DNA of 64,000 nucleotides from Candidatus Krumholzibacteriota bacterium (GTDB taxonomy: Bacteria > Krumholzibacteriota > Krumholzibacteriia > Krumholzibacteriales > Krumholzibacteriaceae): positions 46,800 to 110,799 of the forward strand of contig JAFGCX010000027.1 of the NCBI GenBank assembly GCA_016932415.1. Direction: 5' to 3'. Positions within the stretch are counted from its first letter, which is position 1; every line of letters starts with the position of its first letter. The notes below the pieces were generated by a model that had not been told where the DNA came from, made no database searches, and worked only from the letters and a program-made list of their open reading frames with translations. Shown here one piece after another: positions 1-64,000 of the stretch. The position numbers and the translations under genes were made by a program.

Positions 1-3000
1 AAAATTCTCCACGCTCAAAATCGACTCTTACCGGCACATCTATATTCGTCCGGCTGTTCCGGATTCTGACGGTGCAACCCGGATCGAGGGATTTCTTCTC
101 CCCCCATATCATCGTCGACAGGCTTCCGGTCACGCCAAGAAGCGGAGCTCCCGCGACCTGATTCTCATTCTCTGTTGGAATATATCCGCCCACAGGAAGC
201 TGCTGACTGCCGATCCATCCGCTTCCGGTGAATGATAGGGTATCATCCTTTTCGCAGAAAGCTATGTATCCGCGCGCTCCAAGGATTCCGAATCCGTCCC
301 CGCTGTCGAAATCCGGTATGAAGGCGTTCCATCTTCCTCCAGTGAAATCGTATCTAATAAGCAGATCCGATCCGAGTCTGTCGCAGAACGAACGGGCATT
401 AAACGGCTCTGCCGGATCGACGGGGAGTGAGACTATATTCATCCCTTCATCTACTATTATCTGTGGCAGATGTGTTATACCGGTGTACGCGACTTCTGCC
501 GCCTGATCGAGGACCGCGATATATCCCCTGGTATTATCTATGAAGAAACCGTCGCCAGTCTGCTCTGACGGAATGAATGTCTCAAAGCATCCTGCCGTAT
601 CATACCTGATTATCTGGGAAGCGCCGAGAAGATCAGCGTACGACCGGGCAGTATATTCGCTCGACGGCTCAAGAGGAAGCGCCACCAGGTTTATATCCTG
701 CGCGTACTCCACGTAATATGTCTTCTCCTCCACATCTACGATAAAGACTCTCTCATTGTTCTCTTCATCTGTTTCGATCACGCTGCCGTTATGATCGACC
801 CTTATGTATATCCCGTACTGGCCGAGCTGCCTCTGTGATATCCATACTATCTCTACTTCTTTCTCCTCCCCGCTCGCCAGTCTCGCGACAGGGACAGGAG
901 AGCCTATCAGCGCTCCTCCAAGCTCCGGGTCTCCGTTGAAGAAATGGACCATGAAATTCTCGGCGGGGGCTTCCCCGAGGTTGGTTATTACCGCCCGCAC
1001 GCGCACTTCTTCTCCTTCGACAAACGAAGTAAACGCCGAATATCCAGATGAAGAGGCTATATACAGGTCGGGGAATTCCCTCCTGATCACGTTGAGTATC
1101 TCGTTCGTCTCTATCGCGTCGTTGTCATCGAATACTATCAACGCGCTGTTGGTTATCTCTGCTCCGTCGGGAACATCGCTGTCGGGCCTGACAGTGAAAT
1201 AGACATGCCCCTCGCCTATACCATTCTCGTCATTGGGCGGAAGGAATCCCGCATCTGGATCGATCGGCGGGAGGCCTGTAGCAGGATCTATCGTATTGAA
1301 GATCCAGTGGGCTATACCGGTCATCGTATTGATGCCGGCGTTTATCTCAAGCAGATAACCCGATTCAAGCTCGAGTGTCGTATAATAGTAGGACAGGTTC
1401 GCGGGGACCGCGACGACCTGGTCGGAATAGACTATGTCGCCAAGCCTGAATTTGCGCCAGTCAAGATTCTCATCGAGCTGATCCGTTATGACTACCTGCT
1501 GCGCTGCAGCCTGGGCGTCCGGGACATTCTCGAAGTATATCGTGTATGGCAGATCGACGAGCTGGGAAACGAAATTCTCCTCTTCCGGCATAGTCGGCCC
1601 GAGTTTTTCGTTGGGGTCCCTGGCTATTCTAACCGTGACATTCGTCTTTTTCTTCTTGAACTTGTCATCGTCTTTCGCCGAGACATAGAAATCGTTGACC
1701 TTCTCATCAGCTGCGATCAGTCCGAGCGCTGTGATCCCCGTTTCCTGCGTCGGGACCTCGGGAGATCCAAGCGCCGACGCGGCGGAAAGAATCGTCTCGT
1801 CGATCCTGTCGCTGACCAGTTCGGTGATCGTGCTTCCTTCACTGTACAACCGCTCTTCGTTCCACGCTTCGGTAAAGAGCAGGTCGAATGTGTCGGGATC
1901 TACGATCACTCCGTCGTATTCAAGCCGTTCGACGAAAGCGTCCGCGGCGTCATCGGCCCACGCCGATATAAGAGACCTGTTCTGCTCTGCTCCCCTGAAC
2001 TCAGGTTCGGAATAGACCGAGATCACCTCTATGCTGAAATCGGCCATGCCCCAGATGGAGATTGTGAAATCAGATGATGACCCCGCCCCTGTAAAGCTAG
2101 TATATACGAGGAACGGTTCTCCGTCTGAGACAATGGGAAGTCTCATCATGCCGTCGACGCCGAATGAATACATCGATCCCGCGTCGACTGTCACTGAACT
2201 GATTATATCGTGCCCATCGCTTCTGCCCAGGTTCATCAGCGCTATGTCGTAATTCGTCCTGACATTCTGCCTTATCGCCGTCGCTCCCTTGATATAAGGC
2301 TGGATCACCGGCCCCACGCCGTCTACAACGGTCACAGAACCGAGAAGTTCCGCCGAATCAGGAGCAGCGGTCGTCAGTACTACATCGTACTGGCCAATAG
2401 CGGCTCCCCTCAGATCGAACCCGGCCTCTACCCTTGTGCTGTTGATCGAATATATGTCCCAGGCTTCTACCGATTCTCCCGCCAGCGGTCTGAGTTTTAC
2501 CGAAACAGCATCGCTGAGGTGTCCTCCCGTTATGGAAAAGGTGACAAGCCCCGTGTTATCTACCACGACCGGCTCTATATCGGTGAGCTCGAAGAGGAAT
2601 GATTCCGGTCTTATCGAGTAGGAACCTCCGCCAGGCACGTAATCGCCATATACCATCAGGTAGCAGACAAGAGTGTCGCAGCCGGGGATGATATGCTCCT
2701 GGCTCCCGATTAGCTCGAACCTGTATTCATAATCGATCCTGTCGGGTACTTCACCGTATTTGATGAACATGACGAGTTCATCATTCTGGCCGAGACACTC
2801 CGTATAGAATCTCAGGTCATTTCCACCCGACGCGCCGAGCCTGTAAAACTGCTGTTCCGAGTACTTGATGATCGACTGGTGCGTAACCCCCAGGGAGAGG
2901 GTCTGAAGGTCGATATCGATATCGTCCTGGGAATATCCCGTGTTGTTAGTCTCGTCAGCCTCGTGTATATTATTACGGATATCAGAGCGGACAAGAGCGT

Positions 3001-6000
3001 AATACCCTCCCGGAAGCAGTCCCGGGACAGACGATTCGATCGCGCTGAGATAATCCGATGTGGCGATCGTGAAACTCAGCCTGACTAGGCCGCCGGCCTG
3101 AAGCCCGCTCGAGTGAAGCAGTTCTCCGAGGTATATATCCCCAAGGGACCATGACGTATCGGGAGAGATATAGACTGCATCGCGCCACTGGCCTTCAAGA
3201 TCGAACTCACTTTCGTTTATCACCGTCCAGATGATCGTTATCGAATCGCCGACTACTCCCGATGGCGGTATAGTAACTCCGCTTACAATCAGATCGGCAT
3301 CTGGCGGCGGGATATAGATATGGATCGGGTCCGGATCGTACGCCATGTTGTTGTCTTCGTGTACATATTCGTAGACGTTATCATTCCTGTCGGTCTCGAC
3401 GAAGAAGTAGTAGTTCCCCGATATCCCTGACGGTATGGTGACCTGGCGGCTTGCCGGGTATGAAGCGCCGGAAGCGAGGCCCCCGCTGTGATAACGCGTC
3501 CCGAGCAGATAATCGGTCTCATCAAGCATCCTGTCGATCGAGAGATATACTCCGTCATACCAGCTTTCCGGATCGCACGGACCAGTACCTTCGTTGCTTA
3601 CAGTCCAGGTAATTATCGCCGGCTGCCCCGCTATCACTGAATCCTGGTCACAGTCGACGCCCGCGACGGTAAGATCCGGAGGAGTCATCACTATCTCCCG
3701 GAAAATAAAGGCGGTATTGTTCTCTTCCGTCTCTTCAGTGACCGCTTCTCCCGCGTCAGTTATCCCGATAATATAGTATTCTCCCTCTGTCCCTTCAGGA
3801 AGAGAGATCTCGTTCGTCCTCGAGTAACTGCTCAGTGGAGCGAGGTCTCCGACCCGGCTGTACGATACGATGAGGATATCGGTCGAAGTTTCCAGCGTGC
3901 TGTCCGGCGAAAGATAGAACCTGTCAAGCCAGCTCCTCTCCCCTGAAGGTACGCCATAATCGCTTTCATTCGTCACCGTATAGCTCAGCGTGTCCTTGAC
4001 GCCGTCGATAAACCCAAGGGTGGTCATCGCGAGATCGGGGGGAGGATCGGGCGGTATCGTACTGATGGTAACGTGAGCCGATCTCATGTTGTTGTCTTCA
4101 TTCCCATGTTCATAGACATTGCCGCCTGCGTCAGCGAGGACAAGGATATAATAATCACCTTCATATCCTTCCGGGATGGTGACGCTCCTGTTACTCTGGT
4201 AGAACTGCCCCGCGCCAAGCGCGCCGTTGTGGGAGAATATACCGATCTGCGTATCGACGCCTGAATTATAAGTGCTGTCTGATGAGAGGTATACGCGGTC
4301 AGTCCAGGACGTAGAGACTGTACCTCCGCTGCCGAGATTGCTCACAGTCCACTGGACCGCCGCCTGCTCGCCCGATGTCATCTGAGTTTCCGGCAGAAGT
4401 TCGGTGACCTGAAGATCTGGCGGAGGCGTCAGGTTGATGACGAATGGCACGACGGCGATATTGTTATCCTCTGCTCCAGGTTCGTACACTTTACCCGTCG
4501 CGTCTGTCACAACGAGAAGATAGTAATCACCTGAAAGACCGTTAGCGATACTGATATTCATCGATTTTGAATATGTCTGGTTTATTACCAGCGCTGCGCT
4601 TCTCTGCGCGGAAAGAAGAAGCTGATCGTCACCGTTGCCGGGAAGACTGTCGGTGGAGAGATAGACATAATCGTACCAGCCAGTCGCTGATGTCTGATCC
4701 GGTCCGAAGTTCTTGACTGTCCAAACTATTTCCGCCGTGGACCCTGACCATGCCTCTCCTGACACTCCCGCTCCGATGATCCTGAGATCAGATTCAGCCA
4801 GCACAGGTTGCACCGGTTCCACGATCTCTATCGGTATCATATATCTCAGTGAATTGTTATTTTCGAAAATATCTTCCTCGACTACGTCGTCGATATCGGT
4901 ATAGACGAATAGATAATACAAACCGGTTATCCCTGAAGGTATATCGACCGTGTACGACCTTGAATAGATCCCTCCGGGATTGAGATACCCGGAATGATAG
5001 ACTCTTTTAAGATTCAAGTCAGTCCCCGTGACCAGGGAATCGTCGACAGATATGTATATCGCGTCCGTCCAACCGGAAGCTGAAGTCGGCCCCGCTCCCT
5101 CATTGGTGACTTCCCATTCGATTTCCAGAGTCGCTCCGGCTGTGACGGTATCGGAAGCAGTGGAAATGTTGCTCACCACAAGATCGGCCGGTGAGGGAGA
5201 ATTGATGATTATCGGATAGACGTCGCTGAAGTTGTTCAACAGCTCCGGATCGTCGAAACTCAGATCGACATCGGTCCATACGAAGATATATCTGGTCCCG
5301 CTCAGGTTTGATGGAAGGGTAATGGTCCTGATTGTCGTATAGCTCGAATCCGGCTCAAGCGGCTGTCCTGGTATATCTCCTCCGATATGTATGCTGTTGT
5401 GAGGATCGACTATGCTATCCGGGCAGATCATCACCCAGTCCACAGGGGCTGCGGCTCCGGTAGATTCGTCTCCGATGTTGGTCACGGTCCATCTCACCGT
5501 CACTGGATTTCCGGCCCAGCCGGTCAAGGCCGGAACGAAATTAGTGACGGCCAGATCCGGCCTTGGATATTCTATATACCTGACAACGATATGATCGCTT
5601 ACCGTGATGTTGTTTCCCTCTTCATTGTGCTCGTCGACATAATCCCTGTTATCAGCGACAACAACGATATAGTAGATGCCTCCCGGGATCTCCTTCGGTA
5701 TCATCACAGGTCTGTTCTGCTGCGAGTAGCTCTCCTGAGGACCAAGGTATGACATATTCTCATATTCGCCGAGAAGATAAGCTCCCTGAAGGGACGGGTT
5801 GGGAGAGAGATATACCTTGTCATACCAGACCGGGGTCGTCGTGGCAGCCCCTCCCTGGTTAGTGACATCCCAGCTTATCTCGATCTCAGTATTGGTATCT
5901 GTCGAATCGGGCAGTTCTATGCTAGAAACGACAAGATCGGGATATGGCGTCATGGTTATCGCTATCGAATCATCCGAGACTGCGGTGTTGTTACCCTCCC

Positions 6001-9000
6001 ATTCGTACTCGCTTACTTCGTCTTCTGCGTCCGTCACGACGACTATCCATCTGCCCCCTTCTATATCTTCGGGGAATGTGATCGGATGGATATGGGTGTA
6101 CGAGGAATCGACATCGAGAGAATAATTATAATTGAACTCTGACAGTTTGATATCGCCACCGGCGACCTGATCGTCAGAGAGATATATATGTTCCGTCCAG
6201 CCTCCGGTGGACGGCGCGTCCCCTTCATTACGCACCGTCCACTCTATATAGACTCCCTGACCTGACATTCCTTCTGCCGGCACTGAAATATCAGTTACCC
6301 GCAGATCAGGGTGAGGCGGTATGGAGATCATGAAAGAATTGCTTATCATCGCGTTATTGCCCTCGTGTCCTTCCTCGCTGACCCCCGCCGCTCCGTCGGC
6401 GACCACTACCAGCCAGTACCTGCCGGTGATATTATCGGGAAGAAGTAGCGATCCGCTTACTTCGGTGCTCTGGCCCGGACCTAGCGGCCCTGATACGGAA
6501 ACGTTACCCAGAAGCACGTCCCCTCCCACCGCGCTGTCTGGGGAAAGATAGACCCTGTCCGACCAGCTACCCTGGACTTCGCAGTCTCCGATATTTGAAG
6601 TTATCCAGCTGGCACCTATCTCGCTGTTACAGAAAGCGCTGTCAGGGACAGTTATCTCAGTTATGACAAGATCGTTATACCCGACGGAAAAGAGGACCGT
6701 ATCTGGACTGGCGTCGATATTCCCGGCAAGATCCCTCGCCTGGACTTCGAACATATGGCTCCCCTGGGTAAGGCTGGTATATGAACATCCCGTACCCGTC
6801 GACCAGATCGTGTATATCGCTCCATCGAGCCTGTAGCGGTATTGAAGAGCGTTGACAGAAGTATACTCGTCAAGCCCCGTCCAGGTGAAACTCACCGAGC
6901 TGCTCGGCCAGCAGCTCCCATCTTCCGGGCCGCCGGTGACCTGCGTCCCCGGCGATGTTATGTCGATCGTAAAGATCCTGGTCAATGCTCCCGCGTTACC
7001 TCTCTCGTCTTTAGCCCTTATGTCGAATGTATGGATTCCTTCGTCAAGTCCGTAATACGCCGCCGTGCTGTCCCTTCCCCAGTCGCAGAATCCATCGGAA
7101 TCTATTCGGTATGAATAGAGGATGCTGTCTTCGGGAGAGATATCGTCTGATGCTCTCCATTCGAAACTGACATCGACGCCTGAAAGATGCTGTCCTTCAT
7201 CCGGCCCTTCTTCAATGACTATCACCGGCGGCTGGGCGTCGATCGTGAACGAAAGGGTATCGGGGGTCGCGTCTTCATTGCCGGCAAGGTCCCTCGCCTT
7301 TACCGATATCATATGCGGACCGTCTGTGAATCCGGCGAAGGTATGTGTCGTATCGGGAGTGAAAGCTGAATATGGCATTGCATCGACCCGGTAGGAATAT
7401 TGAAGATCTTCTGTTCCGGATTTATCGTCGCTTCCGCTCCAGGTGAGAGTTACCGATGATGAAGTTACAAGGCTTCCCGCCTCTGGCCCGCTTGTTATTA
7501 CTGTCTGGGGGGCTACCGTATCGACCTGAAATACTACCGTATCGGGAGTGGCTTCTTCATGACCGAGAGGATCCTTCCCCTTTACCATAAATACATGCGT
7601 GCCCTCACTCAATCCATCGTACGTAACCGTGTTGTCACTGCTCCAGTCGCTGAACTCAGATGAATCGAGGCTGTATGAATAAAGAAGAGCTTCAGGCGGA
7701 GCAATATTATCGCTACCCGTCCAACCGAAAGTAACGCTTGTCAAATTCGTCCAGCCTTCATCATTCGGGCCGCTCGTGATCTGTGTTTCCGGTGGCGAAA
7801 AATCAACCGCAAAGTTCCTCTCTGCGATCCCAATATTGTCTTCTGTATCCCTCGCCCTGACCTCGAACAGATGAAATCCTTCAGAAAGGCCACTTAATGT
7901 TATCGACGTTACCTCTCCCCAGCCGCTCAATCCGCCCGAGTCGAGCTGATACGCGTACAGTATACTATCCTGGGGAGTGAAATTGTCTGTCGCTATCCAT
8001 GTAAAATCGGCCGAAGTCTCGATCTGGGATGATCCTTCCTCTGGTCCCGACGTGATAACTATGACAGGTGGTGTTATATCGTCGATTTCAACATTGTAAA
8101 GGCCAGCCTTTTGAACTCTTGTTCCAATAATGAATTCATCACTTCCATCATCGTCTATATCCCCTATGGATGATACGCACCAGCCTGACTGCTCATTCTG
8201 CGCGCTTCCTGAAGCGATAAGGTCAACATTTCCATCGGGGACGGGGCTGCCTCTGTATATGAATGTCTTGCCCTGATAGACAAAATCATCGACGACATTC
8301 GGCGCTCCGACCATAATATCGCAATACCCGTCGTCATCGATATCTCCTGCTGATGCGACTGAATACCCGAACCAGCCGTTGGCGACTGGGGGAATAATGC
8401 TGACGTCAGCGGTTGCGTCCATGACTGAACCGCCAAGGAAAATATAAGCCGCTCCGTCCTCCACGTTCTTCCAGTACGCGCCGACTATCACGTCGGAATA
8501 TCCATCACCATTCACATCGCCCGCGGAAGAAACACAGGTACCGAAACGATCTCCATCATCAGATCCATCGATGACGACATCTGCGAGAGGATCCATAATT
8601 GTTCCACCGAGGAAAACATAAGCCCTTCCACGATCCTCTCCGTACATCCCCGCGCCGACAATCACATCGTCGATTCCATCTCCGTTGACATCCCCCGCGC
8701 CCGAGACGGAACAGCCAAAAAGATTATCTGATCCGGGACCATCAATACTCATTACAACATCTTTAAGATTATCAACAGACGATCCGCCAAAATATATATA
8801 CGCTTCACCATCGTCGCCGGCGCCGGAAGCACCGATGATAATATCGCCGTAATTATCGTCATTTACGTCTCCCGCCGATGCTACTGAAATACCGAAACGA
8901 TCCCCTGTGACATTTCCAATAACTATAAGATCGACAGTATTGTCAGGTTCGTTTCCGCCGAAAAAGACATAGGCACATCCCCTTTCAGTATTCCTTCCAT

Positions 9001-11311
9001 ATGCCCCGACGATCACGTCGTCATATCCGTCATTATTAATATCGCCGGCGCTCGCTACTGAACTGCCGAATCTGTCTCCACTCGACTCACCGTACAGGAC
9101 CAGACCTGGTTGATCGGTGAACAATTGCCCGCCGTAATATATATAGGCGACGCCCGATGTGGCGTTGGAGAGGTTCCTGCCTGTCTGAGCACCTATGATT
9201 ATATCGGGAGCTCCATCCCCGTTGAAATCACCTGCTGAACCGAGCGCTCCGGCAAAAAGATCAGAGACAGCGGGAGTATTTATGACCATATCTGCCGTGA
9301 TCTCTACCGCCTCAACCGCTGAACATCCCACGCCCCAGGCCCCTATCTGCCCGCACCCGGGGTTATCCGGCCTGCAGGGAGAATCAACCCTGAGAGTCCA
9401 CGGTTCACTCGGATTATCATCTGCACAGAAGACCGGGTCTATCGAAAGGTTTCCGCCTGCGCCATCCTGGCCTGTCAGGCATCCTGTCCAGTCACCTGCG
9501 TCGTTACCGTAGACGTCGCAGCAGGTAAGTGTCACCGAGGGTGTTCCATCGTATCCGGCGGCGCTGCCGGTCTTATTGAATGCTATTATAGTGTGGTCTA
9601 TCGTGCTGACTATTCCATCACCAAGATATATCCCCGCTCCATCCGGGGCTTCATTATCGGCTACCGTGCAGTTGTTTAGATTGATTCCCCAACTTGAATA
9701 CGGGATAGCTGCATAGATCCCACCACCTTGATCGGAAGCAGTATTTCCTTCTATCGTAGTCGATAATAACGTCACACCACTAATGAGGGAGTATATTCCT
9801 CCACCATCTGTCGCCGTGTTTCCCGATATGATACAATCTTCCAGATTTATCTGAGAAATCAGTAAATATATGCATCCACCTGCAGAGGAAGATCCATTTT
9901 TAAGGGTGAACCCTTTTATCAATGCGTCGCTGATGCCATTGGCGTAAAAGACCCGGCCGAATCCCTGCGCATCTATGTTCACATCCGTCGGGTCCCCTGT
10001 TGCGCCGATTATATCGATCCCTGATTTCAGTGTTATATCGTGTTCGAAATACGTCCCCGCGTCGACGAACACTGTATCGCCTGCCGAGGCGGAATCGATC
10101 CCTGCCTGTATAGTCGGCGCTTCGGAAGGAACGTACCAGATATTGTCGGAAGTGACATTTACAGTAAACGACCTCGCCGCCGGGGTTTGATCCTCATTAA
10201 GGACTTCATCCCTTGCTTTTACTTCGAATAGATGCGATCCATTCGAAAGACCGACATATTGGCGCGAAGTCCCTCCGGAAAACGCGCTGTACCCCTCTCC
10301 GTCAAGCTGGTATGAATACTCGAGGTCTCCCGTGGCTGTATGGTCATCCGAACCGGTCCATTCAAAAGTCACATTCGATGTGCTGATCGTGGAACCCTCC
10401 GAGGGCCCCGCGGTGATCTGCGTTTCGGGTGGAGCGACATCAAAACCTGTTATATTCATGATATTTCCGGATACTATCGGATTGCCTTCCGAGTCTTCCA
10501 CATTATCTACCTGGACTGTGTACCCTGTGCCCGCTACAAGAGGCGCTGCGAGAGTAAGCAGGACACTCATCGAATCGCTTTGCAGAGATGCCGCCGCGAC
10601 GGGTATCGTCGTCGAAGGATCCAATGTCTCGAATACAAGATAGTTTGATACGTCCTCCGCGGAAGATGGATACAATTCTTCCGTAAAGAGAAGTTCGACC
10701 TGGTTGGCGGCGACCTGATCGGCACTGACAAGTTCTGGAGTGCAGGAACCGTTATACGTGAAAGAACCACCCAGAACAGGCATCTCAGAGCGATTTTCAT
10801 CACAGATCGCTATCCTCGGATTGGAATTTTCAGGACAGGGCATTATTTTTACAATATTCGGGGAATCCAGAGCGAGGGGAATCACTCTTATCATCCCTAT
10901 TAAAACCGGTCCTCCGAGTTTGCCCTGGCAATCACTAAAGGACATCATAAACCCCGTATCAATATCCCCCATCCAGAGATTACCTTCCCATTCAGTACCT
11001 ATGATATATAAATTAGGGCTTGTCCTCTCTACGCGGAATTCGCATGCCCATATCCCTTCGGTATTATCCTCTGGATGGTATACTACATATAGAGTGTCTA
11101 TCTGATAGAGAGCCAGTTCACTGTCACAATCAGTCCCGGCCGGATCTCTATAGATACCGATCTTCCCTCCATGCGGATCAATACGGTCCAATGATTGTGA
11201 GCCAGAGCTGAAATATGGAAACTGGGCCATCGCCTGGCTACTGAGAAGAAATGATGCGATTGAAATGATTAAAGACAGAAAGATCCCCCCGGACAATCTT
11301 CGGCGTCTCAT
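1..11311 (-). CDS. Giant secreted modular surface protein (CARDB / FG-GAP / Ig-like), 3' end outside the window
   Basis: An open frame of 3,770 codons runs from ATG at 11311, eight bases after a GGAG ribosome site, to the left edge without a stop. Residues 1-29 are a signal peptide (four Arg, hydrophobic core, AMA before the likely cut). Then come a Big_5-like domain (about 190-290), one Ig-like module (293-380), a right-handed beta-helix region (388-665, opening VPSEAPTIQAGIDSA), seven FG-GAP repeats (679-1067), five tandem Ig-like modules (1084-1544), ten tandem CARDB modules (1544-2790), a PPC-like stretch (2790-2890), a DUF11/DUF7619-like domain (about 3220-3395), an eleventh CARDB (about 3412) and two 80-residue repeats (3540-3700). 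No catalytic domain is visible. The family knowledge says such modules form extended adhesive or ligand-binding stalks outside the cell. The C-terminus, where an anchoring or sorting signal would lie, is missing, so secretion route and function are unknown. Confidence 0.93.
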   Translation of the reverse strand, partial: MRRRRLSGGIFLSLIISIASFLLSSQAMAQFPYFSSGSQSLDRIDPHGGKIGIYRDPAGTDCDSELALYQIDTLYVVYHPEDNTEGIWACEFRVERTSPNLYIIGTEWEGNLWMGDIDTGFMMSFSDCQGKLGGPVLIGMIRVIPLALDSPNIVKIMPCPENSNPRIAICDENRSEMPVLGGSFTYNGSCTPELVSADQVAANQVELLFTEELYPSSAEDVSNYLVFETLDPSTTIPVAAASLQSDSMSVLLTLAAPLVAGTGYTVQVDNVEDSEGNPIVSGNIMNITGFDVAPPETQITAGPSEGSTISTSNVTFEWTGSDDHTATGDLEYSYQLDGEGYSAFSGGTSRQYVGLSNGSHLFEVKARDEVLNEDQTPAARSFTVNVTSDNIWYVPSEAPTIQAGIDSASAGDTVFVDAGTYFEHDITLKSGIDIIGATGDPTDVNIDAQGFGRVFYANGISDALIKGFTLKNGSSSAGGCIYLLISQINLEDCIISGNTATDGGGIYSLISGVTLLSTTIEGNTASDQGGGIYAAIPYSSWGINLNNCTVADNEAPDGAGIYLGDGIVSTIDHTIIAFNKTGSAAGYDGTPSVTLTCCDVYGNDAGDWTGCLTGQDGAGGNLSIDPVFCADDNPSEPWTLRVDSPCRPDNPGCGQIGAWGVGCSAVEAVEITADMVINTPAVSDLFAGALGSAGDFNGDGAPDIIIGAQTGRNLSNATSGVAYIYYGGQLFTDQPGLVLYGESSGDRFGSSVASAGDINNDGYDDVIVGAYGRNTERGCAYVFFGGNEPDNTVDLIVIGNVTGDRFGISVASAGDVNDDNYGDIIIGASGAGDDGEAYIYFGGSSVDNLKDVVMSIDGPGSDNLFGCSVSGAGDVNGDGIDDVIVGAGMYGEDRGRAYVFLGGTIMDPLADVVIDGSDDGDRFGTCVSSAGDVNGDGYSDVIVGAYWKNVEDGAAYIFLGGSVMDATADVSIIPPVANGWFGYSVASAGDIDDDGYCDIMVGAPNVVDDFVYQGKTFIYRGSPVPDGNVDLIASGSAQNEQSGWCVSSIGDIDDDGSDEFIIGTRVQKAGLYNVEIDDITPPVIVITSGPEEGSSQIETSADFTWIATDNFTPQDSILYAYQLDSGGLSGWGEVTSITLSGLSEGFHLFEVRARDTEDNIGIAERNFAVDFSPPETQITSGPNDEGWTNLTSVTFGWTGSDNIAPPEALLYSYSLDSSEFSDWSSDNTVTYDGLSEGTHVFMVKGKDPLGHEEATPDTVVFQVDTVAPQTVITSGPEAGSLVTSSSVTLTWSGSDDKSGTEDLQYSYRVDAMPYSAFTPDTTHTFAGFTDGPHMISVKARDLAGNEDATPDTLSFTIDAQPPVIVIEEGPDEGQHLSGVDVSFEWRASDDISPEDSILYSYRIDSDGFCDWGRDSTAAYYGLDEGIHTFDIRAKDERGNAGALTRIFTIDITSPGTQVTGGPEDGSCWPSSSVSFTWTGLDEYTSVNALQYRYRLDGAIYTIWSTGTGCSYTSLTQGSHMFEVQARDLAGNIDASPDTVLFSVGYNDLVITEITVPDSAFCNSEIGASWITSNIGDCEVQGSWSDRVYLSPDSAVGGDVLLGNVSVSGPLGPGQSTEVSGSLLLPDNITGRYWLVVVADGAAGVSEEGHEGNNAMISNSFMISIPPHPDLRVTDISVPAEGMSGQGVYIEWTVRNEGDAPSTGGWTEHIYLSDDQVAGGDIKLSEFNYNYSLDVDSSYTHIHPITFPEDIEGGRWIVVVTDAEDEVSEYEWEGNNTAVSDDSIAITMTPYPDLVVSSIELPDSTDTNTEIEISWDVTNQGGAATTTPVWYDKVYLSPNPSLQGAYLLGEYENMSYLGPQESYSQQNRPVMIPKEIPGGIYYIVVVADNRDYVDEHNEEGNNITVSDHIVVRYIEYPRPDLAVTNFVPALTGWAGNPVTVRWTVTNIGDESTGAAAPVDWVMICPDSIVDPHNSIHIGGDIPGQPLEPDSSYTTIRTITLPSNLSGTRYIFVWTDVDLSFDDPELLNNFSDVYPIIINSPSPADLVVSNISTASDTVTAGATLEIEWEVTNEGAGPTSASGWTDAIYISVDDSLVTGTDLNLKRVYHSGYLNPGGIYSRSYTVDIPSGITGLYYLFVYTDIDDVVEEDIFENNNSLRYMIPIEIVEPVQPVLAESDLRIIGAGVSGEAWSGSTAEIVWTVKNFGPDQTSATGWYDYVYLSTDSLPGNGDDQLLLSAQRSAALVINQTYSKSMNISIANGLSGDYYLLVVTDATGKVYEPGAEDNNIAVVPFVINLTPPPDLQVTELLPETQMTSGEQAAVQWTVSNLGSGGTVSTSWTDRVYLSSDSTYNSGVDTQIGIFSHNGALGAGQFYQSNRSVTIPEGYEGDYYILVLADAGGNVYEHGNEDNNMRSAHVTISTIPPDPPPDLAMTTLGFIDGVKDTLSYTVTNESDYGVPSGERSWLDRFYLSPDSTLETSTDILIVSYSRVGDLAPLSSYSRTNEISLPEGTEGEYYIIGITDAGEAVTEETEENNTAFIFREIVMTPPDLTVAGVDCDQDSVIAGQPAIITWTVSNEGTGPCDPESWYDGVYLSIDRMLDETDYLLGTRYHSGGLASGASYPASRQVTIPSGISGNYYFFVETDRNDNVYEYVHEDNNMAYDPDPIHIYIPPPDADLIVSGVTIPPSGVVGDSITIIWTVINESEFDLEGQWRDAVYISPDTSWSLGDIYLGELLHSSGLQAGGLVRLSFTIATSDYLSAIESSVPGLLPGGYYALVRSDIRNNIHEADETNNTGYSQDDIDIDLQTLSLGVTHQSIIKYSEQQFYRLGASGGNDLRFYTECLGQNDELVMFIKYGEVPDRIDYEYRFELIGSQEHIIPGCDTLVCYLMVYGDYVPGGGSYSIRPESFLFELTDIEPVVVDNTGLVTFSITGGHLSDAVSVKLRPLAGESVEAWDIYSINSTRVEAGFDLRGAAIGQYDVVLTTAAPDSAELLGSVTVVDGVGPVIQPYIKGATAIRQNVRTNYDIALMNLGRSDGHDIISSVTVDAGSMYSFGVDGMMRLPIVSDGEPFLVYTSFTGAGSSSDFTISIWGMADFSIEVISVYSEPEFRGAEQNRSLISAWADDAADAFVERLEYDGVIVDPDTFDLLFTEAWNEERLYSEGSTITELVSDRIDETILSAASALGSPEVPTQETGITALGLIAADEKVNDFYVSAKDDDKFKKKKTNVTVRIARDPNEKLGPTMPEEENFVSQLVDLPYTIYFENVPDAQAAAQQVVITDQLDENLDWRKFRLGDIVYSDQVVAVPANLSYYYTTLELESGYLLEINAGINTMTGIAHWIFNTIDPATGLPPIDPDAGFLPPNDENGIGEGHVYFTVRPDSDVPDGAEITNSALIVFDDNDAIETNEILNVIRREFPDLYIASSSGYSAFTSFVEGEEVRVRAVITNLGEAPAENFMVHFFNGDPELGGALIGSPVPVARLASGEEKEVEIVWISQRQLGQYGIYIRVDHNGSVIETDEENNERVFIVDVEEKTYYVEYAQDINLVALPLEPSSEYTARSYADLLGASQIIRYDTAGCFETFIPSEQTGDGFFIDNTRGYIAVLDQAAEVAYTGITHLPQIIVDEGMNIVSLPVDPAEPFNARSFCDRLGSDLLIRYDFTGGRWNAFIPDFDSGDGFGILGARGYIAFCEKDDTLSFTGSGWIGSQQLPVGGYIPTENENQVAGAPLLGVTGSLSTMIWGEKKSLDPGCTVRIRNSRTNIDVPVRVDFERGEF
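220..690 (-). repeat. Two tandem ~80-residue repeats in the giant protein
   Basis: Two copies of one module follow each other. The first carries NLVALPLEPSSEYTARS and RGYIAVLDQAAEVAYTG, and the second carries NIVSLPVDPAEPFNARS and RGYIAFCEKDDTLSFTG. Both also share an I(I/L)RYD core followed by F(E/N)(T/A)FIP. The two copies are diverged, so this is an old protein-level duplication and not a recent DNA duplication. I do not recognise the domain by name. Confidence 0.75.
2930..6690 (-). repeat. Ten tandem CARDB modules
   Basis: Ten units of about 360-395 bases each begin with a xDLxV motif (for example PDLVVSSIEL, PPDLQVTELL, PPDLTVAGVD). They contain a W(T/E)VxN strand, a (D/S)xVYLS(P/S)D strand and an exit motif ending xEDNN. 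Unit starts lie near 6680, 6310, 5945, 5565, 5190, 4797, 4425, 4043, 3685 and 3300. An isolated eleventh unit starts near 1075. CARDB is the known cell-adhesion-related Ig-like fold of bacterial surface proteins. Confidence 0.9.
6690..8065 (-). repeat. Five tandem Ig-like (TSGPxxG...YSYxLD) modules
   Basis: Five units of about 275-290 bases share the sequence pattern I(T/E)xGPxxG, VTFxWxGxD, LxYSYRLD, and a closing GLxxGxHxFxVxAxD. A sixth, isolated copy lies near 10440-10160, between the Big_5-like domain and the beta-helix region. The pattern fits bacterial Ig-like or fibronectin-like extracellular modules. Confidence 0.85.
8110..9275 (-). repeat. Seven FG-GAP (integrin-type beta-propeller) repeats
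   Basis: Seven units of about 165-185 bases each contain a variant of FGxSVASAGD(V/I)NxDGYxDxIVGA. The DxNxDGxxD segment is a calcium-binding motif in integrin alpha-type propellers. Seven blades is the number needed for one complete seven-bladed propeller. This is seen directly in the translation; the calcium role is family knowledge. Confidence 0.9.
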
Positions 11312-11673
11312 GATATCTCCTTATGAAATAATCAGGTCCCCTTTAATCCGATGCTTAATTATTTGAAACAAATAATCCCCCAAAGCATCACATTCAATGT
11401 AAATGATTGTTGACAATTAGGAGTTCATTTTATCACAAATAATATAATTTGTAAAGATAATTACCTATATTTTCGACTTTGTTGTATCAACTGCCGATAT
11501 CAGACCCTGTCAACCGGCAAGAAGGATAATGCCTCCAAAACAGCCTCAATACCTGATTTTTTATCTCCTGTGTCTCTCAACCGATATCATATCCTCTTCT
11601 CTCTTGACATAATCTCGTGCCTGTGGATACCATGCGGCAATTAAGCCATTTTCCACTTTCAAAGGAGGGATTT
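11312..11673. promoter_or_regulatory. Divergent intergenic region with two CAAAT/ATTTG palindromes
   Basis: The region between the giant gene and the barrel-like gene is AT-rich near the giant gene. It holds an 8-3-8 perfect inverted repeat ATTATTTG-aaa-CAAATAAT at 11358-11376, about 47-65 bases before the giant gene's ATG. A second inverted repeat, ACAAAT-aatata-ATTTGT, lies at 11435-11452. Both are built from CAAAT/ATTTG half-sites and could be operators or an RNA hairpin in the leader. I could not assign a convincing promoter for the giant gene. Nothing else coding was seen. Confidence 0.35.
11604..11633 (+). promoter_or_regulatory. Sigma-70-type promoter for the barrel-like gene
   Basis: A perfect -35 TTGACA at 11604 is followed after 18 bases by TACCAT (4 of 6 matches) at 11628. 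The predicted start of transcription, near 11640, leaves a short leader containing the AAAGGAGGG ribosome site at 11661-11669. Confidence 0.5.
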
Positions 11674-12237
11674 GTGTCAAAACTCTTCAACTCTTTTGTC
11701 ATCCTTGTGATCCTCGTAGCCTTGGCCGCCGCGCCCTCGTCAGCGAGTGAATTCCTCGAAAAGAACACGACGTACAACTTCCAGGTAGGCATGATCAGCC
11801 CAGGCACCTTCTGGGTGGATGGAAACGACTTTGACAGCGATATGAGCTACAGCCTCAGCGCCGGGCTCGATTATAAACTCGGCCCGAAGATCTCCGGCGG
11901 CATAGCCACCAATATCAGCAATTTCAGCGTCGAATCGGAATCATCGACAATGTTCGAGTTCGGATTCCTTTTGAAGGCATGGATCGCTCCGGAGGGAAAA
12001 AACTTCATCTTCCGCCCGGGATTCGGATTATCGTACGGTGCCCTCAGTTCGAATGACCAGACCGATTCTTCCAGCTATTTCGTCATAAACGGCACATTCG
12101 AGATGATCTTTCCAATGGATAACGGCATCAACTGGCTGATAATGGCTGGTATCACGGGAGCTCCGTCAGGCGGAAACGACGACTATGAGATGACTTACGG
12201 CCCCGGTTTTATTTTAAGAGGTGGAGTTACTTTTTAA
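11674..12237 (+). CDS. Small exported outer-membrane beta-barrel-like protein
   Basis: The start chosen is GTG at 11674, seven bases or fewer after AAAGGAGGG. An in-frame ATG at 11617 overlaps the predicted promoter and would put residues before the signal peptide. The 187-residue product begins with a signal peptide (MSKLFNSFVILVILVALAAA, then SSAS). The rest shows alternating hydrophobic strands (SLSAGLDYKLG, GFLLKAWIAP, PGFGLSYGAL), aromatic-rich turns, and ends in VTF with a terminal Phe, as in many outer-membrane barrels. This is consistent with an 8-stranded OmpA/OmpW-like barrel, but no family is firmly recognised. It stands alone with its own promoter and a strong terminator. Confidence 0.75.
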   Translation: MSKLFNSFVILVILVALAAAPSSASEFLEKNTTYNFQVGMISPGTFWVDGNDFDSDMSYSLSAGLDYKLGPKISGGIATNISNFSVESESSTMFEFGFLLKAWIAPEGKNFIFRPGFGLSYGALSSNDQTDSSSYFVINGTFEMIFPMDNGINWLIMAGITGAPSGGNDDYEMTYGPGFILRGGVTF

Positions 12238-12284
12238 TACCCGGCCGAACGACCTAATTCGGGGTCACCGGCTTAAAAATAATT

Positions 12285-12320
12285 ACGGCGGAGAGCAAAA
12301 GCCTCCGCCGTTTTCTTTCA
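12285..12320. terminator. Rho-independent terminator between convergent genes
   Basis: A 9-bp perfect stem ACGGCGGAG / CTCCGCCGT encloses a 9-base loop and is followed by TTTTCTTTC on the plus strand. On the minus strand the stem is followed by AATTATTTTTA, so it may also end the rng operon. Confidence 0.8.
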
Positions 12321-12341
12321 CTCGCCAGGGTCAGTCCGATA

Positions 12342-13871
12342 TCAAACGAACTCGGCTTTCAGGTCCCTCTTGCCGTCGAGCGAATAGATCTGGAAGTCCT
12401 CCCTGTGCATTCTCGGATCATCGATCACCTCGACTATGATCTTGTAAGAATCGGCCATCTCACGAATATATTCATTCCTGTCTTCCCTGAGGAATATGCC
12501 GAGAATCGGATTCACGCGGAACTGCAGGCCCTGGATATTTCTCTGCGATCCGATCCGCCTTATCCATTGCTCAACCTTCATCGCCATCGATTCGATGCTG
12601 AGGATCTTTCCGCTCCCCACGCAATAGGGACATTCGTCGCTGTAATAGTGTAACAGGCTCGGCCTGACCCTCTTTCTGCTTACTTCGATCAGCCCGAGAT
12701 CGCTTATCGGCGATATCCTCGCTCTCGAACGGTCCTTTCTCAGGCAGTTCCGGAACTCATTGTAGACTTTTTTACGGTTCTCTTCACGTTCCATATCGAT
12801 GAAATCGACGACTATTATACCCCCGATATCCCTGAGCCTCAGTTGCCTGGCGATCTCTCGCGCCGCTATCAGGTTTGTCTGCAGGATCGTGTCTTCCTGG
12901 TTCTTCTTGCCGGTAAACCTTCCTGTATTTACATCTATCGAGACAAGAGCCTCGGTATGCTCTATGACTATATAACCGCCCTTCCGGACCCATATCTTGC
13001 TTTCCAGGGTCTTCTCGATCTCATCTTCTATCTCGTAATAATCGAAGACAGGGTTCTTGTCGTTGTAGAACTTTACCTTCGAAGACAGGTTCTGGCCGAT
13101 CGAATCGAGGTATGATTTAAGACGCTCATATTCGTTCTTGTTATCGATCGTGATCTGGTCTACGTCCTCTGTAAAAAGATCCCTTAGAGCAAAGACGGTG
13201 ATATCGACATCTTCATGGACAAGGGATGGAGGGGTCGCCTTCTCTATGTTCTTTTCGATCTGTTTCCATCTTTTTTCGAGTTGTTTTATATCATCGCGCA
13301 GCTGCTGTTGTTCGACTCCTAGCCCCGCGGTCCTTACTATCACAGCCGATCCTTTCGAACGGTATTTGCGGACGATGGCGCGCAACCTGTTGCGTTCCTT
13401 GCGATTCTCAATTTTCTTACTCACTCCGACATGATCGAGATTCGGCATAAGTACGGCAAAACGGCCCGGCAGCGATATCTGCGAAGATATCCTCGGTCCT
13501 TTCGTCCCGATAGCCTCTTTTCGGATCTGGACGACGATATCCTGCCCTTTTTTGAGCAGTGTCTCGATGGGAGGAAAATCCTTTCGTTTTCTTCCCCCTT
13601 TCGGGACATAATCATCGTCATCGAGGAGATCGGGATCAAGAGATCCGGTCGCCACGTCGCTTACGTGAAGAAAGGCCGCTTTCTCCTGGCCGATATCGAC
13701 GAATGCCGCCTGTATTCCGGGTATCACGGCATTTACCCTGCCGATATATATCGCCCCTACAGTCCTTCTGTTTTCTTCCCGCTCGATAAGGAATTCGACG
13801 AGCTCGTCATCCTCGAGTATCGCGATTCTCACCTCGCGTTTGGTGTAATTAATGACAATCTCTTTTTTCAT
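12342..13871 (-). CDS. rng: Ribonuclease E/G family endoribonuclease
   Basis: The 509-residue protein has the N-terminal RNase E/G fold. An S1 domain (GAIYIGRVNAVIPGIQAAF) is followed by the DNase-I-like catalytic part with SIDVNTGRFTG and IVVDFIDME, whose aspartates bind the catalytic magnesium. The zinc-link motif CPYCVGSG follows. The size and the absence of a long disordered tail fit RNase G rather than RNase E. The start is ATG 13871 (MKKEIVINYTKREVRIAIL); an earlier in-frame ATG at 13931 lies inside the upstream gene and adds residues not found in the family. The upstream radical-SAM gene stops one base before, so translation is probably coupled. The family processes rRNA ends and decays mRNA in the cytoplasm. 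Confidence 0.93.
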   Translation of the reverse strand: MKKEIVINYTKREVRIAILEDDELVEFLIEREENRRTVGAIYIGRVNAVIPGIQAAFVDIGQEKAAFLHVSDVATGSLDPDLLDDDDYVPKGGRKRKDFPPIETLLKKGQDIVVQIRKEAIGTKGPRISSQISLPGRFAVLMPNLDHVGVSKKIENRKERNRLRAIVRKYRSKGSAVIVRTAGLGVEQQQLRDDIKQLEKRWKQIEKNIEKATPPSLVHEDVDITVFALRDLFTEDVDQITIDNKNEYERLKSYLDSIGQNLSSKVKFYNDKNPVFDYYEIEDEIEKTLESKIWVRKGGYIVIEHTEALVSIDVNTGRFTGKKNQEDTILQTNLIAAREIARQLRLRDIGGIIVVDFIDMEREENRKKVYNEFRNCLRKDRSRARISPISDLGLIEVSRKRVRPSLLHYYSDECPYCVGSGKILSIESMAMKVEQWIRRIGSQRNIQGLQFRVNPILGIFLREDRNEYIREMADSYKIIVEVIDDPRMHREDFQIYSLDGKRDLKAEFV

Positions 13872-13872
13872 A

Positions 13873-16542
13873 TTACCGTGTTTCCCGGCTGGAACCTCCG
13901 ACCATCTCTGCAGGCCCGAGATAACAGCCATTTTTCAAATACAATATCTTTTTCCTTCTTATTCTGACTATACCGGCCAGCCGCTCGGGGAGGATCAGGT
14001 AAAGAATATCCCTGATCCCCGGAGAGTGGCCGGAATCGATATAGATATCCAGCATCTTCTCGTCTATCTCTTCGACTATCCCGCACCCGTCGCAGGAGCG
14101 CTCTCTTCCTTTGCGATCGATGATCTTTTCGCCTGAAGTGAAAAGCTCTCTCAATCTCCCGGCAAGCCAGCCCGCCGACAAGATCCCATCAGTGATCGAA
14201 ACTCCAATATCCCTTCCGGAGCGGGACAGATCATGTTCGGTCTGACGATACCATAATCGACGGTCAACGGGCAACAGGGTATCATCATTAATTCCGGATT
14301 CGCCTCCTGCCCGGGTCAGCAGCGGATCGAGATCGAGTCGATATATATATCTCGTTTCTTCGGTAAGCCTGCCCTCGCTTTTTTGAAAAGGACCATGGCA
14401 TGAAGATACCTCTATACCTTCAGGCAGAAGATCATTCAGTCTGGAAGGAGCAATATCTTCCTCGCAAAGGAGTTCGACGTCAAAGAATTCCTCTTCCCCC
14501 TCGATCCCCACGGCTAGCGAAGGACCCATCGATATTCTGGCCAGAGGGTGAAATCCACCGCTGTAACTGAGCTTCAATCCGCTTCTCCTCAGCGCTCTGT
14601 GAAGAATATTGATAAACTCCCTGTGCGAGAGGAATCTGGCAAGACCGGTTCTGGAATAGAGGCATCGATAGCGCAGAGGGATTACCTCTCCATCGGCCGG
14701 TTTTGATTCATCGGGCATTTCCGATCCGGTCTGAGACACCGGTCCTTTTGCCGGACCGGCGCGTCCCGCTTCATAATCTTTCTTTTCGACGCATGCTCCA
14801 CAATCGCTGCATTTTCCTATCCTGCAGTCCTCGGTCGTCTCGGCCCTGAAAGCTTTCACTCTTTCATTGAGGAGAAACTCCTTACTTACTCTCGAACCGA
14901 ATCTGTCCCAGGGAAGGGCCGTGTCAGCAGCCCGGCCTTCCAGCAATTCGTTTATCGAAAACCCATGCTCTTGAAGGGCGCTCTCCCAGAGATCGAATCT
15001 GAAATGATCCCTCCATCCATCGAAACGGCACCCTTTTTTATGGGCTGTCTTGATGACAGGCCATAGATCGGAAGTCCCTCTGGCGAATATCCCTTCAAGG
15101 GCGCTTATCCGTGGTTCCCTCATGCTTAGCTGGATGTCCCGGTGTTTTATCTTTCCGGCAAGGTACTTTTCCTTTTCAGAGATCTCATCGATTGAAGCTT
15201 GTCTTTCCCATTGAAACGGAGTCTGAACTCTCGGGACGAAAGGAGATATCGATATATTCAGTTTGAATCTTTTTCTCCTTCGGGGAATGCGCATTACCCG
15301 CTCGACTATAGACGCGATACCGTCAAGGTCCTCGACCGTTTCCGTCGGTAATCCGATCATAAAATACAGTTTCAGCGTCTGCCATCCGGCGTTGAGGATA
15401 TCTGAACAGGCTTTCATTATCTCGTCATCGGACATTTCCTTGTTAATCACCCTGCGCAACCTCTCGGTACCGGCTTCCGGAGCTATTGTGAACCCGGATT
15501 TCCTGACCATCGCTGACGCGGACAGCACGGATGATGATATCGTCTCCGGCCTGAGGCTCGGCAGCGATAGCGATACTCTTCGTTTTTTGAGTTCGGGGCC
15601 GATCCTTTCGATCAGCTCGTCGAATCTCGAGTAATCTGAGGTGGAAAGGGAAAGAAGCGAGACTTCCTCCCACCCCGAAGCGTCTAGTCCTTCGCATATC
15701 GCGCGGGTTATCTCATCGATACTTCTTTCTCTTCTTGGTCTGTATGTCATGCCGGCGTGGCAGAACCTGCATCCCCTCGTACAGCCACGGAGGATCTCGA
15801 CCGAGAGCCTTTCATGTATTATGCTGGCAGACGGCACTATCGGCTTTCCCGGAAGATCGCCGTCGGCGAGGATCCATTTACCTGGACGGACTGTTTTCGA
15901 TATGCCATCGACATATACTCCATCGACGCGGGCCAGGGCTCCGCGTAATTCATCCCTTGTACCACCCAGCCCCTTTACGCCGATCAGAAGATCCACAGCT
16001 TCTGAGAGAGACCTTTCAGCGTCTCCCACAAAAACAGCGTCAAGGGCGTCGAGGATCGGAAGCGGGTTTGTCGCGCATGGTCCTCCCGCGATCACGACAG
16101 GATCGCCATCTTTCCTCTCTTCTCTTTCCAGAGGGATCGACGACAGTTCGAGGATAGTGACAATATTCGTATAGTGGAGTTCGTATGGGACAGTTATCCC
16201 GACTACATCAAAGTTGGCCAGAGGCGTACCGGTCTGTAAAGACCTCAGGGGTTCCTTCCCTTTCCTTAGCAACCCTTCCATGTCAGGCCATGGAGCAAAG
16301 ACAAACTCCACACCAACTCCATTTTTCCTGGAAAGGATCTCATAAAGAAGCCTCAGCCCCTGATGAGACATCCCTATCTCGTAGAGATCCGGAAATACCA
16401 ACGCTACGTTGAATCCCCCTCGGATGTATCCATCCGACGAAAGATTCAATTCACGGTCGATGTACCTGGAAGGTTTTTCGACAAGTGGCAGAATGATATC
16501 GCTCCAACAGCCGGCTGGCTTTATTTCCATTTTCTTTCTCAT
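13873..16542 (-). CDS. B12-binding-type radical SAM protein fused to DUF2344 (TIGR03960 + TIGR03936)
   Basis: About 889 residues. The N-terminal half resembles cobalamin-binding-type radical SAM enzymes (DLYEIGMSHQGLRLLYEIL). It carries the canonical cluster motif CTRGCRFCHAG, three cysteines spaced CxxxCxxC that hold a 4Fe-4S cluster for SAM cleavage. A second cysteine group CRIGKCSDCGAC lies near the junction. The C-terminal third (RCLYSRTGLARFLSHREFI onward) is DUF2344, which in many bacteria is a separate gene. The substrate is not established; linkage to RNase G recurs in many genomes and hints at RNA or ribosome modification (inference). The start is ATG 16542 or ATG 16530; the former follows GGAG in the end of tldD. 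The next gene, rng, starts within 2 bases of the stop. Confidence 0.88.
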   Translation of the reverse strand: MRKKMEIKPAGCWSDIILPLVEKPSRYIDRELNLSSDGYIRGGFNVALVFPDLYEIGMSHQGLRLLYEILSRKNGVGVEFVFAPWPDMEGLLRKGKEPLRSLQTGTPLANFDVVGITVPYELHYTNIVTILELSSIPLEREERKDGDPVVIAGGPCATNPLPILDALDAVFVGDAERSLSEAVDLLIGVKGLGGTRDELRGALARVDGVYVDGISKTVRPGKWILADGDLPGKPIVPSASIIHERLSVEILRGCTRGCRFCHAGMTYRPRRERSIDEITRAICEGLDASGWEEVSLLSLSTSDYSRFDELIERIGPELKKRRVSLSLPSLRPETISSSVLSASAMVRKSGFTIAPEAGTERLRRVINKEMSDDEIMKACSDILNAGWQTLKLYFMIGLPTETVEDLDGIASIVERVMRIPRRRKRFKLNISISPFVPRVQTPFQWERQASIDEISEKEKYLAGKIKHRDIQLSMREPRISALEGIFARGTSDLWPVIKTAHKKGCRFDGWRDHFRFDLWESALQEHGFSINELLEGRAADTALPWDRFGSRVSKEFLLNERVKAFRAETTEDCRIGKCSDCGACVEKKDYEAGRAGPAKGPVSQTGSEMPDESKPADGEVIPLRYRCLYSRTGLARFLSHREFINILHRALRRSGLKLSYSGGFHPLARISMGPSLAVGIEGEEEFFDVELLCEEDIAPSRLNDLLPEGIEVSSCHGPFQKSEGRLTEETRYIYRLDLDPLLTRAGGESGINDDTLLPVDRRLWYRQTEHDLSRSGRDIGVSITDGILSAGWLAGRLRELFTSGEKIIDRKGRERSCDGCGIVEEIDEKMLDIYIDSGHSPGIRDILYLILPERLAGIVRIRRKKILYLKNGCYLGPAEMVGGSSRETR

Positions 16543-16547
16543 CCGGC

Positions 16548-17936
16548 TTACACTTCTCCGCCGACTGTTATCGCGGGTATCCTGAGTGTTGGCTGAGCGT
16601 CCGAAACGGGCACCTGCTGACCGTCCTTTCCGCAAGTCCCGATATCGAAACCGAGATCGTTGCCGACCATATCTATATCGGAGAGAACGGCCGGCCCATT
16701 GCCTATCAGAGTAGCTCCCCTGACGGGAGAGGCGATCTTTCCTTTCTCGATCAGAAACGCTTCATTGACCTTGAAGACAAAATCACCGCTTGAAGTATCG
16801 ACCTGTCCTCCCCCCATCCGCACGACGTACAGACCTTTTTCGACGCTTCCAATAATCTCTTCCGGCGCGTGATCTCCCTCGGCTATCATCGTATTGCTCA
16901 TTCTCACGATCGGTCTGTGGCGAAAATCCTCTCTCCTTCCGTTTCCAGTCGACTCGGTGCCTTCTTTTCGCGCGATCCGCCTGTCAAGAAGATATGATTT
17001 AAGGACTCCGTTTTCGACCGGGACATTTCTTCGCGATCTGACTCCTTCATCATCGAAATTATACGAACCCCTGGCTCCCTGGAGAGTCGGATCATCTATC
17101 ACCGTAATAAGCTCAGAGGCTACTTTTTCACCTTTCTTGCCGCTGTAGATCGAAAGACCCTTCTCGGCGGCATCACCTTCAAGCCCGTGCCCGATAGCTT
17201 CGTGGACCATCGTACCGCCGGATTCGCCTGCCAGGATCACTGTCATGACTCCGGCCGGAGCTCTTTCCGCGTGAAGGGTGCGCACGGCGCTTTCGGCACT
17301 TTCGACAGCCAGAGCCGAGACCATCTCCCTGTCAAGGAATTCGAACCCCTTGCGCCCTCCCGCCGACCTGTAGGCGCTCTGGATGTCAGTCCCGTCCGCC
17401 GCTACAGCGCGGATATTGTAAACGATCTGTCTCCTGTCATCTCCGACTGCCACTCCCTCGCTGTTGAAGATCCTGACATTCTGGACCATATCGGAATAAT
17501 TCACTCTTACCTGCGAGATTTCTTCGCTTACTCCCCGGGCGATCCTGTCCGATAAAAGGATCATTTCTATTTTTTCCTCGATGGAGACATCTTCGGAGGG
17601 GATTGATATCCCCTCGCATCTTCCGATCACCGTATCTCCAAAACGCCTGATCGATCCATTTCCATCCTCGAGATCTTTAAGTACTGCCCTTCCCAGGCGG
17701 AATATCTCATCCTTTGTCAGGTTATTCGAATAACCGTAGGCAGTCCTGCCGCCGGTCATCACGCGGAGTCCGAAACCGATATCTCTTCCGCTTGATATAC
17801 GGTCGATTCGCTTTTCTTCGCAACGTATCGAATGGATGATTCTTGATTCGAAGAACAATTCAGCGAATTCAGCCCCGCCATCGACCAGCGACTCGAGAGC
17901 ATCCTGGATATCGCCCCGGACGGGCAGTTCGATCAT
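16548..17936 (-). CDS. tldD: TldD/PmbA-family metalloprotease, TldD type
   Basis: The 462-residue protein carries the TldD zinc motif HEAIGH at residues 245-250 in the context GGTMVHEAIGHGLEGD, followed by the glycine-rich C-terminal TldD segment. In E. coli, TldD works with PmbA/TldE to cleave unfolded or leader peptides in the cytoplasm. No pmbA partner is visible in this window, so a partner would have to be elsewhere. The ATG overlaps the purF stop as ATGA (17933-17936), showing translational coupling to the purine genes. Length is normal for the family. Confidence 0.93.
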   Translation of the reverse strand: MIELPVRGDIQDALESLVDGGAEFAELFFESRIIHSIRCEEKRIDRISSGRDIGFGLRVMTGGRTAYGYSNNLTKDEIFRLGRAVLKDLEDGNGSIRRFGDTVIGRCEGISIPSEDVSIEEKIEMILLSDRIARGVSEEISQVRVNYSDMVQNVRIFNSEGVAVGDDRRQIVYNIRAVAADGTDIQSAYRSAGGRKGFEFLDREMVSALAVESAESAVRTLHAERAPAGVMTVILAGESGGTMVHEAIGHGLEGDAAEKGLSIYSGKKGEKVASELITVIDDPTLQGARGSYNFDDEGVRSRRNVPVENGVLKSYLLDRRIARKEGTESTGNGRREDFRHRPIVRMSNTMIAEGDHAPEEIIGSVEKGLYVVRMGGGQVDTSSGDFVFKVNEAFLIEKGKIASPVRGATLIGNGPAVLSDIDMVGNDLGFDIGTCGKDGQQVPVSDAQPTLRIPAITVGGEV

Positions 17937-19360
17937 TTTACGGAATTCCTCTCAGCCTGATGTCCGGCACTTTCGATATTATCCTGGTCGAAGACATCTT
18001 TCGAATAATTACCGCTGCGCTCGACGGGATATATGCCACTGAAACAGGTCGTACAGTAGTTATCCGGGTCATCCACGCACTCGAGCAGTCCCTTGATCGA
18101 AAGATAATGAAGGCTTTCAACACCGAGGTACGATCGTATCTCATCGATAGACTTTTTAGAGGCGATAAGCTCGGACCTGGTGGGCGTATCTATCCCATAA
18201 TAGCATGAATGCGTGATCGGGGGGGAACCGATCCTCAGGTGCACCTCTGCCGCTCCGGCCTGCCTTATAAGAGAGACCAGTTTGCGCATCGTCGAACCGC
18301 GGACTATGGAATCATCGATCACAGCAACTTTCCTGCCTGACAGGACGCCTCTTACAGGATTGAATTTAATTCGGACATCCCAGTCCCGTTCCCTCTGTTT
18401 TGGCTGGATAAAAGTCCTGCCTACATAATGATTACGAATCAGGCCAAGTTCATAAGGCAACCCTGACGCTTCGGCAAATCCCAGCGCGATCGTATTGCTT
18501 GAATCCGGAACTGAAATGACAATATCAGCGTCTGCCGGATGATTTTCGGCGAGCTTTCTGCCAAGCTTTCTTCTCACCTTGTCGACATTCTCACCAAAGA
18601 CCTTGCTGTCAGGCCTGGAGAAATATATGAACTCGAAGATGCATTTCGACAGCTTCTTTGAAGCTGGCGCGAAACGTATCGATTCAACTCCCTTTTCGGA
18701 GAGGACTATCAGCTCGCCCGGTTCGATCTCCCTGATATATTTTGCTCCAAGAATATCGAAAGCGCAGCTTTCCGAGGCTATCAGATCAGTGCTTCCATAT
18801 TTACCCAGGCAGAGCGGCCTGAATCCATGCGGATCCCTCGCGGCTATGATTTTGCCCTGGGTGAGAAAGAGAAGCGAATACGCGCCTCTGACCTGCCCGA
18901 GAGCATCGATGACCATCTTTTCGATAGTATCTTCCCGGCTTCTGGCGATAAGATGCAGCAGGACTTCGCTGTCCATCGTACTTCTGAATATCGATCCGTC
19001 ATTCTCCATCTTCGTGCGCAATTCGACCGCGTTGACGAGATTTCCGTTGTGCGCTACGGCGATCTTGCCGATCTTGCAATCGACCAGAAAAGGTTGCGTG
19101 TTGACCACGTGAGATATTCCGGTCGTGGAATACCTGTTATGGCCTATCGCCATATTACCCTTCAATTGATCGATGATCTCGTCGGAGAAGACCTTGGATA
19201 CGAGCCCCATTGCCTTGTGCTCGTGCATCTTGTGGCCGTCATACGATATTATACCGGAGGATTCCTGTCCCCTGTGTTGAAGAGAATAAAGGCCAAGATA
19301 TGTCATCTGGGCTGCCTCTTCGCTTCCGAATATCCCGAATACCGCGCATTCCTCTTTCAA
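17933..19360 (-). CDS. purF: Amidophosphoribosyltransferase
   Basis: This 475-residue enzyme makes 5-phosphoribosylamine from PRPP and glutamine, the first committed step of purine synthesis. The N-terminus MKEECAVFGIFG exposes Cys5 as the glutaminase nucleophile after removal of a short leader. The C-terminal phosphoribosyltransferase part has the PRPP motif VIDDSIVRGST, and cysteines near the end (CTTCFSG) are typical of the Fe-S or B. subtilis-type enzyme. The start codon is TTG at 19360, nine bases after AAGGAG, because no ATG precedes the conserved Cys. It lies 15 bases after the PurS-like gene and overlaps tldD by 4 nt. Confidence 0.96.
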   Translation of the reverse strand: MKEECAVFGIFGSEEAAQMTYLGLYSLQHRGQESSGIISYDGHKMHEHKAMGLVSKVFSDEIIDQLKGNMAIGHNRYSTTGISHVVNTQPFLVDCKIGKIAVAHNGNLVNAVELRTKMENDGSIFRSTMDSEVLLHLIARSREDTIEKMVIDALGQVRGAYSLLFLTQGKIIAARDPHGFRPLCLGKYGSTDLIASESCAFDILGAKYIREIEPGELIVLSEKGVESIRFAPASKKLSKCIFEFIYFSRPDSKVFGENVDKVRRKLGRKLAENHPADADIVISVPDSSNTIALGFAEASGLPYELGLIRNHYVGRTFIQPKQRERDWDVRIKFNPVRGVLSGRKVAVIDDSIVRGSTMRKLVSLIRQAGAAEVHLRIGSPPITHSCYYGIDTPTRSELIASKKSIDEIRSYLGVESLHYLSIKGLLECVDDPDNYCTTCFSGIYPVERSGNYSKDVFDQDNIESAGHQAERNSVK

Positions 19361-19375
19361 GGCGTCAACTCCTTG

Positions 19376-19996
19376 CTATGCGACCTCAAGAGTGTTCCCG
19401 ATAAATTCTGAAGACTGGTAATGAGGATTCAGCAGGACTCCCTCCCTGCGAGAACGTGTGATTGCCATATCCTCTACCTTTTTGACCGCTTTTTCCTGAT
19501 CTGAAGCACTGACTATCATCCGCCAGACCTCGCCCGCTTTCATCGCCGATACCATGACTCCTTCAAGCCTCGAATCAAGCCTCGATAAATAGCCTTCATC
19601 CCTGTCTTTTCCCAGTTCGCGTATGAGCAGGTCGCAGGCGTATCTGGACTGGCCCGGCTTCAGAACAGCCGCTCCTTCATGGATGGGAAAATCCTTGTCC
19701 AGGACAAGGTCTCCGGCGGTGAACGCTTTCTCGCCGGTTCGATCCGAAATCAATTTTAAAAAATAATGGTGTTTGTTCTGGTTCGTAAAAGAGCTGTCGA
19801 TCCTTATTATCCTGTCAACCGCTTCAAGTGCCTTTTCGCCGCCATCTCCATCGATATCAAAACCCCAGTAAGAATAGCGTACGATCCCGTGAAGGTCGGA
19901 TGAGAAATCAAGTTTTTCCGTTAATGTCATCCAGGCGGTCTGGGCGACAAGATCGATGACTTTAAGCCTGACCCACAGTTCAGCTCTGTACTTCAT
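19376..19996 (-). CDS. PurS-like protein, apparently a double-length (two-domain) FGAM synthase subunit
   Basis: The 206-residue product sits between purQ and purF, exactly where purS is expected. The operon has a small-type PurL and a separate PurQ, which need PurS. Known PurS proteins are about 80-90 residues. Residues 1-90 (YRAELWVRLKVIDLVAQTAW onward) fit the ferredoxin-like PurS start. Residues 110-206 end with VWRMIVSASDQEKAVKKVED and VLLNPHYQSSEFI, resembling the PurS tail that usually reads LLANPVIEDY. This looks like two PurS-like halves in one chain. The start ATG 19996 follows AAGGAGG and overlaps the purQ stop as ATGA. Similarity is weak by eye, so the assignment rests mainly on context. 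Confidence 0.65.
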   Translation of the reverse strand: MKYRAELWVRLKVIDLVAQTAWMTLTEKLDFSSDLHGIVRYSYWGFDIDGDGGEKALEAVDRIIRIDSSFTNQNKHHYFLKLISDRTGEKAFTAGDLVLDKDFPIHEGAAVLKPGQSRYACDLLIRELGKDRDEGYLSRLDSRLEGVMVSAMKAGEVWRMIVSASDQEKAVKKVEDMAITRSRREGVLLNPHYQSSEFIGNTLEVA

Positions 19997-20865
19997 CGGT
20001 TATCCTCCTTACCCTTATCCGAACCTGTGGAATGGGCCCGATGCGGCCTTTCATGCAGGAGGGAAGCAAAAAACCTTCTTCCAGGACCTTCCTCTTCCAT
20101 TTTAGTTATATCGCCCGCTGAACGCAGCCTTTCGCCCCCCCATTTTCCAGGCAGATCCTCGGGAACCTGTCTGAGCCATGTAGCCCTCTCGGGATGAGGC
20201 ATCATCGCCAGGACGTTACCTTCACGATTGCAGACTCCCGCTATATTATCCATTGATCCGTTGGGATTGACCGGAAATGAACTGTCTATCTCTCCACGCT
20301 CGCTGCAATACCTCAGAACGATCTGCCCGTTCTCCTTCATCTGATCGAGAAGGTTCTCGTCGCGTGTCACGAATCTTCCCTCGGCGTGGGCGACAGGGAC
20401 CGGAATGATTTCTCCCTTATGAAAAGCGCTGGTCCATACCGAATCGCTTCCCTCGTTTCTGAGATAGACCCAGTTGCAATAATATCCTTCCCTGTCTTCC
20501 ATGATATTCGGGGCAAGAGCGAAATCTACCCTTTCCCAGTGGATTCCCGGAATAAATCCTGATTCCACGAGTACCTGCGCGCCGTTGCAAATCCCCAGAA
20601 GGGGATGACCGGCCGCGGCAAGATCGCTCAGAGTATCCATTACGGTATCCTTCGCTGCCACGACCCCCGCTCTTATCCTGTCCTGATAAGAAAATCCGCC
20701 GGGAAGAATGACGGCAGCACTTTCCTCGAGAAGCCCAGGCTCCTCATTCCATCGAAAAAGATCGGCGTCCAGGCCTACAGACCTTACTGCTGCTACCGTC
20801 TCGCTTTCGCAATTGACACCTGGAAACTGGATTACAGCTACCTTTCCCCTGAAGGATCTGGCCAC
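19993..20865 (-). CDS. purQ: Phosphoribosylformylglycinamidine synthase glutaminase subunit PurQ
   Basis: The 290-residue class I glutamine amidotransferase supplies ammonia to PurL. It has the nucleophile elbow GICNGAQVL with Cys93, an upstream ILPGGFSYQDRIRAG loop, and the late His-Glu pair in MPHPERATW. A charged tail follows the core (about residues 255-290) and makes the protein longer than many 220-230 residue PurQ proteins. The start is GTG 20865, set two bases after the purL stop and preceded by AAAGGAGC formed by the last purL codons. The end overlaps the PurS-like gene by 4 nt. Confidence 0.95.
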   Translation of the reverse strand: MARSFRGKVAVIQFPGVNCESETVAAVRSVGLDADLFRWNEEPGLLEESAAVILPGGFSYQDRIRAGVVAAKDTVMDTLSDLAAAGHPLLGICNGAQVLVESGFIPGIHWERVDFALAPNIMEDREGYYCNWVYLRNEGSDSVWTSAFHKGEIIPVPVAHAEGRFVTRDENLLDQMKENGQIVLRYCSERGEIDSSFPVNPNGSMDNIAGVCNREGNVLAMMPHPERATWLRQVPEDLPGKWGGERLRSAGDITKMEEEGPGRRFFASLLHERPHRAHSTGSDKGKEDNR

Positions 20866-23241
20866 TTATGCTCCTTTCTCGATGCCGAAGATACTGCGGC
20901 AACCATTCATATATGCTTCTTTGAGTTCTTTACTCTCCCATGCGGCAAGCCTCTTGTCTCCACTGGTGACTTCGAGCCTCGCCTGGCTGTTAAGGGATCC
21001 GATCCTGTGCAGCCTGACCCTCGCCCTCGCGCAAAGAGCCAGCACTTCTCTTTCGATCCCTGCCGGAAGTTCCACTACGAAACCGCCGGTCTCGGAAAAG
21101 AGAATTTTTTCCTTGCTGAGCCCTGTATTGGCGAACTCGTCCATATCGATTGTCAACCCTATCCGGTTTCCAGGGCGAGTGGCGACCACCATCTCTGCAA
21201 TAGCCGTCAGCATCCCTCCCTGACCCGAGTCATGGCATGCCCTTATCCATCCGAGGTCATGCATCTCGATCACCGTGCGTATCTGGTTGCGTTCCCTTAT
21301 AAAATCGGCTTCGGGAACATTGGCTCCGAGTTCTTTATAGATGACACTGTAATATTCGCTGCCGCCAAGCTCATCGAGCGGTTCTCCAATATAATAGACT
21401 GTGTTTCCCGCTTCCTTGAAACCGATGGAACGACTCCGCGAATAATCCCTTACCACTCCGACGCAGGCGATGATCGGCGAAGGGGGGATCGCCTTGCCGC
21501 TTTCACCCTGGTTATAAAAAGAGACATTTCCCGATACGACGGGAAGAGGCTCGCCTTCGTGAGAGATCAGGCCGATCCCCTTGCAGGCATCTCCTATTCC
21601 CCTGACACCTTCATAGAATTCCCAGAAGACCTCTTCCTTCTCGGGATTCCCGTAATTAAGGCAGTCGGTGATCGTCCATGGTTCAGCTCCGACAGCCGCA
21701 ACGTTCCTCGCAGCTTCAATGACCGCGTGGGCCCCGCCCTGGTACGGGTCTATCATTCCATACCGCGGATTTCCATCGACCGATACGGCTATTCCAGTTT
21801 CCATACCGGCGACCGGAGCGATCACTCCGGCATCGGCTTCTCCCGGTCTCAGGACTGCCCTTCCCTGGACCTCGGAATCGTAATGATGGAATAAATGGTT
21901 TTTCGACGAAATATTTACCGAGGAGAAGAGCCTGATAAAATCATCCCTGAGAGACCTCTCATCACTCAGGTCAGGTTCAGTGAAAAGCTGCCTTCTGCTC
22001 CTTTTCGCTCTGTCATAACTTATTCCAGTCGTTATAACTTCTATCGGGGCTTCGCATACTATTTCGCCCTGGGAAACTATCGTATATTTTCTTTCAGTCA
22101 TCACATCGCCCACGACGAAAGCTCCCGCTCCGTGATAAATGTGGGGCAGATCGAACTCACTGTTATATATCCTCAGGACATCCTCTACAAATTCATCCGG
22201 AACTGCCAGAGCGTACCTTTCCTGCGTCTCCGAACAGGCGATCACCGCGGCCGGAAAATGCCCTGCCGCCACGTTCACCATGTCGAGATCCAGCTTCACT
22301 CCGAATCCGCCCGAGTCTGCGAGTTCTGAGGTCACACAGGAAATACCACCCGCTCCGAGGTCTTTGAACCCTATTTTATGGCCTTTTTCCCAGGCAAGCT
22401 CGAGGACTTTCCGGTTTGCGACTGTCAACACTCTCTTGAGAAACGGGTCGGGAACCTGGACAGCCCCCCTGTTAGCCTCTTCTTCCGACGCGAGGTCCTC
22501 GGAAGCAAAGGCGGCTCCCCCGAAGCCGGAATCATCAGTAGGTTTTCCAACGAGTATTATCTTGTAAGGGCGGCTGCTCGCTTCCTCGGGGACTCTGCTG
22601 CGCAGGATCCTTGACTCCTTCACCGTCCCGATCGCGACGACATTTACGAGGCAGTTCTCGTCATATCCCCTGTCAAAGACCACGTCTCCTCCGAGATTTG
22701 GTACGCCCAGAGCATTTCCATACTGCGCGATTCCGTCAACAACGCCTCTGGCTATTGATATGGTCTGGGCGGCGTTTTCCCCTGACGGGTCGCCGAATCT
22801 CAGGGGATCGAGGACTCCGACGACGTCTGCTCCCATGCAATATACATCCCTTACTATCCCTCCGATGCCGGTAGCGGCGCCTTCGACCGGCAAAAGTTGT
22901 GATGGATGATTATGGCTCTCATGAGCGATCACAAGGCAATGCCAGTCTCCGTCATCTGCCCGGGCGAATCTAACCACCCCTGCATCCTCGCCAGGACCCA
23001 TCACGACATTCGAAGCCTTCGTCGGAAGCATCTCGCCAAGAATACGGCGGCTGCTTTTGTAGCTGCAGTGCTCACTCCACATCGTATTGAAAATCGTGAG
23101 TTCAACGATTGTAGGGTCCCTGCCAAGAAGCTCGCAGACTCTGCGCGCCTCGCTTACCGCCAGGTTAAGGTCTCTTTTTTTCAGAGCCTCAGCGACTTCA
23201 GCATCAGTCTTGCCTGTTATCCGGACCGTTCCTTTAAGCAA
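20866..23241 (-). CDS. purL: Phosphoribosylformylglycinamidine synthase subunit PurL (small type)
   Basis: At 791 residues this is the small PurL that acts with PurQ and PurS, not the 1,300-residue fused enzyme. Hallmarks are FNTMWSEHCSYKSSRRIL near residue 50, AHESHNHPSQL, and the ATP-binding GGxxxxIG segments. It converts FGAR, ATP and ammonia to FGAM. The start is TTG 23241 (MLKGTVRITGK); the purB stop lies five bases upstream and its last codons (GGAAAGGA) give the ribosome site. It is followed within one base by the purQ GTG. Confidence 0.96.
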   Translation of the reverse strand: MLKGTVRITGKTDAEVAEALKKRDLNLAVSEARRVCELLGRDPTIVELTIFNTMWSEHCSYKSSRRILGEMLPTKASNVVMGPGEDAGVVRFARADDGDWHCLVIAHESHNHPSQLLPVEGAATGIGGIVRDVYCMGADVVGVLDPLRFGDPSGENAAQTISIARGVVDGIAQYGNALGVPNLGGDVVFDRGYDENCLVNVVAIGTVKESRILRSRVPEEASSRPYKIILVGKPTDDSGFGGAAFASEDLASEEEANRGAVQVPDPFLKRVLTVANRKVLELAWEKGHKIGFKDLGAGGISCVTSELADSGGFGVKLDLDMVNVAAGHFPAAVIACSETQERYALAVPDEFVEDVLRIYNSEFDLPHIYHGAGAFVVGDVMTERKYTIVSQGEIVCEAPIEVITTGISYDRAKRSRRQLFTEPDLSDERSLRDDFIRLFSSVNISSKNHLFHHYDSEVQGRAVLRPGEADAGVIAPVAGMETGIAVSVDGNPRYGMIDPYQGGAHAVIEAARNVAAVGAEPWTITDCLNYGNPEKEEVFWEFYEGVRGIGDACKGIGLISHEGEPLPVVSGNVSFYNQGESGKAIPPSPIIACVGVVRDYSRSRSIGFKEAGNTVYYIGEPLDELGGSEYYSVIYKELGANVPEADFIRERNQIRTVIEMHDLGWIRACHDSGQGGMLTAIAEMVVATRPGNRIGLTIDMDEFANTGLSKEKILFSETGGFVVELPAGIEREVLALCARARVRLHRIGSLNSQARLEVTSGDKRLAAWESKELKEAYMNGCRSIFGIEKGA

Positions 23242-23246
23242 CCGTT

Positions 23247-24563
23247 CTATCCTTTCCCGGGTTTTCCTCTTTCACCAAGGACCCTGTTGAAAATAAAATC
23301 AATCCTCCTGAGATGCGTTTTAAGGTCAAATGCTTCCTCCATCTCCGATTCACTACAGAATTCACTCATCTTTTTATCTGTTTTCAGTATCTCTTTGAAC
23401 GACAGTTTCGAACCCATACTCCGCATCGCGGCTCCCTGGATTATCGAATATGCCTTTTCCCTGGAAATGCCCTTTTTCACAAGCAACAGGAGAAGGTGCT
23501 GCGAGAAGACGAGCCCACCGGTGAGATCGAGGTTTTCAAGCATCTTCTTTTTATTAACCCTGAGTCCGCTGACAAGCCATATGAATTTTTCGAGCATATA
23601 GGCGAGGATCATCGTGGAATCGGGGAGTATTACTCTTTCGACCGAAGAATGGCTTATATCCCTCTCGTGCCACAAGGCCACATTCTCCAGACCGGCGATC
23701 GAGTTCGACCTGAGAAGCCTGGCCATGCCGGTGATCCTTTCTGTCAGGATCGGATTGCGCTTGTGCGGCATCGCGCTTGATCCTTTCTGCCCCTTTGTGA
23801 AGGGTTCCTCGACCTCTCCCACCTCGGTCCTCTGCAGTCCTCTTATCTCGGTAGCCATCTTTTCAAGAGACGCGCCTATAATTGCGAATGTGGACAGATA
23901 CGAAGCATGCCTGTCGCGCTGAATGATCTGCGTCGTCACGGGAGCTGCCTTCAGCCCGAGTTTTCGCATGACGAAACTTTCGACCCGAGGGTCGGTATGC
24001 GACATAGTCCCCACGGCGCCTGTGATCTGGCCGACTGATATCTCTTCGATGGCACGCTCAAGCCGGCTGATGTTTCTCCCGGTCTCAGCATACCAGACCA
24101 GAAGCTTCATCCCGAAAGTCATCGGTTCGGCATGTATTCCGTGACTCCTCCCGACCATCGGCGTCATACGGTATTTAAGCGCCTGACGCTTCAGGACAGC
24201 CCTCAGTTTTTTCAGCTTTTTCAGGTTCACCAGGCCTGCGTCTCTCATCTGGCAGGCAAGCGCCGTATCGAGAAGATCTGAGCTCGTCATCCCCATGTGA
24301 AGATATCTCCCCGGTTCACCTGTATATTCGGCCATGTTGGTAAGGAAGGCTATAACGTCGTGGCGTGTCTTTTTCTCGATCTTCAGGACTCGGTTGATAT
24401 TATAATCAGCCTTCTTTCTTATCTCCCTGGCAGCTTTTTTCGGGATCAGGCCATACTCGGCCATACCCTCGCAATAGAGGATCTCAATTTCCTTCCACAG
24501 GTCATACTTGTTCTTATCCGACCATATCTCTTTTACTTCGGGGAGTGAATAGCGTGGGATCAA
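23247..24563 (-). CDS. purB: Adenylosuccinate lyase
   Basis: The 438-residue enzyme belongs to the aspartase/fumarase superfamily and has its signature SSAMPHKRNPI near residue 260, plus MGMTSSDLLDTA and GRSHGIHAEP. It acts twice, in IMP synthesis and in making AMP. The start is TTG 24563, four bases after GGAGGAG; translation from it gives MIPRYSLPEVKEIW, a normal PurB start. It begins 10 bases after the htrA stop, so htrA and the purine genes are likely one transcript. Confidence 0.96.
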   Translation of the reverse strand: MIPRYSLPEVKEIWSDKNKYDLWKEIEILYCEGMAEYGLIPKKAAREIRKKADYNINRVLKIEKKTRHDVIAFLTNMAEYTGEPGRYLHMGMTSSDLLDTALACQMRDAGLVNLKKLKKLRAVLKRQALKYRMTPMVGRSHGIHAEPMTFGMKLLVWYAETGRNISRLERAIEEISVGQITGAVGTMSHTDPRVESFVMRKLGLKAAPVTTQIIQRDRHASYLSTFAIIGASLEKMATEIRGLQRTEVGEVEEPFTKGQKGSSAMPHKRNPILTERITGMARLLRSNSIAGLENVALWHERDISHSSVERVILPDSTMILAYMLEKFIWLVSGLRVNKKKMLENLDLTGGLVFSQHLLLLLVKKGISREKAYSIIQGAAMRSMGSKLSFKEILKTDKKMSEFCSESEMEEAFDLKTHLRRIDFIFNRVLGERGKPGKG

Positions 24564-24573
24564 TTATCTCCTC

Positions 24574-25767
24574 CTATGTCTTTTCCTTTGCTTCTACCAG
24601 TTTCAGCTTCACATCAAACGTGCGCCCGTCTCTCCATATTACGATCCCGAGTTCATCTCCGACCTGCTGACCGAATATCACCCGTTCAGCCTGCGAAGCG
24701 TCGAGTATCGTTTTTCCGTTGATCTCTATGATCACATCTCCGACAGCAATACCGGCATCCTCGGCGGGTCCTCCCTGTTCGAGCTGCGTTACTACAAGAC
24801 CGGTATTGAAAGGAATTCCGAGCTGCTTGATCACGTCCGGAGTGAGTTCTCTGACGATCAATCCCGTCCAGACACTCCTGAACCTTCCATACTGCCTTAA
24901 TTCATCTACCACCATCTTTGCCGTATTGATCGGGATCGCGAATCCCATTCCGATGTTACTGCTTCCGCCGCTCGATGAAAAAATAAACGTATTGATCCCT
25001 ACGACAAGCCCTTGAGCCGAAACAAGCGGTCCTCCGCTGTTTCCCGGGTTGATCACCGCGTCGGTCTGAATCATATTCTTGAATATCTGGACCGCCCTGG
25101 CGGTCTGCTTGACGTCCCTGTGAAGAGCGCTTATCACGCCCGCGGTCACCGTAGGCTGAGTATCATTGAAAAGATATGTAAAGGGACTCCCTATCGCTAT
25201 TACTGTCTCGCCTATCTCAAGATGATCTGAATCTCCAAGAGCGGCATAGGGAAGATTCCTTCCCTCGATCCTCAAAAGCGCGAGATCAAATTCCGGAGTA
25301 GAACCGATAAGGGTCGCGAGGACTTCCGTGCTGTCGGTCATAGTGACAAAGATCTCCTCGGCATTACGGATGACATGTTCATTTGTGAGGATGTAACCAT
25401 CAGGATTGACTATCACGCCGGAGCCATAACTCGGATAGCGCTGCTTGGCAAGTCTGGGAATACGTCCACGGAACTGCTGGAACCACTCATCCCACCCGCG
25501 GTTGGCGTATACGAGCTGCGTACGGTAAGCTGTGACCGAGACTACTGTGGGACTCACCCTCTGCCTTGCCGCTACGATAGCATCCCCGCTGAACCTGGTC
25601 CCCTGGTCGGAAATGACATTGCCGGCCGGTCTTGGCAGAAATGGCTCTTCCCTGTTTATTCTCGCAAGAAGTACAATCGAAATTATGAACATGGCAAGAG
25701 AAAGCCCGAAAAGGATACCCATAATAACGGGAAATACTCTCGCCCATCTGGATTCGAAAGGTTTCAA
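24574..25767 (-). CDS. HtrA/Deg-family serine protease with one PDZ domain, membrane anchored
   Basis: A single membrane helix (about residues 11-36) anchors a trypsin-like domain on the periplasmic side. The catalytic triad is visible: His131 in ILTNEHVI, Asp161 in PEFDLALLRIEG and Ser244 in NPGNSGGPLV. One PDZ domain (about 295-385, GLVVTQLEQGGPAEDAGI) closes the 397-residue chain, as in DegS or the Bacillus HtrA proteins. Its role is periplasmic protein quality control or regulated cleavage (family knowledge). The start is TTG 25767; an in-frame stop two codons upstream rules out an earlier start, and the next ATG would remove half the anchor. Confidence 0.93.
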   Translation of the reverse strand: MKPFESRWARVFPVIMGILFGLSLAMFIISIVLLARINREEPFLPRPAGNVISDQGTRFSGDAIVAARQRVSPTVVSVTAYRTQLVYANRGWDEWFQQFRGRIPRLAKQRYPSYGSGVIVNPDGYILTNEHVIRNAEEIFVTMTDSTEVLATLIGSTPEFDLALLRIEGRNLPYAALGDSDHLEIGETVIAIGSPFTYLFNDTQPTVTAGVISALHRDVKQTARAVQIFKNMIQTDAVINPGNSGGPLVSAQGLVVGINTFIFSSSGGSSNIGMGFAIPINTAKMVVDELRQYGRFRSVWTGLIVRELTPDVIKQLGIPFNTGLVVTQLEQGGPAEDAGIAVGDVIIEINGKTILDASQAERVIFGQQVGDELGIVIWRDGRTFDVKLKLVEAKEKT

Positions 25768-25897
25768 TCCTTATCTGTCCTCTCTTTGAGATTTGTCGCG
25801 ACCTGCGCCCCCGCCCGCCGGTGCCGGGTCTCCTCCGGTCATCCTCATCGCCAGAGGCCCGTTAATCTTTTAAACCGGTCCATTGGATATCGTGCCT

Positions 25898-26542
25898 TTA
25901 TTTTTCAACCTTTTCCCAGTCAGCCAGGAAACTTTCGATACCTTTATCGGTAAGAGGATGCTTGATAAGTTGTGATATCACCTTGAAAGGTATCGTGGCG
26001 ACATCGGCGCCAAGAAGAGCGGATTCATATACATGCTGTACGCTTCTGATACTGGCGACTATGATCTGAGTCGCGAACGAATAGTTATTGTAAATGTCTA
26101 CCAGGTCAGCAATCAGTTCCATACCGGGTTGTCCTACATCGTCAAGCCGGCCTACGAATGGACTGACATATGTGGCTCCAGCCTTGGCAACAAGAAGACC
26201 CTGGTTGGCTGAAAAGCATAGCGTAGCATTCGTCTCTATCCCTTCAGCTTTAAACATGCCGATCGCCTTGATACCCTCGGTCGTGCAGGGAACCTTGATG
26301 ATTATATTATCCGCGATAGTCGTCAGGTCTTTTCCCTCTTTGACCATACCCCCGGCATCGAGAGATACTACCTCAGCACTCACGGGACCCGGCACAATCG
26401 AGCAGATCTCCCTGAGAGTCTCCCTGAAACTCCCCTTTTCCCTCGAAAGCAACGTGGGATTAGTTGTAACTCCGTCCAACAGACCAAGTTTCGCCGCTTC
26501 CTTGATCTCGTCCACATTCGCCGTATCAATAAAGAACTTCAT
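25898..26542 (-). CDS. tal: Small transaldolase (TalC/FSA family)
   Basis: The 214-residue protein has the compact transaldolase length. [13 protein letters not shown] at the start, GVTTNPTLL and the Schiff-base lysine Lys83 in IIIKVPCT are seen. The family moves a dihydroxyacetone unit in the pentose phosphate pathway or acts as fructose-6-phosphate aldolase, and sequence alone does not separate the two. The ATG at 26542 follows AGGAGGAGAA. An earlier in-frame start at 26626 would lie upstream of a good promoter and adds 28 atypical residues. It has its own promoter and leads into htrA after 130 bases. Confidence 0.92.
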
Positions 26543-26593
26543 TTCTCCTCCTGATCTTTCGATAGTCGGTCTACAACCTGAAAAGAAACCGAT

Positions 26594-26622
26594 ATTATAC
26601 AAGTTGGCTGTCAATCTAACAA
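26594..26622 (-). promoter_or_regulatory. Sigma-70-type promoter upstream of the transaldolase gene
   Basis: On the minus strand TTGTTA, 17 bases and a perfect TATAAT are seen, giving transcription from about 26587. A short palindrome GGAATATTCC (26632-26641) lies just upstream of the -35 box. This promoter probably drives tal and possibly htrA and the purine genes downstream. Confidence 0.65.
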
Positions 26623-26668
26623 CCAAATTCGGGAATATTCCGGGAGAAAAGAGCCAGCCCCCCTGTAT

Positions 26669-27397
26669 CTATGTCTCCCGGTATTCTATCTCCATAAAAT
26701 AAAGAGCATAGGGCGGTAAAGTAGGTCCTGCCACCCTCCGGTCACGGGCTTCGAGTATTTTGACTATATCAAGGTCCTTCCCTCTTCCGATTTCCATGAT
26801 CGTTCCGGCGATCGTCCTTACCATATTATAGAGAAACCTGTCGGCTTTCAGATGAAGTGTGAGAAGTGGTTCGTTTTCAATAAGTTCCGCCCGCATGATC
26901 CTGCACCACGTAGATCTTGAGTCCCCTGACGTGGCAAACGACGCGAAATCGTGGTAGCCGACAAGTCTTTTTACAGCTCTTTTCATCAATTCGATATCCG
27001 GCTGATCCCCGGTATAATAGTAGCAGTCGTTCCAGATGGCGGTCGGACGCGTAATGAAGATATACCTGTAACTCCTGCTTCTGGCGTCGTATCGCGCGTT
27101 GAACGCCGGATCAGCTTCCTCGATATCCTTTATCAGAATCGAACGTGGAAGTTTGGCGTTTATCGCTCTTTTTATCAGCTCGACATCATGACTCGTCTCG
27201 ATCCTCACGTTGGCGACCTGCCCGACCGCGTGGACGCCCGCATCGGTCCTTCCTCCGCCGATTATCTTTATCGCGCCATCTGCGAGCTCGGAAAAAGCCC
27301 TGTACAGTTCCCCCTGAACGGTCGTTCTGTCGTTCTGGATCTGCCATCCGCTGAAATCCCTTCCGTTGTATTCGATCGTCAATTTCAGATTTCGCAT
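26669..27397 (-). CDS. truA: tRNA pseudouridine(38-40) synthase TruA
   Basis: The 242-residue cytoplasmic enzyme isomerises uridines 38-40 of the tRNA anticodon arm. It opens with LKLTIEYNGRDFSGWQIQ and carries the catalytic aspartate Asp52 in GGGRTDAGVHA. The late FLYNMVRTIAGT motif is also present. Length is typical. The ATG at 27397 has only a weak purine-rich ribosome site. A partly complementary CCGGGAGA / TCTCCCGG pair spans its stop and may be a weak terminator. Confidence 0.96.
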   Translation of the reverse strand: MRNLKLTIEYNGRDFSGWQIQNDRTTVQGELYRAFSELADGAIKIIGGGRTDAGVHAVGQVANVRIETSHDVELIKRAINAKLPRSILIKDIEEADPAFNARYDARSRSYRYIFITRPTAIWNDCYYYTGDQPDIELMKRAVKRLVGYHDFASFATSGDSRSTWCRIMRAELIENEPLLTLHLKADRFLYNMVRTIAGTIMEIGRGKDLDIVKILEARDRRVAGPTLPPYALYFMEIEYRET

Positions 27398-27484
27398 ATC
27401 GATTCCATCATCTTTTCACTTTTCCACCGGCTTTGATCATTTCCCTGGTAATCGTTCCGATCGGGAAATATCAGCAGCGGCCAT

Positions 27485-29125
27485 TCAGTATGGAAGGTCT
27501 GTCTCGAGCGAATCAGATTCCCACCTGTTCAACCTGTACTTTTCAGGGTGCAATTCCAGTACTTTTCGAAGCCATTTTTCAGAATATCCTTCTTCCTTCG
27601 CGCGGCCTTTTTCATGCTGGATATATCCGTCGTTATACTTTCTTATCAGAAGTTCTGCGAGGCCGCGATATTGTTTTACTATCCTGTTCGCGGCATTTTC
27701 CGAATAATCGGTCAGATAATCGGCCGCCAGAGTGGGATCATTTTTATACAGTTCCAGTGCCGCTTTTTCGACGGCCGGTTGCATCGCCGAAAGATTATTC
27801 TCAAGCTCTGCCTGCACCTCGATAATATCGTTCTTCATGACATCGTACCGCAGATTGGCATAGTTGGCGACGAAGTTAAAGACCCACCAGGCTGAATCCC
27901 ATGAAAATTCATCCATGCTGCCTTCAGCCAGGGTCTCCGGGATCCTGTCAGTGCAGGCGTAAAATGGAATATATACTGAAAAATATGTGTCATCGACGCC
28001 ATACCAGAATACTCCCCCGATCGCGTCGGGCAGGTACGAACGGGATTGGGAAACGAAAGAAAAACCGGTCTGCTGGGTCGAAATGGGTCTTTCCCATGTG
28101 TAATCACTTCCGTCAATATTCCAGTTCATCGGACGCCATCTGTTTGGCGTACCGAAAGGCCCCGCGTCTACGCCGCAGGTCATATCGTATGGTGTCCCTT
28201 CGTAATGATCCCGCATAAGGGCGAATACATCCTCGCGGGAAAGTTTTTTGTCCGGTTTTATCCAGAGCGGATAGGGATCGGCCCCTTTGACGCCCCTGTG
28301 ATAATCGGAAGAAAACTCTTTTGATGGAGCTGCTCTTCTGAAGATGCTCCAGACTCGCGTCTCGCAATAGCGAAGCTTCTGCGGAGGTGATGGACAGTAA
28401 GCCTTATGAAAACTGAACGGTTTTCCGGAAGAAGGATCGTAATACCCTTTCCTTATCGCGAAATCTATCACGTCTTCCGAATAAAGGCAGTTCTTGCTGT
28501 CCTTTAAAGGAAATTCGCCGATTCTGGCCTTGTTGGCGTGAGCGCATATATACCCGTCAGGTATTCTCAGCGCGACCCAGTTCGCCCCCTTCTCTCCTGG
28601 TCCCTTGCCTGTTATCTCGAGGAGCCACGCTTCATTCTTGTCTCCTATCGAGATCGATTCCCCGGTGCTTCTGTAACCATATTCCTCGACGAGTTCTCCG
28701 ATAAGTACGACAGCTTCTCTTGCCGTTTTCGCTCTCTGAAGCGCGATCCTCATCAACCACCAGTAGTGAAGTATCCCTTCTTCGTTGACGAGTTCCTCCC
28801 GCCCGGTAAATGTTGTCTCTCCTATGACGACCTGGTATTCATTCATCAGATAGACCACTCCATGCGTGCGAGGAGGCTGGGAGATACTTGCCACGACATT
28901 TCCGCTCCAGTCCTTTAATTCATACAGATCCCCGGGTGCGTGGTCTTCCGGAGGAGTGTAGGTCATATGGGGATGAAACTCCCCGTCACAGGTATATGTG
29001 ACCATCACCGAACCGTCAGAACTTGCGCCTTTCGTCACTATCAGATTGGTGCATGCTGATATACTTGCTGAAACGAAGGCGACCTGCATAAGAAACAGGA
29101 AAAGCGCTCTGGAGACGATTTTCAT
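27485..29125 (-). CDS. Secreted C69-family dipeptidase-like peptidase
   Basis: The 546-residue protein has a signal peptide (KIVSRALFLFLMQVAFVSA) that ends directly at SACTNLIVTKGASSDGS. In peptidase family C69/U34, a cysteine exposed in this way is the N-terminal nucleophile, so Cys of ACTN is the likely catalytic residue. Other C69 features are GILHYWWLMRIALQRAKTAREAV and GYRSTGESISIGDKNEAWLLE. It probably hydrolyses small peptides in the periplasm or outside. The ATG 29125 is chosen over 29227 because it follows GGAGG, starts the signal peptide, and lies downstream of a good promoter. Confidence 0.9.
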   Translation of the reverse strand: MKIVSRALFLFLMQVAFVSASISACTNLIVTKGASSDGSVMVTYTCDGEFHPHMTYTPPEDHAPGDLYELKDWSGNVVASISQPPRTHGVVYLMNEYQVVIGETTFTGREELVNEEGILHYWWLMRIALQRAKTAREAVVLIGELVEEYGYRSTGESISIGDKNEAWLLEITGKGPGEKGANWVALRIPDGYICAHANKARIGEFPLKDSKNCLYSEDVIDFAIRKGYYDPSSGKPFSFHKAYCPSPPQKLRYCETRVWSIFRRAAPSKEFSSDYHRGVKGADPYPLWIKPDKKLSREDVFALMRDHYEGTPYDMTCGVDAGPFGTPNRWRPMNWNIDGSDYTWERPISTQQTGFSFVSQSRSYLPDAIGGVFWYGVDDTYFSVYIPFYACTDRIPETLAEGSMDEFSWDSAWWVFNFVANYANLRYDVMKNDIIEVQAELENNLSAMQPAVEKAALELYKNDPTLAADYLTDYSENAANRIVKQYRGLAELLIRKYNDGYIQHEKGRAKEEGYSEKWLRKVLELHPEKYRLNRWESDSLETDLPY

Positions 29126-29173
29126 TTTTATCGGACCTCCCTGGTTCAAAAGGGGCAAAGAATATTTACATGA

Positions 29174-29202
29174 AGAATACAACGCATCCATATCGAATGC
29201 AA
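29174..29202 (-). promoter_or_regulatory. Sigma-70-type promoter for the C69 peptidase gene
   Basis: The minus strand shows TTGCAT, 17 bases, TATTCT. Transcription would begin near 29167, about 40 bases before the ATG at 29125. This supports the shorter start for that gene. Confidence 0.55.
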
Positions 29203-29267
29203 AACATCTTGACATCCACCGCTTCAAAATGGCAGGACAATAGAGTCACTAACATATTGGAGAGATC

Positions 29268-31325
29268 ATGAACAAATTTGGACTGTCTTTAAGCCTGTTT
29301 ATTATGACCGCTTTGATTCTCATCTCCTTCCCTGACAGAAGTATCGCGGGATCAAAATATGAACGGATTCTAAGGGACCCGGAGGGAAAGAGAAAACTCG
29401 GGATCCTCGCTGGAATGGAAGAAGATCGCGTCCTCACCGATGATATCCGTGCTTTGATACGCGACCCCGATCCACTTATCAGGCTAAGGTCGGCAGAGGT
29501 CCTCGGACGGGTCGACTATCCGATCGGGACTGTCTTCTACCTGACAAAACTTGTCAAAGACGAGGACGATGCTGTAGCTGGTTCTGCTATTTATTCCCTG
29601 GGTCTTGTAGGATACAGGGAAGAGACGCGGCAGATGGCGGTTGAAGCGCTCGGGGCATGCCTAAAGGAAGGGAATCCAGGCAGAAAATTGCTGGCTCTGG
29701 ACGCTCTTGGAAGAACGAGGTCGAGTGAAGCGGCATCCCTGATAAAACCATATCTGAAGAATTTCCACTCATCTCTCAGGGCTGAAGCAGCCCTCGCCCT
29801 GTCACTGCTGGGCGACTCGACACAGGCCAAAGCATGCGCGCTGTCATTATCAGACCCGCAACCAGCCGTTACCGCCATGGCGGCATATACGATCGGCAGA
29901 CTCGGGTACCCTCTTGAGAATCACAGGCTCATCGCCTTGATGGAAAGTGAGGATCGAGAGGTCCGCCTGAGGGCATCTGAAGCGCTCGGCCGCCTGAAAG
30001 AGAAAAAAGCAATCGAACGGCTGGCCTGGTTTCTTACCGGTGATGACAGGATGCTTGCTGTAAAGGCAGCTGAAGCGCTCGGCAGGATCGGCGGTAAAAA
30101 ATCGGCCGAAAAACTTGAAAAGGCGCTTTCTCTCGATGACAGCTACCTCAAAACACTCGCCCTGGAAGGAATACAGAGGACAGGTAATAAAAAATCTTTT
30201 TCGAAAGTCCTGCCTCTTTTAAACGACAAGTCTCTGATGACCAGGGTCGCCGCGATAAAGGCTGCAGCTGAAACAGGAGGTTCAAAGGCGAGGATCCATC
30301 TTCTGGAAAAGGTCAAATCAGGAACTCCATATGAAAAAATGACCGCTCTGGAATTCCTGGGCGAAATAGGGATTGAGGAAGATATAGGATTACTGACCGA
30401 TATCCTTTCCTCGGCGACAGGCCATCTTTCGAGAGAGGGAGCTGCTGCCGGGTTGGGCAGATGGAAGAATACCGATCTTTTTACTATCCCCTGCGGTGAT
30501 AATCAAATCACTCCGGCCAAAGCGCTTGTTGACGCGGCAAATGGGGATGACCGGGTCATAGCGACGATAGCTATTGAATCTATTGGTAATACGATTCCCG
30601 CCAAAGCGATCGATGATCTGTCTGGAATATTCAATAAAAGCGTATCCCGTGAAGATTCGGATAAAAAACTCGCTATCATAAGGATCCTGGGGGCCTTTGG
30701 AGACAACGGCGATATGACCGTCGAACAGGAACCGGGCATAAAGATGCTGCTTAAAACGGCACTTGTCGATCCGGATCCGCGTGTACGGGAGGCATCAGCC
30801 GAAGCAGCCGGGAGATTCGGATTGAACTTTTCCCCCGACCCCACTCTTTCATCCCGATGGATCAGGGGCGATCTCCCGAGGGAGACTCCCCCCCTGCCTT
30901 CCGGAGACAGGAAGATTTCGATCGTCACCGCGAAGGGGAATATCGAGATCACGCTTTTTGGAGATGACGCTCCGGGGATAGTAGCCGCTATCCTTACGCT
31001 GGTCCAGAATGGCTTTTATGACGGCCTTAATTTTCACCGCGTTGTCCCCGGATTTGTCATTCAGGGTGGATGTCCACGAGGAGATGGATGGGGAGACGCC
31101 GGATTTTTCCTTCGAAGTGAATTTAATATGCACAGGTATGGCAGGGGATATGTCGGGGTCGCTCATTCCGGAAAAGATACTCCGGGAAGCCAGTTTTTCA
31201 TAACTCATACTCCCCAGCCGCATCTTGACGGCCGGTACACTGTAATCGGCATTGTAACGGATGGAATGGAAGTGGTCGACAGGATCGAGATCGGTGACAG
31301 CTTCAGGATAAGAATGGTAGAATGA
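29268..31325 (+). CDS. Exported HEAT-repeat protein with C-terminal cyclophilin-type prolyl isomerase domain
   Basis: The 685-residue chain starts with a signal peptide (about residues 1-28). Residues 50-540 are many HEAT-like helical repeats (for example [44 protein letters not shown]). Residues 545-685 are a compact cyclophilin domain with [30 protein letters not shown] and [11 protein letters not shown]. The usual active-site arginine (FHRV) is present, so it is probably an active prolyl isomerase. The HEAT array may hold a client or anchor it to a periplasmic partner (inference). GGAGAG lies four bases before the ATG. It overlaps the symporter gene by 4 nt. Confidence 0.92.
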
Positions 31326-32896
31326 CGGAAATCAGAGTTAAGGAAGTATTTTCATCCAGATGGTCGCTTCTTCTTGCCGCCCTTGGAATGGCTGTCGGAA
31401 CAGGCAATATCTGGAGATTCCCGAGGGTAATAGCCCAGAACGGTGGAGCCCCGTTTCTCGTGCCATGGTTTCTCTTTCTCTTTCTCTGGTCAATCCCTCT
31501 TCTCATGATCGAGTTCGGGTTAGGCAAAAAGACCAGGATGGGAACTATCGGAGCTTTTGGATCGATAGACAGAAGACTCACATGGATGGGCGGTTTCGTT
31601 GGAATATGCACGCTGGCCATAACGTTCTATTACAGTGTCGTGACAGGCTGGTGTTTTCGGTATTCGCTGGCCTCCTTTCTTGATATTCTCTTCAGCCCCG
31701 GATCTGTCGCCGGTGGAGGTCTATGGGGAGAGGAGACTACCAGATTCTGGACTGCTTTCCAGAATACAGGCTGGCAGCCGGTACTTTTTCACCTTATCGC
31801 CATACTCGGTGGATCGTTCATAATCTATCGCGGCGTTGTGGCCGGTATAGAAAAAGCCAATCGAATCATGCTCCCTTCACTTTTTGTGCTGCTTATCATA
31901 GCCGGGATAAGAGCTGTGACCCTGCCTGGAGCATCGGCCGGACTCAATTATCTTTTCCATCCTGACTGGAGCGCCCTGATGAACTGCCGCATCTGGCTTG
32001 AGGGACTGACGCAAAGCGCCTGGTCGACCGGGGCCGGTTGGGGTCTGATATTGACTTACGCTGTATATATGAAAAGACACGATGACATCGTTGCCAATTC
32101 CTTTCTGGCCGGGCTCGGGAACAATTCCGCCTCGCTACTCGCGGCGGTCGCCGTAATCCCGACAGTTTTCGCGATACTGCCGTACGATCAGGCTATATCA
32201 GCCGCGCAGGATACCGGTCCTCTGAGCACCGGCTTGACATTTATCTGGATCCCGAAACTCTTTGAACATGTCAGTGGTGGCCGTTTCTTTCTTCTTGTAT
32301 TCTTTCTCGCGCTTTCTGTCGCGGCACTTTCATCGCTGATATCAATGATCGAGCTGGGAACGCGAAATGTCATGGACTTCGGCCTGTCGAGGAAACGGGG
32401 CATATTGATTATTGGTTCCGCCTGTTTTATTTTCGGCCTTCCATCGGCCCTTGATCCGGGATTTTTCCAGAACCAGGACTGGGTATGGAGCGTCGGACTT
32501 CTTGTAAGCGGCTTTCTTTTCTGCACAATAGTGATCATCTATGGAGTCAGGCGATTCAGGGTCGAATTGCTTGACAACCCGGATAACGATATAAAACCCG
32601 GCAGGATATTTGATTTTGCGGTCAGGTTCCTTCTCCCGATAGAATTTCTCGCTATGGCTGTATGGTGGTTCTCGCAGTCAGTGCTTGTGTATGACCCGCA
32701 ATTCTGGTGGCATCCGTTCAGAAAATTCAGCGTCGGTACCTGTTTATTTCAATGGGGCCTGGTGATAGTGATCCTTTTACTCTCTCAGAGATCTCTTAAC
32801 AGGCTTCTCTTTGAAAGGACCTCCACCTCTGGGTACAACAGGAACCGACCGGAAAATCGTGTGAATGAAAATGGGCGGAAGGAGCGAAACTCATGA
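31322..32896 (+). CDS. Sodium:neurotransmitter symporter family transporter (NSS, MetP-like)
   Basis: The 524-residue inner-membrane protein has about eleven or twelve hydrophobic helices. It begins with the NSS signature in helix 1 ([20 protein letters not shown]), the unwound segment that binds sodium and the amino acid substrate in LeuT. The pairing with a tiny downstream gene is the pattern of MetP/MetS, a methionine and alanine importer of Corynebacterium. The substrate is therefore likely a neutral amino acid (inference). The ATG overlaps the upstream stop (ATGA), tying it to the HEAT-cyclophilin gene. Confidence 0.93.
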
Positions 32897-33018
32897 CAGG
32901 GTCAGCGATAATAATGATGTGCGTCATCTGCGGCCTGGTGTGGGGCGGGTTCACTGGCTTTTTGGTCTTCGTCATGAGGATGGAGAGGAAAAGAAAAAAT
33001 GATTCCGAATCTAGCTGA
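32893..33018 (+). CDS. MetS-like small subunit of the NSS transporter (41 residues)
   Basis: A short frame starts in a 4-nt ATGA overlap with the symporter gene. It encodes 41 residues with one membrane helix (SAIIMMCVICGLVWGGFTGF) followed by a basic RMERKRK tail. This matches the architecture of the MetS/MaAIMP small subunits, which in Corynebacterium are needed for activity of the NSS transporter. The coupling and topology are seen; the function is by analogy. It overlaps the end of the convergent Nudix gene by 8 bases. Confidence 0.8.
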   Translation: MTGSAIIMMCVICGLVWGGFTGFLVFVMRMERKRKNDSESS

Positions 33019-33508
33019 TATTTTCCTTCAGGCCCGAAATGATCCTGCGCTGACATTCAAACCCGATTTCAGGCAGATCGGCCAGATGAAAAAATCTCGC
33101 GTCCATGGCGTCGTCCCCGGCGATCAGCTCTCCGCCAGTGATGATTCCGTTGAAAATAACGATTATCGTATTTCCTCTCGGATCGTCAAAACAGGACTCC
33201 ACCGCGTGAATACCGGCTATCTCGACGTCAAGCCCTGTCTCTTCCTTTAATTCCCTGACCGCCGTGATTTTTATTCCTTCATCATATTCTACATATCCCG
33301 AAGGTATTACCCAGGTTCCTTTGTACGGTTCGAATGCCCTTTGGACAAGAAGTATCTGCCCATGATCGTCAAAGACCAGGACACCGGCAGCCGGCGAAGG
33401 ATTCAGATAATGGATGAAATCACAATTGAAACATTTCATCCTTCTGGTTCTTTCGTCCTGGTGTGGACGCATCTTCCCTCCGCACCTCGGACAATATTTG
33501 TATGACAT
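33011..33508 (-). CDS. Nudix hydrolase with N-terminal zinc ribbon
   Basis: The 165-residue protein opens with a zinc ribbon (CPRCGGKM and CFNC, four cysteines). The complete Nudix box follows: GYVEYDE, seven residues, then RELKEETGL, matching GX5EX7REUXEEXGU. Zinc-ribbon Nudix proteins include NADH pyrophosphatase-like and ADP-ribose-type enzymes, and the substrate cannot be told here. The start ATG 33508 (MSYKYCPRCG) is preferred over a TTG two codons earlier. It sits 29 bases after the lipoprotein gene's stop on the same strand's upstream side, so the two may be co-transcribed. Confidence 0.92.
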   Translation of the reverse strand: MSYKYCPRCGGKMRPHQDERTRRMKCFNCDFIHYLNPSPAAGVLVFDDHGQILLVQRAFEPYKGTWVIPSGYVEYDEGIKITAVRELKEETGLDVEIAGIHAVESCFDDPRGNTIIVIFNGIITGGELIAGDDAMDARFFHLADLPEIGFECQRRIISGLKENIS

Positions 33509-33537
33509 CAGCAATCGGTCACCCGGTTTCTCGCACT

Positions 33538-34851
33538 CTATATCAAAGTATCAGCAGCAGCATCGCATTCATATCGGAGAAGAAACCATCTCCACTGCTG
33601 ATCTATCCTTGGAAAATCATCTCCGTACAGTTCCTTGAAAAGTTTGTTGAAAGATTCAAAGTCGTCCGCCCCGTCAGTCCCTTTGTAGAGCTTTACGATC
33701 TTTTCGATACCGTACTTCGATATCATGTATTTAACGAAAGATCCCCATGAAGGCACGGTAACAGAGACATCTGTCTTGGTGAAGGCGCTTTTGGAAAGAG
33801 TTTTATAAAGAGCGGGAAGCCTTTTATTCATGAGATCCTGTTTCGCAGAGTTATGAAGGTCCCATCCATGAATCGGCTCCCGATACTGGAATACGACTCC
33901 CTTGGCCAGTCCCATAGGGGGAACGCCAAGATCGTACAGGATAAGATGGATCATGTCATGATCCTCGAAAGATTCGACCGAATGAAATTCCTTCCTTTCC
34001 CAGCTTACAAGTTGTTGATATCTCTTTCTGCGCAACAACTTCATAAACCTGTCCTCTGACGGGTACAGATAATATTCGATCTCCCCTTCGATTTTCTTGA
34101 TCCCGAAATCACTGGTTATCTGATCGGCCAGCTTCACAAGACGGTCCATATCTTCCTGAGGAAAAGGTTTCTCCGGGAGCCACTTGAACGTTATGAAACG
34201 GGTTTTATTGCTTTCCCAGTATTGTTCTTTTTCAAAGACCAGTTCGACATCATCGAAATACGCGTATCCACTCATCTGATTTATCAGACCTATCTCAATC
34301 GACGCGGCACCATCCGGGACATTCTTCATATTCTTGTTCTTGGCCCAGGTACTCGTACCGATCCTTCGTATCGTACCAGAATCGGCATAGTAGCGGGTAT
34401 TTAACCTTTTTCCATCCTTATCATAGAATATTATGTAAAGGTTGCAGTTGGTATCCTGTCCCTTTTCCTTTTCGACTCCATCCGTCTTGATCTGTGCGGA
34501 GAAAAACACGTCATACCCTGGCCGTATTGGATGTATCTGATAAAGCACCATCCATTTTTCAGTATTAAAAAGCCCCCTTAGATAGTAAGAGTGCGCTCCG
34601 CTGGTATAATACGTCGTATTCTTACCATACATATTCATCTTGTCCCCGGCACCGGAAAATTGTTTCATTTCCCATCCCACCGGCATGAACCCGTTCCACT
34701 CCTCGAAGGAGGGATTCACGATAACGTTGACCCCGGTCTCTATCTCAGGAAGATCCTCAGCTTCTTCAACGGTTTTACTCTGGCAACTGGAAATCAGTAA
34801 GGCCATTGCTATGGTCATTATTGGATAAAAATACGCTCTCTTATTGATCAT
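33538..34851 (-). CDS. Lipoprotein with carbohydrate-binding-like N-domain and peptidase-MA-like C-domain, degenerate HDxxH
   Basis: A lipoprotein signal with lipobox LISSC (lipidated Cys23) is followed by a CBM-like jelly-roll region (about 40-210: VNVIVNPSFEEWNGFMPVGW, then GYAYFDDVELVFE). The C-terminal half resembles gluzincin peptidase-MA domains. It has SFEDHDMIHLILYDLG where HExxH would be expected, so the catalytic Glu is replaced by Asp. The closing SWGSFVKYMISKYG and LYKGTDGADDFESFNKLF also fit that family. It may be an inactive peptidase or a binding protein. The ribosome site GGGAGG precedes the ATG. Confidence 0.7.
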   Translation of the reverse strand: MINKRAYFYPIMTIAMALLISSCQSKTVEEAEDLPEIETGVNVIVNPSFEEWNGFMPVGWEMKQFSGAGDKMNMYGKNTTYYTSGAHSYYLRGLFNTEKWMVLYQIHPIRPGYDVFFSAQIKTDGVEKEKGQDTNCNLYIIFYDKDGKRLNTRYYADSGTIRRIGTSTWAKNKNMKNVPDGAASIEIGLINQMSGYAYFDDVELVFEKEQYWESNKTRFITFKWLPEKPFPQEDMDRLVKLADQITSDFGIKKIEGEIEYYLYPSEDRFMKLLRRKRYQQLVSWERKEFHSVESFEDHDMIHLILYDLGVPPMGLAKGVVFQYREPIHGWDLHNSAKQDLMNKRLPALYKTLSKSAFTKTDVSVTVPSWGSFVKYMISKYGIEKIVKLYKGTDGADDFESFNKLFKELYGDDFPRIDQQWRWFLLRYECDAAADTLI

Positions 34852-34875
34852 CTGGCAATCCTCCCGGGGATCTCT

Positions 34876-34890
34876 GTTTAAAGTTTAAAC
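34876..34890. promoter_or_regulatory. Perfect 7-1-7 palindrome upstream of the lipoprotein gene
   Basis: GTTTAAA-g-TTTAAAC lies 25 bases before the lipoprotein ATG and after galT. It could be an operator or leader hairpin. No regulator is linked to it, so the assignment is tentative. Confidence 0.3.
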
Positions 34891-34948
34891 CTTATACATT
34901 CTATTCAACGGTTTGTTTCAATTCAACCGGCTGGAACCAAAATAATGT

Positions 34949-35947
34949 TCATATTTCTCTTAAAAAACGCGAAGTCTCCTCGGGAAGGCTCGTGTTTATA
35001 TAAACTCCAGTACCAAGTTCGAACCCGGCAGGGGTTGTGAGTCTAGGGATGATCTGAATGTGCCAGTGATAATATTCCTCGTTATCCTCGCCCGATGGTG
35101 CTGTGCGTACGATCATATTATAAGCCGGCGAATCAAGCCCCCGGTTTATCTTCTCCATAATTCGGTTGATAATCCTGGCCAGGCTCTTCTGTTCAGTCTT
35201 CGAGATCTCGCCAAAAGTCGACATATGCCTTTCCGGGATTATCCAGGTCTCGAATGGCACGCGCGCGGCAAAAGGAGTGAAAGCGATGAATCCCGGTTCA
35301 TCAATGATCAACCTTTCTTTTTCCTCTTTTTCCTTCTCTATCATCGTGCAGAATACGCAATCTCCATGATCATCATAATATCTCATCGCCGATTCCAGCC
35401 GATGCCGGATATGAAGCGGCACTACCGGCGTCGCCACGATCTGGGAATGAGGATGTTCCAGGGACGTCCCGGCAGTACTACCGCAATTACGGAATATTTT
35501 GATAAGCTTGAACCGCCTGTCGGCGCTCAAGTCCTGAAATCTTTGATAATACGCGTCTATTATCCTTAAAGCGGCATTATCGCTGATCTGCCCGAAAGAG
35601 GCGTTATGAAGCCTTGATTCGATTATCACTTCGTGTTTGCCGAAACCGTTCATGCTTCTGAAAAAATCTGATTCTTCTTCGCGGACCGCCTCCCCTTCCG
35701 GAGAGAGGGCGGCGAACTTGTTCGGCACGACTCTGAGTATCCATTCATCCTTTCGGTTCCTGAAAGCAAGTATTTCAGGAGGCGTCTCGTTTTCGTTCCC
35801 CGGGCAGAATGGGCATTCAGCCATAAAAGCCGGTCTCGGCTGATTATCAGGACCCATTCCTCCGGAAAATTCTTCTGGCCGTTTGGCCCTTTCCGTAGCT
35901 ATGATGACCCATTCTTTCGTGCAAGGATTTTGTCTTAGCTCAGACAT
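34949..35947 (-). CDS. galT: Galactose-1-phosphate uridylyltransferase
   Basis: The 332-residue HIT-superfamily enzyme of the Leloir pathway swaps UMP between UDP-glucose and galactose-1-phosphate. Visible motifs are SELRQNPCTKEWVIIATERA at the start, two CxxC zinc sites (CPFCPGNE and CVFC) and the active-site HPHSQIVATPVVP, whose second His carries the UMP. The start ATG 35947 lies five bases after the lonB-like stop. An in-frame upstream ATG at 35980 falls inside that gene. No galK or galE is nearby; it may instead serve nucleotide-sugar supply. Confidence 0.93.
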   Translation of the reverse strand: MSELRQNPCTKEWVIIATERAKRPEEFSGGMGPDNQPRPAFMAECPFCPGNENETPPEILAFRNRKDEWILRVVPNKFAALSPEGEAVREEESDFFRSMNGFGKHEVIIESRLHNASFGQISDNAALRIIDAYYQRFQDLSADRRFKLIKIFRNCGSTAGTSLEHPHSQIVATPVVPLHIRHRLESAMRYYDDHGDCVFCTMIEKEKEEKERLIIDEPGFIAFTPFAARVPFETWIIPERHMSTFGEISKTEQKSLARIINRIMEKINRGLDSPAYNMIVRTAPSGEDNEEYYHWHIQIIPRLTTPAGFELGTGVYINTSLPEETSRFLREI

Positions 35948-35951
35948 GATA

Positions 35952-38411
35952 TTAATCTTTCTTTTTACTGTCTGTTCCAAATTTCTTCCACCTTAGAGCC
36001 ATATCAAGAAGTCTTCTCTGTACAATATCATTTACCGATCCCTTGGTATATTTTCCGCTGCTCAGTTGTTTTCCCGCCTTAACTCCCGTAAGCAGGCTGA
36101 TCCCTTCGTCGACGTGTTTAACCGGATATATATGGAATCTCCCCTTTTTAGCCGCCTCCACTACTTTCTCAGAGAGCATCAGATCCTGGACATTCTGCCA
36201 GGGTATGATGACTCCTTCTGTTCCTTTTAATCCTTTTGATTGGCAGACGTTAAAAAATCCCTCGATCTTTTCGTTGACCCCTCCTATCGGCTGTATCTCC
36301 CCATTCTGATTGATAGATCCAGTGACGGCAAGATCCTGCCTGAGAGGCAAGCCGGACAGACTCGACAGGATCGCGTATAATTCTGTCGAACTCGCGCTGT
36401 CACCGTCAACACCTCCGTATGATTGTTCGAAACAGAGGCTCGCGCTCATGACAAGTGGACTCTCATTGCCATATTTACCTCTTAGATATCCACTGAGGAT
36501 CAACACGCCTTTATTGTGGGTATTTCCGCTCAGATCAGACTCGCGTTCAATATTTATGACACCTGAATTCCCCAGCGATGTCCTCACGGTTATCCTGGAT
36601 GGCCTTCCGAATGAATAGTCCCCCAGGTTATAAACAGACAGGGCGTTGACCTGTCCGACGACTGACCCGCTTGTCTCGATCAGGATAGTACCATCATCTA
36701 TCCTCTCCTGGAGTTTATCCTCAAAAAGGTTCACTCTCATAATCCTGTATTCCAGTGCCTTCTCAACTTCCTTCCTTCCCACGATCTTGTCGTTTTCCGC
36801 CTTTGCCTGATAGCTTGCTTCTCTGATAATATCGGCGATCATGGAGAAACGCGTCGAGATCTTCGATTGCCTGCCTGCCAGTTTTACTCCGTATTCAATG
36901 ACTGCCGCTACTCCGGATCTATCGAAATGCAGCAGGTTTTCCCTGTCGCAGACTGACTTTATGAATCCAGCGTACTGGCGGATGATCTGATGGTCCCTGT
37001 CGACTTCCCTGTCAAAATCGGCTCTTATCTTGAAAATCTTTCGGAAATCCTCATCGTAGGACTGGAGAAGATAGTACATCCTTGAATCACCTATCAAAAC
37101 TATCTTTGTCTTTACCTGCAACGGTTCTGGCTTCAACGCTGAAGAACTCATATAGCTGAAAGCATCGAAGTTCTGGATGATAGACTCAGAACTTTTCAGA
37201 GTCCTCTTGAGTGTCTGCCATACGCCAGGTTCGATAAAGACATCCATGGCATTCATAACGAGAAATCCTCCATTGGCCTTATGGAACGATCCAGGCTTGA
37301 TATTCAAATGATCCGTTTTGGACCATCCACCTGGATAGAAATCCCGTTCTATGATCCCGAAGACATTCTTCAGGTTCGGGAAATTCTCTATTATCACCGG
37401 AGGAGCTTCCGTATCGGAATTATCTATAAGGACATTTACTCTGAATTCCCTGAATGGATCATCTTCTTCAGTCTGGCCGTCCCCGCCGGGAAGTTGAACC
37501 TGTTCCTCATCTTCAGAATCTTCATCCTTTTTGAAAAGATCCTGTTTTTTATTAATGGCGTTTTCAACGTCCCGAAGAATACAGGAGAGCTTCTTGTTAG
37601 CGAAAAGTTTGTCGATCTCCACGATCATCGAGTGTACAACCGGATAAATGAACTCCTTATCAAGTTTTTCAAGTTGTTCTTTCAATTCTTTCTCGATATT
37701 CTTCATCTGTTCGTACACTACCGTCATGTCTTCAGACAGCGCTTCTGCTTTTGCTTTCATCGATTCGAATTGATCCTGCGTCATCGTTCCTTCTTCGATC
37801 ATTTTGACGATCTGGGAATAATCAACGGGTTTTCCCTCCATGACCGGCACTATCTGCGGCCTGATCGCGCCTCCTACCTGGACGCTTATCATGGTAAAAC
37901 CTTCCTTGCCGATTTTCTTTTCGAAAGCTGAAACGATCTTTTTCTGTTTTTCCTGGTGGGCTTCGACAAGTTTTTTCTGCTTGGTCTGGTAGTAGTCGCT
38001 TTTCAGCATCGAAGGGATTTTTCTTGTCAGATTAAAAATAAGACCGTCCATTTCCGCCGCGAGCCTTATCCCTTCACCAGGTTCGAGTTCTATCTGCAGC
38101 GGCATATTCTCATCTCTGAAATTATGCATATAACAGATATCTTTTGGAATAGAGTCTTTCCGTTCCATTTTTTCGAGAAGATGTTTGATCGTTGTGGTAC
38201 GACCCGTACCGGCAAGGCCGGTTATGAAGATATTATAACCTCTGTGTTCAAGGTTGAGGCCCATACCTATAGACATCAGCGCCCTGTCCTGGCCTATAAT
38301 ATTATCGCATGGTTTGATATGCTCCGTAGTTTTGAACTTGAAGAGATTCTGCGGACATCGCCATCGCATTTTGTTTACAGGAAGAGATCTTGTTTTTGGC
38401 CGGTTACTCAT
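35952..38411 (-). CDS. LonB-like ATP-dependent protease (AAA_32 + Lon proteolytic domain)
   Basis: About 819 residues. An AAA+ module has Walker A GLAGTGRTTT near residue 65, followed by a long coiled-coil insertion (about 150-290) and a second ATPase portion (VLIDNSDTEAPPVIIENFP). The C-terminal Lon protease domain has the catalytic Ser in VDGDSASSTELYA and Lys in GGVNEKIEGFF. This is the Lon-like family lacking the Lon N-domain, and differs from canonical LonA. GGAGG stands 5-7 bases before the ATG pair at 38414/38411; the second is used here. It is co-transcribed with galT, which is an odd pairing. Confidence 0.92.
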   Translation of the reverse strand: MSNRPKTRSLPVNKMRWRCPQNLFKFKTTEHIKPCDNIIGQDRALMSIGMGLNLEHRGYNIFITGLAGTGRTTTIKHLLEKMERKDSIPKDICYMHNFRDENMPLQIELEPGEGIRLAAEMDGLIFNLTRKIPSMLKSDYYQTKQKKLVEAHQEKQKKIVSAFEKKIGKEGFTMISVQVGGAIRPQIVPVMEGKPVDYSQIVKMIEEGTMTQDQFESMKAKAEALSEDMTVVYEQMKNIEKELKEQLEKLDKEFIYPVVHSMIVEIDKLFANKKLSCILRDVENAINKKQDLFKKDEDSEDEEQVQLPGGDGQTEEDDPFREFRVNVLIDNSDTEAPPVIIENFPNLKNVFGIIERDFYPGGWSKTDHLNIKPGSFHKANGGFLVMNAMDVFIEPGVWQTLKRTLKSSESIIQNFDAFSYMSSSALKPEPLQVKTKIVLIGDSRMYYLLQSYDEDFRKIFKIRADFDREVDRDHQIIRQYAGFIKSVCDRENLLHFDRSGVAAVIEYGVKLAGRQSKISTRFSMIADIIREASYQAKAENDKIVGRKEVEKALEYRIMRVNLFEDKLQERIDDGTILIETSGSVVGQVNALSVYNLGDYSFGRPSRITVRTSLGNSGVINIERESDLSGNTHNKGVLILSGYLRGKYGNESPLVMSASLCFEQSYGGVDGDSASSTELYAILSSLSGLPLRQDLAVTGSINQNGEIQPIGGVNEKIEGFFNVCQSKGLKGTEGVIIPWQNVQDLMLSEKVVEAAKKGRFHIYPVKHVDEGISLLTGVKAGKQLSSGKYTKGSVNDIVQRRLLDMALRWKKFGTDSKKKD

Positions 38412-38494
38412 CATCACCCTCCATTTCAGAGATTTCAACCAGATTGATTTTCTGTTGCCGCGCAGCCGGATGCCTGCTCAAAACAACAGATGAC

Positions 38495-38523
38495 AGTCTA
38501 TGGGTTTTTCTTTGAAAGGTCAA
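38495..38523 (-). promoter_or_regulatory. Sigma-70-type promoter for lonB-like and galT
   Basis: The minus strand shows TTGACC, 17 bases, TAGACT, giving transcription near 38488 and a leader of about 75 bases before the lonB-like start. Confidence 0.5.
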
Positions 38524-38545
38524 GAGACGCTGCGATGAAGCCGGT

Positions 38546-39730
38546 TTATTCGACTCTTTTTATGACTATCATCGTAGCATCATCAAGAAGAATGTTGCTT
38601 TTCCCGAAATCTTTGATGCTTTTGAGGATCCGATCAATGATAACGGTCGAGGATTCGTTCTGATTCGCGCGAACGACTTCGATCAGCCGGTCTGTTCCAA
38701 ACATATCGTTCTGGATGTCCGTTATCTCGATTATCCCGTCGGTAAACATCAGAATGATATCTCCCGGGTCCAGAAAAGCGAATCCCCTGTTGAAAACAGT
38801 CTCCTCAAGAGGTCCAAGTATCGTCCCGCCAACATCAAGAGTACTGATAGAATCCTTTTTGAAATGTATTGGTGGTGGATGGCCGGCATTTATATATACA
38901 AGTGTCCCGTTGTGTTCGAGTTCTCCGTAGACCAGAGATACGAATTTAGTCGATAGTTGACTTTTGTGGATTACCGAGTTCAGTTTCCTTATCACTGCGG
39001 ATATCTTTGTCTCGTTCTCGATTCCCATCCTGAGGCCCGTCACCACATCCCTCGCGAGAAGAGCTGCCGGCAACCCATGGCCGCTGGCATCTCCGATCGC
39101 TATGCTCAACACTCCCTCATGCATGACATTGAAATCGTAGAGATCCCCTCCGACTCTTTCTGCCGGTATAGATCTTCCCGAGATATCGAAACCTTTATAA
39201 TTAGGGTTGGAACGAGGGAGAAGTGATCTCTGGATCTCGTAGGCTTCCTGGATATCTGAATTGAAACGGCTCGTCGACCGGCTGTAATTCACCGTACTAC
39301 GGATCGTATTGAGCGAAAAAGCCAGGGTCTCTCTCTGCCATGATTCATTTAGCCTGAAAACCATCATGAACTGATCGTTCTCTCCGACCATCACCGCGAC
39401 ACTGTTAATCCCCCATGGAGATGAAGCAGAATCTGAAAATATATAGCTCTTGTGTTCGAACAGCAGATCAAATACCGGATCGTTTTTGAATATCGATACC
39501 GGCCAGTCAAATTCTGATTCGCCAACTGGCCCCTCGATAAGGTGGAAAGAACCGAACCGCAATTTATAGATACAACCGCTTTCTATTCCAAGTTCGAACC
39601 CGAAAAACTTGACGAGTTCTTCGAGAACAAGAGTCAGCACTTCCCTTGTATCAGCACTGTTACCGATACGCACAAGAAGGGAATCAAGTTTTCTGTAAAA
39701 TACTTTCGGTTGAAAATTTCCTGTGTCCAA
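38546..39730 (-). CDS. GAF-like sensor with SpoIIE/PP2C-type phosphatase domain
   Basis: The 394-residue cytoplasmic protein has an N-terminal GAF-like region (about 1-170), a short helical linker (IQEAYEIQRSLLPRSNPNY) and a SpoIIE-type serine phosphatase domain. The metal-binding aspartates lie in RVGGDLYDF, GDASGHGLPAALLA, FTDGIIE and DDATMIVI. Such proteins usually dephosphorylate anti-anti-sigma factors in partner-switching circuits. No STAS or RsbW-type gene is present in this window. The start is TTG 39730, with GGAG about nine bases upstream. It has its own promoter. Confidence 0.92.
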   Translation of the reverse strand: MDTGNFQPKVFYRKLDSLLVRIGNSADTREVLTLVLEELVKFFGFELGIESGCIYKLRFGSFHLIEGPVGESEFDWPVSIFKNDPVFDLLFEHKSYIFSDSASSPWGINSVAVMVGENDQFMMVFRLNESWQRETLAFSLNTIRSTVNYSRSTSRFNSDIQEAYEIQRSLLPRSNPNYKGFDISGRSIPAERVGGDLYDFNVMHEGVLSIAIGDASGHGLPAALLARDVVTGLRMGIENETKISAVIRKLNSVIHKSQLSTKFVSLVYGELEHNGTLVYINAGHPPPIHFKKDSISTLDVGGTILGPLEETVFNRGFAFLDPGDIILMFTDGIIEITDIQNDMFGTDRLIEVVRANQNESSTVIIDRILKSIKDFGKSNILLDDATMIVIKRVE

Positions 39731-39763
39731 TACGCATCTCCGTTTAAATCGCCTTTTCGCGCG

Positions 39764-39792
39764 AAGATAGCTTTTTAAGGTCGATCTGGCAA
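39764..39792 (-). promoter_or_regulatory. Sigma-70-type promoter for the SpoIIE phosphatase gene
   Basis: On the minus strand TTGCCA, 17 bases and TATCTT are seen. Transcription would start near 39757, within the TTCGCGCGAA palindrome. Confidence 0.55.
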
Positions 39793-39915
39793 TTGAAATC
39801 TTGGATTTCCGCGGTTATATCGTGATAATTAACGAATTACTGACGTTTTCCCGTTAAACCGATTTTTCGCGTGATAAATCCTCTATTTCACGAATACAGC
39901 CAGCAATGATTTGCC

Positions 39916-39944
39916 TTTACGTGATATCGGGCAATATATATAAT
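39916..39944 (+). promoter_or_regulatory. Sigma-70-type promoter for DUF362 and polyferredoxin genes
   Basis: TTTACG (4 of 6), 17 bases and a perfect TATAAT at 39939-39944 lie about 120 bases upstream of the DUF362 ATG. Confidence 0.5.
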
Positions 39945-40066
39945 CTTTATGGTAAACAACTGCCGGGTCTGATCTCCTGGAGCTCGAATTATCAATTCGA
40001 TGGCAGATCTCAGAGGGAGTAAGGCACAGCACCGGATAATCGCCTGTCGAAAGGGATGATGATAGA

Positions 40067-40993
40067 ATGGCTGACAGAAGGACTTTCCTGAAGACTCTTG
40101 CCGGCGGAGCGGCGTTTCTACTCGCCCCCGCGGGAAAACTGGCCTCAAATACAACCGCCACCGATGCGGGTACTTCCTTTGCCGTTGTTAAAAGTAAGGA
40201 TACTGCCGCGGCAGTCCGGAAAAGTGTTGAACTTCTTGGTGGAATGGGAGCATTCGTAAATAAAGGCGAGACTGTATTTATCAAGCCGAATATTTCCTGG
40301 GATAAAATTCCTGATCAGGCCGCGACCACGAATCCGCTGGTCGTTCAAACGATAGTCGCAATGGTAATCGAAGCGGGGGCAAAAAAAGTAATTGTGGCAG
40401 ACAACACGTGTAATGACGCGAGAAGAAGCTACAAAAGAAGTGGAATTCAGGAAGCCGCGGAGAAAGCCGGAGCAGATGTACCGTTCATGGAGAAAAGGAA
40501 ATTCGTCCGAATGGATCTGGGCGGAGATGTACTGAAGGAATGGGAAGTCTACACTGAAGCATTTGAAGCTGATAAGATAATAAATGTGCCTGTGGCCAAG
40601 CACCACGGCCTTTCAGGAGTCACTCTATCAATGAAAAACCTTATGGGATTGATCGGAGGAAGACGCGATCTTCTCCATCAGAAACTTTCTGAAAGCATTG
40701 TGGATCTCGCCTTCTTCTTCAAGCCGAACCTCACGATTCTTGACGCAGTCAGGATATTAAAGGCGCACGGACCGCAGGGAAGCACTCTCGGCGATGTCGA
40801 AAGGCGTGATACTATCGCGGCGAGCAGTGACCTTGTCAAAATAGACGCTTTTGGCATAGACCTGTTCGGTGAACAGTTCAGGGAAAAAGGACTTTCGGGA
40901 TTTCCTCATCTCAAGATGGCCGAAAAAAAGGGCCTTGGTACATCAGATTACAGGACGAACGGATACGTCGGACTCGATCTGGACAAGACATGA
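40067..40993 (+). CDS. DUF362-family protein with Tat-type signal
   Basis: The 308-residue protein begins MADRRTFLKTLAGGAAFLLAP, a twin-arginine signal (RRTFLK) that would export it folded, consistent with a cofactor-bearing periplasmic protein. The body has the DUF362 features FIKPNISWDKIPDQAATTNP, VADNTCNDARRSY and NVPVAKHHGLSGVTLSMKN. No ferredoxin cysteines are present here; they are supplied by the next gene, which it overlaps by 4 nt. DUF362 proteins are often paired with Fe-S proteins; the reaction is not known. Confidence 0.88.
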   Translation: MADRRTFLKTLAGGAAFLLAPAGKLASNTTATDAGTSFAVVKSKDTAAAVRKSVELLGGMGAFVNKGETVFIKPNISWDKIPDQAATTNPLVVQTIVAMVIEAGAKKVIVADNTCNDARRSYKRSGIQEAAEKAGADVPFMEKRKFVRMDLGGDVLKEWEVYTEAFEADKIINVPVAKHHGLSGVTLSMKNLMGLIGGRRDLLHQKLSESIVDLAFFFKPNLTILDAVRILKAHGPQGSTLGDVERRDTIAASSDLVKIDAFGIDLFGEQFREKGLSGFPHLKMAEKKGLGTSDYRTNGYVGLDLDKT

Positions 40994-42549
40994 TGAAGAA
41001 CCTTAGAAGAACGTCACAGATACTTTTTTTGCTGGTATTTCTTATTCTCTTTATTCAGACAGAATATAAGGGTAAAGACGAACTCGGCCTACCCGTCAGA
41101 CTGTTTCTTGATTTTGACCCGCTGATAGCTCTTTCATCCCTCCTGGCGACTCATGTCGTAAAAAAGATATTCCTCCTCTCACTGGTGACGATCGCGCTTA
41201 CCTTCTTTCTGGGCAGAGTCTTCTGCGGTTGGGTCTGTCCTCTTGGCACACTTAATACGGTAATCGGTTATTTCCGCATGAGGCGCCCTTCAAGAAACCC
41301 GGATGATGGAAACCACCCGCGCATGAGAAAATATAAATATTATATTCTTGTCTTTATTCTTGTCGCTGCCGTATTCGGGTGGAATGCGGCGGGGTTCCTA
41401 GATCCGATCTCGATTACGATACGATCTATGGCAATCGGATTCAATCCGGCGATCAACGGGCTGGTCCGGGCGTTCTTTGAATTCAGCTATGTACTCGCGG
41501 TGCCTGGAATATCGCCAGCGATGGACTCTCTCTACTCGATTCTCACAGGCACTCTCCTTGCGTTCGAACAACCTGTATTCAGACAGATGATCCCGATAGC
41601 TTTGATCTTCTCGGCTATCCTCGCCCTCAATTTTGTCGCGCCAAGATTCTGGTGCAGATATTTATGTCCTCTTGGAGCTCTTCTTGGGTTTGTCGGATAC
41701 AGGCAACTGTTTGCCAGAGTGGATGTTGATGGCGAAAAGTGTGTTTCGTGCCACATGTGCAACCGATCCTGCCAGGGCGATGCTACTCCTTTTCCGCCCG
41801 GCCAATGGACCAGCAGTGAATGCCTTATATGTTTTAACTGTAAAGATGTATGCCCGGCCTCGGCAGTAAGAATCCATCCGTCGATGAAAAAAACGGGGGA
41901 TGGAAAGGTCGACCTTCAACGCCGGCATATAATCGCAACAGGAGTGGCGGCGATAGCGGCAGTTCCGCTTATCGGCCTTGGAGAGACGGGAAAAAGACAT
42001 TCTCCCGACCTTATACGTCCTCCAGGTGCTTTACCTGAAGACGAATTCCTGCGTACTTGTGTCAAATGCGGAGAATGCATGAAAGTATGCCTTACCAACG
42101 GCCTGCAGCCGGCATTCAACCAGGCGGGACTTGAGGGCCTATGGACGCCAGTGCTAGTTCCAAGGCTCGGATACTGTGAATTCTATTGCAACCTCTGTAA
42201 CCAGGTTTGCCCCACGGGAGCGATACGAAGCATATCGCTTGAAGAAAAACAGAAGATCCGGATCGGCCTGGCATTTTTTGATAAAAACAGATGCATACCA
42301 TACGCTCTGGGAAGAAATTGCGGCGTGTGTGAAGAACATTGTCCGGCACCCGGCAAGGCTATCACCTTTTTGATCGAAGAAGGAATTGACAGGAGTGGGA
42401 AAAGTTTTGAGCTCAAAAAACCTGTCGTCAATCCGGATCTGTGTATCGGATGCGGTATCTGTGAAAACAAGTGCCCTATTGTAGATAAACCTGGAATAAG
42501 AGTCAGTTCAATCAACGAGAGCCGGGCTGATTATCAGTTGTACCTCTAG
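40990..42549 (+). CDS. Membrane polyferredoxin (NapH-like) with multiple 4Fe-4S clusters
   Basis: The 519-residue protein combines an integral membrane half with a ferredoxin half. About five helices (residues 8-250) carry the NapH/NosR-type loops CGWVCPLG and CRYLCPLG. Beyond them lie CVSCHMCNRSC, CLICFNCKDVCP, CVKCGECMKVC, CNLCNQVCPTGA, CGVCEEHCPAPG and CIGCGICENKCP, enough for about five or six clusters. In the middle RRHIIATGVAAIAAVPLIGLG resembles a twin-arginine signal, as if a NapG-like protein were fused behind a NapH-like one. It likely moves electrons from the quinol pool to the DUF362 protein (inference). Its last 38 bases overlap the convergent deacetylase gene. Confidence 0.9.
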   Translation: MMKNLRRTSQILFLLVFLILFIQTEYKGKDELGLPVRLFLDFDPLIALSSLLATHVVKKIFLLSLVTIALTFFLGRVFCGWVCPLGTLNTVIGYFRMRRPSRNPDDGNHPRMRKYKYYILVFILVAAVFGWNAAGFLDPISITIRSMAIGFNPAINGLVRAFFEFSYVLAVPGISPAMDSLYSILTGTLLAFEQPVFRQMIPIALIFSAILALNFVAPRFWCRYLCPLGALLGFVGYRQLFARVDVDGEKCVSCHMCNRSCQGDATPFPPGQWTSSECLICFNCKDVCPASAVRIHPSMKKTGDGKVDLQRRHIIATGVAAIAAVPLIGLGETGKRHSPDLIRPPGALPEDEFLRTCVKCGECMKVCLTNGLQPAFNQAGLEGLWTPVLVPRLGYCEFYCNLCNQVCPTGAIRSISLEEKQKIRIGLAFFDKNRCIPYALGRNCGVCEEHCPAPGKAITFLIEEGIDRSGKSFELKKPVVNPDLCIGCGICENKCPIVDKPGIRVSSINESRADYQLYL

Positions 42550-43477
42550 TCAGTGCCCGTACATGCTCCTCTACGGATTCTGATAAAGCGTCCAGATTAT
42601 AACCTCCTTCAAGAAAAGAAACGATCCTCCCTGCCGCGTGCTTTTCGGCCACTTCCATGATCAATTGAGTCATCTCTCGAAAAGCCCCACTCGTCAGATT
42701 GATGCCTGACAGAGGGTCGTCTCTGTGCGCGTCAAAACCCGCTGATATCAAAATGAATTCCGGGGCGAACCTGTCAAGAGCAGAAACAACCCTTTCGTTG
42801 AAAGCAGAAAGATAGATTGAATCATCTGTGGCGTATTCCATGGGTAGATTGAGATTGAATCCGACACCCTTACCCTTTCCCTTCATATCAGCATGGCCCG
42901 AACCGGGATAGTGAGGGTACTGGTGAAGGCTTATGTACATCACCCTGTCTTCTTCCAAGAATATATTTTCAGTCCCATTCCCATGATGAACGTCCCAATC
43001 AATAATTGCGACTCTCGATATTCCCCCTTCACGAATCAACCAGGAAGCAGTGATTGAAATATTATTAAAAATACAGAATCCCATTGCCCTGTTTCTCTCA
43101 GCGTGATGCCCGGGCGGTCTGCCAAGAGAAAAAGCATTTGATAATTCTCCATCAAGAACCATTTTCGCACCAAGCAGCCCCGCTCCTGCAGAATAAACCG
43201 CCGCCTGCACTGAATCTTTTGTCGTGATAGTATCTCCGGCATCAAGCATCAGGTATTTTTCCGGTTTCAAAGACAGGATCGATTCGACATATGCCCTGTC
43301 GTGGACAAATTCAATCGTTTTCCGGTCTGCCGGTATCGATTCTATGAATCTCACAGGACCGGGGAAATCGCTCTTTCTCAGTCTTTCTATCAGTGTCAGA
43401 TACCTCTGGGGACTTTCAACATGATTATATCCCTGAAGATGTCTTCCAAAAAGTTCATGGTATATTATACCTGTCAT
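42512..43477 (-). CDS. Histone deacetylase-like (AcuC/acetoin-utilisation type) amidohydrolase
   Basis: The 321-residue cytoplasmic enzyme has the class II HDAC pattern. The His pair is in RPPGHHAERNRAMGFCIFNN, and the zinc ligands are in IDWDVHHGNGT and SAGFDAHRDDPLSG. Bacterial members deacetylate acetyl-lysine proteins or acetylpolyamines, and the substrate is not evident. It starts in a 4-nt overlap (ATGA) with pcm, and ends overlapping the polyferredoxin gene on the other strand. It is the last gene of the chrA-alaX-pcm run. Confidence 0.93.
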   Translation of the reverse strand: MTGIIYHELFGRHLQGYNHVESPQRYLTLIERLRKSDFPGPVRFIESIPADRKTIEFVHDRAYVESILSLKPEKYLMLDAGDTITTKDSVQAAVYSAGAGLLGAKMVLDGELSNAFSLGRPPGHHAERNRAMGFCIFNNISITASWLIREGGISRVAIIDWDVHHGNGTENIFLEEDRVMYISLHQYPHYPGSGHADMKGKGKGVGFNLNLPMEYATDDSIYLSAFNERVVSALDRFAPEFILISAGFDAHRDDPLSGINLTSGAFREMTQLIMEVAEKHAAGRIVSFLEGGYNLDALSESVEEHVRALTRGTTDNQPGSR

Positions 43478-44133
43478 CGCCCCTTCTCCCGCGATCTGCC
43501 CGTCATCGGGACAAACCTCACATTTATAAGGTCTTCGACTGAAAACTCTTCTCCATATCTTGTTATCAGTTTTAACTGCTGGATTGTATTGCCTGCCGGC
43601 AGAATCATTCTCCCATTCTCATTCAACTGGGAAGCAATCTCCCATGGAATTTCGGCCGGCGCAGCCGTAATTATTATCGCGTCAAAGGGCGCCTTTTCCG
43701 GCCATCCAATCGCACCGTCTCCGCAACGGTGATAAATATTGGAATAACCAAGGATCTTTAGGTCGATCTCCGCTTTGACTGAAAGTTCTTCGATTATCTC
43801 TACAGTGTACACTTCCGCGGCAAGTTCAGCCAGAACAGCAGTCTGGTAACCGCTTCCAGTACCAATTTCCAGCACTTTCTCATTGCCGGTCAATTTAAGC
43901 TGTTCTGTCATATAGGCCACGATATATGGCTGGGAAATAGTCTGGTTATGGCCGATCGGCAGGGGGCTGTCATTGAATGCCGAATCGAGCGTCTCATTGA
44001 TTACGAGTTTTTCCCGTGGAACACGAAGCATCGCGTCTACAGTCCTCTTATCGCGCACTCCCCGCCTGACGATCTGCGAATAGACCATCTCTTTTCTCCG
44101 GGAATCATTATCATTCAGTTTCTTATGATTCAT
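43474..44133 (-). CDS. pcm: Protein-L-isoaspartate O-methyltransferase
   Basis: The 219-residue methyltransferase repairs isoaspartyl damage in aged proteins using SAM. Visible motifs are the family SQPYIVAYMTEQL, the SAM-binding VLEIGTGSGYQTAVLAELA, and VYTVEIIEEL. The start ATG 44133 overlaps the stop of the AlaX-type gene (ATGA). Sitting between a tRNA-editing gene and a lysine deacetylase, it belongs to a small protein-quality run. Confidence 0.95.
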   Translation of the reverse strand: MNHKKLNDNDSRRKEMVYSQIVRRGVRDKRTVDAMLRVPREKLVINETLDSAFNDSPLPIGHNQTISQPYIVAYMTEQLKLTGNEKVLEIGTGSGYQTAVLAELAAEVYTVEIIEELSVKAEIDLKILGYSNIYHRCGDGAIGWPEKAPFDAIIITAAPAEIPWEIASQLNENGRMILPAGNTIQQLKLITRYGEEFSVEDLINVRFVPMTGRSREKGR

Positions 44134-45374
44134 ACAAGTCTGTCTTTTAGAATCTTGAACGCCATCTCCAATGCTTCCTCGACTTTTTCCCCGTCACCGC
44201 CTCCTCCTTGCGCGTAATCACGTCCCCCCCCACCCCTGGCGCCCATAACCTCAGCCGAAGCTTTCAATACCTCACCCAGATCTACATCGATTCCCGCTGA
44301 AGAAGTAAACAACAATCCCGGTTTCGGTTTTCTGTATCCAAAAAGGATCACAAGTCCGTTTTCCTCCCTGATCTTTGCTGCCAGTTCTTTTAACGCCACA
44401 GGGTCTATAGCGTCAAACACCTTTCTGATTATCCCATATTCACCGATACGATCGGCCGGCTTTTTCATTTCCACGGCCCTGAAGTGCGATAATTCGCGGG
44501 TCAAACCCGCGATTTCTTTTCTTAGTGATCTATGCTCGGTGGATAACCTGTCGATAGCATTTCCGATCTCCATCCAGTCTGTACTGAACTTTCTGGCTAT
44601 CGAATCTATTAGATCGTGTTTATTTACGTAGTCTGCAAGTGCTCTTAACCCACAGATGAAATAAACTCGATTCCCCGCTTTAATTTTTTCCGTACCAAGA
44701 ATCTTCAACAGGCCGATTTCGCCGGTGGACTTGACATGCGTACCGCAACATGTTGAATTGTCCACCCCTTTGATCTCAACGATCCTCACCATATCAGATT
44801 CATCTGACAACCTTGATCTGAGGGTTTCCTTCAAAGGCTGACCCTGCTGGTCTTCGATCAACTGTGAATATTCACTGAAGGTCAGTATTCTGCTCGACAG
44901 GGGAATATCCTCGATAATCAATTCATTTACGCGCTTTTCAACTTGTTTGAGAACCGCATCAGAGATCTCGCTGCCGTCAAGATCGATCGTGGAAGTCTTC
45001 TCGCCAAGATGGAACCCAACCGTCGAGGATCCGGTCATTTCCAGAAAAAGACGTGAAAGCAGATGTTGTCCTGAATGCTGTCGGGTGTGATCAATTCGCC
45101 TTTCCGATTCTATCCTGCCCTCTACGAAGTCCCCTTTATTCAATATCCCGTTGATTGTGTGACAGATCCCATATTCGTCTTCACTGACTTGAGTCACTTC
45201 AAGACCATCAAGTGTTCCTCTGTCATCCGGTTGTCCGCCAGAAAAGGGATAAAAATATGTCTTTTCGAGCCATACTCTTGTCTTTCCATTTTCCGCATCT
45301 TCCGTCCTGACAACCATGGTTGAAAAAACAAATCGATCAGGTTCCGATAAATATCCTCTTTCATTAATATCCAT
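44130..45374 (-). CDS. Alanyl-tRNA editing protein (AlaX-L type, with DHHA1 domain)
   Basis: The 414-residue protein lacks the AlaRS synthetase domain but keeps the editing and C-Ala parts. The zinc ligands are visible in HTRQHSGQHLLS and STCCGTH. The DHHA1 domain closes the chain with GARGGGGRDYAQGGGGDG. It should hydrolyse Ser or Gly mischarged on tRNA-Ala. The start ATG 45374 (MDINERGYLSEPDRF) follows AGGCGG. An alternative TTG at 45416 overlaps the chrA stop and adds 14 residues that do not fit the family. Confidence 0.92.
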   Translation of the reverse strand: MDINERGYLSEPDRFVFSTMVVRTEDAENGKTRVWLEKTYFYPFSGGQPDDRGTLDGLEVTQVSEDEYGICHTINGILNKGDFVEGRIESERRIDHTRQHSGQHLLSRLFLEMTGSSTVGFHLGEKTSTIDLDGSEISDAVLKQVEKRVNELIIEDIPLSSRILTFSEYSQLIEDQQGQPLKETLRSRLSDESDMVRIVEIKGVDNSTCCGTHVKSTGEIGLLKILGTEKIKAGNRVYFICGLRALADYVNKHDLIDSIARKFSTDWMEIGNAIDRLSTEHRSLRKEIAGLTRELSHFRAVEMKKPADRIGEYGIIRKVFDAIDPVALKELAAKIREENGLVILFGYRKPKPGLLFTSSAGIDVDLGEVLKASAEVMGARGGGGRDYAQGGGGDGEKVEEALEMAFKILKDRLV

Positions 45375-45412
45375 CAGAATCCGCCTTTTGCCAGGGTTCA
45401 ACATAGAGCAGA

Positions 45413-45937
45413 TCAACGATAAAAAAGAAATCCTATGACAGCAGCGCTGAGTATCGTGTATACAGGATGAATATTAAGATAAAATACTACTATGAACGCC
45501 AGAAGCGCGATAATAAATGTGTCCCAGTTAAATATCGATTTTGGACCAAGATGCGCCACTGTCACCATCAAAAGGGCTATTACTACCGGGCGTACGCCCC
45601 GGATGATCGCCTGAACTGAATGTAGATTCCTGTATTTGTAATATAACATTGACAGCAATATTATAAAAATGCTTGAAGGCAATAGCATGGCAATCAGAGC
45701 GGAGGCAGCGCCTATCGGCCCGGCTGTTTTCAACCCTATGCATAAAGCCATTTTTGTGGCTATCGGACCTGGCAACGTACTGGCCATCGCGTAAGCATCG
45801 ACAAACTCCTCCGCAGTCAACCACCCGTAATTAGTGACGACTTCTTTTTCAATGAGAGGTATAAGTGCCGGGCCACCACCATATCCAAATGTCCCTACTT
45901 TTAGAAATGATAAAAAAATCGACCAATATAGCCCCAT
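45413..45937 (-). CDS. ChrA-family half-length chromate transporter-like protein
   Basis: The 174-residue membrane protein has one CHR domain: FLKVGTFGYGGGPALIPLIEKE at the start and YAMASTLPGPIATKMALCIG next. Full-length ChrA has two CHR domains, and short ones usually occur as adjacent pairs that form a heterodimer. Only one is visible here, so it may form homodimers or have its partner elsewhere. The family name does not prove chromate as the substrate. It begins the run leading to AlaX, Pcm and the deacetylase. Confidence 0.88.
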   Translation of the reverse strand: MGLYWSIFLSFLKVGTFGYGGGPALIPLIEKEVVTNYGWLTAEEFVDAYAMASTLPGPIATKMALCIGLKTAGPIGAASALIAMLLPSSIFIILLSMLYYKYRNLHSVQAIIRGVRPVVIALLMVTVAHLGPKSIFNWDTFIIALLAFIVVFYLNIHPVYTILSAAVIGFLFYR

Positions 45938-46043
45938 ATATTTATCACATCCATCCGGTTAAAAGACATCATGATCCTATCGCATAAATAATATCCGAAG
46001 TTGGCAAAAGCTACAACCTGTATATTTTGTGGAAATTGATCTA

Positions 46044-47177
46044 TCAGATCATATGGTTGATTTTACCGGCCTGAGATAACCTTAATTGAGCTGAATAAAG
46101 AATAAATTCAGGGATGGTGTCAATATCGACGACATAATCCGCAGCTCCAAGTTTAAGCGCTGTACTTGCCATGCCGTAAACAAGAGATGACGTCCTGTCC
46201 TGGACCAGAGTTACTGCTCCGGCTTCCTTCATTTTCATCAATCCGTGAGCTCCATCTTGTCCCATACCGGAAAGAATTATCCCCACGGCATTGGATTGAA
46301 GAAATGTCGCTGCTGATTCCATAAGTACGTCAACAGACGGTCTTGCTCCTGAAACATTTGGAAATTCGTAATCCATGACTATTTTTATATTACTTCCGAT
46401 TTTTCTTAGCCGCATATGACACCCTCCGGGGGCGACATAAACGACTCCTGGCCTGGCAATTTCTTCATGAACTGCTTCCTTGACCAGAATTTGGCTTTTC
46501 CTGTTAAGGCTTTCTGTCAAATAGGAAGTGAAAAATTCGGGAATGTGTTGAACAATAAAAACAGGGTAGGGAAATTTTTCGGGCAATTTTGAAATCAACT
46601 TTGATAACGCTTTAGGTCCGCCAGCGGATGAACCAACGCATACAGCCGAAAACACGCTGTCGATCTCCTCGGGGAACACTACAGTTTTAATATCAACATT
46701 TTCATTATCGGATGATTTTTCAGGATTATACTTGATTTTCCTGTCATTGATCGATGCAGTTCCATTTTCTTTCTCATTCCTGGCCTCATAAGCGGCCTTT
46801 ATCAGGGCTACCAGCTCATCCCGCATCTTTATCATATCATCTTTCTTGCCGCTGGCTGGCTTTGGAATGAACCCAAAGGCTCCTTCTTCGAGGGCTTCCA
46901 TGGAAATATGCGCCCCCGGTTGCGTATAGGAGCTTATCATTATTATGGGAGTATCCGAGAAGGTCCGTATCTTTTTAAGTGTCTGGAGTCCGTCAAGAAC
47001 CGGCATCTTAAGATCCAGCGTGATTACATCGGGAGCATACATTTTCATCATCTGGATCGCTTCCTCACCATTCTTCGCTTTATAGACTTTGCCGATCTCC
47101 CGCACGGAAGATAGTAATCTGGATAGAATCTCCAGCACATGGTTTGAATCGTCAGCGCATAATATATTAATACTCAA
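46044..47177 (-). CDS. cheB: Chemotaxis response regulator protein-glutamate methylesterase
   Basis: The 377-residue protein has a receiver domain (1-125) with ADDS at residues 8-11 and phosphoacceptor Asp55 in VITLDLKMP. A linker rich in charged residues follows, then the methylesterase domain with the catalytic Ser in VGSSAGGP, His in FIVQHIP and Asp in SGMGQDGAHG. It demethylates or deamidates chemoreceptors. The start is TTG 47177, just after GGAGGAATT. It is the last gene of the che cluster. Confidence 0.95.
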   Translation of the reverse strand: MSINILCADDSNHVLEILSRLLSSVREIGKVYKAKNGEEAIQMMKMYAPDVITLDLKMPVLDGLQTLKKIRTFSDTPIIMISSYTQPGAHISMEALEEGAFGFIPKPASGKKDDMIKMRDELVALIKAAYEARNEKENGTASINDRKIKYNPEKSSDNENVDIKTVVFPEEIDSVFSAVCVGSSAGGPKALSKLISKLPEKFPYPVFIVQHIPEFFTSYLTESLNRKSQILVKEAVHEEIARPGVVYVAPGGCHMRLRKIGSNIKIVMDYEFPNVSGARPSVDVLMESAATFLQSNAVGIILSGMGQDGAHGLMKMKEAGAVTLVQDRTSSLVYGMASTALKLGAADYVVDIDTIPEFILYSAQLRLSQAGKINHMI

Positions 47178-47208
47178 AATTCCTCCGGCTCATAAATAAT
47201 CGCCGTTA

Positions 47209-47703
47209 TCAGATAACAATTATCCTTCTGTTGATAAGATCCTTTGTCCCGAGATTGATAATGACGTCCCCTGACTCCAGATCGAAAAGAACATTTCTCT
47301 CAATCTGCCCCCCCGTATGCATGCCTTCTATATTGATATTTTCCTCAACCAACAAAGATACGACATTCAACAATATCGATTCATTTTTTCTTTTTAGTTT
47401 AGAATTGAGTCCGCTATATCCGATATTACCTCCGACGATCTTGGCTACGATTGACTGTTTTCTCCCAGAGTCGTTGTTCAACCTGGACAAAAGAGATCTG
47501 GTCGCGTTTACCGCGAATCTATCATCGCTTCCTTCACCGTAATAGAGGATATGAGCCATGCCGCCGATCTTATCGATACTGTTATAAAGATTCAGAGCGA
47601 TACAAGCGCCCAGAACAGTCGAAAGTTTCTCCGGTGATTGACCGAATCCGATCTGTCCCGTTGGGATATATACCGTCTGATTATTTGAATCACAATAAAT
47701 CAT
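47209..47703 (-). CDS. cheD: Chemoreceptor glutamine deamidase CheD
   Basis: The 164-residue protein has the CheD catalytic dyad Cys34 (STVLGACIALNLYN) and His51 (GGMAHILYYG), plus Thr in MHTGGQ. It deamidates receptor glutamines, and in species with CheC it also interacts with CheC. No CheC is present here. The start ATG 47703 lies seven bases after cheA. Presence of CheD implies methyl-accepting receptors elsewhere in the genome. Confidence 0.93.
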   Translation of the reverse strand: MIYCDSNNQTVYIPTGQIGFGQSPEKLSTVLGACIALNLYNSIDKIGGMAHILYYGEGSDDRFAVNATRSLLSRLNNDSGRKQSIVAKIVGGNIGYSGLNSKLKRKNESILLNVVSLLVEENINIEGMHTGGQIERNVLFDLESGDVIINLGTKDLINRRIIVI

Positions 47704-47710
47704 ATCTTTC

Positions 47711-49924
47711 CTATCCTGATCCGACGCTTGCTTTCACTCTATGAACGTCCATACTCTGCGTCTTAACAGTGTGTTTTCTCAATAATACCGGGATATCAAT
47801 GATCAACACGACTGTTCCATCCCCCATTATAGATGCTCCGGCGATTCCACCTATATCCAGAAATACTCCATTAAGGTTTTTAATGACTATTTCCCGTTCC
47901 CCCACGAGATCATCGACAATTACTCCCACTATTTTGTCAAGGTAGTTCAAGATAACGACATAGAATTCGTTCCCAGGGTCATCCCTCTTTATTTCCAGCA
48001 GATTGCCAAGAGTATAGATCGGTAGGACCTTATCATTGTGACGAAACAACATTTCTCCACAATCATTTAAATTGACCATATGACGTTTTACGAAGATGAT
48101 TTCCGACACATTTGCAATCGGTATCGCGTAAATATTCTCTTCACTCTTTACAAGCAATCCCTGGATGATAGCCAGAGTGATCGGCAATCTTAATATTACA
48201 GCCGTCCCCTTACCCTCTTCGGACTCGACCTGGATAGACCCTTTCAGTTTTTCTATCTCTTTTTTAACGACATCCATTCCGACTCCACGCCCCGATCGGT
48301 CAGTGACATCTTCCATAGTAGAAAAACCAGGCAGGAATATGTACGTCATCAGATCGTGATCGCTCAACGCTTTGTCATTTTTCTGCCCTGGCGACTTACG
48401 ATCCTGAATTTTTCTGCGTATTTTCTCCTTTTCTATTCCCCTACCATCATCTTTGATCTTAATGACTATCTGATTGTATTCCTGATACGCTTCAAGCAAT
48501 AGCTGACCGTTTTCAGGTTTACCCAGCCTAATCCTTTCTTCCGGCAGTTCGATTCCATGATCGATCGCGTTCCTGACGACATGCATTATTGCTTCCCGGA
48601 TCCCATCTACAAGCTTCTTGTCAAGTTCAGTGCTTTCACCACGAATAGTACACTTAACCTGTTTGCCAGTTTCCCTGCTGATTTCGCGAACAACAAGCGG
48701 GACGCTATGAAATATCGCGCCGACAGGTACAAGCCTGCTATTCATTATTCCTTCCTGTATCTCGCTTACTATTCGGCTCTGCTCTTGAATGCTTTCATAC
48801 AGATCATTGATTTCCCTGTTCGATTTGAATCTGTCCCTGATACCTCTTATAAGATCATTATTTCTTGTTCTGTTCGTCACTAGCTCGCCCGCAAGATTCA
48901 TCAGTTGATCGAGTTTTTGAATATCGACCCTGATCACTTCACGTCTCGCGTTGAGTTCATCTTTAAATTTATTATTTCGCGACAATTCCGCCCTGCTATT
49001 CTCCAATTCAACTTCGGCGGCTTTGGCATCATCTGGTACAGCATTCTTAATCTCACTGTCTGACATGATCTCCAGGTTTTCACTTCGACACTGAAGTTTT
49101 TCAATTTTTTTCAGTTCACTTATTTTTATTTTGTCAAGTTCGAGCAGATCGACGATTTCATTCTCATTCAGTGAAGTCTCAAAAAGAAAATCGATTGTTC
49201 CGTTGAATTCTTCCTCGAGATATTCAATCGGCGGTACGGTGACCAACAGGTTCGTTTTATTATCGAGTTCCCTTATTACAAACATCGCTCTGGCAACAGG
49301 CATCGATGTTTCAAGCTCAAAATCAAGCTTTAGATAAAAGATGCCGCCTTTTGCGTTATTGTTATTGATTTCCTTGATCTCTTCGTCAGACAGCAAACTG
49401 ACCAACGTGCTGCAGGATATATTGCCAGTTCCAAGCAACTTTTGATTTTTTCTTGAAACAACGACATTATCATCAGTTAAGGCGGAGTCCGTCTTAATTG
49501 ATACTTTCATCTCTTCAGATGGTTCATTCTGACCTGATTCAATCGCCGCTATCTTTCCAAGCATTGAAGAAATATCACGGCCGTTGTCAGTCGCATTTTT
49601 CTGAATATCTTCAAGAAGGTTTTTAATCAAACCAAAACTGTCAAAAATCACGTTGATGATATCTTCGGTAAACTCATATCTGTTACTCCTGACGGAATCG
49701 AGGATATTTTCGACAGCATGGGCCAACCCTGCCAGAACCTTAAAACCCATAAAGGACGAAGATCCTTTCAGGGTGTGTATAGACCTGAATAAATTGTTGA
49801 TCAATTCGACATTTCCGGGATACTCTTCCAGTTCAATGAAAATATTTTCCATCTGCTGAACGAGGTCTTCGGCGTCAGTCAAAAATGTGACAACAAACTT
49901 GCTTTGTGATAAAGTCAAGGTCAT
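47711..49924 (-). CDS. cheA: Chemotaxis histidine kinase CheA
   Basis: The 737-residue kinase has an HPt domain with His50 in FRSIHTLKGSSSFMGF and a poorly conserved middle (about 130-330). A dimerisation helix pair follows (LDQLMNLAGELVTNRTRN), then a HATPase domain (N box VVRNAIDHGIELP, G1 DDGRGIE, G2 GRGVGMDVVKKEIEKLKGS) and a CheW-like C-terminal domain. Its phosphoryl acceptor in this operon can only be CheB, since no cheY is present. The ATG overlaps the cheR stop (ATGA). Confidence 0.95.
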   Translation of the reverse strand: MTLTLSQSKFVVTFLTDAEDLVQQMENIFIELEEYPGNVELINNLFRSIHTLKGSSSFMGFKVLAGLAHAVENILDSVRSNRYEFTEDIINVIFDSFGLIKNLLEDIQKNATDNGRDISSMLGKIAAIESGQNEPSEEMKVSIKTDSALTDDNVVVSRKNQKLLGTGNISCSTLVSLLSDEEIKEINNNNAKGGIFYLKLDFELETSMPVARAMFVIRELDNKTNLLVTVPPIEYLEEEFNGTIDFLFETSLNENEIVDLLELDKIKISELKKIEKLQCRSENLEIMSDSEIKNAVPDDAKAAEVELENSRAELSRNNKFKDELNARREVIRVDIQKLDQLMNLAGELVTNRTRNNDLIRGIRDRFKSNREINDLYESIQEQSRIVSEIQEGIMNSRLVPVGAIFHSVPLVVREISRETGKQVKCTIRGESTELDKKLVDGIREAIMHVVRNAIDHGIELPEERIRLGKPENGQLLLEAYQEYNQIVIKIKDDGRGIEKEKIRRKIQDRKSPGQKNDKALSDHDLMTYIFLPGFSTMEDVTDRSGRGVGMDVVKKEIEKLKGSIQVESEEGKGTAVILRLPITLAIIQGLLVKSEENIYAIPIANVSEIIFVKRHMVNLNDCGEMLFRHNDKVLPIYTLGNLLEIKRDDPGNEFYVVILNYLDKIVGVIVDDLVGEREIVIKNLNGVFLDIGGIAGASIMGDGTVVLIIDIPVLLRKHTVKTQSMDVHRVKASVGSG

Positions 49925-50766
49925 ACCTTTCTCAAAATACTGTTTCCAAGTTGGACCAATCCGTGTTTCTTTGGATCGATCATCTCTGAATGCCCGAGAA
50001 ACAGGTATCCGCCTTTACGCAGACTATGGGAAATACGATTGAGGACATACTCCCTCTTTTTCTCGCCGAAGTATATTATTGTGTTTCTGCAAAATATCAG
50101 GTCAGCATTTTTATATGGATTCCAATTTTCTGAAATCAGATTAAACTGGGAGAATTCAACGAGATTTATTATCTTTGGTGACAGCCGGAACCCACCGTTT
50201 TCCTTGAAAAAATAGTTATCGATATAGCGACCCGGTATTTCCTTAAGATCATATTCTTCATAGTACCCGGCTTTTGCTTTATTGATATTTTTCTCCGAAA
50301 TATCAGCAGCCGACAGTTTTACAAAAAATCTGTCCTCAACCGACAATTTTTCCGCGATGACCATAGCCGCCGAATAGATCTCCTGGCCATATGATGATCC
50401 CAAAGAGATGATCTTTACATAATGTCCTTTGTCGATCCGTTCGCTGACAAACTCGGGGACTATCTTATTCCCAAGCATGTCATATTGAATCTGGTATCTG
50501 AAAAACGAGCTTTCCGAGGTGACGATCTCCTCAAACAGCTTTCTTTTCTCGAAGAAACGCTGATCGCTTGTTTCGAGAAATCTTCTATATTCGTTTATAG
50601 AATCTATTCCAAGTCTTTCGACCCTTTTTATGAGCCTGTTGGTCATAAAGATGTGTTTGTTATCATGGATTCTTATCCCGACCTCTGATTCAATGAATCT
50701 GCGAAACCAGTTGAAATCATCGCTGCTTAAATAATTATTTATCTTTGATTTTTGCACCTTGAACAC
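49921..50766 (-). CDS. cheR: CheR-type chemoreceptor methyltransferase with altered motifs
   Basis: The 281-residue protein has the CheR N-domain and SAM-methyltransferase domain. Several conserved motifs are altered: ESSFFR replaces the common ETxFFR, SLGSSYGQEIYSAAM replaces SAGCSTGEEPYSxAM, and FCRNTIIYF replaces FCRNVLIYF. The His-Ser-Glu near the end (LFLGHSEM) is normal. It may therefore act on an unusual receptor, or bind SAM differently. The start is GTG 50766, overlapping the cheW stop by one base. Confidence 0.88.
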   Translation of the reverse strand: MFKVQKSKINNYLSSDDFNWFRRFIESEVGIRIHDNKHIFMTNRLIKRVERLGIDSINEYRRFLETSDQRFFEKRKLFEEIVTSESSFFRYQIQYDMLGNKIVPEFVSERIDKGHYVKIISLGSSYGQEIYSAAMVIAEKLSVEDRFFVKLSAADISEKNINKAKAGYYEEYDLKEIPGRYIDNYFFKENGGFRLSPKIINLVEFSQFNLISENWNPYKNADLIFCRNTIIYFGEKKREYVLNRISHSLRKGGYLFLGHSEMIDPKKHGLVQLGNSILRKV

Positions 50767-51269
50767 TACCCCTCGATAATTTCTTTCTCCAGTTTGTGGT
50801 GATCGATCTTGCTCTTGAATTCCTCATCAAAGATCTTTCCTATATCGAGGATGAAAATCAGTTTATCTTTCAGCCTGCCAATTCCACTTATGAATTTGTT
50901 CCTTTTCGTCACCGCGGTTTCAGGTGTGTCTGATATCATATTGAATGGTATCTCAATGACATGATGAACAGAATCGACAAGCAACCCAAGCAATGATTCC
51001 TCATGTTCAACTACAATCACGCGGCTTTTTGTGGTCATTGCCATGTCTGGCAAGCCAAGTCTTTTACGCAGATCCATAACGGGGATGACATTTCCCATGA
51101 TGTTTATGACACCAAGGATGTATTCGGGAGATCCTGGTACATCAGTGATCTCCTGTACCCGGTTTACCTCCTGGATGGACGAGATATCCTGCCCGTACCA
51201 TTCTTCACCAAGTTTGAAATTGACGCACATCAATATTGATTTTTTCTCGGTATTTTCATCGTTCATCAT
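50766..51269 (-). CDS. cheW: Chemotaxis coupling protein CheW
   Basis: The 167-residue protein is a single CheW domain, with NFKLGEEWYGQDISSIQEV, GSPEYILGVINIMGNVIPVMDL and GLLVDSVHHVIEI. It links receptors to CheA. The start is taken at the ATG pair 51269/51266, seven bases after GAGG; an in-frame start at 51308 would add residues absent from the family. It is the first gene of cheW-R-A-D-B. Confidence 0.93.
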   Translation of the reverse strand: MMNDENTEKKSILMCVNFKLGEEWYGQDISSIQEVNRVQEITDVPGSPEYILGVINIMGNVIPVMDLRKRLGLPDMAMTTKSRVIVVEHEESLLGLLVDSVHHVIEIPFNMISDTPETAVTKRNKFISGIGRLKDKLIFILDIGKIFDEEFKSKIDHHKLEKEIIEG

Positions 51270-51322
51270 TATTAAGCACCTCACAAATGGATATTTCCGG
51301 CTACACAATCTCTTCGTCTTTA

Positions 51323-51343
51323 TTTAGCCAGAACTTTAGCCAG
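51323..51343. repeat. 12-base-period direct repeat upstream of cheW
   Basis: TTTAGCCAG occurs twice at 51323-51331 and 51335-51343, one helical turn apart, in the leader region of the che operon. This may be a regulator-binding site. No clear promoter was recognised beside it. Confidence 0.3.
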
Positions 51344-51427
51344 TTAAATGGCGGGCAGGAGGAAAAAACAGGATATTTAAGCGAAAAAGATGTTACTCGT
51401 TGTAATAACAGAAGATAAGTACGGTTT

Positions 51428-52999
51428 TCAGTGCTTTTGAAAAAGAACAGGAAGAAGAATTATGAATAGATTCCCGAGAAACATCAGGAAGAATGATAGC
51501 TGCCCATATTTGCAGTAAAATGTCATTTTCCTTAATATCGTCACCGGAGTAATGAACATTCCATTCTTGTTTAAATCAATGGAATACTTGACCCTTCCGG
51601 CAGGGTCTACGGACATCGAAATGCCGGTGTTAGCTGCCCGGATAAGTGATACTCCGTTTTCGACAGCACGAAGAACTGGCATTTCGGCATGTTGCATTGC
51701 TCCCCTCGAGCTTCCGAACCAGCCGTCATTTGTAATATTGACTAAAAACTGGGCTCCATTTCTAATATATTTTCTTGCATATTCAGTAAACGTCGATTCG
51801 AAACAGATCAGAGTGCCAAATTTGCCCGCAACGGAATCAAAAATAGTCATATTTTCACCATGTTTGAAATTGGCCTGTCCAAAATCAATCTTTTCCAGGC
51901 CGGGGAAATATTGGCTGAATGGCACCTTTTCGCCAAAGGGCAAAAGCTTTATCTTTTCATACTGAGCGGTCAATTCACCTTTTTTGTCGAACAATCCACA
52001 AGCGTTGAATCCTATCCACTTTTCACCTTCCTGAATATGATTTATGTACCCGATCAGAAGATCGACTCCCGAATTGTTTGAAATCCTCTTTAACCAGTTT
52101 CTGTATCGAGTGGAGTGACTTACCGAGACAGGCGCTGCCGTCTCAGGGAATATTACTAATTTCGCTCCAAGCTCGGCACCTCTCTTCGTCAGTTCATCAA
52201 TTTGAACAAAAATAGAATCACGATATTCCGGTTTCCATTTAATTCCTAAATTGACATTCGGTTGTACGATAGCGATATCCTCCCTGGATCTGTTATCAGT
52301 AATATCCCTGTCTATCTGCCCGATCCGCATGTTCCCATACGCAAGATGAGATATCGTAACAACGGCCAGAACAACCGAAGCCAAGGCTTTATGCTTTTTA
52401 TCGCTGGAAAAGATAATGAAGGCTATCAGCACATTCAGGAGGACAATAACCATCGATAATCCAAATGGGCCATATATAGACAACCCCTGGAGAGCGATCG
52501 GATAGGGCACAAGAGAACTTGAAATCAATCCCCATGAAAAAGCAAGTTCACCATTACTGCGTATGAATTCGATCAGTGCCCAGAGCGCTGGAGCCGTAAA
52601 AACAGCTCTTATTCCAAAACGTTTTATAAGCCATGATAATAACAGGGTAAAAAGCCCCGTAAAACATGAAAGGTACAATACAAACAGAATCACCGCTGGA
52701 ATAAGGATCCACGACATATTGATACTTGACTCGGGAATAAGGTTGGCTATCCAGTAGAGGAGAATCGAGAAAAAGGCGATGCCAAACAGATACCCGACCC
52801 AGAATCCTTTCTTAAGGGCATTCTTTCGCCAGACAACCCGCGGAAAAACGACTAAAAAATATCTTATCAGCGGAACAAGAGCAACAAGAGATAAGATCCT
52901 TGTTGGAAAAGGAGGGAAAGCGGCTGCCATGAGCAACCCGCCAGAAAATCCGGCGATAATCTCATCCTTCCAGTAAAATATAAATTCTCTTCTCTTCAA
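51428..52999 (-). CDS. lnt: Apolipoprotein N-acyltransferase
   Basis: The 523-residue inner-membrane enzyme adds the third acyl chain to lipoproteins. About six to eight helices precede a nitrilase-type domain with Glu in VIFPETAAPVS, Lys in KIKLLPFGEKVPF and Cys in LICFESTF. The NITNDGWFG motif and a final helix are also present. The start is TTG 52999, placed right after GGGAG. A longer frame from 53095 contains the predicted promoter and cannot be the true start. Its presence supports an outer membrane with lipoprotein sorting. Confidence 0.92.
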   Translation of the reverse strand: MKRREFIFYWKDEIIAGFSGGLLMAAAFPPFPTRILSLVALVPLIRYFLVVFPRVVWRKNALKKGFWVGYLFGIAFFSILLYWIANLIPESSINMSWILIPAVILFVLYLSCFTGLFTLLLSWLIKRFGIRAVFTAPALWALIEFIRSNGELAFSWGLISSSLVPYPIALQGLSIYGPFGLSMVIVLLNVLIAFIIFSSDKKHKALASVVLAVVTISHLAYGNMRIGQIDRDITDNRSREDIAIVQPNVNLGIKWKPEYRDSIFVQIDELTKRGAELGAKLVIFPETAAPVSVSHSTRYRNWLKRISNNSGVDLLIGYINHIQEGEKWIGFNACGLFDKKGELTAQYEKIKLLPFGEKVPFSQYFPGLEKIDFGQANFKHGENMTIFDSVAGKFGTLICFESTFTEYARKYIRNGAQFLVNITNDGWFGSSRGAMQHAEMPVLRAVENGVSLIRAANTGISMSVDPAGRVKYSIDLNKNGMFITPVTILRKMTFYCKYGQLSFFLMFLGNLFIILLPVLFQKH

Positions 53000-53029
53000 A
53001 CATCTCCCTTCAACTGCCAATCGCGGTGG

Positions 53030-53059
53030 ATTATAATCAAAATACACTATTTCAACCAA
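53030..53059 (-). promoter_or_regulatory. Sigma-70-type promoter for lnt
   Basis: The minus strand shows TTGGTT, 18 bases, and a perfect TATAAT, giving transcription from about 53023, some 24 bases before the TTG start codon at 52999. Confidence 0.6.
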
Positions 53060-53181
53060 TATTAATTTAATATTTATCCGAATATCTCGATACAAAGCGA
53101 TTATTCGCCATGTTAACAGGAATGAGTTCCTAGAGTATTCTCATCGAATCCAAGTATAAATTTGATCTCATTCAACAATAA

Positions 53182-54828
53182 TCAACCATCTCTGGCGAGT
53201 GATCCCGATGCTTGGAAGTCCTTTCCGCTTAAAGAAAGACGCTTCATTTTTTTCAGCAGGCCTTGCCGTGTTATCCCGAGCATTTCTGCTGACCGAGTCC
53301 TGTTTCCGGAAAAACGTTTAAGTGTTTTCTCAATCATCTTCAGTTCCAGCCGGTTTACAGCTGCTGGCAGAGTCTGATCTTCAAAATCCGATCCCTGTGA
53401 AAGATCAATGTTGTAATTCCGTACTGAAGACGAGAACATCTCTGAAAGCAGAAGCGGATTATCGGGAAAAAGAGCAATGGCTCTTTCAATTTCATTTTTT
53501 AGTTCTCTGACATTTCCAGGCCAGTTGTACGACAAAAGATCCCTTGCGGCTCCGGCAGAGATCTGTGGATTTTTTCTTCCACGCTTACTGGAACCAGTAT
53601 CTAGAAAATGTCTGGCGAGAAGCAATATGTCTTCTTTTCTTTGCCTCAATGGAGGGATATATAATCGGACTCCCTTTATCCTGTAGTATAAATCTTCTCT
53701 GAACCTTTTTTCTTTCACCTGACTGGCAAGATCTCTGTTTGTGGCAAATACAAACCTTACATCGATCTTCCGCCTCTGACTTTCTCCCACACGTCTTATC
53801 TCCTTTTCCTGAATGACTCTAAGCAATGCCGCTTGAAGGTGCAGGGGCATCTCTCCAATCTCATCAAGGAAAAACGTTCCACCTCCCGCGCTTTCCACTA
53901 ATCCGCGTCTATTATTCATCGCTCCTGTAAAAGAGCCTTTTACATGCCCGAACAGTTCGCTTTGGAGCAGTGACGGCGGCAGTTCCATACAGTTGATAAT
54001 GACTAGTGGACCCACTCTCCCGGGATTGAGGTTATGAATATTTCGGGCGACAATCTCCTTCCCAGTACCATTTTCACCTTCTATTAAAACTGGAATCTTG
54101 CTGGAGGCTATATTCTTCAACTGATTTTTTAATTTTATAACTCCGGGCGAAAATCCGAAAAGTGGGGGATCTAAATCCTTAATCGAATATTTTTGCCCTG
54201 AACAAGCCGTTCTCCCTGAATCGGTATTTTCGGAAATTACATTGATTCCCGCTATGTTCAATATTGGTTCAAGCAGATCCATGAATCTACTCGCGGCATA
54301 AAGATTTTGTATCATCGCCCCGTCAAGAGACCTTCGACATACGATCCTGACCTCTGTGTCCAACCGATGAATTCTGCCTCTGAATACCCATTTCCCGTTA
54401 CCAAGGTTATCCAGAACCCATCCATCTTGATAGCAAACAGGTTGATTGCACGTCACAATACCTGGGAATCCGACCGGGAAGGATAAATCCTCCTTTTCAT
54501 CTCTGTCATGGAAGTTACCACCTCCTGACATTTCAGGAAACAGGAATGATATTTGCCTACCTCTAATGATATCTGTTCTTGAAGGCTGTTTATCGTATTG
54601 ATGACGATGATCGATGATCTTGAGCCGCTTTTCATCCTCTTGATAAAACGCACGCAGATAAGCAGACTCCAAATCACAGAAATGACAAAGTATCCTTAAG
54701 AATTCGTCTATCAGGTTTTCCAAATGTTCTTCCTCCCGGAATATCCCTTTTGAAAAGAAGAAATCCTTCCAGATATAAAAATTATTTCCTAAATTTAAAA
54801 TATCCCAGTCAAGTTTCCTTAAGCCCAA
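53182..54828 (-). CDS. Sigma-54 enhancer-binding transcriptional activator with GAF-like sensor
   Basis: The 548-residue protein has an N-terminal sensor region (1-215, GAF-like, not firmly classified). An AAA+ domain (about 225-465) has Walker A EGENGTGKE, Walker B GGTFFLDEIGE, the arginine finger region and a GSFTGA loop in place of GAFTGA. A Fis-type helix-turn-helix closes it (RSAEMLGITRQGLLKKMKRL). The loop contacts sigma-54, and Ala to Ser is a change at a conserved position. The start is TTG 54828 with only a weak ribosome site. The gene is divergent from the PqqD-like gene. Confidence 0.9.
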   Translation of the reverse strand: MGLRKLDWDILNLGNNFYIWKDFFFSKGIFREEEHLENLIDEFLRILCHFCDLESAYLRAFYQEDEKRLKIIDHRHQYDKQPSRTDIIRGRQISFLFPEMSGGGNFHDRDEKEDLSFPVGFPGIVTCNQPVCYQDGWVLDNLGNGKWVFRGRIHRLDTEVRIVCRRSLDGAMIQNLYAASRFMDLLEPILNIAGINVISENTDSGRTACSGQKYSIKDLDPPLFGFSPGVIKLKNQLKNIASSKIPVLIEGENGTGKEIVARNIHNLNPGRVGPLVIINCMELPPSLLQSELFGHVKGSFTGAMNNRRGLVESAGGGTFFLDEIGEMPLHLQAALLRVIQEKEIRRVGESQRRKIDVRFVFATNRDLASQVKEKRFREDLYYRIKGVRLYIPPLRQRKEDILLLARHFLDTGSSKRGRKNPQISAGAARDLLSYNWPGNVRELKNEIERAIALFPDNPLLLSEMFSSSVRNYNIDLSQGSDFEDQTLPAAVNRLELKMIEKTLKRFSGNRTRSAEMLGITRQGLLKKMKRLSLSGKDFQASGSLARDG

Positions 54829-55057
54829 TGGGCATTAATCATTCCCGATACGACATGCTTTGATATCTATATATGATATATACGGTTATATTATTATACG
54901 TTACTTTTATATCAGTGGTTCTGTCAGTTTTCTGACGCTACGATCCGCTTGACAACGCCATGATGAGAGAATATCATTCCTCTGACTTGACAAACCTGTG
55001 TCAATATACTGACGGTTGCAACGAAACCCTTTTTGATTCCATACCCGGGAAAAATAA
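54829..55057. promoter_or_regulatory. Divergent regulatory region with TGAC/GTCA palindromes
   Basis: Between the activator and the PqqD-like gene lie several inverted repeats built on TGAC/GTCA: GTCAG-tttt-CTGAC (54923-54936), TTGACA-aacctg-TGTCAA (54987-55004), and nearby single TGAC copies. A minus-strand TATAAT (54893-54898) without a good -35 may serve the activator gene. These look like operator sites, possibly for the activator itself. Confidence 0.45.
54949..54977 (+). promoter_or_regulatory. Sigma-70-type promoter for the PqqD-like gene
   Basis: A perfect TTGACA at 54949, 17 bases, then TATCAT (4 of 6) at 54972. The predicted transcript starts near 54984 and would carry the TTGACA...TGTCAA palindrome at its very 5' end, where a repressor could bind. 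Confidence 0.55.
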
Positions 55058-55426
55058 GTGAAAGAGAAAATAGAAGTAAATCTGCTGGAATTAATTCCTG
55101 AGAAGCTGATTGATCAGGAAACTGATGAAAACGGGATGATAACGCTTTTAGTTCCAAGATTTAGAAATCGTTTTCTGAAAATAATGAACGACCGGTCCCC
55201 ACATAGAAGATTTGTAAAGATGAAGCTTGATGAAATCGGTAGTTGCGCATGGTCCAGTATCGATGGAAAGAAAAACATAAGACAGATCGGCGAGACACTG
55301 CGGGAAAATTTCGGAGAACAGATCGAGCCATGTTATGATCGTCTGAGTATGTTCATGACAAAACTCGAATACGAAAAGTACATCAGGTATATCAATCTGG
55401 ATCATCAAATAGCCGGTACGGAGTGA
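55058..55426 (+). CDS. Orphan PqqD-family protein (RRE-like fold)
   Basis: The 122-residue protein resembles the PqqD family, the peptide-binding winged-helix fold (RRE) used by radical-SAM peptide-modifying systems. The match is in FVKMKLDEIGSCAWSSIDGKKNIRQIGETLRENFG and the following helix. No radical SAM enzyme, precursor peptide or PQQ gene is next to it in this window. The start is GTG 55058 with only a weak purine-rich ribosome site. The role is unknown; it may bind a peptide segment of another protein. Confidence 0.75.
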   Translation: MKEKIEVNLLELIPEKLIDQETDENGMITLLVPRFRNRFLKIMNDRSPHRRFVKMKLDEIGSCAWSSIDGKKNIRQIGETLRENFGEQIEPCYDRLSMFMTKLEYEKYIRYINLDHQIAGTE

Positions 55427-55484
55427 TGGCAACCCGTCAGGTTTGAATGTCGCCTTGTGACAGTATTGATTAATACTCCAACAC

Positions 55485-57410
55485 CTAGTTCAGCCGGATA
55501 ATAACAGCATTCATACTTCGATCCTCTTCCACCTCTATTGTAAAATTATAATCAGATAACGGAGGAAGACTGAACAATAGATACTCAGGTCCCATCGATG
55601 ATATCTCTCCTGTGACTGGTCCGGAACAGTAGTCCGCGAAAGAATAATACAGCGGGAGAAAGTCCACTCGCATATTTAGTGAACTGTACGTGAAACGAGT
55701 ATCATCGGTAATTTCAAGATCATCAAGAAAAAGAGTGGCGATCCAGTCACTGAATATTTCGAAGAACTTCATCCCAGTCGCTTTCTCCACATTCCCAATC
55801 CCTGTCTCTTTGGATTGAACAAGTTTTTTGAAGACGGTTTCCCCGAACCTGTCGCCCAGATACCTGAAAAAGAGGAAGGACGCGCCTCTTTCCGGAATAC
55901 TGTTTCCGCCATGAATAAGAGAAACTGTGCCAGGGTCAGCCAGGAACCTGTTCGCTCTTTTAACATTATCCTCATCGTAACAATTCAAGTCTTCAGCAAT
56001 ATGAGCCAAACCTTCGTCCACCCATGTTTCTTCAACGTAAGTTGGAAGAATACCATTACCATAATCAAGTACTCGGTAATTGAACATGATCATGTGTAAA
56101 AATTCATGCCCTAGAACTCCTTCGATCGCGAGGAGCGCCTTATCTTTTTCATACGTATTTTCATAAATACCTTCCGGGTCCGGAACGATGGTATAAAACA
56201 CCTCCATCGCGTTAGTACAGGCAGGGTTCATATAAGCCGGGATCAGATCGCCAGGCATGAAAAATCCAGCGATATAACCTTCAGTCGATGCCGTTCCTGA
56301 AGGAGTGAGCAGATTAACGACAGGAGAAAGAAGTATCGCAACCTTGCGATTTCCATCAATATCCGATTCAGATCCAAACGCTTCCCTGTTTTTCTGATAA
56401 ATACTTGTATCGAATATTTCACCGAGAGCTATGGTTTCACTTCCAGTTATACAGCTGATATCTGTCATTTGATCGAGATAGACCAGAGTGTGGATTCCCT
56501 CATAGACAAGATCGGCCGTTACAGCAGTAAAACTGCTTGGATCGATTGTGCTTCCTTCAGGGTCAGCGTACACGCTAAATGTCATAGTCTGAGGTGCCAT
56601 TGTTGCCGTGTTTTTACGGAAGTCAGTAATTTCCGGGCTTACATCACTTCTTGTAACTGAAGTTATCGCCAGGAGACAGTCATTTCTTCTTCGTTTTTCA
56701 AAATCGTATCTTCTCCTCGCACCGTCGCCGTCTTCCATAAAAGCTGTCAAATCCTTGTGATCTCTACCCGAAACATTTGTAGTTACACTGAATTCGGTTT
56801 TTGCATCTTCCACCCTGACATTGGAGCATGGACTATCGGCAGCAAATGAATATTGGGACAGATCTGATGGATCCTCGGGATCGGAGCTCTCAAAGAGAAT
56901 CATCAGATACTGCTCTGCTTCCTCTGATGTTACTGATTTAAAAGAATATGCTTCCGACGAAAAGAATATTTTGGCTACATTTCCTGCTTCCTGATTGATT
57001 CTGACTGGCAAAGCGTTCGATGAGATTTCAAAGATGTCAGCTTCAAATGGATTTGCATTATTGATGAGATCTACAAATTCAATTCTCAAATGACCGGAAA
57101 AAGCTCCATCCGGTACTATAGTTTTGATTTCATCATTAACTATTTCAACGGGGATCACTTTCCTGCTTGCTATTGGATTGGAAAACTCACATGGAGAAAA
57201 CGACACTCTGACTCGAGACCGGACCAGGTCAAAATCAGTCCCATATAATGTAATGGTATCTCCGACACTTGCTACGGCAGGTTCAAAAAATACAATTTCA
57301 GGCGGGACTATAATAACGGGATCATTACTACAGCCTGATAGATTCATTATTCCGAATACAGTAAGGAGATATACCGTGATCCCCGAAAACTTCAAGTGAT
57401 TGACGAACAT
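55485..57410 (-). CDS. Lipoprotein metallopeptidase (M30-like gluzincin) with IPT/TIG-like domain
   Basis: The 641-residue protein has lipobox LSGC (Cys27). An IPT/TIG-like domain (about 37-130, IVFFEPAVASVGDTITLYGTDFD) follows. The peptidase domain has HEFLH at 435-439 and a downstream Glu466 in WVDEGLAHIAED, the gluzincin zinc site complete. Such domains resemble hyicolysin-type (M30) peptidases. It is probably an outer-membrane-anchored secreted protease. It converges on the PqqD-like gene, with 58 bases between and no strong terminator. Confidence 0.85.
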   Translation of the reverse strand: MFVNHLKFSGITVYLLTVFGIMNLSGCSNDPVIIVPPEIVFFEPAVASVGDTITLYGTDFDLVRSRVRVSFSPCEFSNPIASRKVIPVEIVNDEIKTIVPDGAFSGHLRIEFVDLINNANPFEADIFEISSNALPVRINQEAGNVAKIFFSSEAYSFKSVTSEEAEQYLMILFESSDPEDPSDLSQYSFAADSPCSNVRVEDAKTEFSVTTNVSGRDHKDLTAFMEDGDGARRRYDFEKRRRNDCLLAITSVTRSDVSPEITDFRKNTATMAPQTMTFSVYADPEGSTIDPSSFTAVTADLVYEGIHTLVYLDQMTDISCITGSETIALGEIFDTSIYQKNREAFGSESDIDGNRKVAILLSPVVNLLTPSGTASTEGYIAGFFMPGDLIPAYMNPACTNAMEVFYTIVPDPEGIYENTYEKDKALLAIEGVLGHEFLHMIMFNYRVLDYGNGILPTYVEETWVDEGLAHIAEDLNCYDEDNVKRANRFLADPGTVSLIHGGNSIPERGASFLFFRYLGDRFGETVFKKLVQSKETGIGNVEKATGMKFFEIFSDWIATLFLDDLEITDDTRFTYSSLNMRVDFLPLYYSFADYCSGPVTGEISSMGPEYLLFSLPPLSDYNFTIEVEEDRSMNAVIIRLN

Positions 57411-57466
57411 GCTGTATCAGATCTCCATTACTCACTTCCAAGCATTACAAAACATCACAAAGAGAT

Positions 57467-57495
57467 ATTAAACAGGATATATCAATGGTAGTCAA
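57467..57495 (-). promoter_or_regulatory. Sigma-70-type promoter for the M30-like lipoprotein gene
   Basis: The minus strand shows TTGACT (5 of 6), 17 bases and TTTAAT (5 of 6), about 57 bases upstream of the ATG at 57410. Confidence 0.6.
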
Positions 57496-57534
57496 GAATC
57501 GTCTGGTGGCGCGCCTACCGATGATAAGCAATAA

Positions 57535-57552
57535 CCCGGCATATATTTTGCA
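57535..57552 (+). promoter_or_regulatory. Sigma-54-type -24/-12 element upstream of the activator gene
   Basis: CCCGGCAT...TTTTGCA is seen, with GG at 57538-57539 and GC at 57550-57551, exactly 10 bases apart. The -12 side matches TTGCA, while the -24 side has CGGCAT instead of TGGCAC. The element is 61 bases before the activator ATG, suggesting autoregulation. Confidence 0.5.
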
Positions 57553-57612
57553 CTTACACCATCAGGCAGTTCGAATTAACCAGTAAATCATTTAGGAAAC
57601 CGAGAAGATCCA

Positions 57613-59040
57613 ATGGAACTTAAACTCGACCTGATCCCCTATGACATATCCGCAGGTGACGTTATACAAAAGGATTGCGCGGAAGCTGGATGGAATATAA
57701 ATCGCTTTTCGACGATTGAAAAGCTTCTTTCTGCTGCTCGGAAAAGTACATCTCCATTGGTCGTTCTTGCAATATCAGGTAAATCCAACAATTCGAAAAT
57801 CGAATATGAATTGGACCGTTTGAAATTGTGGCATGATCAAAACCCGAAGACGCAGATGATTCTGGTCACTCCGAAAGATTATCAGGCCGCTGCTGAGATC
57901 TCACTGAAACTTGGAGTGAGACATTCCATCTCATATCCATATAAAACCAAAGATCTAACTGGTATCCTTTCAAAGATAGCGACAGGCCTCAGCAAAAGAC
58001 ACCACATGGACGCGGTAAACGAGCATCTTCACAGACCAGAGGGATTCGATGAGATTATCGGAGAAAGTAAACCTATACAGGAAGTCCTTCAACTGGCAAT
58101 GAAGGTCGGTAAAAGTGAATTCACCTCGTTGATGATCACTGGCGAGAATGGCACGGGGAAAGGGGCTTTGGCTAAAGCGATACATCAAATCAGTTCCCGT
58201 TCGTCAGGTCCGTTCATTGAAGTCAATTGCGCCGCAATTCCCAGAAATCTTCTGGAAAGTGAGTTCTTTGGTTACGAAAAAGGCGCCTTCACTGATGCCA
58301 AAGAAAGAAAGCTGGGTCTATTTGAACTTGCCAATGGTGGTACTATCTTTCTGGATGAAATCGGAGAAATTGACTACGGTCTTCAGGCAAAGTTGCTTAA
58401 GTTCCTCGACTCCCGAACGATAAGACGCGTCAGCGGCACGCAATTCTTGCCAGTAGATGTCAGGATCATATCAGCTACAAACAAAGATCTGAAGGAATTG
58501 ATAGCTTCCAACAGATTTCGAACAGACTTGTTTTATAGGCTCAATGTAATAGAAATCAATCTTCCTCCTTTGAGAGACAGGATTGAAGACATCCGTCCCA
58601 TAGCACTTAAATTTACCGATATCTTTTCCACTCGTCTAAAAAAAGGACATACCAGGCTGACTGAAGACGCTTGCACACTATTGGAAAAATATAACTGGCC
58701 GGGGAATATACGTGAGTTAATCAATCTTATTGAACGAGCAGTCCTGCTTGATAGCGACGGGCTGATAAAAGCCGACGATCTGCCAATAAAGAATGAAACC
58801 TGGGATAATATGCTAAGTCTTGATAACTCAGAAGGAAATATAAGGATTAATATTCCATCTGAGGGAGTACCTCTCGAGTCTGTAGAAAAAGGTCTCATCC
58901 TGGGGACTCTTGAACGAACAAATGGAAATATAAGCCAGGCAGCAGGCCTTCTTAAGGTCGAACGAGGAACATTAAGATATAAAATGAAAAAACATGGAAT
59001 CAATGCCTCTGATCATAAGGAAAAAATCAAAACTGGCTGA
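57613..59040 (+). CDS. Sigma-54 enhancer-binding activator with pseudo-receiver N-domain
   Basis: The 475-residue protein has an N-terminal receiver-like fold (about 1-125). At the phosphoacceptor position it reads PLVVLAISGKSNN, lacking the usual Asp, so it is a pseudo-receiver not expected to be phosphorylated. The AAA+ domain has GENGTGKG (Walker A), GGTIFLDEIGE (Walker B) and a GAFTDA loop. A Fis-type HTH ends it (NISQAAGLLKVERGTLRYKMK). The start ATG 57613 has a weak GAGAAG site. The canonical sigma-54 promoter 300 bases downstream is its most obvious target. Confidence 0.92.
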   Translation: MELKLDLIPYDISAGDVIQKDCAEAGWNINRFSTIEKLLSAARKSTSPLVVLAISGKSNNSKIEYELDRLKLWHDQNPKTQMILVTPKDYQAAAEISLKLGVRHSISYPYKTKDLTGILSKIATGLSKRHHMDAVNEHLHRPEGFDEIIGESKPIQEVLQLAMKVGKSEFTSLMITGENGTGKGALAKAIHQISSRSSGPFIEVNCAAIPRNLLESEFFGYEKGAFTDAKERKLGLFELANGGTIFLDEIGEIDYGLQAKLLKFLDSRTIRRVSGTQFLPVDVRIISATNKDLKELIASNRFRTDLFYRLNVIEINLPPLRDRIEDIRPIALKFTDIFSTRLKKGHTRLTEDACTLLEKYNWPGNIRELINLIERAVLLDSDGLIKADDLPIKNETWDNMLSLDNSEGNIRINIPSEGVPLESVEKGLILGTLERTNGNISQAAGLLKVERGTLRYKMKKHGINASDHKEKIKTG

Positions 59041-59417
59041 AATGAACCACATCTCGTAACACATTAATATTATTATTGTTATACGGCCCGCTCACAAAAC
59101 CCGGGATAATTCCACAAAATACATCTGAAATATCACCTAACTGGCTTGATCTTCCACATCAGTGAATTTTTAAATATTTCGTTTTGCCCACTTATTTCAG
59201 ACTCCGTCGGCAAAATCCTATAGTCATCGTAATATATTATTATAATAATAGTTATGCTTGTAACAGATCTTTACTTCTGAACATTTCCTGACCACTTCTG
59301 CCTTGATTGGAATACATCTAAATCCCAAAAATCAACTCATGGCACCTCAGTTGCCTTAGCAGTGGGTAGAGTTGTTAAGTAGATGTTCAATAGAGTCCGA
59401 TAAAGGAGGTGTGAAGC
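59041..59417. promoter_or_regulatory. Intergenic region with sigma-54 control elements
   Basis: This 377-base stretch has no supported gene. It is AT-rich in its middle. An inverted repeat TTTTGCC (59182-59188) and GGCAAAA (59209-59215), 20 bases apart, lies about 125-160 bases upstream of the -24/-12 promoter and is a candidate activator-binding site. Confidence 0.5.
59340..59354 (+). promoter_or_regulatory. Canonical sigma-54 promoter (TGGCAC-N5-TTGC)
   Basis: TGGCAC at 59340-59345, five bases CTCAG, then TTGC at 59351-59354 match the -24/-12 consensus exactly. Transcription should start about 12 bases after GC, near 59366, giving a short leader with AAAGGAGG at 59402-59409 before the lipoprotein ATG. 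Confidence 0.85.
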
Positions 59418-59951
59418 ATGAAAAGATCCAAAGCCCAAATTTTCCTCACTTCAATAACCTTCCTCAGTGTACTGGCTGCCATGGGCTGTGGAACGAACTC
59501 GCCTGTTACCCCCTCACAGGATTACACTTTGCCCGGTGTCGAGAACCCTCTTTTCGTACAGCTGATCGCCTCCTCGGGCTCTACGCACGAAATAATCGGT
59601 TCCTCTTCTTCTAATATCGTATCCGCAGAAGAAGGTGGAATAGTAACAAACGGTTACTATAGCCTTTATTTCCCTCCGGGTGCTCTTGATGAAGATACTG
59701 AAATCACCATCGAGATGCCTCGCTATCCTGAAGCAGTAGTTGAACTTGGGCCGCACGGTATCCAGTTTAACAAACCGGTCACCCTTTCTCTCTCTCTTGA
59801 AAAGGTTGATTCAGCAGCTTCCAGGTTCGTGGTGTACTGGTTCAACGAAGAATCCAGTCTCTGGGAAAATATTGGTGGTGTAACGTATGGTAATGCAACC
59901 TCCGTTGAACTTGAACACTTCAGCGAATACGGGCATACACCAATGCTATAA
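59418..59951 (+). CDS. Small lipoprotein with ZU5-like domain
   Basis: The 177-residue protein has a lipobox AMGC with lipidated Cys24, a Ser-rich linker, and a ZU5-like beta domain (about 70-170). This domain is marked by the pattern GGxVxxxxxSLYFPPGAL, DTEITIEMP and LGPHGIQFNKPVTLSLSL. ZU5 domains occur in many secreted and surface proteins, often before larger autoproteolytic or binding modules; here it stands alone. It has a strong ribosome site (AAAGGAGG), a canonical sigma-54 promoter and a clear terminator, so it is a well-controlled single-gene unit, probably abundant when on. Confidence 0.85.
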   Translation: MKRSKAQIFLTSITFLSVLAAMGCGTNSPVTPSQDYTLPGVENPLFVQLIASSGSTHEIIGSSSSNIVSAEEGGIVTNGYYSLYFPPGALDEDTEITIEMPRYPEAVVELGPHGIQFNKPVTLSLSLEKVDSAASRFVVYWFNEESSLWENIGGVTYGNATSVELEHFSEYGHTPML

Positions 59952-59978
59952 TATTGATTTGTCACATGAATTTAAAAG

Positions 59979-60008
59979 GCCCTCTCAACATTGCGAGGGC
60001 TTTTTTTA
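59979..60008 (+). terminator. Rho-independent terminator after the lipoprotein gene
   Basis: GCCCTC (59979-59984), a 10-base loop, GAGGGC (59995-60000) and then eight consecutive T-rich bases (TTTTTTTA). This ends the sigma-54-driven unit before the kinase gene. Confidence 0.85.
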
Positions 60009-60045
60009 TTGGTATTTTTGCTAATTCACTATAGTATTTCAATCC

Positions 60046-63000
60046 ATGAAAAAGACCATTAAGCTTCCCGGAAGGTATACGATCCTACATTCCCTTGGCG
60101 AAGGGGGCACAGGACACGTCTATAAGGTCTCTGATTCAGTATTAGATAAAACTTTAGCTTTGAAGATCCTCAGTGACACTGACAGCAAGGCTCACAAGAC
60201 ACTGGAAAAAGAATTTGAAATCCTCTCCAGACTTGATCATCCCAACCTTGTGAAAGTACATGATTTTGGGTTTACCGCTGATAACACGCCATATTTGACT
60301 ATGGACTTTATTGAAGGAGATAATCTTCGCGTTTTTCTTAATGACAATATCAACAATATCATTCCTGTTCTTATTTCGATTTTTTCAGCGCTGAACTATC
60401 TTCACACAAAAAATGTGATACATGCAGACATCAAACCTGAAAATATTATGGTCACTTCTTCAGACAATAATACACGCACTACTCTGATGGACTTTGGGTT
60501 GGCAATCATAGGAAATTCAAATCAAAAAGAAATATCCGGGACAGTCCACTACCTTTCACCAGAGATATTGACAGATTCAATATACTCCAACAAATCAGAT
60601 TTTTATGCGCTAGGCATCACTATTATCAGCTGTCTTACAAATATACATATCCCAATAGCACATAAAATAACAGACAAATTCTACAAAAATGCATACAGTC
60701 TCTTAAAAGAAGTATTCAACGATGCGGGAATCAATAGTCCTTCATCCCTTGCCAGTTTTATAATTTCCCTCAGTAGTTTTGATTCTGATCAAAGGCCCGA
60801 AAGCGCTGAAGATTGCACTCAGTTCTTATCAAGACTTTATAATATCACAAATAACTTAATGCCTGTAGTACAGCGTAATATTTTTGTGGGCAGAAAAGAT
60901 GAAATTGCTGCCGTAAATAATTTTCTTGATTCAAGCAATATCTCAATAAACACTTTACTGATACTCGGAGAAACTGGTATCGGCAAAAAATCTCTTATAC
61001 AGCAGGCAATCAAAATTGCGCAACTAAAGCATTTTACAACCATCGATACATCAGACATTAACTTCAAGTACGATTCTTTTAACAAGTTTATAAATGCATT
61101 AGGAACTCATCTGCCGAGTATTTCTGAAGATAATCTCAAGAAAAAGCATAATGATATTCTAGAGTCATTTACATCGAATGATTCTCCTGGAATACCTTCT
61201 AAAGAACAAGATATCACCCCAGTAATATACGACAATATCATCCAGTTTCTAAATGAGTTATCACTCGATCAGCGCATTTTAATATGCTTCCCTGATATTA
61301 TGAGTTTTAGTACAGATTTCATCCGCTTTATCAGCCATTTGATCTACGAAACAAATATGCTTCATTCAAACGTCAAGATATTGATTTCGCGAAATACTGA
61401 TATTAATAACGGCAAGTTCAAATTAGAACTATTCAGAGTTATATGTAACATGGATAATATTCTTCAAGTTCATCTAAACCCATTTACAACTGTAGATTTA
61501 TCATCTCTTTTAGTAGAAGAATTTGGAAATATTCTTTTTTCAATAAATGAATTAAATATCTTGATTTATAAATCAAATGGCATACCTCTTTATATAAATA
61601 ATATTCTTGGTTATATGTTAAAAACTTCTGCTATTTATCAAGTAAACAATAACTATTTTTTAGACCGTAAACTTCTAAACAATTTTAATATCCCGATATC
61701 ACTAAAAGATATCCTAAAACACACTCTATCATCAATACCAGTTAATCAAAGAAATATCCTTCAATTAATTGCAATTTGGAAATCAAAAATTACCATTTCA
61801 GATCTCTCCTTCTTTTTATCTAAACAACAGACTGAAATATTTTCTGATATCTCTATTTTGCTCGGCTTGAATATTATTAGCGTAGAAAACGATACTATTA
61901 TTTTTAATAACCCTTCTTACCGTTCTCAAATCATTAAAACTATTTCTTATAATAAGCGCATTAGATTAAATAGGGATATAGCTGTATTTTTATCAGCTAA
62001 CAATTCTATTGATTATCACATAATTGCAAACCATTTTATTGATTCGAATGATTTAAATAATAGCATAAAATACGGATTGCTGTCTGTTGACACCCTTGTT
62101 TCTAATCACGAATACTTTAATGCATACGATCTTCTTAATAATATTTATAAATTATCACAAAAAAACGGGACAATTGATAATGCAATAATTATTCTAAGTC
62201 ATCTTGTCACAATTGAATTAAAAATTGGACTAATAATGGATTCAATAGAACACTATGATTTTCTTATTAAGCATACCAGTTCAACCAATAATAAAGCTCT
62301 ATATTTAAAAGAGTTAGGCAGAATCAAACATTACTACTTTCTAGATAAAGAAAGTGCATATACACACTATTCGGATGCTAAACATATTGCTATTAAATGC
62401 AATGATACTGATTTGCTTATCGAAATAATGATTTTGCAAGGGCTTTGCAAACAAGATAATAATTTAAATATATTATTGGAAGCTGCAGATCTCGCAATAA
62501 ATAAGAACCTTAATTTATATGTTTATTCATTATCACAAATCCTATACAAGTATAAATTAGCTGGCAATATTAAAGAAATGGTTAAGACAAAAAACAAACT
62601 GCTTCATGTTATTAGTAATCCTAATATTACTATTTCAAATAGAAGATTGTCCATTTACATGCTTGCTTTAGCTAGTTTTTACCAAGGGGATTACGAACAA
62701 GTAAAACTATATTTAACTGAAATGATGGAAATATCTAATATTACATGTAATGAGGTTGAAAATGTGTCTAATTTATCGATGCTGGGGAGCATTTATTACA
62801 TAAATGGTAATTTTCATCTTTTAATAAGCACTTTGAATAAAGCTCTTGCTATCACAAAAAGATTAAACATGCATTCATTTATGATAATAATTCTATCAAA
62901 CTTATCAACTGCATATCACATTCTTGGAGATTACCGTTCTGCCCTAGATTTTAACAATAGAGCCAAATCTATGATGGAACAATATTCAAATTACGATTTA

Positions 63001-63687
63001 ATAAATGTTTTTAAACAACTAAGGTTTATTATTACATTTGGTGATTTTTACAAAACAGAGTTAAGGCATTATTCTAATAAATTAAGAAGGCAAGCCTTAA
63101 AGAATAATAATTCAATAATACTAGGATTAAGATCTTTGGCTCTTTCTCGGTATTATTATCAACTTCTTTCTCATACAAAAGCTCTAAAATATGCCTTGAA
63201 GGCGCTTGATTATTTCCGTAAAACAGCAGACAAAGATGACATCGTTGACACACTATCACATATGTGTATTTATGAACTTGAAAATAACAACACTGAGCAA
63301 GCAGCTTCCTATATTAAGGAAGCTCGTGAGATATTTGACGCTATTCATTGTGACTATTTAAAGCCATATCTTTTACTTGCGGAAGGATCTCTGTCCAGAG
63401 TTACCCATAATTCAGCCGCAGAGTTGATCCTTAAAGAAGCGTATAAAGCAAGTTCGAAAATGGGGACTCGTGAAAACACATGGCAAATTCAGCGACAGCT
63501 GGCTCTTTACTACATCGATAGTGGTTCGTACAATAACGCTGTGGAGATGTTTCGAGAAGCCATTGAGACGATAAAGCAAATAACAGAATCAATTCCAGAA
63601 GAGGATATGAAACTATCCTACTTGTCACTTCCATTCAGAAAACGCATTTTCGATGAAATCAAATCTCTAAAATCATCAAATAAGTGA
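60046..63687 (+). CDS. Ser/Thr protein kinase - NTPase - TPR signalling protein (PknK/MalT-like), AT-rich
   Basis: The 1,213-residue protein starts with a eukaryotic-type kinase domain (10-265): GEGGTGHVY loop, Lys40, catalytic loop HADIKPEN with Asp128 (HAD instead of HRD) and DFG at 149-151. A NACHT/AAA_16-like NTPase follows, with P-loop GETGIGKK at 308-315. Residues of about 680-1200 are TPR-like repeats. No output domain is visible at the end. Such kinase-NTPase-TPR proteins act as large signalling hubs. The gene is strongly AT-rich and differs in codon use from its neighbours, a sign of transfer. No ribosome site precedes ATG 60046. A TATAGT box at 60030-60035 would make the mRNA nearly leaderless. 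Confidence 0.9.
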   Translation: MKKTIKLPGRYTILHSLGEGGTGHVYKVSDSVLDKTLALKILSDTDSKAHKTLEKEFEILSRLDHPNLVKVHDFGFTADNTPYLTMDFIEGDNLRVFLNDNINNIIPVLISIFSALNYLHTKNVIHADIKPENIMVTSSDNNTRTTLMDFGLAIIGNSNQKEISGTVHYLSPEILTDSIYSNKSDFYALGITIISCLTNIHIPIAHKITDKFYKNAYSLLKEVFNDAGINSPSSLASFIISLSSFDSDQRPESAEDCTQFLSRLYNITNNLMPVVQRNIFVGRKDEIAAVNNFLDSSNISINTLLILGETGIGKKSLIQQAIKIAQLKHFTTIDTSDINFKYDSFNKFINALGTHLPSISEDNLKKKHNDILESFTSNDSPGIPSKEQDITPVIYDNIIQFLNELSLDQRILICFPDIMSFSTDFIRFISHLIYETNMLHSNVKILISRNTDINNGKFKLELFRVICNMDNILQVHLNPFTTVDLSSLLVEEFGNILFSINELNILIYKSNGIPLYINNILGYMLKTSAIYQVNNNYFLDRKLLNNFNIPISLKDILKHTLSSIPVNQRNILQLIAIWKSKITISDLSFFLSKQQTEIFSDISILLGLNIISVENDTIIFNNPSYRSQIIKTISYNKRIRLNRDIAVFLSANNSIDYHIIANHFIDSNDLNNSIKYGLLSVDTLVSNHEYFNAYDLLNNIYKLSQKNGTIDNAIIILSHLVTIELKIGLIMDSIEHYDFLIKHTSSTNNKALYLKELGRIKHYYFLDKESAYTHYSDAKHIAIKCNDTDLLIEIMILQGLCKQDNNLNILLEAADLAINKNLNLYVYSLSQILYKYKLAGNIKEMVKTKNKLLHVISNPNITISNRRLSIYMLALASFYQGDYEQVKLYLTEMMEISNITCNEVENVSNLSMLGSIYYINGNFHLLISTLNKALAITKRLNMHSFMIIILSNLSTAYHILGDYRSALDFNNRAKSMMEQYSNYDLINVFKQLRFIITFGDFYKTELRHYSNKLRRQALKNNNSIILGLRSLALSRYYYQLLSHTKALKYALKALDYFRKTADKDDIVDTLSHMCIYELENNNTEQAASYIKEAREIFDAIHCDYLKPYLLLAEGSLSRVTHNSAAELILKEAYKASSKMGTRENTWQIQRQLALYYIDSGSYNNAVEMFREAIETIKQITESIPEEDMKLSYLSLPFRKRIFDEIKSLKSSNK

Positions 63688-63704
63688 TGGATTAGTAAAT
63701 ATAT

Positions 63705-63732
63705 AGGGGTTGATCTATGACCATCAACCCCT
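63705..63732. terminator. Hairpin between convergent genes
   Basis: A perfect 10-bp stem AGGGGTTGAT / ATCAACCCCT with an 8-base loop CTATGACC lies 18 bases after the kinase stop. T-tracts are weak on both strands, so it may be a bidirectional terminator of moderate strength. Confidence 0.6.
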
Positions 63733-63745
63733 TACTCACGTCTTA

Positions 63746-64000
63746 TCAGGAATGTACCATTGTACTCATCTTATGTGCAATTAAAGCGCAAATAATTAAG
63801 GCGGGAATTCCTGTTTTCGAGTAGGATAGGCCCTTAGCATTAAGGGCCAGTACTGATATAATAATCATCATGATGAACAAGGATAGCACCATATATTTTT
63901 TTACGCTTCCTTTCTTACGTCCATCGATTGAGAGCAGAGCAAATAATCCGACCACGATTCCATACAGAGGGACAAGAATTGCACCGGCACTAAAAGGATC
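63746..64000 (-). CDS. C-terminal end of a membrane protein, 5' end outside the window
   Basis: An open frame enters from the right edge and stops at 63746, giving at least 84 residues (DPFSAGAILVPLYGIVVGLF at the visible start). It has about three hydrophobic helices separated by basic SIDGRKKGSVKKY and a polar tail. No family is recognised. An in-frame GTG at 63955 is probably internal, because the frame stays open upstream and encodes another hydrophobic helix. Confidence 0.6.
   Translation of the reverse strand, partial: DPFSAGAILVPLYGIVVGLFALLSIDGRKKGSVKKYMVLSLFIMMIIISVLALNAKGLSYSKTGIPALIICALIAHKMSTMVHS

Follow-up and report, generated by a model that had tools for sequence, protein, structure and literature searches.

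Control by a histidine kinase is the explanation given for most sigma-54 activators of the receiver type. In Myxococcus, enhancer-binding proteins with an FHA domain represent the idea that Ser/Thr kinases can be coupled to such activators. The activators FleQ and VpsR, in turn, are gated by a ligand or a partner. Together with FlrA, the latter two belong to the NtrC family and have a degenerate receiver, and their organization is that of the activator described here: a receiver-fold N-terminus devoid of a usable phosphoacceptor, an AAA+ domain and a Fis-type HTH. FlgR, from epsilon-proteobacteria, is a functional sigma-54 activator with D for G5 of the GAFTGA motif (PMC3162934). STAND proteins have been described as switches forming multimeric hubs (PMC4381067). 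PknK-type STAND kinases and MalT display the architecture of the kinase reported below, with a kinase at one end, a P-loop NTPase and a TPR sensor, a likeness established beyond the kinase domain at domain level only. The lipoprotein of the present locus has a fold in common with the autoproteolytic ZU5/GAIN/FIIND domains of PIDD, NLRP1, CARD8, adhesion GPCRs and bacterial surface ZU5 proteins, as well as with ankyrin and UNC5b; in PIDD, the cleavage motif is HFS (PMC3210808).

The window, i.e. the whole stretch of 64,000 nucleotides that was analysed, belongs to a genome of Candidatus Krumholzibacteriota. The initial annotation had described three adjacent plus-strand genes in it, for an activator, a lipoprotein and a kinase, and ORF calling located them side by side (Table 1). 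The local parts are known and their combination is new. Our preferred reading is that they jointly form a conserved four-step regulatory cassette for one envelope lipoprotein, to which a probability of about 0.5 was assigned.

Table 1. Features of the locus, in window coordinates, and basis of each assignment
Feature	Position	Strand	Basis or remark
Secreted, lipoprotein-like metallopeptidase, HEFLH...WVDEGLAHIAE	55485..57410	-	NCBIfam MXAN_6640_HExxH, weak match
Possible activator site ATAAC-N17-CTTAC, overlapping the promoter of the activator gene	57531..57557		6/17 genomes
Conserved sigma-54-like element of activator gene, rGGCATrTATcTTGC (GG-N10-GC)	57537..57551	+	17/17 genomes
Sigma-54 enhancer-binding activator (475 aa)	57613..59040	+	Pfam, orthologue alignment, AlphaFold model, fold matches
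Predicted upstream activating sequence 1, GTAAC-N17-GTTAT	59056..59082		Paired-site analysis
Predicted upstream activating sequence 2, GTAAT-N17-GTTAT	59229..59255		173 bp from site 1
Predicted sigma-54 -24/-12 promoter of lipoprotein gene, TGGCACCTCAGTTGC, then CTTA	59340..59354	+	Exact TGGCAC-N5-TTGC
ZU5-fold lipoprotein (177 aa)	59418..59951	+	Pfam, Foldseek, VIA, orthologue alignment
Predicted intrinsic terminator between lipoprotein and kinase	59979..60007	+	Hairpin -11.5 kcal/mol + T7
Predicted separate sigma-70-like kinase promoter, TTGGTA-N17-TAGTAT	60009..60037	+	8 nt before ATG
Ser/Thr kinase - AAA_16 P-loop NTPase - TPR, STAND/PknK-like hub (1213 aa)	60046..63687	+	Pfam, alignment

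The activator comprises a pseudo-receiver (aa 1-125), an AAA+ domain with the motif GAFTDA (aa 148-392) and a Fis-type HTH (aa 421-461). It matched the Pfam families Sigma54_activat (E 3e-65), AAA_lid_14 and HTH_8, and Walker A, Walker B and GAFTDA were conserved across 17 orthologues, as in sigma-54 enhancer-binding proteins. The N-terminus was modelled by AlphaFold as an alternating beta-alpha receiver fold, the best Foldseek matches of the whole protein included NtrC1, NtrX, FleQ and VpsR, and FleQ was the closest solved AAA+ sequence. No Pfam match to Response_reg was found, even with residues 1-140 alone at E 10, and no Asp was conserved after strand 3 among the 17 orthologues. This confirmed the earlier description of an activator lacking the phosphoacceptor Asp, and supported the proposal that the protein cannot be run by the usual Asp phosphorylation, the receiver fold being kept and the phosphoacceptor lost. 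The orthologue alignment displayed no invariant Ser or Thr in the pseudo-receiver, where G26-W27, W73, Q81 and R103 make up a conserved patch. The loop motif of the activator is not GAFTGA but GAFTDA, which is also present in two ordinary receiver-type activators of the same genome, where one rpoN and roughly 21 sigma-54 activators were counted. Since FlgR is functional with D at G5, GAFTDA is compatible with sigma-54 activation; its interpretation as a lost sigma-54 contact was rejected in view of FlgR, of the two other activators and of the conserved promoter. Control by c-di-GMP of the FleQ type was dismissed as well: at positions aligned with the c-di-GMP contacts of FleQ (the Arg of the LFRS motif and the Arg-Asn after Walker A), the activator has F-D-E where FleQ has F-R-S, and A-K-A where it has A-R-N. 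Coupling of the FHA type was discarded, as the Pfam scan revealed no FHA domain.

An exact TGGCAC-N5-TTGC box had been reported before the lipoprotein gene. It was found there and was kept in 17 of 17 genomes (13 perfect copies, the others with 8-9 of 10 positions), and a more distant family also retains it. Exact boxes occurred 13 times in the whole genome versus 3 times for a reversed-pattern control, so that one such box alone is modest evidence only. Its conservation is, at the sequence level, decisive in assigning the predicted promoter to the sigma-54 type. Upstream of the box lies a paired inverted repeat, GTAAC-N17-GTTAC, with a fixed site-to-site spacing of 172-176 bp; the GTAAC arm ranked 1/1024 (z 7.9), and the signal peaked sharply at a gap of 17 and a distance of 172-176. 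This pair, conserved with the promoter inside otherwise diverged intergenic DNA, represents a plausible enhancer; in the distant family, the paired sites were mostly not seen. The combined site-plus-box pattern matched this locus only in the genome under study, which led to the rejection of a wider regulon of the same sites in this genome, and its counterpart in G024; single places elsewhere were matched in G002, G007 and G020. Control of the lipoprotein gene by the local activator appears well supported.

In most relatives, 68-90 bp separate the sigma-54-like element of the activator gene itself from the start codon, and the element has 8-9 of 10 consensus positions; in the distant family, its position is about -105 to -115. 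The possible activator site over this promoter was found at an arm score of at least 7 and in the same register in the six genomes (background 0.25%), and autoregulation of the activator gene through it is possible. The co-occurrence of this promoter with an overlapping operator in some relatives suggests a feedback loop.

By inspection, the lipoprotein has a hydrophobic N-terminus and a lipobox with invariant L19, A20, G23 and C24, as do bacterial lipoproteins. Cys24 follows the signal peptide, a disordered linker extends to about aa 60 and the ZU5 domain covers aa 61-177. The ZU5 Pfam match (E 2.6e-5) was above the family cut-off, and structural comparisons agreed with a ZU5 fold, both in Foldseek (E 2e-6 to ankyrin-B ZU5) and in VIA (Z of 12.7 for ankyrin-B, 9.1 for CD97, 6.8 for NLRP1 and 6.5 for CARD8). 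An HFS triplet at aa 167-169 (59916-59924), before the last strand, was invariant in 15 orthologues and present in four distant ones, and is consistent with the alignment to F968/S969 of NLRP1 (PMC8081665). The ZU5 domain may self-cleave at HF/S, making this lipoprotein with an invariant HFS a candidate bacterial self-cleaving surface protein.

The annotated Ser/Thr kinase of 1,213 residues with a P-loop and TPR repeats was recovered through its matches to Pkinase (aa 11-254, E 3e-42), AAA_16 (aa 280-434, E 1e-5, below the curated cut-off) and TPR_12 (above cut-off), the MalT-like TPR region lying at about aa 840-1180. Residues K40, H126-x-D128, K130, N133 and D149-F-G were invariant in 13 kinase sequences, and the kinase domain is apparently catalytically complete and active. 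The Walker A of the NTPase was present in most orthologues, and this P-loop NTPase is followed by a repeat sensor, as in PknK-type STAND kinases. The protein has no signal peptide and no clear membrane anchor, apart from one borderline hydrophobic stretch (aa 713), and is for this reason probably cytoplasmic and out of reach of the mature lipoprotein. A terminator equivalent to the one listed in Table 1 was found in all relatives with a contig reaching the kinase, and a similar sigma-70-like element stood 6-8 nt before the kinase ATG in 10/12 genomes. These two elements place the kinase outside the sigma-54 transcript, and a single operon of three genes was ruled out; owing to the proximity of its promoter to the ATG, the kinase transcript is probably leaderless.

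The proposal clearly withstood the neighbourhood search set beforehand as a refuting test: the order activator, ZU5 lipoprotein, kinase-NTPase-TPR was kept in 11/11 relatives with a contig reaching the kinase, all from the same family or order as the source genome. The activator adjoined the lipoprotein in 17 genomes. All triplet-bearing genomes belong to two families of one order, in which activator and lipoprotein occurred together in 17 genomes, neither in 7 and the activator alone in 1, all conservation counts being inflated by shared ancestry. The block stays whole at 50-60% activator identity between relatives. No gene family recurred immediately downstream of the kinase, the adjacent genes being different in every genome, and the edge of the conserved block is therefore just past the kinase. 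On the activator side, synteny extends to a divergent HExxH metallopeptidase, homologues of which were found upstream of the activator in 16/17 genomes, with HEFxH in all 15 not truncated; this predicted metallopeptidase gene is part of the conserved block. A sigma-54 promoter for it was rejected, no conserved box being found on the minus strand. Within the genus, the kinase diverges fastest (53% identity versus 72% and 81% for the other two proteins), which suits a sensor and equally a looser partner. In the more distant family, the lipoprotein gene was beside a kinase-TPR gene in three genomes, in opposite orientation, so that the lipoprotein-kinase link is not mere operon structure; the activator orthologue was apart from this pair and linked instead to the metallopeptidase.

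According to the preferred reading, the activator would bind two GTAAC-N17-GTTAC sites ~85-285 bp before the lipoprotein -24/-12 promoter, a step strongly supported by sequence, and would drive sigma-54 transcription of the lipoprotein gene alone, stopping at the terminator. It would not be a phospho-Asp response regulator, as supported by the data above, and would be gated by binding, other modification or expression level. The separately made kinase hub may act as a STAND sensor of the PknK/MalT type, its TPR binding a cytoplasmic signal and its NTPase switching state; the kinase or the assembled hub would then act on the activator and set lipoprotein output. The product would be a lipoprotein of the cell surface or periplasm, and its ZU5/GAIN-type domain may self-cleave at HF/S. 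That the kinase controls the activator is plausible, and it is the likely candidate for this role. The same genome encodes AAA_16-TPR-GAF-Sigma54 and TPR-Sigma54 fusion proteins, which provide indirect support for this coupling. One fusion has a possibly degenerate kinase-like N-terminus (a weak match, hhalign probability 32%, E 5e-4), and no catalytically complete kinase was seen among the AAA_16-TPR-Sigma54 members inspected. In the distant relative G040, a TPR-Sigma54 activator gene adjoins the kinase gene beside the lipoprotein, which was also counted as indirect support. The lack of an invariant Ser or Thr in the pseudo-receiver, the separate transcription of the kinase, its faster divergence and the distance of the activator from the lipoprotein-kinase pair in the distant family weigh against the coupling. 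A literature search with little coverage of subscription journals turned up no paper in which a STAND kinase acts on a sigma-54 activator. It is rather unlikely that the most specific version holds in full, namely that a STAND-type Ser/Thr kinase hub, not a histidine kinase, directly gates the sigma-54 activator via its receiver-fold domain, now unable to take an aspartyl phosphate, with a single self-cleaving ZU5 surface lipoprotein as output.

A tentative but credible alternative is that activator and lipoprotein make up a complete loop, the activator being gated by its level, a small molecule or another partner, and the kinase serving the same envelope process via other targets. The activator level would be set by its own sigma-54 promoter, driven either by itself or by a different one among the roughly 21 activators. 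The separate terminator and promoter of the kinase, the conserved sigma-54 element preceding the activator gene, the distant-family activator without an adjacent kinase and the lack of an invariant phosphosite in the pseudo-receiver all agree with such a loop, and so does the fact that the best fold matches include FleQ and VpsR, both of which depend on a ligand or partner for gating. However, the c-di-GMP residues of FleQ are not kept, and the kinase was strictly beside the lipoprotein in separate families and in opposite orientations. The distant family, where lipoprotein and kinase remain adjacent with the activator elsewhere, could also be accommodated by a kinase acting post-transcriptionally on the lipoprotein pathway (e.g. 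export, processing, turnover), with independent regulation of the activator; this is improbable, as the probably cytoplasmic kinase cannot reach the mature lipoprotein.

Restriction of the triplet to two families of one order would fit ordinary neighbours in a small clade with limited rearrangement and no functional link. Such an explanation has very little chance of being correct and is already largely refuted, because the genes past the kinase vary in every genome whereas the block itself persists unbroken at an activator identity of 50-60%, and because promoter and paired sites survive in diverged intergenic DNA.

At this locus the histidine-kinase route is not available, and the obvious candidate for the input is a Ser/Thr kinase with STAND architecture. 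Since promoter, likely enhancer sites, target gene and candidate sensor are supplied by one compact conserved locus, the gating of dead-receiver activators becomes experimentally tractable here. Compared with FleQ, FlrA and VpsR, the activator has GAFTDA and a Ser/Thr kinase linkage and is without the FleQ c-di-GMP residues, and its adjacent target is a lipoprotein gene instead of flagella or biofilm genes. FlgR is a flagellar regulator without a DNA-binding domain, whereas the present activator possesses an HTH as well as candidate upstream sites. Unlike the Myxococcus FHA proteins, it has no FHA domain, and any kinase coupling must therefore run via the receiver-fold domain or the AAA+ part. 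In contrast to PIDD, NLRP1 and CARD8, the lipoprotein is small, stand-alone and bacterial, without UPA or death domains, and its cleavage is only predicted. Finally, PknK and MalT have no known role in the regulation of sigma-54 activators, whereas the kinase described here is genome-linked to one.

The draft genome totals 3.1 Mb; the window is the terminal 64 kb of one of its contigs, and this contig stops about 300 bp past the kinase gene. ORF calls confirmed the three cassette genes at the coordinates of the initial annotation, and Pfam assigned a sigma-54 activator domain with a Fis-type HTH to the first product, ZU5 to the lipoprotein, and protein kinase, AAA_16 and TPR domains to the third. 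Each protein was then searched in 58 genomes of the same class and the loci were inspected. Activator and lipoprotein genes were adjacent in 17 genomes from two families, and the proposed three-gene order was kept in all 12 whose contig reached the kinase (home genome counted); alignment of the kinase from one compared genome (G007) was limited to the kinase domain because part of that sequence was masked. Across the two families, activator and lipoprotein were both absent from seven genomes, and the activator occurred alone in just one. Clustering of all neighbours revealed a metallopeptidase homologue upstream of the activator in 16/17 cases, a PqqD-like gene near the cassette in 10 relatives, and no recurrent gene family directly downstream of the kinase. 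The metallopeptidase, weakly matching the MXAN_6640 HExxH family, carried HEFxH and a WxxEGLAHIAE-type motif in 15/15 non-truncated copies.

Features of the locus, the window and the home genome (window positions unless a contig is named)
Feature	Position	Remarks
Activator	57613-59040	+
ZU5 lipoprotein	59418-59951	+
Lipoprotein HFS motif	59916-59924	residues 167-169
Kinase-AAA_16-TPR	60046-63687	+
Metallopeptidase	55485-57410	-, divergent
Candidate activator site 1	59056-59082	near activator stop codon
Second conserved element	about 59100-59150	between the candidate sites; GGAATATTCC-like palindrome, then CCCAA in relatives
Candidate activator site 2	59229-59255	
Lipoprotein sigma-54 box	59340-59354	
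Second sigma-54 activator	53182-54828	Pfam; no receiver domain match; divergent from PqqD-like gene
PqqD-like gene	55058-55426	small; neighbour clustering
Apolipoprotein N-acyltransferase	51428-53095	after chemotaxis cluster
Chemotaxis cluster	46044-51308	CheB, CheA, CheR, CheW
HEAT-repeat array fused to cyclophilin-type peptidyl-prolyl isomerase	29268-31325	adjoins SNF-family transporter gene
Open frame, 3770 aa, probable giant surface protein	2-11311	runs off window; CARDB and FG-GAP repeats
AAA_16-TPR-GAF-Sigma54-HTH_8 fusion, 1548 aa	G000:C10:36500-41143 (L158:11498-16144)	Pfam; home genome

The exact TGGCAC-N5-TTGC box occurred 13 times in the genome versus three times for a reversed control; a single box is therefore little proof, and weight was placed on comparative evidence. 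Eight of the 12 other boxes are followed, 57-177 bp downstream, by a start codon that has a ribosome-binding site; three of these eight precede secreted or lipoprotein-like proteins, which fits the published notion of sigma-54 as a regulator of the cell exterior (PMC3162934). The lipoprotein box was present in 17/17 genomes (perfect in 13), mostly followed directly by CTTA. Upstream of it lie two copies of the inverted repeat GTAAC-N17-GTTAC, at a constant spacing of 172-176 bp. When all 1024 five-base arms were scored alike, GTAAC ranked first, with sharp optima at that gap and distance and a z of 7.9; this value is inflated by shared ancestry, and site 1 is near the activator stop codon. A conserved sigma-54-like element, rGGCATrTATcTTGC, also precedes the activator gene itself, and in six genomes including the home genome it is straddled by a further repeat copy. 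Expression of the lipoprotein by the local activator through sigma-54 is, on this comparative sequence evidence, likely (probability about 0.8).

An AlphaFold model of the activator, built with 17 orthologues, displayed an alternating beta-alpha receiver fold over approximately residues 1-139, mostly with pLDDT >80, the AAA+ loop regions being poorly predicted; Foldseek matches include NtrC1, NtrX, FleQ and VpsR. The orthologue alignment contained neither a conserved Asp after strand 3 nor an invariant Ser/Thr in the receiver-fold domain. The residues through which FleQ contacts c-di-GMP are replaced in the activator at the aligned positions. GAFTDA is invariant, an equal change being known from the activator FlgR (PMC3162934).

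Whether the kinase feeds this activator, as initially suggested, is a more tentative matter. A terminator separates lipoprotein from kinase in every case, and in 10/12 kinase genes the ATG is preceded, at 6-8 nt, by a TTGnnn-N16-18-TAnnnT element, so that the kinase transcript is probably leaderless and made independently of sigma-54. The gene is AT-rich (GC 0.32 versus 0.47 for the window), most strongly in its NTPase-TPR part, and in most relatives its GC is below that of the activator gene. A more distant family of the class also retains a sigma-54 box at the lipoprotein gene, ending TTGCC(T/C)TA (8-10/10 consensus positions), and in three genomes this gene adjoins a convergent kinase-TPR gene of 1300-1333 aa. 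The activator orthologue lies apart from them, together with the metallopeptidase and a GGGCA(C/T)-N5-TTGC box of its own, and the paired GTAAC-N17-GTTAC sites were mostly not seen in that family. Activator-metallopeptidase and lipoprotein-kinase are thus two separate conserved linkages, which come together in the taxonomic order to which the home genome belongs. In one distant relative (G040), the lipoprotein-adjacent kinase-TPR gene is immediately preceded, on the same strand, by a gene for a TPR-Sigma54 activator. The home genome encodes, besides the 1548-aa fusion, four TPR-Sigma54 fusions (one with TPR below cut-off); relatives of the 1548-aa protein occur across the order, and its N-terminus weakly resembles a degraded kinase. 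The G040 pair and the home-genome fusions show that TPR and NTPase modules serve as sigma-54 activator inputs in this group, which is no proof for the cassette pair; the cassette kinase as input to the activator is a possibility that we rate somewhat below even.

The lipoprotein model (pLDDT 69 on average, with low values confined to the N-terminal 60 residues) matched ankyrin ZU5 (VIA Z 12.7), GAIN of CD97 (9.1) and FIIND of NLRP1 (6.8); the NLRP1 and CARD8 matches weigh less than the former two, since Z <8 may reflect merely a common arrangement. HFS is invariant among orthologues and recurs in four distant relatives. The last aligned pair sets residue 177 opposite NLRP1 chain residue 977, placing S169 opposite rat NLRP1 S969, the autocleavage serine (PMC8081665), provided that the alignment end is ungapped. 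The motif would then occupy the same position as the PIDD/NLRP1-type site, PIDD being cleaved at HF/S (PMC3210808), and self-processing has been proposed for bacterial surface ZU5 domains (PMC3482391); self-cleavage of the lipoprotein is a prediction. The kinase keeps Lys, HxD and DFG across orthologues and Walker A in most, its HxD being H[GA]D, that of a non-RD kinase. It shares the architecture of STAND kinases such as PknK, which have been described as ATP-driven switches assembling into hubs (PMC4381067). As far as the literature was searched, the pairing and the conserved cis layout are undescribed, and the cassette is built from parts of known kinds.
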